Assembly: GCA_902728285.1 (NCBI GenBank)
Contig: CACVBU010000930.1
Location: 956,567 to 1,020,566, forward strand
Direction: 5' to 3'
DNA length: 64,000 bases
Source: Clytia hemisphaerica
Taxonomy: Eukaryota; Cnidaria; Hydrozoa; Leptothecata; Clytiidae
Position 1 is the stretch's first letter; every line of letters begins with the position of its first letter. Under the pieces are notes generated by a model, which was not told where the DNA came from, did no database searches, and saw only the letters and a program-made list of their open reading frames with translations. Below are positions 1-64,000 of this stretch, in pieces. The position numbers and the translations under genes are program-made.

Positions 1-270
1 AAGGGGATCAATACAATTCCCTAGAGAAGAACCATTATCAAAATTATCTTAAATTGTATTTTACGTGAATCGACAGGGAAGTTTTCACTGTCTTTTTAAA
101 ATGTAGAAGGAATGAAGGATGAAATTAGTTGAATTTCGCTAGAAAGAATGAAAACAGGAAGGAATGAAGTCAAAATGTCTGAAGTCATTGTATAGAAATT
201 CTCAAACAATTTTAGGCATCGTTTCCTTGTAAATTTATTACCAGTCCCCTCAAAACCCGAACGCACTTAC
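1..270 (-). other. Intron of the F5/8C gene running off the left edge
   Basis: The donor GTAAGT (read on the minus strand) follows the exon that ends at 271, in phase 1. I see no further exon before position 1, so the gene continues outside the window. Confidence 0.6.
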
Positions 271-3176
271 TTGTGTGTTTGATAGCACATCCAAACAATT
301 CAAATCTCAAGCACATTCCACCAACCCATTGAACCGGACGAATTCGGATGAAATTAGCCCGAATCGGATTCGACATCCAATTTTTCACTTCTTGACTTTT
401 GTCAACATTACCAGTGAACATCTAAATATTTAAGTACATAGCAATTATGCGCCTTGTTTAAGTGAAGCTTTATTAGAGGCATTAATTTCCCGAAGAGGCT
501 AAAGTGCAAGCAGCTTCTGGTTCATATTGGAAGTTTATCGTGGTTTGGATCACGAGATTTACGTTTGGCTACGTTTTGAGAGATTCTTCTCCCATCATCG
601 GGCAATGTGGAGGATGTTTTCTTCTTTTCTTCTGGTTCATACTCGTAGAATGAAAAAAAAAGCATTCGTTTTGCACCGCTTTTTATGCTGCATTCTACGC
701 ATAACAGAACAGTTTCTTTGTTATACGAGCGGTATATTTTTCGAGATAACGCAAATAACCCCACCAACAATATAGCTATGGCCAAAAGGTCTAACCGAGT
801 CGAATCTCCTTTGCAGGATTCGAAGCCACCTTTCCTGTATAAGTCGCACGTGTCGCATGGTTTTCTTAAAAATGCTAGACTGGAGTCATTTATAATCCGT
901 GTAATAAGAGTTTTTTAAGGCTTCAATTTTTCTTGCTTGGAAAAAGATTAAAGATTCGCTTTTTGCCATCAGTTTGAGACTGAAAAGCTAAGGCCCTATC
1001 CTCACCTTAGGGAATCCATTCTCAGTGTACATATACCATTCATCACCATCTAAACTGTATTCAACCTGATATTGTTCCACCCACATCTCTTTCGATTGAC
1101 GTCCTTTCGTTGACAATGCAGTGATCCGTGACTCATACGCGAGATCAATCTGAAAGAGAACGTAAATAAAAGAACTACTTTAGAAGTGTAGCATGCTACA
1201 ATCACAACCGAAATAGTAGGCAGTAAACATTTATTTTTGCTGTCCTATCTATATCCTATCCTTTAATGGTTGAGTATGCAGTACTGTCCCCCTCAACCAT
1301 TGAAATAAGGGTGAGGCTTTAGGGGGAAAGAAGTGAGTGGATTAATTGTTTTTTTTTGAGACTGGTGGCTATATATTATTTCAGTGATTGCGACGTCATA
1401 GAAAAATGCATTAAGCATGATTTTGCTTAATTTATCTTGCATAATTTCAAAAATCGTCTACCAAATAATTGCCATGTGTAAACAATATCAAAAAGTACCC
1501 AAGCAAGATATATTACCTGAATATATTGATTTTGGTCTTCCTTTTGAGCACACCAGGCGTCTCCGTCAGCACTGTAACGCGCGCGTGTTGGCTCGGATAC
1601 GATGTAAGAGGAGGTACTGGAAAGCTGATAAGACTGGATCGAGCCATTGGTCATTCCTAGTGGTCCACTACAACCTTTTGGTTTTGTAGTGAAATAAACC
1701 ATTAAGAAGTGTTACTTATTATCTTGTTGTTTTGGGATAAAATTTATTTGATGAAAAAAACTTATCGACCAAGAGGTGAAAATGCTAAACTCGCAGATAT
1801 CTTGACTTTGGTAAATAGTTAGATAAAAATACATGAAAGTTTATTTGGGATAGAAGAAGGTTCTGCAGGCTGAAGGTCCCAAACTATTATCCCTTCAATA
1901 AAACGAGAATCTAACCCAGCTGAGACACAACGTTGTTTCGACATTCATCCAATGTTCACAACGTCTATATAGCGTTAGATGAACGTTGAAACAACATTGT
2001 GTGTCAGCTGGGAAATAACTACCTGCAACAGTGAAAGGTACATTGTAAACAACGATGTCATTTTGCAGACCGTTGTACGATAATTTGACAGGTGTAACGA
2101 TGTGATGTCGTCCTGTCGTAATGTCAGCATCGGTAAGCATTAGATCGTAGGATAAAGACATTGTGTTGCCAATTTGGATGTTATCCGAAGGCTGAAAAAA
2201 AGATCGATGTAGGATCTTTACGAAGAAGGTTTTTTGACGTAATGACCATGCCTAAGGTCCCTTATTTTCTGCGCCAAACTTAAGGCCTTTTCGGACATTC
2301 CATAAGTTATACGAGTAGATACAGTATGTTAAAATATTCGAATTAATTATTGGTCTCTTCAAACATAATCAAACGAGCATTTTCGTATTTTGCGAGACTT
2401 TCTCCCTTACCTTAAGCTGAATTGTATTAAGTTCGTTGTCAATTACGGTTGTCATAGATACAGGGTCTACCATTTCAAAGGTGACATAATAAGGTAGAGA
2501 TATTTCCAAAACAATGTTATTAGCTTCCTGGGAGGAGCTGGAATCGTGTTGAAGCTGGATTGTGTATCTGAGTGAATCACTAGAAAGAAAAAAACAAAAG
2601 AATTACGTTTTTTAAGCATTTTGCCTTTATGTTAGATTCGAAGTCGGTATCGAGTTTATTTTGGCTGTGTTTTCAGCGACGGACATGGTTAGCTTTTGTT
2701 TCGCCTAGATGGACTCATCACAGGGGATGGTGAATCAGCATTTTAACGTCCTCGACTTTCCGAGTCAGAACTGCGGAATGTTCTGCCGTCCTCAAAAAGG
2801 TAAATACATAAGCTTGATAAATGAGTGAAGATAGAGAGTCTATCACCATATTTCCCTAATTCCTTGCCTGGCAGTGTTTGGGATTCAAACACAGTACATT
2901 GCGGTGCAAGTCGTTGATCGAAACCTTTACACTACCAATGTATACCTACACTTGATATTTATAGTAGAACTAATGAACAAGATTTTACCAGGTCTAACAT
3001 TCAAGGGTGCACAAATACCCTATTTTAAGAAGGCACGCGAAAGAAGGCTCGTAGAAATTAATGGTAGAATACAGTATCCAGTACTGCTTTGCATTCAACG
3101 AGACAAAATATACTTACTTTACGCTCATTTCAGTGTATGTCAATTCATGAGATATCTTTAGCTCAAGTTTTACACT
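271..3176 (-). CDS. Extracellular F5/8 type C (discoidin) domain protein, internal part
   Basis: Six minus-strand exons join in frame: 3118-3176, 2411-2579, 2023-2191, 1517-1674, 1006-1149 and 271-421 (850 nt, every junction phase-compatible with GT-AG introns). The last three exons spell a whole discoidin domain. It starts with CSGPLGM, has the strand motif YIQIDLAYESRITALSTKG and the WVEQYQVEYSLDGDEW strand, and closes with RFELFGC; the first and last cysteines would form the family's usual disulfide. The exons before it encode beta-rich sequence (DSLRYTIQLQHD, LEISLPYYVTFEMVDP, TMSLSYDLMLTDAD) that resembles tandem DUF11-like extracellular repeats; that assignment is inference. F5/8C domains bind lipids, glycans or matrix proteins at cell surfaces. 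Both protein ends are missing: no signal peptide or membrane segment is seen, the 5' part lies beyond 3176 and the 3' part before 271. Confidence 0.82.
1915..2012. repeat. MITE, CCCAGCTG...CAGCTGGG palindrome, copy 1
   Basis: A 98-bp palindrome starts CCCAGCTGAGACACAACGTT and ends with its inverse. It lies in an intron of the F5/8C gene, with its end 10 nt from the splice donor at 2022. A second copy lies at 33206-33301. Confidence 0.75.
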
Positions 3177-3430
3177 CTACGAGAAAAGAATAAAATCAAT
3201 ATTGTCATTTTGATTGTAATATTATTACAATTGAACGAAAGTTACATGGGACTTGTTATAGACAGTCGTCACAGGTTAGATTTTAGAGAAAGCTAAACTG
3301 TGATGCTCATGGAAAGAGAGATAATATCCACGAGAGGCAAAGAGTGTAAGCAAGTAAGAAAGGTGAAAATCAGTATTGTCATTTTGATTTCAATATAGTG
3401 GTGCAGTTTAATACGCGGGATAAGCTTATT

Positions 3431-3647
3431 GGGCTATTCCAGAAAAAAATTGTACCCCCTATGTTGAGAAGGTCTGGTTTTTTTTTCAAATTTTCAAGAC
3501 CGCCCTGGATTTTTTCACTATGAAAAATTGGACCACCCTGGATTTTCCTCCTCAACATATGGTTACCACCCTGGATTTTTTTTCCATACCACCCTGGACG
3601 TCACACCTCCTCAACATAGGGGGTACAGACGATTTCTGAAATAGCCC
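3431..3647. repeat. MITE-like inverted repeat (GGGCTATTYCAGAAA ends)
   Basis: The left end GGGCTATTCCAGAAA and right end TTTCTGAAATAGCCC are inverted. Further inside, CCCCCTATGTTGAG pairs with CTCAACATAGGGGG. A related fragment lies near 25815-25985. Confidence 0.7.
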
Positions 3648-3877
3648 ATTACTAATAGCTAACTTATTATAAAAGTTGCAAGGGACTTGTACATTAACAT
3701 AAATCTAGGTTTGAGCAGAGATCCGGAAAAAAAATAAAAGCCGAAGATGAAAAATGAACTTTTACGATGCCCTCGGTCAAAAATTTCTGATAATAAAACA
3801 GCGGGGAAGACCGAGGGTAAGATTTTGACCTCAATTAATGGATTCGAAATATTAGTATAAGTAAAAAAGTTCATTAC

Positions 3878-3903
3878 CGTACAATGTCCAAGATTCAAAA
3901 TCG
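3878..3903 (-). other. Possible 26-nt micro-exon of the F5/8C gene
   Basis: On the minus strand a pyrimidine-rich acceptor (TTTCTTTTTCAG) and a donor (GTAATG) bracket 26 nt. Entered in phase 1 it reads ILNLGHCT and leaves in phase 0, exactly what the next exon at 3176 needs. Short matches like this can occur by chance. Confidence 0.3.
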
Positions 3904-6840
3904 CTGAAAAAGAAATATACAAATAGTTTCAAAAATTTTTGGAATGGATGGCTTAATTTACCTACAAAATTGATAAAGAAAAGAGTGAAAAGCATGAAGT
4001 ATTTTTTAAAGACGTTTTTAAATTTTGAATTTTCTAGCTTTCACGATGGACGGTTAAAAGGATGGCTGGGTAAAAAGCATGGTGGTGAAAAAGGATGGGT
4101 GGTGAAAAAGGACGGGTGGTGAAAAAAGATGGGTGGTCAAAAAGGACGGGCGGTTAAAAAGAGGAGAAAGTATTAACATGATGATAAAACAATATTTTAC
4201 CTTGAAAGACGAATATAATGACAAGAATCTTCATTTTCTTCTTCGTTGGAAAAGTATTGACGAGAATTTTCTTTATTAAAAGTAATAATTATTGTATTCG
4301 TTTATCCTTGACTTTTAAATATGATGTAAAATTATTTCACTGGAATAATTTTGGTATTGAATCAATCATGTCCATTAGAAATATATATACAGTATATTAC
4401 ATTTTTTTCATTTAGTCATTTCTGAAGACTTCCAATTAATATTACTCAAGGTTTTTCCCCTTATGGTGATTCCTTCTATTCAAGTAACAATGAGCCAATC
4501 AAAAGAGATGTTGCAAAAATAAATAAAGAGGTGGAAATGAAGAAAATTTGAAAGAAATAAAAGAATATTTCCTGAAATTCGTGGATTTTTGAAATCCCAC
4601 CTATCAATAAAGTAACGAACATTTTTTATATGAAAACTCTAACCTCAGCACAGTATGAAACTGCTCAATAGAAAGCATAAAAAACCTCAATTTTTCGATC
4701 CAAAGTATATTAAAACTCTATTTTTTCGGTTATGAAATCCACATTTCTTTTTTTCGGATAGTTATGTCTTCAATGAAGATGTTTGAGGCCTGATACTCTC
4801 ATAGGGTCTCCATAAAATATTCATGAAAAATTTAAAATTAATTTTATATTACGATTTAAATGTTTTTTTTTTTATTTAAACATTGCACTTATAAGCATAT
4901 CTAGGCTCAGATAAATGGCAGAAATTTAAGGATTTAAGCATATACTAAATATTACCTTGAGCCTACGGAAAATCTATTTTCCTGATTTTAGCTGATTTTA
5001 GCTGGGATTTTACGGATTTTCAGAATTTCCCTAAAACTTTGCTTAATACATAAGAATCATTCAAGTATTTTTAGGTCTTGTCAATCATTCGATCTAAGCA
5101 TCTTCGAGTCTGTTTTTGGATATTTGTATATTTTATAAAAAACATTTATTCTTAGATTTTTACCTAAAGTGAAATGTATCTTTACGATGAAGAAAATGAT
5201 GAAGTCATAAAATAAGACGTTTCGTAACAAACAGCGTCACTTCATTTCGAGTTTTCAAGAAAATTAATATACCGTTCAATCGTTCGTCTTTTTTTCAATG
5301 CAGTCAGTGAACCCCCTGGATATCTTTTCTGAAAACCCCGAATATCTTGCTTTAGAGAGATGCTTTACTATCGGAATAGCTGCTTTCGGGTATTAAGCTC
5401 TTCAAGAAAGAAATTTTAATAACCGGGTGTGTCAAAACGAATAGTTAAACTCTCTATAAATAAAATTTCTCAAGCTCTATTTCTCAAATATCTTTCATCT
5501 AATAGGGAGCCATTCTTAAGGACCCTGGACAACGATTTCCAGAGTGGATTTTGTTTGCTCATTCGAAAGAAAAATATGTATTTAAAAACTTTTTTGAAAG
5601 GGTAATCAAATAAGGCCAAGCAAATTTGACTGACGTCACAACCGAAAACCCTTGGGATCCGAAATTTGACGAACATTCAAATTTGCTAAAACTTAAAACC
5701 ACTTAAACCATTAGAAAGCTCTCAAAAACTATATAAATCACTTTCAAGCGAATATGGTCGATCCCTCAACTTAACTTAAGAAAAGCGGCATCAAAGTGAC
5801 ATTATCTAAACGTTTGGCGCTCATTTTCTCGAGCTATGCATTGAGAAATCGCCCATACCTACCATAATTTGAAATAAAGTCTTTTCTTCTGAATTATCGG
5901 ACGAAAATCCGAATGGAAAAACCGTAGCTATTAGATCATTGGAATATCCAAAAGTAAACCTATAGTATCTGAGAGGACAAAAATAAAAACCAACTCACTA
6001 GCTCAATGTTTATTTGGGTCAACTATAAATAGTTTAATATTTCATCATTTCTATCATTTTTAATTCTCTTTTTCATCAACATTCAAACGATTTTAAATTC
6101 TGATTAAAATTATTCTCCATAATTTGATTCAAAGATAAAAAAACCTAGCCTGTCTCAGGAAGAACTACAATTTGATTCGCCGAACGCGGCCGAACGACTT
6201 CTCACATCAAGGAATTATTATAGACACTGGAAAAACAACTAGCTGATTTTTGCCAATTTCTCATTATTGTTCACCCTCCTTCCACCATTAAATGATTTTT
6301 CGTAGTATTATTTTTGCAGTTCCTCATCAAAGAGTACTTATCCAATTCCCAAAAGAGACTTTAAGCTTTCCTCCGAGATTCAAACTCAGTTAGTTGATTG
6401 CTAATGATATGTCGTTATGACGTTTTATATTGCGAGAATAATGCAAAAACATCCTATGTATAAGAAATTGAATATTGACACCAGAAATTTTCAAACTTCG
6501 ACCTTAAAAAAACCACCGTGCCACCACGTGCCACTAAAAGATTTTCATACCACAGTGGAGCTATGAGACTCACGTCTAACATATGTCAATCTCAGCTCTT
6601 CTCGGAGAAATATTGGAAAGATATTCCCAGTTCAAAATTTCGTGTCATTATAAGCATTTTTGTTTGATTTTACTCGTCTGATTATTTTCTTCTCACATCA
6701 GATTTCATAAATGTATTCGATTTTCAAACTTTTGGCCAGCAAAAGTACGAATAGAAAAAGTTAGAGAACTCTTTAGAGTCCTTCGAGCCGCCATGACAGT
6801 TGTCCTTTGCGGACAAAGCCTGTACATCGATTGTTTTCTG
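3904..6840. other. Gene-free AT-rich stretch
   Basis: Apart from the minisatellite I see no convincing exon, RNA gene or transposon with clear ends. Open frames here are short and of low-complexity composition. The 5' exons of the F5/8C gene may lie here but I could not place them. Confidence 0.5.
4045..4162. repeat. Minisatellite, about 17-bp unit
   Basis: About six imperfect tandem copies of a unit like GGGTGGTGAAAAAGGAC. No coding potential. Confidence 0.7.
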
Positions 6841-6853
6841 AAACAATGGAAAT

Positions 6854-7543
6854 GTGTATTTATGATACACTTTACAGATATTTTGAAAATAACAACTTAT
6901 TTTCTCCTTGTCAGTCTGGTTTTCGGGAGGGGGATTCCTGCATTTCTCAGTTGTTATCGTATATGACCGCCCAGGAAATGCTACCTTTGTGCAGAAGCTT
7001 GAATCTATTCAATATAATGCCTGCCTTGCTATAACAGGCTGTTTTCGTGGAACGTCTCAAGAAAAACTATATTCAGAACTTGGTCTTGAAAGTCTTGCTG
7101 ACAGGCGCTTTGCTAGAAGAATGACATTCTTCTATGGAATTATTAACAATTTAGCCCCTTCGTATTTACGTAACTACCTGCCAGTAAGACTTACAGCACC
7201 AGGTGGCCTTAGAACAAGAAATCCTATTCATCCTCTTAATATACGAACTGAACGTTTCCGTAACACTTTTTTTCCGTACTGCATATCTCAGTGGAATGTT
7301 CTGGGAGGTAATATACGAGATCTACCTTCAATTAAAACTTTCAAAAAAGCAATCTATGAATTTTTGAGACCCAAGCAATCCCATGTTTTTGATGTTCCTG
7401 ACATTCAAGGAGTGATCTTTCTTAATCGACTTCGGGTCGGTTTCAGCCATCTCAACGAGCATAAATTTAGACATGGCTTCCGCGACACTTTAGACCCTTT
7501 CTGTGGTTGCCGAACTAACTCTGTTGAAAACACTCAACACTTT
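6854..7543 (+). pseudogene. LINE reverse-transcriptase/C-terminal region, 5' fragment
   Basis: Two frames are needed: RT block 2 ends near CISQLL, then the frame from about 6930 gives VIVYDRPGNATF and continues through FSHLNEHKFRHGFRD to TQHF. The catalytic YxDD block is absent because of the internal deletion, so this copy is dead. The reading frame resumes at 11380 as TQHFLLHCSIYSHSRQSLFD. Confidence 0.8.
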
Positions 7544-7853
7544 ATTTTTTTCTCCAAGCCACTAAATCATGATTCAAAATAAATAAACAACACAAAAATT
7601 TGATTTTATTCAAACAAAGCTTTTCGAGTCTTAACTGCTCATCATCAGGTTAAAAATGACATTTCTAGGTTGAAAAATGTATCTACATATCATACAAAAA
7701 AATTGATTCTAGGATAAAAGGCTAATTAAAAGGGTCTATTAAAACAATATAAAACAATAAAAGAATTTTCAAAGGAGGCAATAAATCGTAAATTAATGGT
7801 TAAAACACATTGGGGAATTGATGACGTGAAGAGACGCAATGGGAGATTATTCT

Positions 7854-8264
7854 CTAGGTAATACCATTTCTAAATAATTGTAATTTTTTAATGTCTTTTT
7901 GATCATTAATTGATGGCTTTAAAGTCATTATAAAATATGCTTCCAGGATCTTCCTTTTTCTTGCAAATGACGGGGCTTTGCTAATGACTTTCCAAGTAAA
8001 TGAATGATCTGGATTTTCGATGAGATGTTTTTGAAGGTTCTGATCTTCCTGAATTGCCATTGTGTTCCTTCCATCTTGTTTCGTTCGGCATTTCGGGTAG
8101 TTTCCCCAATGTATACTGCTTTGCAAAGAACATTCTCCTTTGTAAATAACATTACTTGGATGACGAACTTTATCTTTCACGCGAAATAGACTTCTCAATT
8201 TCGTGGTTTTCCAAGTATAAATTATTTCAACTTTTTTCGTTAGTGAACTTTCGTAAATTTGCAA
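7854..8264 (-). pseudogene. Penelope GIY-YIG endonuclease region, left copy (frameshifted)
   Basis: Reads in frame from the RT tail (VEIIYTWKTTKLRSLFRVKD) through VIYKGECS, then shifts frame inside the YIG motif, so the endonuclease is broken. Downstream KRKILEAYFIMTLK carries the glutamate helix typical of the family. Confidence 0.8.
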
Positions 8265-8634
8265 TGACAGTTTTCATCATTGATTCATTTTTTAGGGCAG
8301 TAAGGAATTTTAAAGAAAACTTTACTTTTCTTTTTCCGTTACAATTTCTTCTTTGAATAACCACGTTGGAATAATGTTTTCCGTTTCTTCCTTTGAATTA
8401 CGGAATGATCTGATTTGAGATTCGACGAACTTTTCAGGATAACCGGCATTTGAATATTTAGATCTGATTCTAACTAGCTCATCCTTGAATGACGTTGCGA
8501 TACGATATGCTCTACTAAGTTCCCCTTTGATGACACTTCGTTTGTATTGTAACGGTACTTTGGATGACCAGTGAAAAGGTAATTTCGTTTCTTTCTTTAC
8601 GACTTTAAATTTTGCGGTTCCATTTGGTAATCTG

Positions 8635-9327
8635 CTAATTGAAGTATCTAAGAATGTTTTTGGATTTTCTTCGATTGTGAATTTTTATGTTTTTGTGGTG
8701 GTTGTTAAGGGAGTCGTAAAGTGTGTCGATTTGACCTTTCTTTCGTCTGACATAGGTGTCGTCAATGTATCTCCGGTAAAATAGTGGTTTTGAAGGTTTA
8801 ACGATTAATTGTTCCATTTGATTCATGAAACAGCCAGTAAATACTACCGATAGCGGTCCACCCATTGAAACACCATCGGTCTGTTTTGTAAAGTTTTTTT
8901 TTGCTGTGAAAATACATTCGGTTGTCGATTTCAATAGTAATTTTCTAAAAATGCTTTCTTTGCAAATGGGTTTTAGTTTATTTTCAGTGTAAATTTCAGT
9001 GCAAATAAAATCAATAGTGTCTTTTATCGGGACACTTGTAAAGAGTGATTCTACATCATAACTAACTTCTTCTTCATCATGTTTTAACGCGGGAAGTTCT
9101 TTCAGTAAGTGTGGGAAAGTTTGTGTGTCTTTAATTACGAATTCATTGTCTGCTATTGGTTTTAAGTATTCTCCAATGATTTTTCCTGCTTGGTAATAAC
9201 AGGTTCCGGTTTGGTCGATGATAGGTCTAAGTTTCAAATCTACGAGGTTAACGTCATTGATATCTTTGAACTTGTGGGTTTTTGCACTTGCGAAAAATCT
9301 AGCCGGTTGGTTATTTGATGGATACAT
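8635..9327 (-). pseudogene. Penelope reverse transcriptase, left copy (partial)
   Basis: Shows SYDVESLFTSVP (motif A), TDGVSMGGPLSVVF and RRYIDDTYV (motif C) of Penelope-type RT. The frame breaks after KNIKIHN, where the right copy reads KNIKFTIEENPKTFLDTS. The N-terminal part is absent because this arm starts at about 9371. Confidence 0.85.
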
Positions 9328-9379
9328 CTTTTTGTAATCTGGATGTTTTTGGAAATGTCGTAGTAAGAAACGTTTACCA

Positions 9380-11090
9380 GTCCAAAGATGATACCTTCAA
9401 ATTAACTAGAGAGTTACGAGAAAACGAAAACATTGTAATTTTATCCGGAGATAAAGATACAAGTATAACAATCCTTACCAAATCGGATTACCAAGAAAAA
9501 GTTCAAAAGATGATCGATGAGGGGATCAAAGATGGCAAGTACAAATCTGTTGATGATACTGTTTATAAGGACTTATCCAGTTTCCAAGGTTTCTTACTAC
9601 GACATTTCCAAAAAACATCCAGATTACAAAAAGATGTATCCATCAAATAACCAACCGGCTAGATTTTTCGCAAGTGCAAAAACCCACAAGTTCAAAGATA
9701 TCAATGACGTTAACCTCGTAGATTTGAAACTTAGACCTATCATCGACCAAACCGGAACCTGTTATTACCAAGCAGGAAAAATCATTGGAGAATACTTAAA
9801 ACCAATAGCAGACAATGAATTCGTAATTAAAGACACACAAACTTTCCCACACTTACTGAAAGAACTTCCCGCGTTAAAACATGATGAAGAAGAAGTTAGT
9901 TATGATGTAGAATCACTCTTTACAAGTGTCCCGATAAAAGACACTATTGATTTTATTTGCACTGAAATTTACACTGAAAATAAACTAAAACCCATTTGCA
10001 AAGAAAGCATTTTTAGAAAATTACTATTGAAATTGACAACCGAATGTATTTTCACAGCAAATGAAAAACTTTACAAACAGACCGATGGTGTTTCAATGGG
10101 TGGACCGCTATCGGTAGTATTTACTGGCTGTTTCATGAATCAAATGGAACAATTAATCGTTAAACCTTCAAAACCACTATTTTACCGGAGATACGTTGAC
10201 GACACCTATGTCAGACGAAAGAAAGGTCAAATCGACACACTTTACGACTCCCTTAACAACCACCACAAAAACATAAAATTCACAATCGAAGAAAATCCAA
10301 AAACATTCTTAGATACTTCAATTAGCAGATTACCAAATGGAACCGCAAAATTTAAAGTCGTAAACAAAGAAACGAAATTACCTTTTCACTGGTCATCCAA
10401 AGTACCGTTACAATACAAACGAAGTGTCATCAAAGGGGAACTTAGTAGAGCATATCGTATCGCAACGTCATTCAAGGATGAGCTAGTTAGAATCAGATCT
10501 AAATATTCAAATGCCGGTTATCCTGAAAAGTTCGTCGAATCTCAAATCAGATCATTCCGTAATTCAAAGGAAGAAACGGAAAACATTATTCCAACGTGGT
10601 TATTCAAAGAAGAAATTGTAACGGAAAAGAAAAGTAAAGTTTTCTTTAAAATTCCTTACTGCCCTAAAAATGAATCAATGATGAAAACTGTCATTGCAAA
10701 TTTACGAAAGTTCACTAACGAAAAAGTTGAAATAATTTTAATACTTGGAAAACCACGAAATTGAGAAGTCTATTTCGCGTGAAAGATAAAGTTCGTCATC
10801 CAAGTAATGTTATTTACAAAGGAGAATGTTCTTGCAAAGCAGTATACATTGGGGAAACTACCCGAAATGCCGAAACAAGATGGAAGGAACACAATGGCAA
10901 TTCAGGAAGATCAGAACCTTCAAAACATCTCATCGAAAATCCAGATCATTCATTTACTTGGAAAGTCATTAGCAAAGCCCCGTCATTTGCAAGAAAAAGG
11001 AAGATCCTGGAAGCATATTTTATAATGACTTTTAAAGCCATCAATTAATGATCAAAAAGACATTAAAAAATTACAATTATTTAGAAATGG
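9380..11090 (+). pseudogene. Penelope RT plus GIY-YIG endonuclease, right copy (frameshifted)
   Basis: The N-terminal block (RELRENENIVILSGDKDTSI) ends in one frame near 9650. The RT core is open at 9517-10764 with YVDD in RRYVDDTYV and DGVSMGGPLSVVF. Two extra bases near 10752, compared with the left copy, shift the frame, so the endonuclease (10761-11048) is separated. It holds CSCKAVYIGETTRNAETRW and KILEAYF, that is, the YIG region, Arg and Glu of GIY-YIG nucleases. The right copy is more complete than the left, but neither is intact. Confidence 0.87.
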
Positions 11091-11391
11091 TATTACCTAG
11101 AGAATAATTTCCCATTGCGTCTCTTCACGTCATCAATTCCCCAATGTGTTTTAACCATTAATTTACGATTTATTGCCTCCTTTGAAAATTCTTTTATTGT
11201 TTTATATTGTTTTAATAGACCCTTTTAATTAGCCTTTTATCCTAGAATCAATTTTTTGTATGATATGTAGATACATTTTTCAACCTAGAAATGTCATTTT
11301 TAACCTGATGATGAGCAGTTAAGACTCGAAAAGCTTTGTTTGAATAAAATCAAATTTTTGTGTTGTTTATTTATTTTGAACTCAACACTTT

Positions 11392-11610
11392 CTTCTGCAC
11401 TGCTCTATATATTCCCATTCAAGACAATCTTTGTTCGACAAACTTCAGACCCTAGGCATTATTTTTCATCCGCCACTTAACCCTCCTTTTTTCTGTCGGC
11501 TTTTATTATATGGGGATGAAAGTTTGACTTCAAATCTAAATAAATCGATTCTTTGTTCTGTTGTTGAATTTCTTAACGAAACTGGAAGGTTTAGCGGTGC
11601 TTTATTTTAG
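11392..11610 (+). pseudogene. LINE C-terminus, 3' fragment after the Penelope insertion
   Basis: Continues the frame of the fragment that ends at 7543 and stops at TAG 11608-11610; the untranslated region follows up to the foldback element at 11785. Confidence 0.8.
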
Positions 11611-11784
11611 GCTTTTACCTAACAACTGTAGCTTCCTTCTCCAAGATTTTTTCTTTTTATTTTCTTTATTTACTTATTTATTTATTTTTTACATAGTCTA
11701 GTACCTCTGGCGATATAACGTTAGTTCCTAGCGGGGGGAGGGACTATATTTTATGTTTAAGTAATGTTTTGTAATATATGTTCG

Positions 11785-12203
11785 GGCATACCGGATAAGT
11801 GGGATGGGGGAACCTGGGAACCTAAAGTGGGAACCTAAATGAACACCTGAAAAGTGGGATGGGGGAACCTAAGTGGGAACCTAAATGAACACCTGAAAAG
11901 TGGGATGGGGGAACCTAAGTGGGAACCTAAATGAACACCTGAAAAGTGGGATGGGGGAACCTAAGTGGGAACCAAAATGAACACCGAAAAAGTGGATGGG
12001 GGAACCTAAGTGGGAACCTAAATGAACACCGGAAAAGTGGGATGGGGAACCTAAGTGGGAACCTAAAGAACACCGGAAAGTGGGATGGGGGAACCTAAGT
12101 GGGAACCTAAATGAACACCGGAAAAGTGGGATGGGGGAACCTAAGTGGGAACCTAAATGAACACCGGAAAAGTGGGATGGGGGAACCTAAATGGGAACCT
12201 AAG
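11785..12203 (+). repeat. Left inverted end of foldback 1: 46-bp tandem repeats
   Basis: About eight copies of a 46-bp unit containing GAACACCGGAAAAGTGGGAT and GGGGGAACCTAAGTGGGAA. Some copies carry CCTGAAAAG in place of CCGGAAAAG. Confidence 0.9.
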
Positions 12204-13199
12204 TTGTTTAATTATTAATAGAATTGAAATATTTTTTTTCTTCAAAAACAAATACATAAGCGAAAAATAAGACTTGCTCGATAGCAAGTCTATCGTAGTT
12301 TAAGAAGAATTCCTTTATGTTTAAATAAATAGGTCTATTGAAAATGGCGATTTGTGTTTACTTTTCAAATTTTGCACATATTTTTTACCTGAAAAGTGGG
12401 ATGGGGGAACCCGGAACCTAAAGTGGGAACCTAATTTGTTATTATTATTATTTTTCTTTAAAAACAAATACATAAAGATAAGAAAGATATTATATGCAAG
12501 GAAAGCAAAACCTTTTATCATAATAAGAACACCCAGTTATTTACTTTTTACATTACGGTTCGCAAACAATAATGTTGAAAATAAAACAAAGGGAATTTAT
12601 TTATTCAATTAGCTCAAAAAAGCATGTTTATTTATCAGCAGTTTTATAGTGCATCTTTTTGAAAGGTTCTTTTTAGTAAATTGACTTAATTGACTTTAAA
12701 CTTTAAACTTTAAACCGTCATATCTTCAAATCTAGAAGGAATTAGAAGTTCGTTCATAGCTCGATGGATAACTTAGAGCCTCTTCTTTCTTTTGCACGGA
12801 TCTAATTTGCTTGAATACAGAATCTAGTAAAACATTATTTACGATCTAGTTTTTGTTCACTCTTGATGCAATACACATTGTTTTTTATTAGCAGCTCCAA
12901 TTTTCGGGTCAGGGCTGGGGTCGCTTAGCATTTAACGGATTCTAGCTCGTTTTTCTTTCTGTACCAACCAAACAGTACAGCGTGTGAATACACTTCATTA
13001 ATTAAAAATGTTTGATAGTAAAATAGAACATATTGCACGGCTTGCCACGTTTCAATACACATAAGCATAGATCCACGGGGGGGGGGGCACTCAAGGTAAA
13101 CGACCTACCGTACGTGCGGCCCTTTTTTCCAAGCTTCCCAAAGTACACTGTAAGGGTGGAAATTAGCAAAAATGAGAATAAGTGCACTCTAAGGGTTTA

Positions 13200-13933
13200 A
13201 AATTTGGTCAAAGGCTTTTAGAATTTCATCCGAACAAGTGTCATGTTTTAACACTGGGTAAATTTTGGAACATCAAATATGTCCATCCCTATCAGGATCT
13301 GTTCTAGAACATGTTGACCAAGAAAAAGATCTAGGAGTGATAATCGATAGTGACCTGACCTTTGAAGCCCATATATTCAGTAAAATCAAGAAAGCTAACT
13401 CTATCGTTGGCTTGATTAGCAGGAGCTTCGAATTTCTCTCACCAGATATGTTTCGAACGCTTTTCATTGCATTTGTCAGACCCCATTTGGAATATGCACA
13501 TGTAGTATGGTCTCCAAGGCTAATCAAACATATCAATGCAATCGAGGGCGTCCAACGAAGAGCTACAAGGCTAGTTAGTTGCTATAGAAACTACTCATAC
13601 GAAGATCGGCTACGACTCATCAATCTACCTAGCCTAAAGACCAGGCGGCAAGTTGGTGATATGGTGGAAGTTTTCAAGAACCTCCACATTTATGACGAGT
13701 CTATAAGATCAGAGAAATTTACTCCTTGAACACGACCACGACGTCAGCATGATTACGAGCTTCAAAGGAACTTTGCTAATGACGGTATGAGAGGCTACCA
13801 AAGCAACTCTCTTTTTTACAGAAGTGTGAAACCTTGGAATGATCTAGAAGAAGATATTGTTGAAGCACCATCCTTACAAGTCTTCAAAGAGCGTTTGATA
13901 AAAGAAAGGAAGAAAAAACTTTATAAAATGTAA
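13200..13933 (+). pseudogene. RT C-terminal fragment of a non-LTR element inside foldback 1
   Basis: Reads KDLGVIIDSDLTFEAHI, LFIAFVRPHLEYAHVVWSPR and IEGVQRRATRLV, the region just after the RT core in CR1/jockey-like elements. There is an in-frame TGA at 13727-13729, then the frame goes on (NDLEEDIVEAPSLQVFKERL) to TAA at 13931-13933. A1-rich tail follows to 14014. A weaker upstream part (EFHPNKCHVLTLG) starts near 13210 in another frame. Confidence 0.8.
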
Positions 13934-14014
13934 AATCAAAAGTTCTGTTTCATAGGAGGTCAATAGACGTGCGAAATATATTGCTATAAAAAAAAAATAA
14001 AAAAAAATAAAAAA

Positions 14015-14436
14015 TTAGGTTCCCACTTAGGTTCCCCCATCCCACTTTTCCGGTGTTCATTTAGGTTCCCACTTAGGTTCCCCCATCCCACTTTTCCGGT
14101 GTTCATTTAGGTTCCCACTTAGGTTCCCCCATCCCACTTTTCCGGTGTTCATTTAGGTTCCCACTTAGGTTCCCCCATCCCACTTTTCCGGTGTTCATTT
14201 AGGTTCCCACTTAGGTTCCCCCATCCCACTTTTCCGGTGTTCATTTAGGTTCCCACTTAGGTTCCCCCATCCCACTTTTCCGGCGTTCATTTAGGTTCCC
14301 ACTTAGGTTCCCCCATCCCACTTTTCCGGTGTTCATTTAGGTTCCCACTTAGGTTCCCCCATCCCACTTTTCAGGTGTTCATTTAGGTTCCCACTTTAGG
14401 TTCCCAGGTTCCCCCATCCCACTTATCCGGTATGCC
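14015..14436 (-). repeat. Right inverted end of foldback 1: 46-bp tandem repeats
   Basis: The same 46-bp unit in opposite orientation, about nine copies and more uniform than the left end. Its inner border directly touches the poly-A tail of the internal RT fragment. Confidence 0.9.
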
Positions 14437-14513
14437 ATATGTTCGTAGTGTACACGTGTCTTTGTTTCAATAAAGAAAAAAAAAAAAAAAAAAACAAAAA
14501 AAACAATGGAAAT

Positions 14514-15117
14514 ACAATAACTTCGCTCTCCACCGTTTCATTCGATGTTTATCCAGAGTCTCTATAATAAATCCATAAATCCATTACTTAAATGATCAAA
14601 TCTTGCTTCTCGTGCAGGGCTTTTCATGGTAATCTCTGGGTCTCTCCGAATGAACTGTCTTCCTAAGGGTCATGGGAGGAACAAATTCATTCAATCATCT
14701 TGAAAAACATCTAAAAGTTGTTTTGTTTTTAATATTTCTCTTTAAAATAACTAACACAGTTCAATATATTTACAACATAAAATTTTCTCTTGAATAAAGA
14801 TTTCGTCTAAATTTATGAATGACAATGACACAACATTACAAATGCTGAAAAAAGGTCTCCTAAATCTGCTATTCAGATATTTTGAGCTCTGACATGAGCA
14901 TACTGCGGTGTTGATTCTACACAAGATTTCAATAATATTTTCGATTTTGTTTCAGTTTGTCTAAAGCTCTTCAAGATTAGCACATTATACCTAATGTGTT
15001 TTATAAAGAGCTGCCAATTACTTTGAAACCTAAAAACATTATGCCCGGCTGAATTTTATCGCACCAAAATTAAGCTTCATACAAATAAAGCGTAAAATAT
15101 ATATCCAAAATATTCAT
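14514..15117. other. Gene-free stretch downstream of the poly-His gene
   Basis: AT-rich; should include the 3' untranslated region of the minus-strand gene whose stop codon is at 15118. No other feature seen. Confidence 0.5.
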
Positions 15118-18100
15118 CTAAGGGGTAGCTATAACACGCCCCATATCTCTGATCTTATCCAAAAGCTTTGGACCTTCTTGTGACGTCATACGAACAGGAG
15201 TCTCCATGCTGGAGCGTTCCATTGGTTTCGTGATCCCGGCTGCTTCACGTCTCCTTCGCAGATGCTTTTTCAAAACTTTAGAAACAAAATGTCTGTGTGT
15301 GTCTGCAGAACTGAGGGAGCGTTTTCGTCGTTTTTGTAGACCAGGCAAAAGCTGGTATTTTGGATTTGGGGTATTGATGCTAACTCCGCCCATGCTTCTG
15401 AGGGCGGCAACAAGTGATTTGTCAACAGGCATCTGTTTGAATAAGGGATTCGCAAGGCTCGCCATGAATTCTTCTGCTGCGATCGCATCATCGGTGACCG
15501 TAGGTTTGGATTCTAAAGCTGCTACTGATTTTGGTATCTGCCCTGGGAAAATAGAAGCTAAGGGATCTTCCTTACTGCTAGCTTTGATGGCTTCAACTAA
15601 GGAGTTAGTGAGAGGTAAAGCGGCTCCGCCAGCGTTTGGTGTCGCTAATAGAATCTTTGGTGCCGCAGGTGTCACTGTCTTCTTGACCGGGTTTAAAGCT
15701 TTTTGTTGCTGGGAATTGAAAAGAGCAAGAGGATCCGTTGATTTTTTGCTGACGAAATCAAGATTCGAATCTTGTGGGATTGTTTTGTTTTGTTGGGTCA
15801 TAAACATCTTGACTGCATCTGGAATGATGCCACCGGCTGTTGCGTTTTTACCACTGAAACTTGTAGAGCGCCACTGTGACATGACCGCATTGGCTTGCTA
15901 AGGGATAAGGAAAGAAAACAAACGTGAAGGAGTTTGACACGATTTCTCGCCCGAGTATGCAATAATCTCGCCAAAGACTGTTGTCAAAGTGCTGTTGTTA
16001 TTAGCGTGGAATTTGACATAATTATAGATCAGGCGCCCAACTTCAGGAGAAGTCTATATAAAAAGTTTTTTCCCAGGTATGCTCAAAACATCCCTTTTGG
16101 AATATCCATGCTACAAGAGTGACCAAAATAACCTTCAACCTTCTTTAATTAGGCCTCAAGTCACCGACAAGAATGGGGGTATTCTGGACAATATCCATGC
16201 TGCAAAAGTGGCCTTTAAAGCTTTCTCCCTTCTCTAATTACAATTGTATAGAATCCCAAAAGTGTCAAAGACTTCAAGTAACTAACAAGGGGGGGTTGTT
16301 GTCAAATTTTGCTGCAAAAGTGGCCCTGAAAACCTTCTCTCTTCTCTAATTCCAATTGTGTAGGTCACCCAAAATAGTCAAAGAACAAGTGATACTTTTA
16401 TGGACCTACCTGGTTATGTATTAACACATATATAATTGATATCTACGTGACGTGACCATTAAACAATCATTCAGAACATAAACAGTGACGATCTATCAAA
16501 ATTAGTCGTTTGTTTCTTATAAAAAAAACGTTTAGAAAACAAAATTTCATGCTCTTGAAATATTCTTTCATATTCAAGACTTCGTGAGCAAAAAAAACAT
16601 CTATCTCATCAAAAAAATTGAGTAATTTGGCTAAGAACATTGATGTATGCTTATTAATAGTGATTCTTATAGATAGAGATGCGTTTTTTGAGCTGAAAAA
16701 TTCGTTTTTTACAAATATCTGCTTGAGCCATCTTTTACCTACTTTCATGCAAAAAATCAGAAAAAAACAATGATCCAATATTTCACAAAGTCCAAAAAAC
16801 CCGTTTTTTAGCTGTTTTTTGGCCCAAATTTGCCCAAAAACATTTTTTTTCGAAATCGGGCTGCGTCACATTCGAGGGCTTATAGTTATGTATCTTTGTG
16901 CAAAAATTCATAAAGAATGATAGAGCCAATCTCGAAAAAAGGCAATACCTAAGTAATTGATAATGTGCTTATAAAAAAATATCGAATTTGGCCAGTTTTT
17001 CTATAAAAAAACGCCAAGCAGCCAAAATTTCATGTCGAAACACTAATATTTATCAAAAGTAAGCCCCAATGAGCAAAAAAAAACATCTATCTCATGAAAA
17101 AATTGAGTAATTTGACTAAGAACATTGATATATGCTTATTAATAGTGATTCTTATAGATAAACATGCGCTTTTTCAGCCAACAAAATTTTTTTGCAAAAA
17201 TCTGCTTGAGCCATCTTTTACCTATGATGGTATAAAGTCAGATCGGTGTCAAAATCAAAACGTCGGGTCGTAATATCAAACCGTCAGATCGTCGGGCCGA
17301 ACCGTCAGGCCGTAATGTCAAACTGTCAGATCGTCGGGTCGAACCGTCGGGTCGTAATGTCAAACTGTCAGATCGTCGGGTCGAACCGCCGGGTCGTAAT
17401 CTCAAAAGGTCAGGTCATCGGGTCGAACCGTCGGGTCGTGATGTCAAAAGGTCAGGTCGTAATATCGAAGGGTCAGGTCGTAATATCAAAAGGTCGGGTC
17501 GTGATGTCGAACGGCCGGGTCGTAGCGTCGAACCAGACTGCCGGGTTAAACTGCCGGGATACAATGCCGGATTATCGGGTTTATCGGGCTTATCAGATTA
17601 GTTAAAATCTCGTTCCGCAGAATACTATAAACTAAATACTATAATACTAAGAACAAAAGTGAAAGCAAAATGGAAGCGAAATAATTCGATCAGTGAAATG
17701 TTTATATTTTTACCACTGATTTAAATAATTATACTTTCAGGTGTCTATAACATGTTTATATTATCAAAATCATGAAGTGTTCTTATTCAACTATCTTTGT
17801 GCAAAGTTTCAATGTTCATATTTCTATGATGCTGAAGATACAAGAAGATATTTCCAACAAGGCTGAATTCTTTTGCTAACCAATTTATACAGAACTATCT
17901 CTTCTCTTGCTTCTTTCAGTTAAATAACAATGTAGTCAATTTTGAACACTCAAGAGGAGAAAGAGATTTCTATTTTCTCTCGAAAGTGTGCATATGGATC
18001 TGAGAAGTGAAATGTAACTCATCAACAAGAGACAAGAAAGACTTCATCTCTTGAAAGTGTGCATATATGGATCTGAGAAGTGTATGAAACTCATCAAGAC

Positions 18101-21100
18101 AAGAAAGCCTTTTTCAAAGAAGATTTTCATGGTTCGTACTTCAAAATATGGGACATTTTTGTTCATCCAATGACTTGAAAAATCAACTCTGGAGACTGTA
18201 GTCTACATAACTTCAGAATACTTCGATAGAATCATGGAACGCGTATATTATTTTCTCGATAAAAGCACTGTATCATGAGATTTTGCATGAACCAAATAAA
18301 TAAAATGAAGTGAAAAGTAACTCTACGATGAACGAAAAACTCTGAGCTTTTGAGGTTCTGAGCATCATATTGTACTGATTTGGAATTTTATGAAATAATA
18401 ATGTTGAGGAAGTAGCAGTAGGACACATTGATTTGATTAAATTTAAAATCCTGTGACTATCATTGAAAATTAAGATCAAACCATCGATCAAGGGACTTAG
18501 TCTTCTTGTGCTTCTGGCATGGTTCGACTCTAAAGCTACATATCTCTGCACCCTTTTTTAAAGTCCTCGTACATGCTATGATTTGGGAACAGTTGAACAT
18601 ATTTTTCATGTACCAGTTTGTTTCGTGATTGATGGACATAGCTGCATTTTTTACAGTGGTATTATGGATATGCTGCTGTAAGAAGAACTGTTTACATTTT
18701 ATTTACGTTGTTAACTTGAGTGAACGTGGAATATTTTGACTGATGTTGTATGAAGTGACGATAAATACATATACTCAATGATAAAATTTTAAGATATTAA
18801 AAACATTTTCTGCTAAAAAAAGGAAGTATTTTTTCACCAACAGTTTTGATAAAATTTTATTTACTAGGCAACTTTTTTCCCTATGAAGTGCTACTGTGTG
18901 AAAAATTCTGAGGGTGCTTTAATTGAGAATTTTTTTTTGAATGGAAAGAAATATTTTGGAAGGCAACTTCAAAGAGGAGGTCATATTATTATTCAAATAC
19001 TTTTGCATCACTCTTGTTAAAAGTGAAGCCATAAAGTATTTCCAAATGTTTATACAGGAATTTTGTAATGTATGTTATTTTTTTCAAAAAATGTTTTATG
19101 CTTTATTTACCATTTGTTATTTTGTTCATCTGCTCTTGATGAAACACAAAGAACACAGGAAAACAAAAAAGAACTGTTTATATCTTCTCATCTCACAATC
19201 TCTTTGTGTATAGAAAAACTCTTGTGTAGTATTTACATTTGTGAATCAATTTTGGCATAGCAAAACAGAAAATTTCCTTCGTATAAGTATGATACAAGAC
19301 AGAAGAAATTACACGAAAGATTTTTCATTTTTCATTCACAAAGTATTTTTCGGTTTGTTTAGATTACGAAAACGAAAGTGAGAATCCCGTTCGACCAATC
19401 AAATTGTAAACTTTTATCGCGCTCGACCAATCAAATTCCAGACACGTGACCATAATATTTTGATTTGCTTAGTATTGGATTGTCCCTTTAAAAAATGATA
19501 TTTTACAGAACGATGTTAAATATCCCGATAAACCGGCATTGGATCCCGGCGGTCTGGCTCGACGCTTCGATCCGACCGTTCGATATTACGACCCGACCTT
19601 TTGACATCACGACCTGACCCTTTGATATTACGACCCGACCCTTTGATATTACGACCTGACCTTTTGACATTACGACCCGACCCTTTGATATTACGACCCG
19701 ACCCTTTGATATTACGACCCGACGGTTCGACCCGACGACCTGACCTTTTGATATTACGACCCGACCCTTTGATATTACGACCCGACGGTTCGACCCGACG
19801 ACCTGACCTTTTGATTTTGACACCGATCTGACTTTATATGATGGTACCCTACTTTCATGCAAAAAATCAGAAAAAATTAACGATCCAATTTTTCACAAAG
19901 TCCAAAAAACCCGTTTTTTAGCCGTTTTTTGGCCCAAATTTGCCCAAGAAATTTTTTTTTCGAAAATCGGGCTCCGTCACATTTTGGCCACCACCATTTT
20001 GCACCTTTGGACCAAAAATCAAAAGATTCCTATGATTCAATCCTGAGAAAAGTTGGTAACAGACGAACGGACGAACGGACGAACGGACGAACGAACGAAC
20101 ACAGGTTAATTTATAGGACCTCCACCCCACCGGGGTAGGTCCAAAAAGAATTTAAGTCACCGACGAAGGGAGGGTTGTTAAAGGGGTTAAATTATACTTA
20201 AAGGGTTGAATTATAATACCTCTCGAGCAGTCAGGGTATAGTTTTTCATAGTATGAAGAGCATATTTGTAGGCTTCTTCTTGAATTCGTTTCATAGTTGC
20301 CACCGCTTCTCGTTGTTGTGGTGCTAGAATCATAAGTAAAAATCCATTTTCAAGATCTACAATTGACGCTACTCTCAAAGTCGATTTTCAAGATAAATTT
20401 TACTTTCATCGAATAAGGGAGCATATATAGAATGGTAAAGCGTATATAATGGTTCTTTGTTTGCGGTGACTTTCAACATGATCGAATAATGGAGTGTTCA
20501 TAATACTAGATCGTCAAATTAGAGAGCCTCAATCTAAAACGAATATTTTATGGAAAAGATCATTTTGATTTTGACAAATATCCTTTAATGGTTATATTTT
20601 AGAACAAAAACAGAAAGCGCTAGAACCAAACTTCAATATTTCACTTGAAAATAGGGCGACTTTCGTTTTTGCGGGATGTTTCCATTAAGAGAATTATTAC
20701 ACGGCTGAAGAATTCTTGATTTGCGTAAGTCATCATTTTATTTACAAAAACACCCTCATTAACCGTGATTCTCCGGGATGAGTTTGTTGGAAAAGAAATT
20801 ACGAATATCAAAATTACATATCGACTGTAAATATCTAGTACTACAGTGTGAAAAAAAGAAAGTGCAAAATAAACACAGACATACTTGTTCTAGCAATCTG
20901 TTTGGCAATCACTTCATTTTGTTTGCAGATCTTGATCTGTTTGACGTAGTCCGGTAATGTTAGTTCACCGTTTGTGTACATCTTCAAATACTTTGAGCAG
21001 CTGTCTGGTATGACCTTTGGAGTTTTGAAATCTAAAAATGACAAAAACGACGAAAAGGTTTCACAGTTAATCTTGTGTGAGATATCAATATATTTTCAAA

Positions 21101-24100
21101 ATACGTCGTTTCGTCGTTTTCAAAAAAAAAAACATCTCATACACAACTGTATTTTTAATATTTACCTTTTCAAAATAAGAGAGATCGTACTCTGAGGGCA
21201 GAAACATTTTGCGATTTTCGGGTATCTTGGGCAAATTAGAGAAAGCGTATCATTATTAAACTATATCGCACAGTTTTTTAGAAGACCTACTCTATGGCCT
21301 TGAAGAATTTCTCCAAAGCAATTTAAAATTAATTTTGGGTTAGCCTTCAGTGACTCATACAAAGAATTTTTGTCTTGGAACTATCTGTTTTTGAAAAAAC
21401 CTAATCCGCCATTTCTTTATCCAGATCCCCGTCTGAATTAAGGAATCCAAGATTACTAGAGACTAAAAGTAGTCAAGAAAATTAAAGAAAGAATGATTAT
21501 TCGTGATGAAATATTTCATACGGAAGCTCTTAAAATAGCCCAGGCGTTTGCCATTAGTTTCATTGTTTAAATTCAAAACTAATGACAATTAATACCCGGT
21601 CATTTGTGGGTGCTTCCGTATGTAACATTACGTCATAATATCATGAAGAGAGGTGACACTGACCTTTAGCATGACTGGTAACGTTTTCTGGTTGTCCAAA
21701 TTCCAATTCTCCAGGGACACTTTTACTGTCACTTGTCAAATCATGTCTTTGAGACGTGAAGCCTGAAGAAAAATGTATTAAATGGTGAAAACTATTGTTT
21801 AGGTCGAACAGAAATTCTAAGATTATCTTTATAGTCCGGGAGCTAAGGAATGAGTAAAAGTCAACTGCCACTTTGCGAGGTAGTAATTATTCAAATTTAA
21901 TATTAATGAAAAATGTATTTCATGGTAAAAACTATTCCTTAGGTCGAACTAAAATTCCAAAATTATTTTTATAGTCCGGGAGTTGGGGATTGTCTTGACG
22001 TCGACTGCCACTTGACAATGTAGTAATTATTCAAATTTAACTTTATAATTTGATGAAATAAAATAATGTAGCCGATACTGTAGCACAATTAGAATGATAA
22101 TATAGTTGAATTTCGCAAATTCGAATTCGCACTGGACTCCTGAAGTGTTCGAATTGCAGAGAAATTAAAATTGTAGAGATTATTAATTTACCAGAGTCTC
22201 CCCTTGACGGGGACGGAGTTTTGTGTTCCGGTTATAAAAAGATTTGAATAATAAGTTCGATTAATGGAAATCCCACTCTATTTTTATTATTTTTATGCAT
22301 GTTGGTTGTTCCTTGATGCTGACGTACTAACATTTTGACAAGTGATTTTTGAAACAATGATAACAAATAATGCCTATTCAAATTTCAGCTGGGACCTAAG
22401 TTTACGGGTGAAACCCTAACCACTGGATTCAGAAAGATTAAAGAATCGATGTACAAGAAAGCATCAGTAGTTTGTAGAGATTGTCTCAGATCGAAATGGA
22501 CTTTTAACAAAAAATTAGACAAGATTCTTTAATTTTTGCAGAATTTTTGCAGAACTTTGTTGAAAGGAAAAGCCCCTTTTTTTGTATCTCTATTAGACGG
22601 AAACACACTCTGAGACGAAAGAACTTTGTACACAGATAAAAACACAAAAAGATACTCACTATTCCCTTTGCTTTCCTCTACCACTGCTCCCATTTCATAC
22701 TTGAACAATTCTGCCAAATTATCTTGAGTTTTGATGGTTTTAGTTAACAAAGCCAGTGTTTCCTTCTCAATATCTGATCGTGTAGCTCCTTTAGCGAAAA
22801 TTTCTTTCAATTTCGGAAGAGGTATGTTACCTTTCTTAGCAAAATCTTCCTGTGTGTTTTTATCATTCTTGATCCTGTCCCAGTCGAGTTTTTCCAAGAA
22901 GGCAGCATTCAACTGTGGGTTACTTCCATCTTGGAAGGGCACGGTTCCACCTGCAGGAACAGCACCTGCACCTTGGGTACCAGGTTGTTGCTGAAACATC
23001 TGTCCACCATTAGGGGCTCCAGGAGCTCCCATGAAAGCAAGATTCTGTTGAAAACTATTCAAAGTTTGTAAAGTAGGGTTTTGGGTGAGCATTCCCTGCA
23101 TCATAGCATTCTGGTAGGTAGCAGCCATCTGTTGTTGTTGGAGGTACTGAGCTGCAGCCATGGCTACCTTAGGGTCAGGGGTATTAGATTTGCTGTCAGG
23201 AGCCTTGCTTTTCTTGTCCGCATCCCCATGATGATGGTGGTGATGGTGATGATGATGGTGATGGTGGTGATGCCTCTTATCTCCTTTCTCCTGCTTCTTA
23301 CTGGAAGGAGCTGCCACTTTTTCTTTCTTGGAAGCCTTCTTACCGTCGCCTTCTATTTTCTTTGTCTCGGCTTCTTTCTTTGGTGCATCACCTGTAGCAG
23401 CCTTTTTAGCATCCTCCAATTTTTTTGGGGCTTCCTCTTGTTTCTTTGGTGCTTCCTCCTTCAATTTCTTGGCAACATCCACTTGTTTCGAAGCATCCTC
23501 TGTCAAATTCTTTACTTCTTCCTGCTTCTTTGGAGCATCCTCAACTTTTTTGACTTCCTCAGTTTTTTTATAGGTTTCCTCTCCCTTTTTAGGGGCTTCC
23601 TCCACTTTCTTAGGGGGTTCCTCCTTCATTTTCTTTACTTCTGTCTTCAATTCAGGCTTTTTCTGCTCATCCTTCTTTTGTGCGTTTTGCACTTTGGCAT
23701 CTTTTGCCTCTTGTTGACCCCCATTGCCTTTAACAGATTCAATTTTGCCAGCTTTCGTTTCTAATTTCACAGCTTTTAATTCTACTGGAGCTGTCTTGGT
23801 TTCAATTTCAGATGCTTTGGCTTCTTGCTCTCCTGTCTTCGACTCAGTATTAGCAGCCTTGGCTTCCATTTTTCCCGTCATAGCTTCTGTATGTCCAGTT
23901 TTGGATTCGATCTGAAAGGAAACAGTTTTAAATTTTTCGTGAAGGATATTTTGATATTGTAATTGATTAGGAAAATGAATAAATATGTAGTAAAGTACCT
24001 TAGCTGCCATTGTTTCAAGTTTAGCTTTATCGCTTTCTTCTTTACTATTGGTTCGCTTGTCAGCATTGGCTTTGTCTTTAGATTTCAACACATTGTTTTT

Positions 24101-26110
24101 CTTTGCAGAAGCGTGATGAATTTGCATGACGTCTGTCTCGACGTCGTCCGATTGGCCGGATCCCGATGATTCTCCTTCAATGGAAACAAAAACTGATTTA
24201 GAAGAATGACAGTTAAATATGCAAATAAGTACTTGGGTGAACATTAAATTCTCAATACTTCAAAATATCGTGCCTGACGGGTAATATCACAAAATCCATG
24301 AAGTTTTCCTCCGAGCTAATGTATTTTTTTCCGTGGCGGAGACGGTTAGCTTTTGATTTAGATCCTAACTGACTGAGCACTTTTACCGTCCTCTATTTTA
24401 CGGGTCAGGTTATTCTAAACCGCTTCAGTCACTCCGCTTTCCTCAAAAGTGATGATGCAAATACAAACTCTGTAATGGTTAAACATACCTGATTCTGCAG
24501 AATCACCACTTCCTTGAATCTCACTTCGTTTCGATGATGAAGATGAAGCAGCAGTTATCTTTTTCTTTTGTTGTTGCGCTTTAATGAAAGCTGAGGTGAC
24601 TTGAGCGATAGCATCTTTCTTGATTTTCTCTAAAGCTGCCAGTACTTCTGGTTGTTTCATCACATCACCACCCTCCCTTGATGCTGCTGATGAAAAAATA
24701 ATAATAAATTTAAACAATATATTTGATAAAACCTGCACCCAGCACTGCCGAGAACATGAGATAATATCCAAACTAAATGTCTCTAGAAGTCTTATAAGAG
24801 AAGATTCAAGGTTTAAAAGAAGATATAAAGAGTGGAGGTAGAGGCTCTTCATGGAAAAAAAACAGTATTGTTTACAAGTTTGATATTTGTTGGGAAGATT
24901 GTATTTTTCAGTTTTGAAAAGCCAGTTACCGAGATAACTTATGAGAGCCACATGTTTTTTATACCGGGTGTCCCAGAAAAAAGTTCTGCTCTTTGAAGTG
25001 AATTTTCTCGAGTTCTATGAATTTTTAAAAGATCAATTCTTTTGCATAGGAAAGATGAAAGATAAACTTAAATTTTGAGGGGTCATTTATCAAATTTGGT
25101 CAACTAGATCAAAAATTATGCTGAAATGAATAAAAATTTCATTTTGAAAAGGCTCAAAAACGTTGAAAATCGACCTATCAAATTTTATAACCTAATTATT
25201 ACTTTTTTGCAGGAATAAAGAGTTTAAAGTGGACATGAAAACAAAAAATGCTTGAAATAATTCTCTAAAGGACTAAAAAGTTTCAATTGGGTCATTTCCA
25301 ATTATTTTCTATGGAATTCAGCTTCAAATTTTGGCTTAAGGACCCCTAAAGTCAAAAGTAGCGCTGATTTCATCAGTGTAGCTATTGAAGTCAAATATCG
25401 GTTGGAATTATCAAATTTTTCAGTTTTTCAGATAAATTTCTTTGTTTCACTTAAAATCTTACTTCGTTTTTCATAAAAAGATACTTCCATTAGGTTTTTA
25501 TTGCTTCAACAATGAAAATCATGCTCCATGCAATTATGCTTCTATAACAATTTGATAGGTCGATTTTCAACGTTTTTGAGGAATTACAAAAAAAAGAATT
25601 TTTATTCATTTTGATCCAGTCGACTAAATTTGATAAATGACCCCTCAAAATTTAATTTTATCCTTCCTCTTTCCAATGCAAAAGGATTGATTGTTTAGAA
25701 ATTCATAGAACTGGAGAAAATTCACTTCAAAGAGCGGAACTTTTTTCTGGGACACCCGGTATATAATAGGGGTTTTAGTTCGACATGAGTATAAGTGCAA
25801 ACCCTCAAATAGGCCGGCTATTTCAGAAAAACAAATGCCCCTACTTCGAAGAGAATTTCTGTTCAGAAAAAAAAGCTATAAAGTCTAGGGTATCAAAGAA
25901 ATTTCATGATCAAAATCCAGATGAATACCTCAAAAATAAAAACAAACCCAGGTAGGATCTCTGATATTCCAAAAAAAGTCCCCTCAACATGGACATTTTG
26001 AATGTCTAATGATAAATACCAAAAATCTTACCTTTTTCCTTTTGCTTGCCTGCATTTGCAATATAAAAGCAAAGAGTGACCAAAGTCACCATTAGCCACC
26101 ATCGACACAT
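15118..26110 (-). CDS. Secreted Lys/Glu-rich protein with 15-His tract, family not recognised
   Basis: Eight minus-strand exons: 26032-26110, 24489-24686, 23999-24174, 22660-23911, 21664-21762, 20885-21031, 20220-20323 and 15118-15897. All junctions are GT-AG and phase-matched; the sum is 2835 nt, 944 residues plus TAG. Residues 1-20 form a signal peptide (MCRWWLMVTLVTLCFYIANA). Residues about 150-360 are Lys/Glu/Ala/Pro-rich repeats such as APKKQEE and should be coil or helix. His 365-379 are 15 in a row. Then come a Gln/Ala/Met/Pro-rich part, a helical segment (DWDRIKNDKNTQEDFAKKG), two cysteines in exon 6, and the tail. KRRKR at 874-878 is a furin-type site, with RRRR at 899-902 after it. 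N-glycosylation sequons occur (NVT, NYT, NAT, NKT). The role is unknown: metal-binding, matrix or precursor functions are all guesses. The start is chosen for the signal peptide and the phase fit. Confidence 0.85.
16580..17230. repeat. Tandemly duplicated intronic repeat, about 480-bp period
   Basis: A segment with GAGCAAAAAAAACATCTATC and CTTGAGCCATCTTTTACCTA appears at 16580-16740 and again at 17067-17230. The second copy is split by foldback 2 and resumes at 19847 with ACTTTCATGCAAAAAATCAG. Confidence 0.75.
17233..19836. mobile_element. Foldback-type transposon with 21-bp repeat ends (family 2)
   Basis: The outer ends TAAAGTCAGATCGGTGTCAA and the inverse at 19817-19836 lead into arrays of about 21-bp units (GTCGGGTCGTAATATCAAAAG type) running in opposite directions, 17258-17600 and 19535-19815. 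A duplicated TATGATGGTA at 17223-17232 and 19837-19846 marks insertion; its length is 8-10 bp because the end bases are ambiguous. The roughly 1.9-kb interior is AT-rich without a recognisable gene. The element lies in the last intron of the poly-His gene. Confidence 0.83.
20063..20102. repeat. Microsatellite (GAACGGAC)n
   Basis: About five copies of ACGGACGA/ACGAACGA units in the intron between 15898 and 20219. Confidence 0.85.
21770..22045. repeat. Tandem duplication of about 140 bp in an intron
   Basis: Two diverged copies share TTTATAGTCCGGGAG, CAACTGCCAC/CGACTGCCAC and GTAGTAATTATTCAAATTTAA. They lie just 5' (on the gene's strand) of the 99-nt exon at 21664-21762. Confidence 0.8.
24962..25761. 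repeat. Palindromic element, TACCGGGTGTCCCA ends, TA target
   Basis: An 800-bp inverted repeat in the first intron of the poly-His gene: TACCGGGTGTCCCAGAAAAA pairs with its inverse at 25742-25761, and the arms match over several hundred bases. Ends are flanked by TA, as in mariner-type MITEs. No transposase. Confidence 0.85.
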
Positions 26111-29100
26111 CTCTTTTGTGTTTTTTTATAGACAGTAAAATCTAAAAACGAAAAAGAAAATTGAATCTTAAATTCTTACTATAAACCTTGGTCAAAAGTT
26201 TGTCAATTTTTTTAATTCTCTTTTTTTTCAGACAGAAATTCTGCAAGAAAGCTCAGCTCGTCCAGGTCGATGAAGAAAAATTTGAACAAAGTGCAGAATA
26301 CTTTTTTCAACCAACCAAACTAAAACGAACCAAAACGAACTAAAATTCGTTCCAAATTAACTGTTTCATACTCAAATAGAGCTCATTTGTTCTTAATCAA
26401 ATGATAAACTAAACAGTTTAAACAATAAAATTTATGAAATTAAGGTTTCAAAGGAGAAAATTTCGTCTACTACTTTATAATAACCCAGGGTATAAAAAAA
26501 GGGACACAAAAACGAACAGAAAAGCAAAATACCTTATTCGGGGTAGCAAAGAATAGGTGCGAAATCCAGTTGAAGTGTTCTGATTTCCCGTCTATTGTTC
26601 TATTGTTAGATACGAAATTCTTCCATTTTCAATATTTTATGCTCAAGATGTGAGCTTTATTTTGCATAGAACAGCCAACCATTGTTTGATTTGCTTTTGT
26701 TTTCATTATACCCACTATGAGCAGTCTTTTGTTTGGGTAATTAATTTGTTCGAATAAACATCCAAAACATTCGAATAGCTGAGGTCAAATAATTGATCAA
26801 TGTAGAAACGGTTACCTTTGCTTCGGAAAACCAATTTCCCTTCGCTTCTTTGCATGGCGAAGAAGTTTAAACGTAACTTTCACATCGTCTTTAAACTAAG
26901 AGCCTAGGCGCTAGTTAAAAAGGGAGCCTCGATACTACACTATTGTTAAGTTGTATGGCACAGTAGTGTAGCGGGTATCAATTTTGACGGGCCATCTATT
27001 CGGTGCTGTGACTGACTTCACTAAATAACTAGGCGAATGTACTTCGTGCCCGGGCTAGTCATATCAAGTGAGGGTCCAACCTAGTGGTTCGCATCGGATT
27101 GACGTATTTGTGTGTCGGTATCGCAAGATGACAGGCATTATAAATCATAGCGAAAACGGTTCTAAAAAGACGACTCCTAGACCAATCAATATAGGCCAAG
27201 GCGCTAGTTAAGAAGAGAGCCTTACTACTACCGCACTATTCTTGAGCTAGTTCAAAATTCATTATCTTAACTGGGGACAGAATGATTGAAATAAGATTAT
27301 AATTCTCTGTGTTCAATCAATAGATATTCAATGCCCAAGATGATTAAAAATGTTTATGACTTATGACTTAAAAAATTCATAAAATTCGCATAAATTATGA
27401 GAGTTTAACTTTATATACCGGGTGACCCACGAAAAAGTTCAGACGTTTCTCGACGTCTTGAGGCCGAACAAATGTCCCAAAGTGCTTGGATTTTAGATAT
27501 TTAGAAAGTAGATATCCTAACTTAAAATTTGAGCTATCACTTTTTAAATTTGACCAATTTGTTCTCTACTAATGAGCTTTTAAAGTCAAAATTCACTTTT
27601 CGGAAAGTGTAAAAAACACATAAAAAAGGGGTATCAAATTTGGTATTTTTAGACGTTTTTGATATACAGTTTTTGAAAAAAATCTGAAAAATCTACAAAA
27701 GCGCCAATTTTTATAAAAACTAGTCTTGTTTTAAACAAAAATTACTTTTAAAGGTGTTTTTATTAATTATTAATGTCATAAAACTCGTTAGATAAGTCAA
27801 TTTGTAAGTGATTTTCTAATTGATTGCATAAATTTAATACCTCTTTTTTACGTGTTTTTTACACTTTCCGAAAAGTGAATTTTGACTTTAAAAGCTCATA
27901 AGTAGAGAACAAGTTGGTCAAATTTAAAAAGTGATAACTCAAATTTTAAGTTAGGATATCTACTTTCTAAATATCAAAACTCCAAGCACTTTGGGACATT
28001 TGTTCGGCCTCAAGATGTCAGGAAACATCTGAACTTTTTAGTGGGTCACCTATAAATTTGTTCGCTTTTTTGGGAAACACTGTATGTATTTATGAACACC
28101 AGGACAGCAAAAAAATCCACGTTTGTGATCTTTTATTAACTTAACGGGAACGAAATTTCCCCTATTATTGGCTTGAAACCTGACCGGTCTTGGGGTCCTG
28201 GTCCGATGTCCGGGTCTTAATTTTACCCAAAAAAAAAAGTTAATCTCAGTTGATTTTAAGTTTTCAGCAAGTTTTTCAAGTATCAGCTATTCGAAAAAAA
28301 ATACACGTTTGTTTTTTATAAGAACATGCAAAATATATGAAGCCTTCGGATTTTCTTAACTTTTTGAGATTTAAGCCTAAAATGTTCTTAACTTAACATG
28401 TTCTTATTTTCCTAGGAAATAGGGTGTTTTTGAGTCAACAAAGCCTTAAAATGTTCTTAACTTATTCCTAATATTTTGGCCAGCGAAGCCTTATGTTCTG
28501 ATATAGTTTGTTCTTATAAAATAAACGTGTATACAGAAACAAGTTTTGAAAAATCAACATATCAAACTGTTGCAAAAACTTTGCGATATTTTTGTCATTT
28601 TTATTTACATTATTTACAAAGCTGGTCAAAAAATGAAAACCAAATATTTTCATTAAATTTCTTAAAACAATTAGGTATCAAAGAGCATCTAAACATTTCT
28701 ATGATGGGTAATTTCATCAGCTGGTCAAACCATCCAACCTACACTTTAAAAATATTTGCTGAAAGTGAACCTTCCCATCATCACGCTTATTTGGAAACCA
28801 ACGAAGGAGAGAAAGGCGAAGATCTTGACTAATCAGAAAGCGAGAAATGCCAGATATGGACTGTAAGTGCTCTCCTACACTGAGTATAAGAAATGAGGGA
28901 TTTCAAAATGACACCCGGGGCAAAGTACGAAATTCGAATTGATGTATATAATACCCCGATTAAAGTGAAGAAGCAGTCATTAATAAAGTGTCTGGTGTGA
29001 CTGACGGAGACAAAATAAATTCAAAAAAGGTAATTTGAAAGGGTTTTCTGAGTAATTTTACGGATTTTGGAAAGCCAAGTACGAAAGAACTTTTAATTTT

Positions 29101-29549
29101 ATTTTTGCAACTGTTTATAAATGAAAAATTGACGAAGATTCAAAACAGTTTTATGAAAAGAAGCGAAATTGAATAATAGAAAAAACTGTCCAGTTTTTAA
29201 TCGCCTGAATTATTGATCGCTCCAATTCGATCATGAATCCAATAATTTCTTCGATGAGAAAATTTCAAATTATGAAAATGTTTTTATACAATCTTTTTTC
29301 GGATTACAGAAAAGATGCGAATAATAGAAGCTTCCAATTAAAGCTGGCAACACGTTGTTTTTTCAACTAAAAACGTTTTTGGAGCGTGATCGAATGTATG
29401 TGACATTGTTTCGAAATGTGTGCCGTAATGAGGTAGAAAGCGTAATCTAAGTACTTTCGGAGTACGAATTTTTAATTCTAACCATATTTTTCCAATTCTT
29501 TCTTTAAATTATTTGGATTTTATATTTTTAATTTTCCTTAAATTATTAG
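26111..29549. other. Divergent intergenic region between two secreted-protein genes
   Basis: Should contain the promoters of the minus-strand poly-His gene and the plus-strand gene at 29550. No core promoter motif is convincing. It holds a palindromic element (27416-28052) and a diverged direct repeat GGCGCTAGTTAA at about 26908 and 27200 with surrounding similarity. A possible 5'UTR intron acceptor (AAATTATTAG) touches the ATG at 29550. Confidence 0.5.
27416..28052. repeat. Palindromic element, TACCGGGTGACCCA ends
   Basis: A 637-bp inverted repeat: TACCGGGTGACCCACGAAAA at the left, TAGTGGGTCACCTATA at the right, with long matched arms (AAAGTGCTTGGA... / ...CCAAGCACTTT). Same end pattern as 24962-25761, different interior. 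Confidence 0.82.
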
Positions 29550-29942
29550 ATGAAGATAATCGCCTGTTTAGCCGTTGTGCTATGCATCATCCAATGCACG
29601 TACGCCGATGGAACAACTGCAAGTCCGCAAAAGAAAACATGCAGTGACTTATTACGGACCAAGCCGTAAGTTTTTTCCTAAGTTTTTTTCCGTAAAATCT
29701 TTAGGGAACAAAAAATTGTTCATGTTTTATTAAGTTACACAAGGTCCGCCATTACGGAAGTTAACGTTCGATTTGCGTATAAGATCGCCTCACAGATATC
29801 TTACATAAAAAACTACTATCGAAAATTAAATGACGAAACAAACGAAATTTTCCCCGGCCTTAATGCGTTTACCAAGCGTGACGAAGCGAAAGAAATTTTA
29901 AGCCGCGGCAGTTCAATCAAAATAATGTGCCATCTTTCTTGA
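29550..29942 (+). CDS. Secreted small protein or 5' end of the repeat gene
   Basis: Exon 29550-29665 encodes a signal peptide (MKIIACLAVVLCIIQCTYA) and TCSDLLRTK. Exon 29744-29942 adds AYKIASQISYIKNYYRKL and ends IMCHLS-TGA, giving 104 residues. The mature part has two cysteines, C31 and C101, and is otherwise helix-prone. This is one unit of the Cys-to-Cys design repeated in the following exons, with longer spacing (69 residues between them). The TGA at 29940-29942 is directly followed by GTATAC, a donor-like sequence in phase 0, the phase required by the next exon at 30457. So it is either a complete two-exon gene or the broken or regulated 5' end of the large repeat gene. Function unknown. 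Confidence 0.65.
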
Positions 29943-30456
29943 GTATACCACATTAGTACCACAGTTCGGTACCGGTAATTTTTTCAATTAAACAAAAAAA
30001 AGAAGGAGGCAAGAGAATGGACTTTATCGATCAAATTGCTGGCCTTAAAAAGGCTTCCAGGCAATTGTTTGCTACCGTTGAAAGCTTTAGGTCTCAGATT
30101 TCTAGAGACATTAATGTGAAATGTAGTTGTTCTGAGCTACGGTCAGTTGTTTGATGAAAGCTAAAATGAAGTTGATGAAAAGCCCTTTTTGGTGACAAGT
30201 GCCCTGAGTAGGACAGGTCTTTTAGGGTAAGTTTTAAGGGTTCCAATAATGGGTTGATATGTGAAACGATGCATAGAAGAGCTTTAAACAATGAGAAACA
30301 CGAATCTTTTTAGGCGATATCCGAGCATTTCAGCCGTATAATTAAAAGAGTTTTTCAAAAGTTATTTACGAAAATTTGTCCGCAATTCTTTTTGTTTCAA
30401 GGTTCCTCTCCCTCGTTATCCCTCCAAGTCTACGAATCGATTTTATATTTTCGTAG

Positions 30457-33400
30457 ACATGTGACTCATTACAAAAGCTCGTTGATCGTTTGAAAGAAGC
30501 AAAAAGTACAATTCAAGATGCTATCGATGCTGCGGTGAAAGCTCACGTTCAGACCAAAGAAGAAATCAAGAAATATGTCAAAAATTTCATCGCCCAAAGA
30601 ATCCAATGTGAAAAGATCTTGTCGGAGCGTAAGTTTATCGAATATTCGTTTCTGACGTTTTAGTCATACGGGGTATAACTTGAGTACAAATTTTAATATT
30701 CTTTTCTATTATCTAAAATGTAAACTTTTATATTTCAAACTTACTCATTTTTTGCAATTTTAATAACTTCGAAGAAAAAAAAACCCGCAAAAGAATTTAA
30801 AAAGCAAAGCTTTTTGAAAATATAAAATAAGAAGTTTACTTTATAAATGGTTTTCTCCTTCCTCACTTGATATTTTAGGTCAACCATAGTCTAAATGAAC
30901 AAAAAAACTAAATTCTCAAAAAGTCTGAAGATCGTGTCGCCCAATTTCATATTGAATAAAAAATAGCTAAAATATTTTCGTTTTGGGCAACTGACCTCTA
31001 AGCCAATTTTGAGATCAGCTTCTCACGAGTGTGGCAAATAGATGAATTATCATTGGAGTAAGGGTTTAAACATGTTGATCGCGGCTTCGTCGTATTTTAG
31101 TTACGTGTACTAACTTTCGAAAACGAGACAAGATGAGCATTTTTAATATCACGGCTTCCTGGCGAGATAAAATCTTTTACCTTAGTTTTCTGACAGTTAA
31201 AGCTTTAGGCACCTTTCAGCCCTGAACAAAGTAGATATTAAGAGTCAACCTAAAAACAAACAAAGCGAGAATTGAAATCTTCCCTGTATGAAAATCGAGA
31301 TCCGCTTAAAGGTTGTTACCTGAACTACAAAGGTGTGAGAGCATAGGCGAGGGTAATCGGACATGCGCCTGATGACGACTTGTTTGGTCCAATTTTGAAA
31401 TTTTTTGAAGATTATGCATCTATCCAACAGTAAGCCGTTATGGAGGTGCAATAATGTTCCGTTTTCCATGATCCATTTCAATGTGAAATGGCCTATTAAC
31501 TGTGAAATGGTTTCGAGTTACTGAGGTTCGGTATGGAAAGTATTACTGTACCGCATAGGCCTAATTTTACCTTTTCAATTGTAATTTTTGCTTATTCCAT
31601 CCAGAGGTGTACTGTTTTTGGTGCAGTTGCCAAGCAATTAAATTGACCAAACAGCAATGGCAAACAAGCCATGAAAAGCTGTTTCCACCGGTAAGAAGGC
31701 GCAAAACAGTTTACCAAGAAGTCTTGAAGTCCTCCAAGGAGATATTGACCTGTGACCGAATCCTTGGAGCTGAGGTGAGACAAATTTAAGTACGGTTAGA
31801 AAGGTAAAATACCCTTAACTGCCGAATTTAAACCCGGCAAATTTTTTTTTCAAGCCATCCGCCGATTGAAATTTTCTCTGAAAAAACTTTTTCGAACATC
31901 CGCTAAATATTCTTGTCATTCTTTTCCTTTTAAGGTATTTTCAACATCAAAGTGGTAGAGTTTCTAACCGGGTTGGGGGGTCCATGGTCGCAAAAGGGAC
32001 AGCGTTTCAAAAGGGTACCCAAGTTCGAAAACTTACATATGCAGCCCAGGAAAAAATCTTCGATTGTCTCAAAGTGGGCCATCACTATAAATCCTTTAAG
32101 CTTGCAAGAATTTGGGATCAGCTTTGGATAAATTTCATGAACAACGTCAACTTATTAAAGAAGCCATCCTCGATGTTGCCATGAAACATTACAATAATAC
32201 CAAAAATCTCTTGGGACTTGTTCAAGAAGAGCTGGCGAAAAGAATCACTAACTTCCAATGTAGCTCTGTCATGCCTGCTGATGTAAGTAGTATTATAACC
32301 TTGAAAAATTTTCTTCAACTTTTTAGTAGTGCTTAATTGGTCTGAAAACCACCAAAGATATTTTAGGACGTGCTGAAGAGAATGGTTCTAAGATTTTTAA
32401 ATAATAGCAATTTGGAAACCAGTAGAATTTGCAAAGAGAATTTTACTAAACGGGCAAAATCTTTTCCAGCAGTCATTAAGGTAGGGGATCCAGCTACGGT
32501 GCACGAGGTTATGGGTTCGATCCCCAGCCGGACCGTCTCTGCATGATGATGTCGCAAACTTACTTTTACTTAATTTTTTCCTAAGGCAAATTTTCTCTAC
32601 TATTTTTACTCAGCTTTGTACCAAAATTATGGAAATTGCAACCCACTTAAAAATCAGTACCGACAAAGTTCGTGAAGCCATTGAATTAGCTGTTATGAAT
32701 GGTTTGAGTACTGCAAACGCTATCTACAAATTCACCTTGGACTTTTTGACTGACCTTATCTCATGTGATAAAATCTTATCCCCAACCGTAAGTGACTTAT
32801 TCATTTTTTATGATAGATTATCTTTTCATTCTGTCAACGTTGCGCCAAGGCAGCTTGAAGGCGATTAGGTTCCAGTTCACCAGAACGACCTCATAAGTCT
32901 CAAGCCATTGCATTGACGCGTTAGCATACCTTATCGGGGAAAACTTCGTCGGGGAAAATTTTCGTTGGTGAAAGTTTTCGTCGGGGAAAAATTCGTCACT
33001 TGCTGGTAGTTGGTAAACGCATTAAGGCCGGGGAAAATATTCGTCACTTGTCCAAAATTTCGTCACTTTTCCCCGACGAAGTTTTCCCCGATAAGGTATG
33101 TAGATATTTTCCAATCTTTCGAACCCGAACCTCTTCTTTTAGCATAGAGAATGAAAATATTAATGCCATATACAAAATACATAAAATAAACTGTAATAAC
33201 CTTTGGAGCTGGCACACAACGTTGTTTCAACGTCCATCTAACGTTATATGGACGTTGGGAACATTAGATGGACGTTGAAACAACGTTGTGTGCCAGCTGG
33301 GTTTGGAGATCATACATTTATGATATACCTAGGTCATTTTTCTAACGGAAACATCCGAAAAAAGCCGAGATTTGACCACTGTCTATCGAAAATTTTTCAA

Positions 33401-36400
33401 TGGCCGTAACTAGTCTTAATTTTTCTTCCTTGTTACACTAGGCATGTGCCAACTTTGTTGAAGCCACTAAGAAATTCAAAGAACAAACCAAACTCATCAA
33501 ACAAGCGATCATGGATGCTGTCGAACAGAAGATTACAAACGCTAAGGAAATCACCAAATACGTTGCTAACAAAATCATTGAGATGGCTGTCAACTTTGAA
33601 TGTACTGATGTCATGCCACAAAAGGTATTCGATTATTCAGTACCAAATTACAGTAAACTCGTGCTTATTCGGACTTCTATTATTCGAAATCCTCTATAAT
33701 TCGAACTTGTTTCCAGTTCCCGTCAAGGAGAAACCGTTTCAAAAAACTTTCTATAATTCGAATCTTTTTGTAAATCGAAGAAATAAGATTCCCCATTCCA
33801 GTTCGAAAAAGGAAGAGTCAACGAACTGTATTACCCCCCATCTTCCAACAATTATTTTGAGCCAGAGGTATTAATCTCAACGCTGACAGTTGGGGATGGG
33901 CCCACGTGATGTGTCTCAGATAAAAATTGGAAGATTGCAGGTGCCTAATAAATATCCCCGTTTGCTAAACCTTTTTTTGATAGAGATTTTGATGAAACTA
34001 TGCTGGTTTAGTATTTGTATTCTCATTCAGATTAATGCACATTTATAATGTCTTTTTAGCAATGTGATCTTTTATTCAAAATTGCTGGACGTTTTCACAT
34101 TCGTACCAAAGAATTGATTCGAGTTCTCAAACAGGCTATTGTAGATGGTAAAAGTACTGTAAAAGCCATTTATGATGTAACCATCAAAGCTCTGGTCAAT
34201 GAAGCAAAGAACTTGACATGTGAAGAAATGATCGACCCAACCGTAAGTAGTATAAATTTCTTGGTATTGCATCATTTCAAGGGTAAACAAACACTATGGT
34301 TCAACTCGCTGAAAGATTATGCGTACTGAAAAACACAAATTAATCGTTTGCAAGTAACACTGAAAGCACTCTGTTTGTGTTTGTTTCTATTTAATTATTT
34401 TGGCGTAATACGGTCTGGAAATCGAGACTAAACTGTATTTGTAAAGTTTCTTCCAGAAAAACCCTCGATTACTGTATGTTCGATTCGCCATACTCCTTTT
34501 GAAGCACTGGACCACACCTCTGATGTAGAATTGTCTCTCTTCTCAGTGTGACCCCTCTACATAGATTTATTACTTTAGGAACTTAGTTTATAGATTTTCT
34601 AACTATTTAGTAACTGACGATCGCAGTCTGTAGTATGTTTTAATTTTAAAAAGATTAATTTATTACTTTTGTGTGTTACAGGTTTGTGCCGTTCTAGACA
34701 ACTTTGCTTCCAAATTGAAAGAAACAAAAGATGACGTCACAAATGCTGTACGAACAGCTATTGCCCAAGGAATGACCACTATCCAAGATATTAGAGCTTA
34801 CGTTAGAAATCTTTTGGTCGATGAAAAATCATGCTACGACTTCTTCAGAAGCCACGTAAGTTGAATATACCTTTTCGACCGTAGCCGCCAATTGCCGCGC
34901 GGGCAATTTTTTGTCCGTTTGTCCTAAAACCGTCCCAGTCTTTTTTTCACACCTAAAGACGATAGAAAAAGGTGTAAAAAAGGAATTGGATCAAGTTTCG
35001 GGTGGTAAAAGGGACAAAAAAATGCCCGCACGGCAATTGGCGGCTACGGTCGAAAAGTTAAATGCACTGAGCTTCATGTAGTCTGAATCGCAGACCTCAA
35101 CAAAACCACATGTAGTATAAGGAGCACAAATCCGTTAGTGGATGCCAGTAGCCTAATCTTGCTAACCATACGTGTTGGTTGTTGAAATATTCATTATTAG
35201 CGCTTTTTGATGCTAGTAAACATTTAAAAATACTTCGCGGATAAGACCATATTAAATTTCCATTGGGACTTAATTAGTATATGTAATCACATGATAACGA
35301 GTGCAATTCGAATATAATTGCACGAGTGATTTTTTTGTTATTAATTTTCCGAGTCCGAAAGGACGAGGGAAATTTTCGAATTGTACGAGTTATTATGTGA
35401 TTACGAGCTAATCGCACAATGGCTTTCACTACTTTTTCCCAGTTAGGAAAGTAAATTACAGAAATTACACTGAGAGTTTTATATTTTTCTCTTCTCTTTA
35501 TGTCTTTTTTTTATTGTTGTTTATTGATTTTCTTTCTCACAAAATAAATTTTGAATGCAATTAAAACGTTCGATGCAAAAAAAAATGTAGGAAAAAACAT
35601 TAAAATCAATTTTGTAAACATTGGCGCGGCATTGGAGAATTGGAGAGTGTGATTAACAATTAATTGCTCTCTACAGGATGCAATTAACGATTAATTGCTC
35701 TCTTTGAGGGCGTGCCAAATAAGAAAAAATAACCCATCGTGCGATTACGCGGATAACACCCGAATCCGCGAAATCCACGAAACTTAATCCCATTAAAGTA
35801 TCAGTTTTAGCCTACGAATTTTTCCCCAGGGTGTAAAGACGGTTTTTTAAAGAAATTAAGTCTTCCAGTTACTGCAATTCCGCTAGTTTCTGTCGAATGT
35901 GGCACATGAACCTAGACTTGAGTCGTTTATAATGCGTGTAATACAGTAGTATAGGCGTTATATGATAATACGATTATTGTTACGGGATTTAGTTTGTATA
36001 AACAAGACTAAAATTGCTCCCCCCCATTACTTTTTGCTTTATTTCTACTATGTCTGAATTAGTCGTCTAGCTTGAGCTAACTTCATTTCACTAACTGGCG
36101 CAAAAAACTACTTTTTAGTATCTAAAGATTAGAACCCGTGGCAGGCGCTTCCAAGGAAGTTACAGAGCTTTTCGATCGGAGAGTTTCAGTATAATTCCTT
36201 TTTTTCAGCTTGTTTGTAAATCTATTCAACTTGGAGCTTGGATCAAAGGAGTGACTTTTGACCGTGTGATCAACAAGATCAAAGAACTTTATGCTAACGG
36301 AGTCACAACTATCAAAGGAATCCGACAAAAATTGCGAGAGATTTTCGGAATCAGTACGCCAGACAGAAGACGCAAATCTGCCATCGGTATATTAGTTTAT

Positions 36401-38682
36401 ATGATGTTCGGGGAAATTCCCCCGGTGAATTTCTACCCAGTGAATACCTACCCTATGTGAATCCCCCCTAGTGTATTCTCACCCGGAAAAATTTCCCCCA
36501 CCAATTTTATCGGTTGGTTGCCAGGCAAATTTAGACTGTAGCTCAGTTATAGCCTTCCCTCATTTTTAGTAGGTAGAAAGTTGGCTGTATAAAGTCAATA
36601 TTATGGTGCCTTTTAAACGCAAATACATTGGCATCTTTCAATTTTTTCAAGCTAAATTACTTTGTATTGGCTAATAAAATAATGAAAAGGTGAATAATAA
36701 AAGTTTCGTTGTGCGTTGGACAAGCCAGCTGGTCACTTGCTTTTTGTCCGAAATTCCGACAAAAAGTTCACCTGCTGTCTCAAAATTCTTTTTGCAATCT
36801 TGATAATATATCTTTCAATCACTAAAAATGACCTTTGTATTTCCAGTGAAGACTTGCTGAAATTCTAAAATAATCAGAGAAAAATAATCAAGATTTTTTC
36901 TATAATATGGCTGTGTTACAAAACTAAACCAATTCAAATTTGGACTGTACTTTATAGGTATCTTAGCTACAAAAGATGAAATCGTCGACTTGGCTATGCA
37001 AATTGTTGGTGGAATTATGAAATTCAGTCAAAAAGCTACAGAAAACATCAGAGCTGACATTCGCAAATTGGTTGAATCAGGAAAGATGCGTCTCACTAAC
37101 ATGTACTCCAAAGTGAAAGAATTGATCCAGAAATATAATCCACTTAGTGACGGTAAAAACCATTTATTGATTTTAAGTTTACTCTCGTTTAAAGGTTTTT
37201 TTTTAAATAAGAGTGATATCGTTTGCTTCCTCGTCAACTTTGAGATATTGAATTGATAAGGATGTGGAGCAAGATTGGTCAGAAAGAGGAAAAGAAAAAC
37301 ATTTTTTTTGTTTATATCAGCACAATATAACAATAGGCAGACACTGTCCTGATATTAAATATGTGTCTGATATGAAACGGGAAAAATAATACCTTTAAAT
37401 TTTCATAGTAGTGAACCGTAAAAATAGAGTATTCAGCTACAGTGCACAAGATAATGGGTTCAATTCCTAGCTGGGTCATACCAAAGACTCAAAAATTGCA
37501 CTTGTAGCCTCCTAATTAATGCTCAGCAATTAAAGAGAAAGACCGAGGGTAACCGGAGTAATCCAGCTTTTTTATAAACATGATAACGTTTATAAGCATA
37601 TACAGACTCAGTTTTTGTTGCCTAAACATTTGGTGCTATTGTTTAGAACGATAGAATGCTAAGCATAATGCGAGTCTGATATAGTGACAGACACTTGCTT
37701 ATAAAAATTAACATGTAAGTGCATTTTCTAAACAGTTTCAAGTTCATAACCATGGGCCAAGGTATCATCTAGCCTATTTTTTAAGAGTTTAGTTTTGTTC
37801 ATCTCTTCATTTTTTTTTGGATAAGATGTATTATTAGTTATTGCTTCTTAACAAAAATTACTTATTTCATTCTTCCAATATAGAATTCGAGGATGAAGTT
37901 CCATCAGATATGAAGAGTCTTTCCGAAACATACAAAGCTGCACGTAAAGCTTTAGCATTGGCTATCCAACGTATTATTTTGATTGCCAAACGAGCTGGAA
38001 TGAAATCAGGTAAAATGATTGTCTTAAGGCCGGTCTCCACTTGCACGCGCTGCGATTGCACCTTTTGGCTTCAACTCTTTTTGCTTGGAAAAAAAATTAC
38101 GTCATCAGAATGTAGCACGCGCTCGAAAAAAAAGTTGAATACATTTCAACTTTTTTCAACCGTTACGTCAGATTGTACCAATGGAATTGCTTCATTTTTC
38201 TTTTGACCAATAGCGTGGTAGCTTTACTCGAGAAAGTACGATCACAGCGTGCACAAGTGGAGACCAGCCTTTATTTTTGTTTTTCATTTCCAAAACGTTT
38301 TCTTAAATGAACCAATAAGAAATATCCTGTCAACCAGGGATAACATTTCATTGCAGTCCACACTTTAATAATTCAATTGAGACTGTCTGTATATAAAGCT
38401 ACAACCTGCCACAAATTAATACCCAGGCAATAATTTCATCATTCTTTAAACCTGGGGTTTACCTATGTGAAAAGGAGCCTTCGGTACGCCTTATTTACTG
38501 TTGCTGGAAGACTTATTAATGGAAGGACCTATCCCGAATGCATTCGGAGGGCTAATATCTATTTGAAGACTTATTAACTGCTTTTCTTATATTTTACAGA
38601 GGCATTGATGAAGATGATCAAAGACTTGTTGTACAAAGAAGGAGTCAAAGATCTTAACAACGCAATGTTGTCTGCTTTCTAA
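30457..38682 (+). CDS. Secreted-type protein of tandem one-exon helical Cys repeats
   Basis: Ten exons in one phase chain: 30457-30628, 32101-32282, 32614-32787, 33442-33624, 34060-34242, 34682-34855, 36209-36386, 36958-37152, 37884-38009 and 38600-38682 (1650 nt, 549 residues plus TAA). Exons 1-6 each encode one unit: a cysteine at residue 2, amphipathic helices with patterns like IKQAI, AVEQ and STVKAI, and a second cysteine 49 or 52 residues on, then about 7 residues to the donor. Spacing is C-x48-C in exons 1, 3 and 6 and C-x51-C in exons 2, 4 and 5. Exon 7 keeps one cysteine; exons 8-10 have none but stay helical and Lys-rich. Most introns are phase 0, so units can be duplicated without frame damage. 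The N-terminus must come from upstream, probably the exons at 29550-29942. I do not recognise the family; each unit is probably a disulfide-closed helical bundle. Confidence 0.78.
31607..31774 (+). pseudogene. Possible relic repeat exon
   Basis: 168 nt between acceptor CCATCCAGAG and donor GTGAGA, phase 0 at both ends, reading VYCFWCSCQAIK at the start and EILTCDRILGAE at the end. The tail matches the unit pattern (compare ISCDKILSPT). It cannot be inserted between exons 30457-30628 and 32101-32282, which join each other in phase 1, so it would shift the frame. A decayed or skipped unit is likely. Confidence 0.4.
32470..32545 (+). repeat. tRNA-like SINE fragment
   Basis: CAGCTACGGTGCACGAGG followed by GGTTCGATCCCCAGCC resembles A and B boxes of RNA polymerase III promoters. 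A sister copy lies at 37428-37485 with CAGCTACAGTGCACAAGA and GGTTCAATTCC. Neither folds to an evident functional tRNA by eye. Confidence 0.4.
32927..33098. repeat. MITE, TACCTTATCGGGGAAAA ends
   Basis: A 172-bp palindrome: TACCTTATCGGGGAAAACTT pairs with its inverse ending at 33098. Internal short motifs such as TTCGTCGGGGAAAA are repeated. Lies in an intron of the repeat gene. Confidence 0.8.
33206..33301. repeat. MITE, CAGCTGGCACACAACG palindrome, copy 2
   Basis: Inverted ends AGCTGGCACACAACGTTGTT and its inverse; same family as 1915-2012. Confidence 0.8.
33651..33880. repeat. Degenerate pogo-like MITE
   Basis: Begins CAGTAAACTCGTGCTTATTC and carries repeated ATAATTCGAA motifs like the clearer copies at 43824 and 49977. 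The right end is not well defined. It starts only 26 nt after the donor of exon 33442-33624. Confidence 0.45.
34871..35057. repeat. MITE, CTTTTCGACCGTAGCCGCC ends
   Basis: A 187-bp palindrome starting 15 nt after the donor of exon 34682-34855. CTTTTCGACCGTAGCCGCCA pairs with its inverse ending at 35057. Confidence 0.8.
37428..37485 (+). repeat. tRNA-like SINE fragment, second copy
   Basis: Shares the spacing of the A-like and B-like boxes with 32470-32545 over about 55 bp; lies in the intron before exon 37884-38009. Confidence 0.4.
38026..38272. repeat. MITE, AAGGCCGGTCTCCACTTGCAC ends
   Basis: Inverted ends GGTCTCCACTTGCACGCGCT at left and its near inverse at right. It starts about 16 nt after the donor of exon 37884-38009. 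Confidence 0.8.
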
Positions 38683-41600
38683 ACGTCTCAAAGAGTGGTT
38701 CCAACGTAAATTTTATTCTCGTGTATTTTTATAATAATACTTATCGTTGAAAAATATATCATGCTTACTAATCATAAAGTGTCATTAAAAATAGCCCTTT
38801 TTTACGGCAATGTACTTTAAAAACACTCTGATTCATTGCTGGAAAACCACTTTCTAGTTATTTCTTGGCTTGAGAGAGGGATAACCAGTGGGCTACTGAT
38901 GTAGGGTCACTACTAATGTGCAATAATGCCAGATATCTAGCCACTCGACCAAAATATTACAATATAAAGAAACACGTGAAGAATTTGAAACGCAGTCAAT
39001 TTTAATGAGATTGTTTATGAAATTCTATAGGTAGCATCAAACAAGTCGTGTCAGAACGAACAACTTACGCGACTGGAGTTCAACTAAAGACCTCCCAGGA
39101 AAACTCAATGTGCCTGGGAGTTGAGGTTTCTCTCGTTGAAGCTCCTACTTTTGGGGGTTCATAAGACTAATTAAGTAACATTTTATGAGCATGTTAAAAA
39201 ATGCTTGTAACAACTATTAGAAACACTACGAAAACTTGATTCGATAATTTGGGAATCAAATTGAAGTTTGAAGCCTTCTGGTCAAAAAAAATGCACAAAC
39301 GAAAAGGCTCGCTCCTAATAATCTGAGGGGTTGGAATAAACAGAGAGATAGAATTTTTCAAATAATAATAAAGGCGTGGTAATTATAACGAGTTTGTAAA
39401 CGTTTAGGACTATAACCCGATTCCGCGTGACTTCATTTTCACCCACGATCAAGCTATTTTTTATCAGAATTGAAATGGTAGAAAGATTATGTACATGATG
39501 GTTTAGTAACAACTTGATAACAACTCAAAGTCTTCAAATATTTCCCGTTTGGACCTGTATATAGTTTTTTGTTTCGTGGGTGAAATTTATGTCAGTTAGG
39601 AACAGGCAGCTTGCTTGAAGTTTACTTGAAGATAGTGCCTGACTGGATTTTGCCGAATCGGTCTTTTAACGAGAAAGCTATGATAGCACCTACTCAATTC
39701 TATGGAGAAAATGAAAACCAGTACCCTTAACGTCGGTAGTCGATTGACACAATATATTATGTAGAAAGGACAACGAAGGTCTACCATTTATGCAAAAATG
39801 CCTGAAATAGACGAAAATCGAATTTCATTCTGACATTTTGACATCTGTCAAATAAAAGAAGCTCTGACAAAATTATAACCTGGGAAACAAGAATTTGATA
39901 ACGCGTAGTATATTCTATTATTCTATGCGACTTTATTGCTTTATTGATTCAACTCTGAGGCTACAAACTGAAAACTAACTGAAAAATCCAACATTGATTG
40001 ATGTTCAAACAGGGTCAACTTGATCATATTTCATGTTTTTTCGAAATGTTTGACTCAAAATATTTAAGTTGTTAAAGCTAATTTTAGTCAATCCTGGAGG
40101 AGGAGCTATATCCTTAAAACGTTAGAGTAAAAAAAATAAGAGGCGATTTGTTCCAAAATCAATCTTCTTGTTCCGTTCCATAGAGAGCCGGCCGAGCTGG
40201 CCGTGAACCTCATAAAAAAGATGTCTAGAAATTCTACAATAAACCATTCTCGAAATACATATTACCCAACCTCGTCTCCGTGTATCTCAGGCTTTATTTA
40301 CGCTACTGATTGACACCAGAGAATTATCTAGGGTCATACAGTAAAGCATAAGAAAGCTGATAATACGCATGGAACGAGGTTGCATAATACCATTATTGGT
40401 CTCGTTTTCATATTTGAAGGTCATTAGACATTAGTGTTTATGAGCGCTGACGCTCAAAAATAAAAAACCGAAAATAATATTTTGGTACTGCCCTTAAAGT
40501 AATACAAATGTTTAAAAGTCCTTTAAATTTCTAAAACATTGCGTGAGATGCTCAATGATCTTGATACGACTTGTCAAGAGAATAATATATCATTTCGGTT
40601 GGAAAGCAGGAAATGAAACACTTATGAAAAACGCCCAATACTTGGAATGTAATATAATAATATGTCTGAAACGTTTTTTAAAAACATATGTTTAAACATG
40701 TTTCTATGAGGCATTGTACATACACCTCTGACCTTCCTTCCTTTAAGTATTTCCTACCGTGAACAACGGATCAGAGTCACGCTTGTAACAGTTTCATGAA
40801 ATTGTTCTATTGTATTATTAAGATATATCCACATGATGCACTCATAGGATACTAAAACAATATCTTCAATAGTTTTGTTTTGAATTTTTACGAAAATTTG
40901 TTTATGCAGTTGTGTAAACCAAAAATTTGAAACAATCGAAATTTTGATTTTTCACACACACCTACTAACCTACCCCTGAGAATAATAGTGAATAATAGAA
41001 TGAATTGAACAGTGTGGAAAGGGGTCTGACCCCCCCTCTTTTTAAACTATCCCCCTTCCTTGCTATCCCCCCCCCTTTTTCATGAAATTTCTGACCCCCC
41101 CCCTTCTTCATTTATTTGGAAGGTGTCATCCCCCCCTTAAGAAAGGAACTATGGAAACATTTCTCAAAAAACCTCAAAAAGACTTAAGTATCAAACCTGC
41201 AAGTTCTTTCTGGAATGTGTGACTTTAGACCATCGGATTCTTGCACAGATATCTGTAGGTCACTTCGGGCTTTTTTAAAAAACGAGCCTAAATCATGGAA
41301 GGATGTTCTCATAAATGATAAACTGATAGGATTTCGTACTTCATACTCAATTGGTGTGAAATCCTAAATTCTAACAAGAAGCCGAAGCAGTACGACATAA
41401 CAGTAGTCGAGTGTTTGTTTGAAATGCCCCCCCCCCCCCGCGGCCTAAACTAGAACGTCTCCCTGAAATCGCAGCAAAGATTCGTTCAAAAATAGTTGAA
41501 ACATTAGTCAAGTAAACACAAACAAACACTTTGGTAGTACATTATTATGTAAAATTCTAAGGGTATACTTCGGGTGTGTGAACATAGTAAATAGAATTAT

Positions 41601-41765
41601 GACATAATACAAAAAAACATTTTGATATGAAACTCCTTAACCAAAGATGCGAGACATCATGGCGTATTCCTTGACACTCGAACGACACTTGGAGGAGAGT
41701 ATTGGTCACGAGGTCAAACTTGGTCGCTACACGTTACAACACCTGGAGCATCTATCCACACTGTT

Positions 41766-41918
41766 GCAGTAGCGTAGACAGGAGGGGCGCAAAATTTGTG
41801 TAGGAGAGCAGATTTTTATGACACTCTAATTATCTTTTTACATTATGAATAGATGATTACTGTGTCATAAAAATCTGCTCTCCAACACAAATTTTGCGCC
41901 CCCTTGTCTACGCTACTG
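41766..41918. repeat. hAT-like MITE, CAGTAGCGTAGAC ends, copy 1
   Basis: A 153-bp palindrome: CAGTAGCGTAGACAGGAGGG pairs with its inverse. The CAGT(A/G)GCGTAG end is usual in hAT MITEs. Clear 8-bp target duplications are not seen. Confidence 0.8.
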
Positions 41919-42727
41919 GGTTAGATAAGTGTAATAGTATCCAATCCCCTCACATGGTAAGAGTAGTCGAAGGTGCGTTTACTGCATCAAACTCGGGTCT
42001 CACAGAAAGGGGTCAAGAGCGGCGACTACAACACCACTGCTTTTCCTAAGCCAAACGAAAGGGAAAAGTACTAGCTGTAGCTTTGAAATGAACAAAAAAA
42101 GCGGTGATGATGATCATATGACTAAACATATCCGTTGCATTGCCTTGATTTCGAGAAACAAGGGAAAAATACAACCCGTAAAATATTTCGAGGAGGGAAG
42201 CAAAGGGGCAAACAACACCTGCGAAGCTTCTGATTGGCCAAGCGCTGAAATTCTATTATAATGTCACGTGACCTAGGTAGGATTTCCTACCTAACCTCGG
42301 TACACTTTTCAGCCAAAGTACGCCATCTAGCCCTTCGGGCTTTATAAATCTTTGACCTCTAACACATCATGGTCCTCAAAATCTTAAATTTAACCTAACA
42401 TACACTATGTGAAATTACATACAAAGCAAAGTTATAATAGCAAAATATTTTTTGACAGCTTAATCAACAGATTTCTGCTTCCTTCAATATGACGTGTATA
42501 ATTTCTTACATAAGCTCTTGTGTATTATACATTTATTTACTTAGTCAAAAATAAGCCTTGAATTAAATTTTATTACTGCTATAAATCAACATGACATTAT
42601 CACGCAAGGTAACTTAATAGCATGAAGATGAAATTTCTTTCTAGTGAAATTAGCAATAAAGATTCTTGTATTCGAAACCTGAGAATTCAATGGATATAAC
42701 GCAGAAAATGTGAAATCGATGATGCTA

Positions 42728-42907
42728 CCCGGGGGGGCACTGGGTTTGCGGACTGACGGTATGTGCGGGCTAAAAATTGGCTTTTAAAATTGCACCCTTA
42801 CAGTGCAGCAAAAATCAGTGAAAATCATACCCTTAGAGTGCATTTTCCCCCAAATTTTCGATCCCGCACATACCCGTCGGTCCTTTTGGCCAGCTGCCCC
42901 CCCCGGG
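42728..42907. repeat. G-rich palindromic MITE, CCCGGGGGGGCACT type
   Basis: CCCGGGGGGGCACTGGGTTT faces GGCCAGCTGCCCCCCCCGGG, with inner TGCACCCTTACAGTGCAG and CTTAGAGTGCA motifs. Partial relatives at 13076-13195 and 49550-49735. Confidence 0.78.
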
Positions 42908-43574
42908 TGATGCTATAAAGAAAAGGATGAAATTACCAAATTGTTGAACAATAATATCAATTCGTTTTTTGATCAAACTTGCCAAACTTGTAAATCCAGT
43001 ACAAAATTTGAAAGCAAGTTAAGGCGAAATGTTGATGAAGCAACACCCCGAAGAAGATCAAACCTACAGGAATTGACTTAATAAGGAAGCTGTATGCTCT
43101 TCGACATGGGTGCAAACACAAAGAGTCAAAAATCAGCATCTGGTCATATCTAGGGCATATTGATATCTGAGTATTGAATATCCCAAGTATTCCTTGGCTT
43201 CATGCCAATTTGGAAAATAAAATCCTACAGTTCTGACAAGAATTGTATTTCTTGTTTGAAAATTGATTAGGGGGTTAGGAACACCCGCAATAGGGCATGA
43301 TATAAAAGAAGAAAATCGACATCTATTTCAGTAAGAGTTAGTTTGGAAATTGATCAACACCTATGACGAATTCAGTTGCTTTTGAATGTCGATCAAGTCA
43401 TTTCATGAAAGGTTGTACAAGGCTTCATGAATTTATAAGGTAACGCATATTCTGAAATACTTTATTTACGTGATACTATGGTTAAGCAAGAGATACAAGT
43501 AGTAAAAGTAAGTCTTGCAACCGCTATCAGAGGCGACCCGAAGGCTCCTCTTTCGATAGATATATACCCGAAAG

Positions 43575-43725
43575 TAGGACAGGAGGGGCACAAAATTTGC
43601 ATAGGAGAGCAGATTTTTATTACACTGTAATTATCTATTCATAATATAAAATGATAATTATTGTGTCCTAGAAATATGCTCTCCTCCAAAAATTTTGATC
43701 CCCTCCTGTCTACGCTACTGACTAC
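43575..43725. repeat. hAT-like MITE, copy 2 (left end eroded)
   Basis: Shares GACAGGAGGGG, AGGAGAGCAGATTTTTAT and GTCTACGCTACTG with 41766-41918. Confidence 0.78.
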
Positions 43726-43823
43726 CTGAAAGTAGGGGAGGAGGCCACTTTTTCTTTCTGGTTTGTTCTACTTACTCTTGATCCTACTCTTTAATTGAGT
43801 ACCGAGCAGAGATGCATCAAGTA

Positions 43824-43997
43824 CAGTTGACGCTCACTAATTCGATCTTCAAGGGGAATTGGATATTCATCGAATAAGGGATCGTATCGATTAGTACAGC
43901 GTCGGATAGGAAAGTTTCTTGTTGACAGCGACTTGAAATTTCATCGAATAAGGGAGCATATCGAATAGTAGAACGTCGAATTAGAGACCGTCAACTG
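43824..43997. repeat. pogo-like MITE with TA target site
   Basis: CAGTTGACGCTCACTAATTC at left and the near inverse TCGAATTAGAGACCGTCAACTG at right (20 of its bases matched), flanked by TA. Same ending pattern as pogo/Tigger elements. Confidence 0.82.
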
Positions 43998-44285
43998 TAC
44001 CATTTTTTTACTAAATACGAAGTCTTTGATGTTCACTTGGCAATTCAACGGAAGTGGGTTCAATCCAATGGGAATAACCGGAAGTTAGAGGCGAATTATT
44101 AGCTCTCCAAATCAAGAGAGTATGACACAGAGGCTTTAGAATAACACAATATTTCAGATGACGGATAGAATCAAGGACTTTGTTTGTTCTCCCAAATCGT
44201 AAAAAACATTTTCCAAAATCTCAATCTATTTATGTGAGAACACGTGTATTGCACATCTATCGGGACTCCGTAACGGCTTCCCGAT

Positions 44286-44547
44286 GGTTGAAACCACTGA
44301 CCTTATTATATCACTGGACCAAGCTATATCCACCATCTTTGATCGAAGTTTTTCGAAAGTTGGTACCCGCAAAGAAGCCATTATAGTGTTTGAAACTTTG
44401 CCTACCGACAAACGGCGCTACTCACTAGTGTACAAGCGAAATAAAAGATCTAGCGCTCTCTCCGCGGGTACCGATTTCAAAAAAACTCCGATCATAATAT
44501 TTTGCTTGAGTAACTTGGACCAGGGATATATAAAGGTCAGTGGTTGA
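44286..44547. repeat. Palindromic MITE
   Basis: AACCACTGACCTTATTATAT and GGTACCCGC at left are mirrored by CGGGTACCGATTTC and TATATAAAGGTCAGTGGTT at right. Open frames on both strands here come from the palindrome. Confidence 0.7.
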
Positions 44548-46262
44548 AACCCGAAAAAAAATCCAATTTCAGACTAACAGAAAGTCGTTATCGAATCGCA
44601 GAGGGCCTGATTACCCATAATTCCTTTCGATTGTGAAATTTCTAATATCGCTCGCTGTTTTAGGATAAAGTACCTTTTAACACTTTTGTGCTCTGAATAT
44701 AGACTATTTCTCTACTTTCATGTTTCAGTTCACATACTTGCATTTTTATAGTAAACAAGAGAACTTGACTGTGTTGGTTGTTCTTAATATCTTAGAAATT
44801 AAAACCCAATTCTTTCGTTGCGCGTTACTTTGAACTAACTTAAAATCAACAGATCTTTTTCTGAAAATATGATGCCGATATTGTTCTTAGAATTTTGGTT
44901 AGAATTTAATCTTCTCATAAAATTGTTCTTATAAAAAAATCTACATTTTTATCTATTTTTCAAAAAATAAGAGAATCTGCTACACAATAACAAAAGTCTT
45001 CATGAAAAATTTAACTGTTTCAAGAAAAAGGGTTTCTACTTTTTTCAAACTGTGAGAAACACTACCTGGATATGTGTGTAGCTGATATTTTACTGGAATA
45101 AAAAAGAAACTTTTTGGATTTGAGCAATATGTAACAGCGTATAACGTTCGATGAAACATGTGTAGAGGCTTTTGCCGGTTGGAATAAAAATAACATTTGT
45201 TTGAATTTCTTATTATATGTGCTTGTATTTATTTCGTTATGTAGGAAGTTAAAAGTATTTGAAACTTGATACCAACGGTTATGTGATTATTAATTAAATT
45301 CTTATGAAAATGAGAACTCGATATTTTATAGCAACGAATATCATAAAAGTGGTAGACTTTCTCTAAAGTAAGTTCCTCTCAAACGAACGATATAGATATT
45401 ACCTTAAACCTTCGGCTTAAAGCGGGCCTAGGTTGACTACCCCTTTCTCACTTCATCACCTTTCCCAAAGAAAATGATTGCAAATCGTGAGTTGCAATAA
45501 TCTATTTCCCTGGCGGCCACTAAAAAACCAGTTGCAATTCGCTGATTTTTCCTATCTCTGAAAATGGTTTACGATATTTGACCAACTAACAATACCCCCT
45601 ATATACTTTGAAATATATAATGTTCTCGGTTTCTGAGGTTGGGGAACGTTCTCAGAGATGACTTGTTATTGGTTATCTTCTTTGCCTCCCGTATGGAAGA
45701 CAAGGACTCTGTCCGCAATCGGTGCTATGATTCATTGGTAAGTGAATGCATAACCGCCCTAGTCAGCAAATAAGGTGTAACTAAAGTCATTCATGTAGGA
45801 TTTGAATCCACTTTTATCAACTTAAGTTTCGCGGCCCACTTGGTTTTCATACAAACGATGGATTGAAAGTAACATTTACCGCTAAAATTCAAAAAATGTA
45901 AAACTCAAAAACAAAGAGAGTGATCCACTCTGGCGCAGATTTTACAGCATTACTTTTTCTTGCCTATGAGAGGTTAAAGATTTGCCACTAGCCTTCAGCT
46001 TAACACTCCGTGTGGTCAAGCCATGCCTTGTGGAATAACTTGTGTACCTATATTCTGATATAGGGTAAAGGATGTCTGGTAAGTGATTGCACGCTTTGGC
46101 GTTTCCTCTCATAAGATAGAAAATTATCCAGGGGTAGCGAGTCCATGTCAAACGCATCATTGGATTTCTTCTCTACTCTTCTCATACAAATTAACTAGCA
46201 AAATGTCTCCTTTGAAAATATTTCAGAGTATCTTTAATAAGACAAAGAAAATATAAACAACC

Positions 46263-49200
46263 ATGTTGGCAAAAGCATTTTCCAGAAGATCACTAACCAA
46301 ATGCTTTAAAAAGACAAACTTAGAATGTATCCGGACCCTGACCGGCCTCAAAACGCCAAGCCAATGTGTCATACAAACACCAAAAGATATGCCGAATTTG
46401 ATAGATTGCCGTCAAGGAGAAAGGTAATATTTTTTATTTCTTTTAATCATGTATACATATCCAAATCTGTAATGTTGCACTCCCTACGATATCCACTAAA
46501 ATGAAATTCAGAAATTCCTGATAATGTAAAAGTCTGAAAGGTTAGATTGCAGACAGATGTAACTCATCCCAAGCAAATAAATTGAAGTCAATTCTTCAGC
46601 TGTAACTTGAGATTTCGTGCAGATTGATTGTTTCGTGTAATTCAATTTTGAAGCACGTTATAATAGGAGTTTTCGATAAACGGGACTCCTAGACTTTCTC
46701 CAAGCCTTTTTTTAAGAACCCCCCTCACTACTGAAAGGAAATCTTAATGACCACCTACATTTTACAGTTTTTTAGGGCACCCTCTTCCCTGAATGGGAAA
46801 AAAGCAGTCTCCTCATTAATAATATAAAGATTCGAATTTGATGGAGCTGACAGTTTGTCACTTTCTTTTCTAGGACACCAGGTCTGTTCACATCAGAAGA
46901 GATGGACTCACGTTTATCAACCCTCCGTAATAAAATGTCTGAAATGGGAATGGATGCAGTTGTGTTTACCTCATATCACAATATTAATTATTACAGTCAA
47001 TTTTTGTATTGTTATTTTGGAAGACCTTATGGTTTAGTTATCACTAAAGATAATATTTCAACTATCTCTGCTGGTAAGAATTTTTCTTTAGTCATTGGCC
47101 TCGTTTCCATGCATAGCGCACCGTAGGGTAGTTAAACATTCTCATTCAAATTCCTGATGAAACCCAAAAAGAAGGATTGCAGATACGACTCCTCCCCAGG
47201 GAAACATTTCTTGGCGCTTTTCCAGGTTCTTTCTGAAGTTTTTTCCAGGCGTACCGGTAAATTATTTTTTTTCTGCGTATAAATGCATAGACAAGTTGCA
47301 AAAACCTTGAAACTGACCATCTAACAAGTTGTGTACCTAACAGAGTGTTGGTCTTTAATAAGAAGGCTATCCTAAGGCACTAAATTTACACCTATAATAT
47401 AAGCCTTGCAGAAATTTCCTTAGTTCCTTAGTAGCTAATCCAGTTGAGCTTTACTAGCTTTCAAGCAGGTACACGTTTGTACACTTTCGTCTTTATAGAA
47501 TATATTATAACTTTAACATTATTGACCGACAATCTTAACCTCGCTAATAATACGACGAGGTAAAATTAAATTTCGAAATTATACCCTTGACCGGGTCAAA
47601 GCCAAGACGTGAAAGATAGAACTGACTAGTAATGGCTAGGATTAGGTATGTAGAGATAATTTTCCTCAAAATTGATTCTATAGGTATCGATTATGGTCAA
47701 CCTTGGAGGCGCGGTAATAACGCTGAGAGCGTCACATACACGGACTGGGAACGAGATAACTTCTTCAAAGCAGTCAAAGAACTTGTGGGTAACAACCAAA
47801 ATGTTGGTTTGGAGTATGACCATTGTCATTTACAATACTTTGAAAAATTCCAAAAGGCACTTCCTGAAGCGAAATTTGCAGATATTGGATTACCCACAAT
47901 GAAATTAAGGATGGTGAAATCGCCGGAAGAAATTGCTGTGATCAGAAATGGTAAGATAATTCTTGTTAGCAATTGGTGATCATTTTATGTCATTTGTTGG
48001 AATTTCTGCAACCTACGCTATGAAGATGATTTGATCGGTCGGAAGACGATTCACAAAACTTAGAAACTTATTCATTACATCTATCCGAAGACACGTGTTT
48101 CGTTCTGCCAGGAATTATTTATTAGCAAATGAGAAACACAAACATTCGGAAAAGAGAGATATACTGGTTGTCCCAAAAAACTTTACATAAATTTGAATGC
48201 TGATATCTTAAGCCAGCATATCTTAAGGACCTTTTAGGGTCTCTTAGGAATTAATCCTTACACGTTTGTGTGAAATTTCAGGAACATTTGATATGTCAAT
48301 CAAGAAAAATAGGTCAGCGAGTATTGCAAGGCCTAATATCAAACCGGCAAAGAAATGAAAAAAATTGACGTCAATTTGTAGTTTTTTAATCTTAATTTTT
48401 TTGGGACACCCGGTAGAATAGAAGATAGGAAATGAAATAGGTGACTTTATGAGATACAACAATACAACATCTTCCAACATAAGTATACACTAAAAAACAC
48501 CTGCTTAGTTGGCTCACTTTTCTTTGTTATAACAGGTGCACGAATCGCTGACCTTGGCGGATATGCCGTGCGTGAAGCATTGGAGGAAGAAGTACCTGAA
48601 CACGAAGTTGCTTTACATTCAACAAGGACAATGATCAGAGAGATTGCAAACACATATCCACAGACAGATATTATGGACAGTAAGTTATCATTCATGATAT
48701 TCATGATGTAATGTTTCCTACGGAAACAACCCGGTTTTTGCCAGTGGTGGCAAATTTAAACTAGACAAAAATCGTTCAAAACTTGCCACTAATGGCAAAA
48801 ACCGGGGTCTTTCCGTAAACAACATTAAGTCACGAATATCATGAATTCTAAGATTCTTAAATTCATGATATTCATAACGTTATCTTTTATACGGAAACAC
48901 CCGAAAATCACCGGGCGTTTGCCACTAGTTTTGAATTTTTACATTGAAACTGGTGGTGAACCATAGGCGTAGCGAGATACCCTGCAAAATTTATGGATGA
49001 GAGTGGTTTTTACGACAATATAATTATTGTCTTTGATTTATCAAAAGATAATGAATATGTCATAAAACGTCTGCATTCCCTCATAAATTTTGCAGGGTAT
49101 CTCGCTACGCCTATGAACGCCCTGTGTTTTTCGTGTAATTCCGTGTAAAAGATTACGTCATGAATATCAAGAATATACACCTGTCTACACGGGCGTTATT

Positions 49201-51310
49201 TTAAGAGTTTTCGCTAGCTGAGCTAAAAAAATAAGGAGAGACTGGTTCGAGTTTGACGTTACTCAAGGAAGTTTCCCGTACTTAATGACACAAATTTCAT
49301 CCACAAAACAAAAACAATTAAGAAAACTATGTACAGGTCCATAAGGGAAATATTTCTCCAATCTTGTGTTAAACAAAGTGTAACTAAATAACCCAGTACA
49401 TATTCTTTCTGTTATTTCTCAGAAAGGGAGCTGATTGAGGGTAAAATGAGGTGACACAGAGTCAGTTGCTCAAAATTCCTTGTGCAAAACAAATCAAAAT
49501 GGGTGCAAGTCAAAAAAGATACAGTTATATCAGATTTTTACTGTCAAACTGCAATTCAGCAGTCCCTAAAACCCGCCCTTACAGTGTATTAAGTTAAAAA
49601 CAGACCCTTGTAGTGCAGTCTATCAAAAGTACACCCTTACAGTGCATTTCGAGGGTCTCGAAAAACCTACCCTTAAGGGCGGCGCATGCCGTGGGTCGGA
49701 CCATATGAGTGCCCCCCTCCCGGAGTCTACTCTGACCCTGTCTAAAGAATAATCTTCTGATTCTCATATAGCTTGGACATGGTTTCAATCAGGTATAAAC
49801 ACAGACGGAGCTCACAATCCAGTCACCACAAGAAAAGTCAACAGTGGAGATATTCTCAGTCTAAACTGCTTCCCAATGATACAAGGGTGAGTGCACAAAG
49901 ACTTTTAAATGGTTTTTTGGTAGTCACTAGTTAATCTCTGAGTAGATCTTTTGCAGGGTTAACGTCCCTATAAGTACAGTGAACTTCCTCTAATTCGAAC
50001 ATCTACAATTCGAACGTTTCGTTATTCGTATTAAAAAAGCGGCCCCTTCAGCTGGAAAGTCGTATAAAATAATTACTGTAATTCGAATCTTCTCTAATTC
50101 GAATAAGATTTTCTGTCCCTTTTAAAAGTCAAATTAGTGAGAGTGGACTGTATTGCTCATCAAAAATAATGTGTTTTTAAGAAATTGTTTAAAAAATCCA
50201 CTTACCTTATTAAGCTATGTGGTGATAAAGATTTGCTTTGTGACATAATTCTCAGAATGTACGATTTCGAATGGTATCTGAAAACCAGAAGTAGATGATA
50301 TCAATTAGAATAATGTTAATGTCATTTTTACAGTTGAAAGAACACTAAAAATCTTTGAATCTAAAATCAAGAACCTAATTCTCACCCATTATAAACCTGT
50401 TTTTGATTTATTTTTGAAGAGGTCTCCCAGCGGCACTACTCACCGCCATCATATCAATTTTTTTGCAGTCATCACGATTACAAAAACCACTAGAATTTAT
50501 CATCGCACAAAAAAATAGCAACAAAATAGTCCAATCACACATCACACCTCCAATTTTTAGCCCTCCTCATGCCTAAATCTTGATCACGCCACCACACCTA
50601 AAAATTTTGGATTTACGCTATTCCCTAAAAAAATACCAATCAGGCAAATGGCCTGGTGGTCTCTTTGAATTATGTGGAAAGCCTCCTTATCCCAAATTAT
50701 ACTAATTCATGTTTTAAAGTTTTGCTACATTACACCTATTTTGAGAACTTAAAAATTCCTTCATTTTCAGGAAGGGGCGGCTTAACCTTACTTTTAGGCT
50801 ATCAAAAGGAGCCCATGAACAAACCTAAAACGAAAAATACATGACGTTCAAATTTGTCATTTTAGATACTACACAGCGCTTGAGCGTACGTTATTTTTGA
50901 ACCACGCGTCAGACGCGCACATCAAAGTCTGGGAAGCAAACGTTGAAGTCCACGAACGCGGGCTAGAACTTATCAAGCCTGGAGTCAAATGCTCTGAAAT
51001 TGCACATGAGCTAAACGAAATCTTCAAGAAACATGATCTTTTGAAATACCGTACATTTGGATATGGTCATTCTTTTGGAAGTTTGTGTCATTATTATGGA
51101 AGAGAGGCTGGCCTCGAATTGAGAGAAGACATTGAGACAGTCATAGAACCAAATATGGTAATCTCTATGGAGCCAATGGTAACAATTCCAGAAGGTTTGC
51201 CAGGAGCTGGTGGTTACAGAGAACATGATATTACAGTTGTTACTGAAGACGGTAATGAGAACATAACTAAATATCCATATGGACCTGAACATAATATAAT
51301 CAGAAAATAA
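46263..51310 (+). CDS. Creatinase (creatine amidinohydrolase), probably mitochondrial
   Basis: Hydrolyses creatine to sarcosine and urea (EC 3.5.3.3); pita-bread fold without metal. Exons 46263-46423, 46874-47073, 47684-47950, 48536-48679, 49772-49886 and 50866-51310 join with matching phases to 1332 nt, 443 residues. Compared with Pseudomonas creatinase the numbering is shifted by exactly 40 without gaps at every key site: F102 and R104 (CYFGRPY), H272 (DGAHNPV), E302 (YYTALERT), R375 (YYGREAGLELRED), E398 (SMEP) and H416 (GYREHD), equivalent to F62, R64, H232, E262, R335, E358 and H376. Exon 1 adds a basic, Ser/Thr-rich leader (MLAKAFSRRSLTKCFKK), first acidic residue at 21, as in mitochondrial presequences. 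Introns 4 and others are full of MITEs. Very close to the bacterial enzyme, yet fully intron-split and AT-rich like its surroundings. Confidence 0.95.
48162..48415. repeat. MITE, TACTGGTTGTCCCAAAAAA ends
   Basis: A 254-bp element in intron 3 of creatinase with ends TACTGGTTGTCCCAAAAAAC and TTTTTTGGGACACCCGGTA. Same end type as 24962-25761. Confidence 0.75.
48710..48834. repeat. Palindromic MITE in creatinase intron 4
   Basis: ATGTTTCCTACGGAAACAAC pairs with the right part TTTCCGTAAACAACAT; inner TTTTTGCCAGTGGTGGCAA mirrors TTGCCACTAATGGCAAAAA. Confidence 0.72.
48867..49168. repeat. Palindromic MITE carrying a second MITE
   Basis: Outer arms GATATTCATAACGTTATCTT and the inverse near 49150 (TTACGTCATGAATATC). 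The interior is split by the hAT-like palindrome 48962-49115. Confidence 0.65.
48962..49115. repeat. hAT-like MITE (CATAGGCGTAGCGAGATACC) nested in another
   Basis: Nearly perfect inverted ends CATAGGCGTAGCGAGATACC; sits within 48867-49168. Confidence 0.8.
49550..49735. repeat. G-rich MITE family, diverged copy
   Basis: Contains CCCTTACAGTGTATTAAG, CACCCTTACAGTGCATTTCG and AGTGCCCCCCTCCCGG, matching 42728-42907 in reverse. Ends just before creatinase exon 5 (49772). Confidence 0.65.
49977..50150. repeat. pogo-like MITE with TA target, creatinase intron 5
   Basis: Left CAGTGAACTTCCTCTAATTC, right CAAATTAGTGAGAGTGGACTG, both flanked by TA; internal ATTCGAA motifs repeated. Confidence 0.78.
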
Positions 51311-51611
51311 GTCTAGTGTTCAATATTGTTGAATGATATATTGTGAATTTTAACTTTATTTTATGCACTTTCAAAGTCGCAGTGAGTTTCTTCATACTCC
51401 GTCGTTCTACGAAGGGGACTTGTACTGTAATGAAATTGACTTGGTTAAAAGATTTACCTAACCATTAAAAAAAAACAATTAAGACATTGGCTGTCACATT
51501 TCCCAATTCTGCAGATTCAAAAGAAATTGCGCATTTTTTGTTTATGTTTATGTTTATAACTTCAATTATGTACTATATTATATTATAAGCTCTATGAGCC
51601 TTACATTTTCT

Positions 51612-51617
51612 AATAAA
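51612..51617 (+). terminator. Candidate poly-A signal of creatinase
   Basis: AATAAA 302 nt after the stop codon, followed by an AT-rich stretch. Other signals cannot be excluded. Confidence 0.4.
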
Positions 51618-52504
51618 AATGATATGATTTAAAAAATAATTAAAAAATCTACATCTACATTTTAAACTTTATAAATTTCTATCAAATTTTATTCAATTTG
51701 ACATGTTTAAGGTTGAATTTAGTTTTTACCTTGTTCATAGCTTGGAATTTGTTTTGATTCCCTTCCTCCTTCTTTGCACTCCTAACCTTGAGAATTACCA
51801 GTGACGTTCTAAGTTTACAATATAGTTGGTGATTGGGATATTATTAGACGATCAGGCATTATCTTTGGACCAAGCTTTGAGACTGAGAAAGACTGAAACT
51901 GAAACCCAAGAAATTTTTGACCGCCTGGTTGTCGAATCCCCCTCCTAAAACTGAAAAATCCTTTTCCCAACCCATTTGCTTTTTTCCTACCCAGAAATCC
52001 CTAACCTTTATCACAAGCTGGACAATCTATTTTAATACAGCCTTTGACATTATACAAACAGCATTATACATTAAAATGTATTTCCTTAAAAATAAGATAA
52101 CTAAAATCATCCAAGAGAGAGAAACATCTGTCATAAAGCTGGAGTCAGGCAATCCATTTTTATATACCTTTGACTTTTGCATTGCACACTTAAATTTACT
52201 TTATTGTTAAAAAAATGACCAATCATCAATGCGATTAGAGAAAGAAAAAACATGCAAAATGCTAGATAAAATTAAAAGGTGACAGAAAACTATGTTGCAC
52301 CTTTTTGAAATCCCCTTTTGGAAAATTTGGAAAAAAATTGACCGTTCGAAAGCAACTTTGGTTAAGAGTTTTTTTGAATCTTATTTTAAAGAAGTGGACC
52401 TAAATAAATAATTTTAAAAATACATTTTGTTTCTGCACATTTAGCCTTAACCTGAAGTTTCAAAGACTTCAAGGTATTGTTCGCTTAAAATAGGCAGGGC
52501 AGAA
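51618..52504. other. Gene-free stretch
   Basis: AT-rich. The one open frame of about 97 codons (51917-52210) shows no recognisable protein features. Confidence 0.5.
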
Positions 52505-52790
52505 AGTCAGCCGTCTAAACTAGAGCTTAGAAATAATGCTGGTGTTCCGATCAACATCTGGTAGGTTGAAGTCGCCTCCTACCCATAGACGATGATTTTT
52601 GTATTTCTTGCCGGTATTTGTTATTTCTTCTGCTAGTTGTCTGTTTTGTTCTTTAGAGTTATACATGGAACGGTAACATGTTGAGACTATGACAGGTTTC
52701 TGGTGTGTTTGTATTTCGACGGTTACAATTTCAGGTACTTTGTTGGGTATTTGGTTAACTTAGAGTCTCTGGTGTAACTAAAAAAGTCTG
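52505..52790 (-). pseudogene. LINE endonuclease fragment
   Basis: On the minus strand it reads VPEIVTVEIQTHQKPVIV, STCYRSMYNSKEQN and LWVGGDFNLPDVDRNTS, part of an apurinic-type endonuclease (GDFN motif) of a non-LTR element. No RT follows, so it is an isolated fragment and probably of a different copy than 55256-59560. Confidence 0.78.
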
Positions 52791-55255
52791 GTACAGTTTA
52801 AAAGGCACAAGGCATAGCATGTGAGTGAATCCTTGTTGACAGACTGTCACAACTTTGGAAACCTAGACAGACACACATAATTAACTTACCATAAAGTCTC
52901 TTCAGCAAGCTCCTAGATCTTTCAAAACTACTAAATACTACTAAAAACATCAAAACATCAGCCACATTTATAAACGCTCCCCATAGCCATTTTGTTTGTA
53001 TACACATGAGCTTGTGTTTTCATGTTGATTTGTTTTCCTTTTTCTGCAAAGTCAGCTTTTTCCATAAATTATGCTCACGCATAGAAAAATATAAAAAATC
53101 ATGCGAATATTCTGCTCAGTGACTGGGCGTGTTTTAACCAATTTGATTTATTCACATATGCATCAGGGACAAATATCCCTGCAGACGAGTTACCATGAAG
53201 TCAGGTAACTTGCATCAGTAGAGGCCAACATGCAGAGCCCTCGATTGAATGACCTAGCTGGTCATTAAAATACAAAGTTAAATCAAAACAAATTCTCCTA
53301 ATCATGAAAGTGATGTCATAAATAATTATGTTTGATATCATTATTAAATTTGAGATTACATGTCCAGCTGCCATTGAGAAACATCTGAATTCCCACCATT
53401 TTAAGATTTATGACCTAGTATGATTTTTTATTATCCAACCACGCTGTTTTATTTACCCGCAATTCTGTCGGTGAGTAACTCGCTAGATTTTAAAATGGTA
53501 GAGTAGAGCTACGAGCGGAGCTGCGTAGTTCTTGCACTGTTACATTTGTTTTGAAATTTACTGCTTTGGTTGATCAGGCATTTCATGGCTATGCAAGTTT
53601 CCCTCCACTGATGCCCGTCCATCACAGATTTGAGCTAATATTTCAGAGACAAAATAAAATATCAAAAAGTGACTTAGCTCTGACTGATACTTTCTACCAC
53701 AGTACCAAATCCACAAAAACTTAAGCTCTAATACCTAACACATCCACTTCTATGGTACTTTGAATACAGTTTGCCTTGTTTACGAAACCACGGTACAGAT
53801 TTGGCACAATTCACCCATTAAATAGATTTGTCACATTCTCCCAAACAACTTATACTGTTTTCATGTCTCTTTTTTTGTCAAATCCCGTAATACCATACTA
53901 AAAAGGGGCAATCCAGTCACTCCGCAAAAGTACAACTCCCTTCTTTCGATTAGGCCAGGCCCGATTGATTAGTTTGGTTTGTGTCCTCCAACCGACTCTA
54001 AATGGGTGATTTGCATGAAATTGTTCCCAAAGTCTTAAAAAAATCTCAAAATTTTTTTTCTTCAAAAATTTAACTTCTTTTGGTGTTTTTGTATCCTCTA
54101 GGGTTTAGGTTTTAAGAAAAAAATAGTTTCATCACACTTTACAAGCTGTTTTCTTGTTTTCAATTTTTTCCACAGGTTTTACAGCTAAAAATTGTCCTGT
54201 ACGTGACAAAATTGTAGCAATGTTAACAGCCTCTCAATTTGAAGAGAAAATTGTAATTCAGAATCAAATAACTTTTGGGAGATCTTCATTAACCTTTTGA
54301 CTTTCAGAAAAACTTAACATTTTCATTCTAAAATAGGTCTATCAGCTTCGAATTGCCGTCCCATGTTTCGTCAGACAGTCCCAAGTTAGAGCAGTTGACA
54401 GAACCAAACAATCAATGGGGCCTGGCCTTAGCCTTAATGCTAAAATGGACACTGGGGGCGGGCTGGGTTGGAAAAAGCAATTCCAATAAAACAATGATCT
54501 AATAGACCTTTTTTCAAAGAGGCCACCCTGTTGAATAATTATGTAGTCCAGCAGATAAAACCATTCATAATTATTACAATATGCATGATACAGTAATTAT
54601 GCATGGCTCTATCATTGTTTTTATGGCTGGACTACGTAATTATTCAACAGGACATCCGCTTTGAAAAAAGGTCTATCTAATAAGATAAAATAAGATAAGA
54701 TAAGATAAGTCTCTTCTCGTTTTTAAGATATGTACAGTGAATAAAAACTAAGAACGATTAGCTCATAAATACTAAGCTTTCAAAGCCGTTCATTAGTACA
54801 AAGGAAAATCAATCTAGATAGCTATAATATATGGATCATAAATACTACTACTGACTACCAATATTAGTGATATTAGTAGACTAAGGTTTTTGGTATTATA
54901 CATTATATTACAAATGGACTACAAGATTTAAACTAGCACAAGTTTGCTAAGGGGGCGTTGTACATAACAGAACAGTCACTGATCAAAATGGGTTAACCCA
55001 CACTGTTGCTACTGTCCTCCTAGTTGGATGGTTGATGTCAGGAGACGGGGATGACGAGTGAATAATCTGAAGATTGATTTGTTTATGTACCATTCAAGAA
55101 TTTATATACAATTTTACATGCTTCAAGTTTAAAAAATTTTGGATACTCAACGGTTTGAATTGACCTGGTTTACAGCCCTTGTCATTAGGTTGTTAGAATT
55201 TTTTGGTTTTGTTTGTTTATGAATTTATACATTTAATGATTAATTGTTTACCTGA
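52791..55255. other. Gene-free stretch with small repeats
   Basis: Contains the palindrome 54502-54676 and an (AAGAT)n microsatellite at 54681-54711. I see no gene. Confidence 0.5.
54502..54676. repeat. MITE, ATAGACCTTTTTTCAAAG ends
   Basis: A 175-bp palindrome: ATAGACCTTTTTTCAAAGAG pairs with the inverse ending GGTCTAT; inner TTGAATAATTATGTAGTCCA mirrors TGGACTACGTAATTATTCAA. Confidence 0.82.
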
Positions 55256-58200
55256 TTAGCCCAGCGTCTCAGGACCACCCCATGATGTAATACAATATGT
55301 TAGGTGGGATTGAATGAGTGAGTAATACAACGATATCAGGTTTCTCTTTGCAAGAAACCTACCTATTTTATGTATCATACCTACTCCTCGTTTGATTTTG
55401 GGCTTAACCATGGCGACTGCTGTTTCCAATTGAGTTGTCATCATTGAGGACTCCAAGGTATTTACAGCTGTTTGTGTTTTGGAGTCTCTGACTGAATAGT
55501 CAAGTTAAAGTCTTTAATTTTGTTATGTTGCCATAGAACAGCTGAAGTTTGATTTGGAGACATTTAGAGTAGTTTGTTGGTTGTCAGCCAATTAGAGATC
55601 TTATCTATTCTTGATTGAGAGTGTTTTAAGTTGATTAGGATCTTTGTAAGGAAAAAAGACAAAGTGTCATCTGCAAAAAGGAACTAGATAAAGATGTATT
55701 AGGGCTAAGTCATTGATGTAAATCAGAAAGAGCAGAGGACCAAGTACGGATCCTTGTGCACTCCATGTGACATTCAAGAGGATTGATTTGATTGGTCTAT
55801 TTAACAGATTGTAACGGTTGTTAGATAGCTTTTAAACCAATGAGAGGGGGCCTCTAACTCCAAGGTTGTCGAGTTTTTTGGAGAAGAATGGTGGGTTCAC
55901 AGATCAAAGGCTTTAGCCAAGCCAAGAAAGATGGCACACCCATATTCTTTCTTTTAAGAGATCTTTTAACGAGCTGCTAAGGTGGAACAGCAGATTGAGG
56001 TTGACTTACCTTTGAATCCAGTTGGTGGCTCTAGATAGTTATGTTCATCAAAATTTAATTAGCGTTATGCATTGCTTTTTCAAAGATTTTATCAAAAATT
56101 GGCCAGTATGAGGGCCGTAATTTTTTATCTTCTCTAGGACCAGATTTAAAAAGAGGTGTGACCTTGCATGTTCAGAGTATTTGGAATTATGCCCTTCTGT
56201 ATAGAATGGTTGATAAGAAGACAAGGTTCAGCAAGTAATCAGCTGAGCCTTATAACGTTAATAGGAAAATCATACAAGTCCTTGGCCTTTTTTGCATCTA
56301 GATTGTCAAGAGGGTTGATTTCGTATCTGGTTGTTTTATGAAAAAGAAGCTTGATGGGACTTGCAGCTGTGGTTTTCGGTGTTGTTTGAAGGATTTTTTA
56401 GTTTTTGATGAGGTTTGAAGCTACCTCAGAATAGTGCCTGTTTGAAGTTGTGCAATGTCGATCTTTTTGGTAAAAGTTTTCTTATGTATTTCTTGTGTTG
56501 GGAAAAGAGGAGGTTTTTTCTCCCAAAGAATGCATTTATGTTTTTCCAAAATTTTTTGATATCTTATACAGTTTGAAAATTTTGTTTTTAGGTGATAATT
56601 TAATTTATTTGTTTCGCATGTAATATCTTTTTTTGCAATGAGGTATTCTTTTTCTTATTCTAAGCACTTTGTTCTCATAATGGCCATATACAAAATTTTG
56701 TATTTATTTTTTAATCATTTTTCAGTCATCAAGTTTATCTTCTTTCCTCAGTTCTTTTTTTGTGGTAAGCCTGTGAGGAGCATGCATTTCAAAAAAATAT
56801 TTAAGCCACTGTGAAAATAGTCATATTTTTGTTTACGTCTTGATGTTTAATATTTTTTGAGTAAAAACTATCTGTTGTAAATTTGCCCTGAATTCTAGGT
56901 GTCAAAATTGGAAAAGTCACGCTTGAGTCTTTTAGATCTTGTGGGTTTTGATTTAATTGTTGGTATCATTAAAAAGTTTGGTAAATGGTCCGTGACATGT
57001 GGATAAGGTTCCACTAAGGCATTCATTGGAAATCCTATTATAATAATATTGTCAATCAGTGTGTGTTTTACCTGTAAATCTGGTCGGTTGAGTTATATAA
57101 GGAAGCATTGAGTTCAGTACACATATTATCTAGAAAAAATGTCAGTGTTTCGATGAGAATGCTGTTATTAGTTTATATTGAAATCTCCCATAATAATGAT
57201 GTTTTTTCCTTGTATTTCGAATTTTTTAAAGATTTTTGTGTCAAAAATGTGATTGAATTCCTTAACACAACCACTAGGGTGTCTGTAGACAACCCCAACA
57301 AGGGACATGCTCAGACCCTAATTTATATCCAAGAATACGGATTCGAATCACAATTCTTACCTGAGAATGAACTGAGAGGTCTTTCTTCTTGAAAAATCAG
57401 GTGTCATTGATAAAAAACCAACACCGAGTTTTGACTTGATCCATGACTTTAAATGGATGGTATCCACGATGCTGTGATCACGGGGTCGTGGAAGCAGTAT
57501 TCCAGGTCTCTGATAACCCTATAATGTCAAACTTAAATTTTATAGATAATAAGTCAGAAAAGAGTCAATGTTTTTGTTAATGAGCGAATGTTGCTGTAAG
57601 TACTGAAAGAATATTTGTGTTGAGTGATTGTTTCAGCTTCATGAAATCATCAATCTGGTAATATTCAAAGTAGACTCGTTGTTCGAGTTAGTGTTTGTCA
57701 AGGTTTATGTTAGTTTATCCCATGCTTAAACTGTTCAAAATTATCTTAAAAATATTGTCTTATTTTTAGTTTTATAAATATGGTTTGTAGTGAGAATGTC
57801 ATCGAACAAGACTCATCAAGATCTGAGAAGGGAAAGTTTAGACAATCTTACAGGACCATTTTTATAGTTTAATTGTGATTTATCTGGAATGTCTGTACAT
57901 GATAGGTGGAATGGGTTTGGATGGTTACCAAGCTGCAATGAATGAATTGTTGGGGTTATCAATTGGTCACATTTGTGACATTGTTGAAGTTTAGGTTTAT
58001 ATAGTTAGAGTTTTAAATTTTCTTTTTTAAGATTATTAATTGTTATGTTTTAGAATGGAAGCTCTTTGGATTATTACTGATGACAGAAGAATGGCAATGT
58101 GAGTCGGGCTAATTGTTTATATGTTTTTGATTTATTTTCATACATTTGATATGGAGCCAGGTGTGACAAAGCTCAAAAAAACACCACTATTTAATACTAA

Positions 58201-59560
58201 AGGTTGCAGGTGTGGCAATTGAAGATTCCTTTCAAAATATCGATTCAGAGCTCATATGAGTTGATTTAAAAATGGATATGGTAGCTATGATAATAATAAT
58301 ATATAAAAAATATATAAAAAAAAACAACATGATAAACACAAAGAAAGTGAGAATAAGTTATTTTTGCTTTTGTTGTTCTGTCTTGAGGGGACCTTTGGTA
58401 CCAATTTAAAAATGTCATTCTTGTTCTAATGATGGACTTTTTCACTCTTGTGTTCTTTGTTGAAGGTTTTCCATGCACAAGTTATACCATTTCTGTAGTT
58501 ACACGATCAAGTGACCAGGGATTTTCAACTTGTCCCATGTTGTTTAAGATAGACCTGTTGTGTTCAGTTAAGCTTTCGTTAAAGTAGACAGAGTTATTTG
58601 AGTCAAAACCGAAATCTGATGCTTTTAGATTTTTAAGTTTGTAGCGAAAATTCCACACTTCATCTCTTGTACGTCTCGAGTTAAATTTAACAATTATTGG
58701 TGCATTGATCTTGGGAGAGGTGCGGTGGGTTACTTCAATATCATCAAGGTAGAGATCTATACCTAGTTTGTCAGTGATGTTGAATACAATCTTGTCTGTG
58801 TCTTCGTTGTTTTTCCTAGGGATGCCTGATATGTTGATCATTTCTCGTCGTCCATATGTTCTAGCGCATTGATGTCAGATTGTTTGATAAAAAGAAGCTT
58901 CAGTAAGTTTCAGGCGTTCTTTCAGTTGGTTGATGGTCATCTCTTTATCACTGATGTCGGTACAGAGAGACTTGACCTTGGTTTCCAGTCTTGAGAGTTG
59001 AACCTTTTGCTCTTCGTATTTTGTATCTAAAAATTGTTGCGATTTGATGGATTGATAAAGTTCTTCATTGAGTCCACTATCTTCTCGATTCGTTGGTTTG
59101 TTTTATTTTCTAAGCAAGTGATCCTACTGAGGATAGTTTCATTTTGTTGGCTGATCAAATAGTTGGAGCGTATAAGTTCCTTTAAAAGCTCATCTGTAGA
59201 TAGTGTTTTGTTTTGTAAGATATCAGAAAATTTTTTGTCCAGGTTGGCCACAGTTGGCGACTCCTGGGTATCACTCAGTGTATCATTGGGTAAGCTTGGA
59301 GTATCCATGATTGCTATTATTGGTGATATGGCTGTTGGTGTTTGGCATTTAGATTTAGTTGCTGTATTTTGTTGGTTGTCAGGTGTCCTGTTTTCAGGAG
59401 TTTGATTATTTTGTCTTGTTTGTCTTTTGTACATGTTGGTAGAATAATTAGTAGTGTTTGGTGTTTGATAGCATTCAGTAGTATTTAAATAGTTTGCTGA
59501 TCTAGATGAATCCGTTGATTTTGTTGTTATTTTTGATTTTTGTCCATTCAGTGACGCCAT
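55256..59560 (-). pseudogene. Decayed L1/L2/CR1-like LINE, ORF1 and ORF2 remnants
   Basis: Runs right to left. ORF1: 59027-59560 is a Thr/Asn/Gln-rich N-terminus; a frameshifted coiled coil (KVQLSRLETKVKSL) follows at 58860-59025; 58482-58841 is an RRM plus C-terminal domain (INISGIPRKNNEDTDKIV, NAPIIVKF, YFNESLTEHNR). Next, about 57830-57990 shows a zinc-finger-like CHKCDQ...HLSC segment. ORF2 keeps MGDFNIN (endonuclease, near 57180), QGSVLGPLLFLIYINDL and FADDTLSFF (RT, 55640-55770), and the post-RT KRNLISLYYSLIQSHLTYC (55270-55380). Many stops and shifts make it inactive. Confidence 0.85.
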
Positions 59561-59569
59561 CTTGAAAAT

Positions 59570-60114
59570 CTTGTCTCTGCTCCGGACGCCATCTTGTGTT
59601 TCAAAAATTGTGCTGAAATATTGACACTTTTCTTTTATTTGGAGTTAGTGCACAAAGGTTTCTAGACGACTAAAATTGTTCCATTCATTACTTTTTGCTT
59701 TAATTCTACGATGTATAAATTCAATGGTTTCTTCTTTTTAAGGTATCATACTCCAGGATGCAAGTGAAATTTTTCAATCTGTGGACCTAGACGGGGGTTC
59801 GGTTATTATCAGTTAGGGTTAGAGTGTTGAAGCTCGAGAGTCACAAAATATAAATGAGACCAAAGGCCTTCTTATCTAATCCCTGATTTTAGATCAATGA
59901 AAATGCTTCATTTCCCCGGATTAAAGTTGTGTCTACACTAACACGCGGGAATTAGCTACAAAAAGAGAGAAAAAACCGGGGGTCAAATTAAATGTTTCTC
60001 CCTTCTTGCGGCAAACATAAAAGACTTTAAGAGGCCATTTATTTAAGAAAGGGGTGTTATATATATATCATAAATAAATTAAGTAAGTAAGTGATATTTT
60101 AAGTAAGAAGTTCA
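59570..60114. other. Gene-free stretch
   Basis: Just upstream of the LINE ORF1; may include its 5' region. No further feature seen. Confidence 0.45.
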
Positions 60115-62046
60115 TTACCAGTGGATACCCCTTAGGGGCCGTCGACAAACAACTTTCCTTTTTTTTAACGGCCTGAGGCCGTTAAGGTTCAGACCCCCTC
60201 CCCCCCTACGTCTTAGCGGCCAAGAAAATTCTTCAAAAGTAAATACTTTCACTGGTCCATGGCCGCCATGTTCTTTCGATTCGTAATCCTCAAAGTTCTT
60301 CTTTTCGCACGGAAAAAAACATGTGGTTTTGAGCCGTGACCTTTCAATTTTGAAATTCCAAGCCCCGCAGCAAGTCAGGGCGGGATGGGTGGAGCAAGGA
60401 GTCAACTGAGGCGGAGGGAAAAATTGCCAACTTTCGTCACGTGACCAGTCATTTTTCTCGTCGAAGCATTAATTGGTGACCGGGAATAAGGTGAATGTCG
60501 TGTGGTTGCTTTGGTCTTAGCCTTTCTTCACATGTTTCTACTTTTTGGACTGATGAAATTTGTAAGTGAGACTTTCCTTTTTTTTTAACTTTTTTAACGG
60601 CATTGCAGTGACCCCCTCCCACCCCTTACGGCCAGAAGCCGTTAAAAAAAAGGAAAATCGTTTGTCGACGGCCCCTTAAACCTACAACATAAAAAGGTAC
60701 CCCCTATATCCTGATAGAGAAAACAGTAAGGGCTGAAACTTTTTTTGGTGAGTCTAGGCTACCTATGAATTTCTTCCCTGGGTATGGTATTTTATAAAAG
60801 CCGCCTAGGCAAGTACTTTTTTATTTTCTGGTTTACGGACATTTGGAGATGATCTTTTGGAGCGGAGGATGGAAAAAAAATAAAAATAAAATTGTTGTTT
60901 TCAAACTTTAATGTTGGAGAAAATAAAATGTGTTTTGAGGAAACTTAACATACACGGCAGAAAATCAAAGAAAGTTTTTCAGCTGGAAAATTGTGTTGAG
61001 CGCCATTGGAGGAAGCATATTGGGAAAAAGAGATAACTGTTTTCATACCCTTTTATCTTCCTTTCCTGCTCTTATAAAATAAAGTTTTTCTAAAAAAATC
61101 CATTTTATGGCAAACAGAATCAGAATTGCAAAAATAAATAAAATTTCTATGAATTTCAATTTTATTTTTATTTTATTTTTGCAAAAAAAACGTCGGCGAT
61201 TCCGTAAAAAAATAAAAAAGTAATTGCCCTAGAAAATTTTTATTGCTTGGTGAAAAAATGAAATTTTAGCAATTTACCCCTTAAAACCTACAAAATGAAT
61301 ACACCTTAAAACCTACAAACATTGAACCCTTGCTCACAACCTACTGAAAATGTAAAACTGCAATTCAAGTGCTGAACTGAACCGTGATTCAATTGATCAA
61401 ATACTTGCTAGAAATCCATTCCCAAAACAATATTGTATTTTTCAGAATTTCATACCCATAATGCAATTGTGCCTGTTTATTTGTCAAAAAACGGCTTTAA
61501 GTTTAAAGGGTCAAAACTTTTATTCACTTCATTTTTGATGTATGTTTAGTTACTAATGTTTTTCTAAATCTCCATCGTAGTTGTGACCTTTTGGTATGCA
61601 ATATGACCATGTTTTGAGAATGTCAATTTTCAGGCTTAACTGGCCACTACCATAAAATGAGCTTTAAAATAGAACTTTGAGGGCCTTACGATTCTTTGGG
61701 GTGTAACCATGGAGAAGAAAATGATTTTTTCGTATCTACCATAAGTATAGGTACCTAAAAAGTATAGGTTTTATGACCTTCAATTCATTTGTGTAATCTC
61801 TAGGTTCAAAAAACATGATATTTTGAAGGGATTTTTGATAAAATTGTCAATAATTTCTAATTTTACGATACTTTACTAAAATTAAAATTCTTGAAATTAG
61901 GTATTTTATGAAAGTACCTATATTAGAGATTGTAAAAAAGTGAATTAAACACTATCAAATTAAGTTTGGTGGTTAAGAGAGCTCAAAACCCAAGTTTGTA
62001 GGTTTTAAGGGGTATATATGTGGTTTTAAGGGGTATCCACTGGTAA
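60115..62046. mobile_element. Element with TTACCAGTGGATACCCCTTA ends
   Basis: The terminal inverted repeat TTACCAGTGGATACCCCTTA at 60115-60134 matches the inverse at 62027-62046. Joining across the nested insertion restores the motif CCCCTTAAACCTACA, mirrored by the right end TTTTAAGGGG. The interior is AT-rich and has repeats of CCTTAAAACCTACA near 61278-61320; no transposase is seen. Confidence 0.68.
60135..60675. repeat. PIF/Harbinger-like MITE, TTA target duplication
   Basis: Inverted ends GGGGCCGTCGACAAACAACT and its near inverse at right, with TTA at 60132-60134 and 60676-60678. 3-bp TWA duplications are the mark of PIF/Harbinger elements. The open frame 60115-60405 inside is probably not a gene. 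Confidence 0.82.
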
Positions 62047-62083
62047 CAACTTTATTTTGAAGTTTGTTTTAAAAAACAAAATC

Positions 62084-62562
62084 ATAGTGTCCTCCTGGGT
62101 TGGTTCCCCCCACTAAAAATCAAAATTTTTCTCCATTCCCCCCTCTTTTATTTCCCCCACCATATTTCAAAATTTTTCGGTTCCCCCCTCTTTTTTGAAT
62201 TCCCCCAGCTATTTGAAGATTTTGCGGTTCCCCATATGGTTAACATAAAAATGCCTTAAATCAAGTTTGAAATTTTGGAAAGCTTGAAAAAATAGCCTTG
62301 AAAGTGCTGGAAAAATGAAATAGTATTGAAAAGTTGGTTTATCCCAAAAGATTTGCTGATTTTATTGCTTAAACAGGTTTTGCAACAAGATCACCTTGAG
62401 ATCAGTGAAGTTCCCCCAGTCAAAATCTCCTAAATTTATGGTTTTCCCCCCTCTTTATTTTCCCCCAGCAAATTTCAAATTTTTCATTTTCCCCCATACT
62501 TTAAAAAAAGGGCCAAAATCAGAATCCCCCCCTTTATAAAGGGGGGAGGGGGAGGACACTAT
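62084..62562. repeat. Palindromic element, ATAGTGTCCTCC ends
   Basis: ATAGTGTCCTCCTGGGTTGG at left and GGGAGGGGGAGGACACTAT at right, with many TTCCCCC motifs between. Confidence 0.75.
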
Positions 62563-63039
62563 GCAAAACCCCCGTGCTAGATGATAATCTCATTTTCTTA
62601 ACTTATGGACCCATTTGGAAGTCTTTGTAATACAGATCATTTGGCAGTGTAGTTGCAGCCTATACAAGAATTGGAATCTAAAGTCTGAAGTCGTAACTCC
62701 TTGCCAGTGACCCCGCAGAGAAATTTTTAGTTGGCAGACACTGACTTTAGGTTGGTTTGGAAATCATTTTATTTTGAAATGTAATCTTCCACTTTAGATG
62801 AATACTTTTATTTATTTGGATTCATGAAAGGTTCAAGGTTTGCTTACTTTTTATTTCAAATTATTTCATTAATTTATTGAGCTGCAATATCTGATTGAAA
62901 AACTAAGATTTTTTATAGTTATCAGCGTGGGCTTGTCTGCCATTTTGAATTTCGATTTTTTTTCTCCTGTACTCGGCAATTTAGAGGTTGTTCGTAATAC
63001 GCCATTTGGCTTACGCGTAACACTTGTGATAGCTAATGT

Positions 63040-63484
63040 TACCTTAAGGGAAGAAATTTTCGCGAGAAGAAATTTTCGCGGAATTTAATTTCGCAAATTT
63101 GGGCATAATTGCGAAATTAAATTCCGCGAAACACACCAAATGCCTAAATCGCGTAATTAAATTCCGCGAAATTCAATTTTTTGTGGAGGAAGAAGACGGC
63201 GATGAAGTTTAATCATGACTTGTCATAAAAACATTCATATTTGATGTTATTATCTTGTTGCTAAAGTTTGTTAAATGTGACTCAAATATGTCTTGAAATG
63301 GATGAAAAATATGAAAAACATTTTCTCTGTAAAAAAAATGCAAAATTCACAAATTCCGTGAAACTTTTAAAATCGGCTCATTCATGAAATTAAATTCCGC
63401 AAAATTTGCCATTTTGAAACTCTGATTCGCGAAATTAAGTTCCGTGAAAATTTCTTCTCGCAAAAATTTCTTCCCTTAAGGTTA
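63040..63484. repeat. MITE, TACCTTAAGGGAAGAAATTT ends
   Basis: A 445-bp palindrome with tandem AATTTTCGCG/GAAATTAAATTCCGCG motifs inside. Its end resembles TACCTTATCGGGGAAAA of 32927-33098. Confidence 0.8.
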
Positions 63485-63495
63485 CAAAGGTGCAA

Positions 63496-63921
63496 AAAAT
63501 CACAATGGCGTCTTCAAAAATCGCTTTTTAGCAAAAAATAATCATAATTCCAATATACCCAAATCCAAAGCCCAGATGACTTTGATTTTCCTGCAGTATT
63601 TCCAGAATACTATCACTGCAAGAAAATTCGGGCCCATGTCTATTGTCATTTTAGAGATTTTTTCAGTCCAAATTTGGATTTTTGCCTGAAAAATGGCTCT
63701 TAGCAGGGATTTTATTTCCATAATGGGGGACATAGACGCATCCCAGACCCAAGTGATTTTGATTTCCCTGGAGTATCTCCAGAGTACTATCACTGCAAAA
63801 AAATTCAATCAGCATTTAAACTCAGTTTGTAGAACCTTGCCTTAAAAATGCTATTTTTTGATAAAAATGATTTTTTTTGCTACAGTAAAAAGCAATTTTT
63901 GAAGACGATATTGCGATTTTT
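63496..63921. repeat. Palindromic element
   Basis: AAAAAATCACAATGGCGTCT faces the inverse of AAGACGATATTGCGATTTTTT; internally two diverged copies of a segment with AGTACTATCACTGCAA / AATACTATCACTGCAA. Confidence 0.7.
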
Positions 63922-64000
63922 TGAAAAAAGTGAAAATATTGAAATTCATTTTGCTTAAAGACTTTACTGAACACTTCCATCTCGGAAAATTTCAGACCTG

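Follow-up and report, generated by a model that had tools for sequence, protein, structure and literature searches.

The window analyzed here, a stretch of 64,000 nucleotides of Clytia hemisphaerica DNA (contig CACVBU010000930.1, positions 956,567 to 1,020,566), probably contains a gene of a lineage-restricted hydrozoan family that encodes a secreted string of approximately 60-residue helical units, stapled to each other by C-x8-C across the exon borders. According to the mechanism that we propose, the protein would enter the secretory pathway, as its hydrophobic N terminus suggests, and each C-x8-C staple would tie the end of the third helix of one unit to the start of the first helix of the next, yielding a chain of amphipathic helical beads with covalent bracing. 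The introns would cut the staple at one and the same place, in phase 0, with a shift of one or two bases at two sites of the window gene. Cut in this manner, half-staples could still pair whenever an exon is duplicated, lost, or skipped, and this would explain why the arrays comprise four to six units with far-drifted sequences, and why the window locus holds eight unit exons.

Six exons on the forward strand encode one unit each, with two cysteines placed near the ends of the unit: W1 (C-x48-C; positions 30457–30628; 172 nt), W2 (C-x51-C; 32101–32282; 182 nt), W3 (C-x48-C; 32614–32787; 174 nt), W4 (C-x51-C; 33442–33624; 183 nt), W5 (C-x51-C; 34060–34242; 183 nt), and W6 (C-x48-C; 34682–34855; 174 nt). 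Each of these exons is flanked by AG and GT, and their phases run from 0 to 1 in W1, from 1 to 0 in W2, and from 0 to 0 in the other four, such that the six join in one open frame with compatible borders, as the original prediction had stated. The prediction that only two cysteine spacings occur holds for these units (48, 51, 48, 51, 51, and 48, from W1 to W6) but not for the family, in which spacings of 40 and 32 are found too. Likewise, there are indeed six such exons, but they are not consecutive, because another Cys-to-Cys exon, called u1b and described below, sits between W1 and W2.

Using leave-one-out profiles, W1–W6 scored 20.8 to 49.0 bits, compared with maxima of 9.4 to 13.2 bits for shuffled sequences, and none of the 5000 shuffles made per unit reached the score of the real unit. 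Versions of the six units in which Cys was replaced by Ala still scored above every shuffle with the same type of profile. A profile derived from paralogs only (13 units) recovered W1–W6 among the 2121 open reading frames of the window with E values between 1.4e-13 and 1.5e-7, and the next matches were W7 (E = 0.14) and exon 8 (E = 0.58), two exons further downstream. Both types of profile thus recover all six exons of 172 to 183 nt, each encoding one diverged Cys-to-Cys unit as predicted, and we conclude from the sequences that this exon-built repeat family is real and under constraint.

The start of the gene is encoded by a predicted signal exon (29550–29665, forward strand) with a hydrophobic N terminus, which encodes MKIIACLAVVLCIIQCTYADGTTASPQKKTCSDLLRTK followed by CC, would supply the first half-staple Cys, and ends in phase 2 at a GTAAGT donor. 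The last codons of this exon encode CSDLLRTK, with CC left over; W1 begins in phase 0, and hence the two cannot be joined directly, a direct join giving 11 codons in the wrong frame and then a stop. The probable unit u1b (C-x40-C; 31627–31774, forward strand; phase 2 to 0), recognized by its border pattern, is the only unit that matches the phase of the signal exon. It starts with T-TGC, so that CC plus T encodes Pro and TGC encodes Cys, and the junction with the signal exon reads CSDLLRTKPC, that is, C-x8-C. At its other end, u1b encodes CDRILGAE before GTGAG in phase 0, which is the usual end in this family and compatible with W3. The profile score of u1b is weak (equaled by 95 of 3000 shuffles), and so is its acceptor. 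W1 and W2 are mutually compatible and W2 joins W3, with no stops, but neither fits the signal exon. Along the chromosome, the exons follow each other as signal exon, W1, u1b, W2, W3, with one phase pair interleaved with the other. The earlier reading of the gene was right about the repeat pattern, while it had overlooked the probable unit u1b and the phase conflict at the gene start.

Both strands of the window were scanned for a border pattern consisting of AG, Cys, 36 to 56 codons, Cys, seven codons, and GTRWG, which occurred at five places, namely W3, W5, and W6 (phase 0), W2 (phase 1), and u1b (phase 2). In 100 first-order random sequences, scanned for phases 0 and 2, phase 0 yielded a mean of 0.00 occurrences per 64-kb strand and phase 2 a mean of 0.02, an expectation that is post hoc, the scan having been designed after u1b was noticed. 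W1 and W4 fall outside this strict pattern, though they are real on other evidence. A scan of positions 1 to 33000 for signal exons (Cys six to eight codons before GT) yielded six frames, and only the one at 29550–29665 has a consensus donor. Among the best 12 of 41 candidates for an exon bridging the signal exon and W1, none was convincing. Two other candidates for units were rejected as they behaved like shuffles against the family profile: a putative extra unit, u0, at 29965–30141 (score reached by 1010 of 3000 shuffles) and an open frame at 29735–29943 (1225 of 3000).

Downstream of W6, the last unit, W7 (36209–36386, forward strand; phase 0 to 1), contains one Cys followed by the basic motif RRRK, and resembles the last units of two paralogs, C722 and C455. 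It is followed by exon 8 (36958–37152, forward strand), which is free of Cys and encodes partly unit-like helices. Tested against the full 19-unit profile, neither W7 nor exon 8 had its score reached by any of 3000 shuffles, which indicates that the array runs into Cys-free, unit-like helices toward the C terminus. Exon 9 (37884–38009, forward strand), assigned from frame and phase only, and exon 10 (38600–38682, forward strand), assigned from frame and phase and carrying the stop codon at 38682, are together not clearly unit-like (score reached by 33 of 3000 shuffles). The complete model, referred to as model A, comprises the signal exon, u1b, W3–W7, and these three C-terminal exons, and gives 1560 nt encoding 519 amino acids plus the stop, with all phases matched.

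Searches of the 417-Mb genome assembly (951 contigs) with the window or paralog proteins pointed to four loci, namely the window, C455, C722, and C599, the latter with two tandem genes; only the best candidates were scored, and the family thus has at least five genes. An additional, weak match was obtained for C473 (E = 5.9). Each paralog has a hydrophobic N-terminal segment that ends in a Cys motif (e.g. MKSVLIALASILLLQAVSARSAALDAPSTCEDVLKAE), followed by units and a last unit. All 12 paralog unit exons for which both borders are known are flanked by AG and GT and are in phase 0, with 11 of them having a length of 183 or 174 nt and one a length of 129 nt. In both C599 genes, a single exon encodes unit 1 together with the signal segment. 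A different helical repeat, likewise encoded by exons and with a Cys close to its end, is present at C599 as well, with four matches in one gene and none elsewhere (E up to 1); this search was not exhaustive, as local comparison indicated a weaker copy in the neighboring gene. In the same assembly, a 14.5-kb contig, C900, carries mitochondrial genes that point to a hydrozoan as the most likely host. All six AGA/AGG codons in the available part of COX1 fall where Arg is expected in this protein, which fits genetic code 4 (used by cnidarians among others) but not the invertebrate code 5. The 12 protein genes, identified by eye, share one strand in the order cox2-atp6-cox3-nad2-nad5-nad6-nad3-nad4L-nad1-nad4-cob-cox1, a hydrozoan arrangement, and ARAGORN, with the bacterial code, detected one tRNA (anticodon TCA). 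Mitochondrial organization in hydrozoans more generally is treated in PMC4655093.

Comparison of C722 and C455 over 180 codons (units 1–3) gave pS = 0.79 and pN = 0.26, with 57, 31, and 110 changes at the three codon positions, respectively; synonymous sites are near saturation here, which means that only the direction of the difference counts, and these figures, as those below, describe paralog pairs outside the window. On this basis, the units of C722 and C455 are under purifying selection. The contrast is weaker for the C599 pair, with pS = 0.47 and pN = 0.23 for unit 1 plus the signal tail and pS = 0.60 and pN = 0.36 for unit 4.

The two Cys columns are invariant across the 19 units that were used to build a unit tree, from which all last units were excluded, along with u1b and the short unit of C599a. 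In this tree, in which only two of 16 inner branches have full support, unit 1 of C722 pairs with unit 1 of C455, and the two units 3 do likewise; W5 clusters with unit 2 of both genes, and W2 and W4 are placed close to units 1. The order of spacings in W4-W5-W6-W7 (51, 51, 48, last unit) is the same as in C722 and C455, and the window gene thus looks like their ancestor with extra N-terminal units. The proposed growth by exon duplication agrees with the grouping of units by position, albeit in a weakly supported tree, and with the phase 0 borders of all 12 paralog unit exons.

With these data at hand, other accounts of the locus can be weighed. That W1–W6 would be chance open frames or a misassembled repeat, with no gene at all, is extremely improbable: inverted-repeat sequences, seen by eye in two introns, could be taken to speak for it, but similarity, exon borders, and selection are all above chance. 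More serious, though still rather unlikely, is the scenario of a partly decayed locus, in which a phase shift of the signal exon separated it from W1, u1b is a mere remnant, and translation no longer follows the proposed array. The clash between the phase 2 end of the signal exon and the phase 0 start of W1, with its early stop, fits this scenario, as do the poor family-profile score and weak acceptor of u1b and the fact that W1 is the weakest of the six units against the paralog-only profile. On the other hand, the leave-one-out score of W1 is the second best, neither stops nor frame breaks occur in the ten exons of model A or in W1 and W2, and the phase of u1b restores C-x8-C exactly with the signal exon while its end is in phase 0. 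W1 and W2 are unlikely to be dead. One speculative idea, to which we assign a low probability, is that alternative arrays are kept apart by intron phase, with the signal exon plus u1b (phase 2) and W1 plus W2 (phase 1) each feeding W3, and with every exon of a pair compatible with its own partner alone. If this were true, and if there were a second first exon (none was found), the locus could produce two secreted proteins that differ in their first units, without any mixtures of the two, and the half-staples at the borders would be completed correctly in either array.

AlphaFold2 modeling of W3 alone, using a seven-row alignment, gave three helices (residues 2–11, 16–28, and 34–55) with a mean pLDDT of 85, whereas W4 was modeled as a two-helix hairpin with lower confidence (pLDDT 75). 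Both models agree with the prediction that a single unit is helical. The hydrophobicity averaged over the family shows a periodicity close to 100 degrees (p = 0.0026 against shuffles for columns 3–28 and p = 0.0008 for columns 34–50), with no significant helical periodicity for columns 3–14 alone (p = 0.11). Taken together, the predicted helices, this periodicity, and the hydrophobic N terminus agree with the earlier description of a probably secreted helical family with one exon per unit, and the protein encoded by the host gene is probably secreted.

The spacing of cysteines across unit borders is nearly fixed, amounting to eight residues in 23 of the 26 junctions in five genes, nine in two, and seven in one. 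All 26 junctions are thus of the form C-x7-9-C and follow an N-terminal segment that ends in Cys; two of them are the fused C599 borders, which lack an intron and still have a spacing of eight. Inside the units, last units excluded, the spacing is 51 in 12 of 21 cases, 48 in seven, 40 in one, and 32 in one. The mature protein of model A would contain 12 cysteines, one contributed by the signal exon, one by W7, and a pair by each of five units, next to three further cysteines in the predicted signal peptide. Pairing across the borders gives six junction pairs, with spacings of 8, 8, 8, 8, 8, and 9, and uses all 12 cysteines, whereas pairing inside units leaves two unused. Similarly, all eight cysteines in the modeled part of C722 could pair across borders, and inside-unit pairing would again leave two. 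A last unit with a single Cys is found in the window gene and C722 but not in C455, which has a second Cys in its last unit and more cysteines in its signal segment, nor in either of the C599 genes, the last exons of which contain extra cysteines.

Since the junction spacing is the steadiest and all cysteines of model A are used, we take the staple across the exon border to be the disulfide. Most likely, then, disulfides link neighboring units as C-x8-C across exon borders, although conservation of the exon ends could account in part for the steadiness of this spacing. The original prediction had each unit closed by its own disulfide, which does not agree with the four inside-unit spacings and nearly fixed junctions, nor with the two cysteines that would stay unpaired in model A and in C722. 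A protein made of independent helical bundles, each closed by its own C-x48/51-C disulfide and arranged as beads on short linkers, is accordingly the less favored architecture, and we consider it unlikely. It is true that W1–W6 each have exactly two cysteines near their ends, and that the confident three-helix model of W3 alone suggests that a unit may fold by itself. However, the variable spacing inside units (51, 48, 40, and 32) and the single cysteines in the signal exon and last unit of the window model and C722 are hard to reconcile with such closure, and an up-down-up bundle would place the start of helix 1 and the end of helix 3 at opposite ends.

Turning to known families, Pfam searches with the whole protein and the joined paralog proteins gave no match at the curated cut-off among the matches listed. 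The model HEAT_5MP1_2 had E = 0.00098 and 19.3 bits against a cut-off of 26.5, and the KilAC, MCM8, Rv2175c, and DnaB_2 models had E values of 0.00009 to 0.0006, all below their own cut-offs. Being scattered over unrelated helical models, these subthreshold matches were set aside as chance. For the 19 units searched singly, the best Pfam match had E = 0.0034 (among the best 25 of 34 matches at E up to 1). Nothing convincing was found in NCBIfam (best E = 0.0077) or among PDB sequences, where the best profile match (E = 0.053) was a designed helical bundle and the best single-protein match had E = 0.08. Foldseek gave best E values of 1.9 for the W4 model, 5.1 for the W3 model, and 0.79 for the viral library, poor matching being usual for short helical models. 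The view that this family has no name agrees with the lack of a convincing match in Pfam, NCBIfam, PDB sequences, and Foldseek, and the profile search for a clear match to a known domain, which would have argued otherwise, produced none. Literature searches limited to open-licence papers listed no account of such a family, though one could still be in print, and unnamed predicted relatives are likely to exist in other cnidarians.

Secreted tandem helical units are known from several protein families. Prosaposin and saposin-like proteins consist of such units held by disulfides, but with six cysteines per unit instead of the two seen here, while insect allergen repeats such as Bla g 1, also tandem, helical, and secreted, are about 100 residues long and lack the cysteine pattern of the hydrozoan family. 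The Pfam models of nematode polyprotein allergens, saposins, and the insect allergen repeat were absent among the best 25 of 28 matches listed at E up to 10 and, for the 19 units, among the best 25 of 34 at E up to 1; models of the same three families were also absent for four proteins, for one of them among the best 25 of 26 matches. The nematode polyprotein allergens, like the hydrozoan family, are secreted, with tandem all-helical units and two conserved cysteines. As described in PMC3079579, the units of ABA-1 have seven helices, compared with two or three predicted helices in the hydrozoan units of about 60 residues, and the disulfide lies inside the unit. The same paper places basic cleavage motifs between the units, reports that over most of the repeat region introns are either tiny or absent, and confines these allergens to nematodes. 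No basic cleavage motif is present at the unit borders of the window gene (e.g. CDKILSPT/AC, CTDVMPQK/QC, and CEEMIDPT/VC); a single basic motif follows the last unit. Overall, the family appears to be a variant of the secreted tandem helical repeats that is lineage-restricted to hydrozoans and has no match in the libraries searched.

As to function, we tentatively consider the most likely role to be a structural or ligand-holding one outside the cell, with the protein made by secretory cells as part of mucus, cuticle, or matrix, rather than that of an enzyme. The pI of the modeled parts varies widely (9.4 for the window gene, 8.8 for C599a, 8.6 for C455, 5.9 for C599b, and 5.8 for C722), so net charge is not conserved among the genes, and a common antimicrobial action based on charge is accordingly less likely. 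The main alternative role, by analogy with the nematode polyprotein allergens, which bind fatty acids and retinol, would be that of a secreted lipid-carrier polyprotein that holds fatty acids or retinoids and is possibly cut after secretion. This reading concerns function and is compatible with the stapled string. It could draw on the tandem helical units with amphipathic periodicity, on the basic motifs that follow W7 (RRRK) and the last unit of C455 (KR), and on weak, subthreshold Pfam matches to apolipoprotein models; yet we regard it as improbable, considering the borders devoid of basic motifs, the small units with few helices relative to ABA-1, and the absence of the nematode model among the Pfam matches listed.

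Cnidarians have many lineage-restricted secreted proteins that are not assigned to any family and are difficult to trace between species. With a defined unit, a border rule, and a readable exon history, the present family yields a profile that can be searched for in other hydrozoans. If the staple does span the intron, the stapled string would represent a clean case of a border disulfide that allows units of a repeat protein to be gained, lost, and spliced while its bonds stay intact.

Secreted, cysteine-containing proteins have been described in Clytia. PMC12225738 describes PF1 as a secreted family that has conserved cysteines, lacks matches beyond Clytia, and is highly expressed in neurosecretory cells of the larva. 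Compared by description only, PF1 shares with the repeat family its hydrozoan origin, secretion, several homologous genes, and conserved cysteines, but is described as short. In a set of cnidarian-restricted sequences, 31 of 37 were unique to Clytia at that time, and 13 had predicted signal peptides, with lengths of 77 to 526 residues (PMC4169000); by these counts, such genes are not rare in Clytia.

Close to the start of the putative secreted helical-repeat gene, two open frames were considered on the plus strand. The frame at window positions 29735–29943 lies immediately 3′ of the signal exon (29550–29665), fits it in phase, and terminates in Cys-His-Leu-Ser followed by a stop codon. It is without support from the family profile and could encode an alternative short product. 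The frame at 29965–30141 (177 nt) is in phase 2 at both ends; by eye it is unit-like, with a Cys close to its end and a good donor. Scoring against the 19-unit profile gave it no support either, 1010 of 3000 shuffles reaching at least its score.

At the other end of the array, two family members have basic motifs (RRRK and GKR) behind their last units, namely at the end of the last unit exon of the studied gene (36209–36386) and at positions 9798–9998 of L020, the contig piece that holds the last unit of the other gene. These motifs are possible cleavage sites that would separate the Cys array from the C-terminal tail. No basic motif was seen at the equivalent place in the paralog on contig C722. 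Contig C599, which carries two tandem paralogs, contains a second exon-encoded helical repeat (L025 8716–10000 and L026 1–557, both pieces of this contig). Its sequence reads LDIExKYPxLQxKVKQ..., with KECK or similar, and gave four matches within one gene and one weaker match in the adjoining gene.

Several sequences in the window may be related to mobile elements. Inverted repeats noticed by eye within two introns of the studied gene (33210–33300 and 34870–35060) have a size like that of small non-autonomous elements. Two oppositely oriented reverse-transcriptase frames (8322–9396, minus strand; 9514–10764, plus strand), likewise recognized by eye and closely similar to each other, are presumably a Penelope-like element; the plus-strand frame matches RVT_1 (E = 6.7e-7). 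A minus-strand frame at 58482–58874 matches Baculo_FP, a domain also known in mobile-element proteins, at 24.0 bits, slightly below the cut-off of 24.7.

Elsewhere in the window, a Lys/Glu-rich minus-strand frame of 576 amino acids with a His run (22529–24259) had no match in a Pfam scan at E up to 0.01. Tandem-repeat frames on opposite strands, at 17228–17605 (plus) and 19503–19892 (minus), share a similar repeat of the VVISKGRVV type. Finally, the plus strand carries exons of an M24 metallopeptidase gene of the creatinase/prolidase type at 47626–47979 and 50819–51310, with matches to Creatinase_N (E = 4.9e-8) and Peptidase_M24 (E = 2.6e-21).
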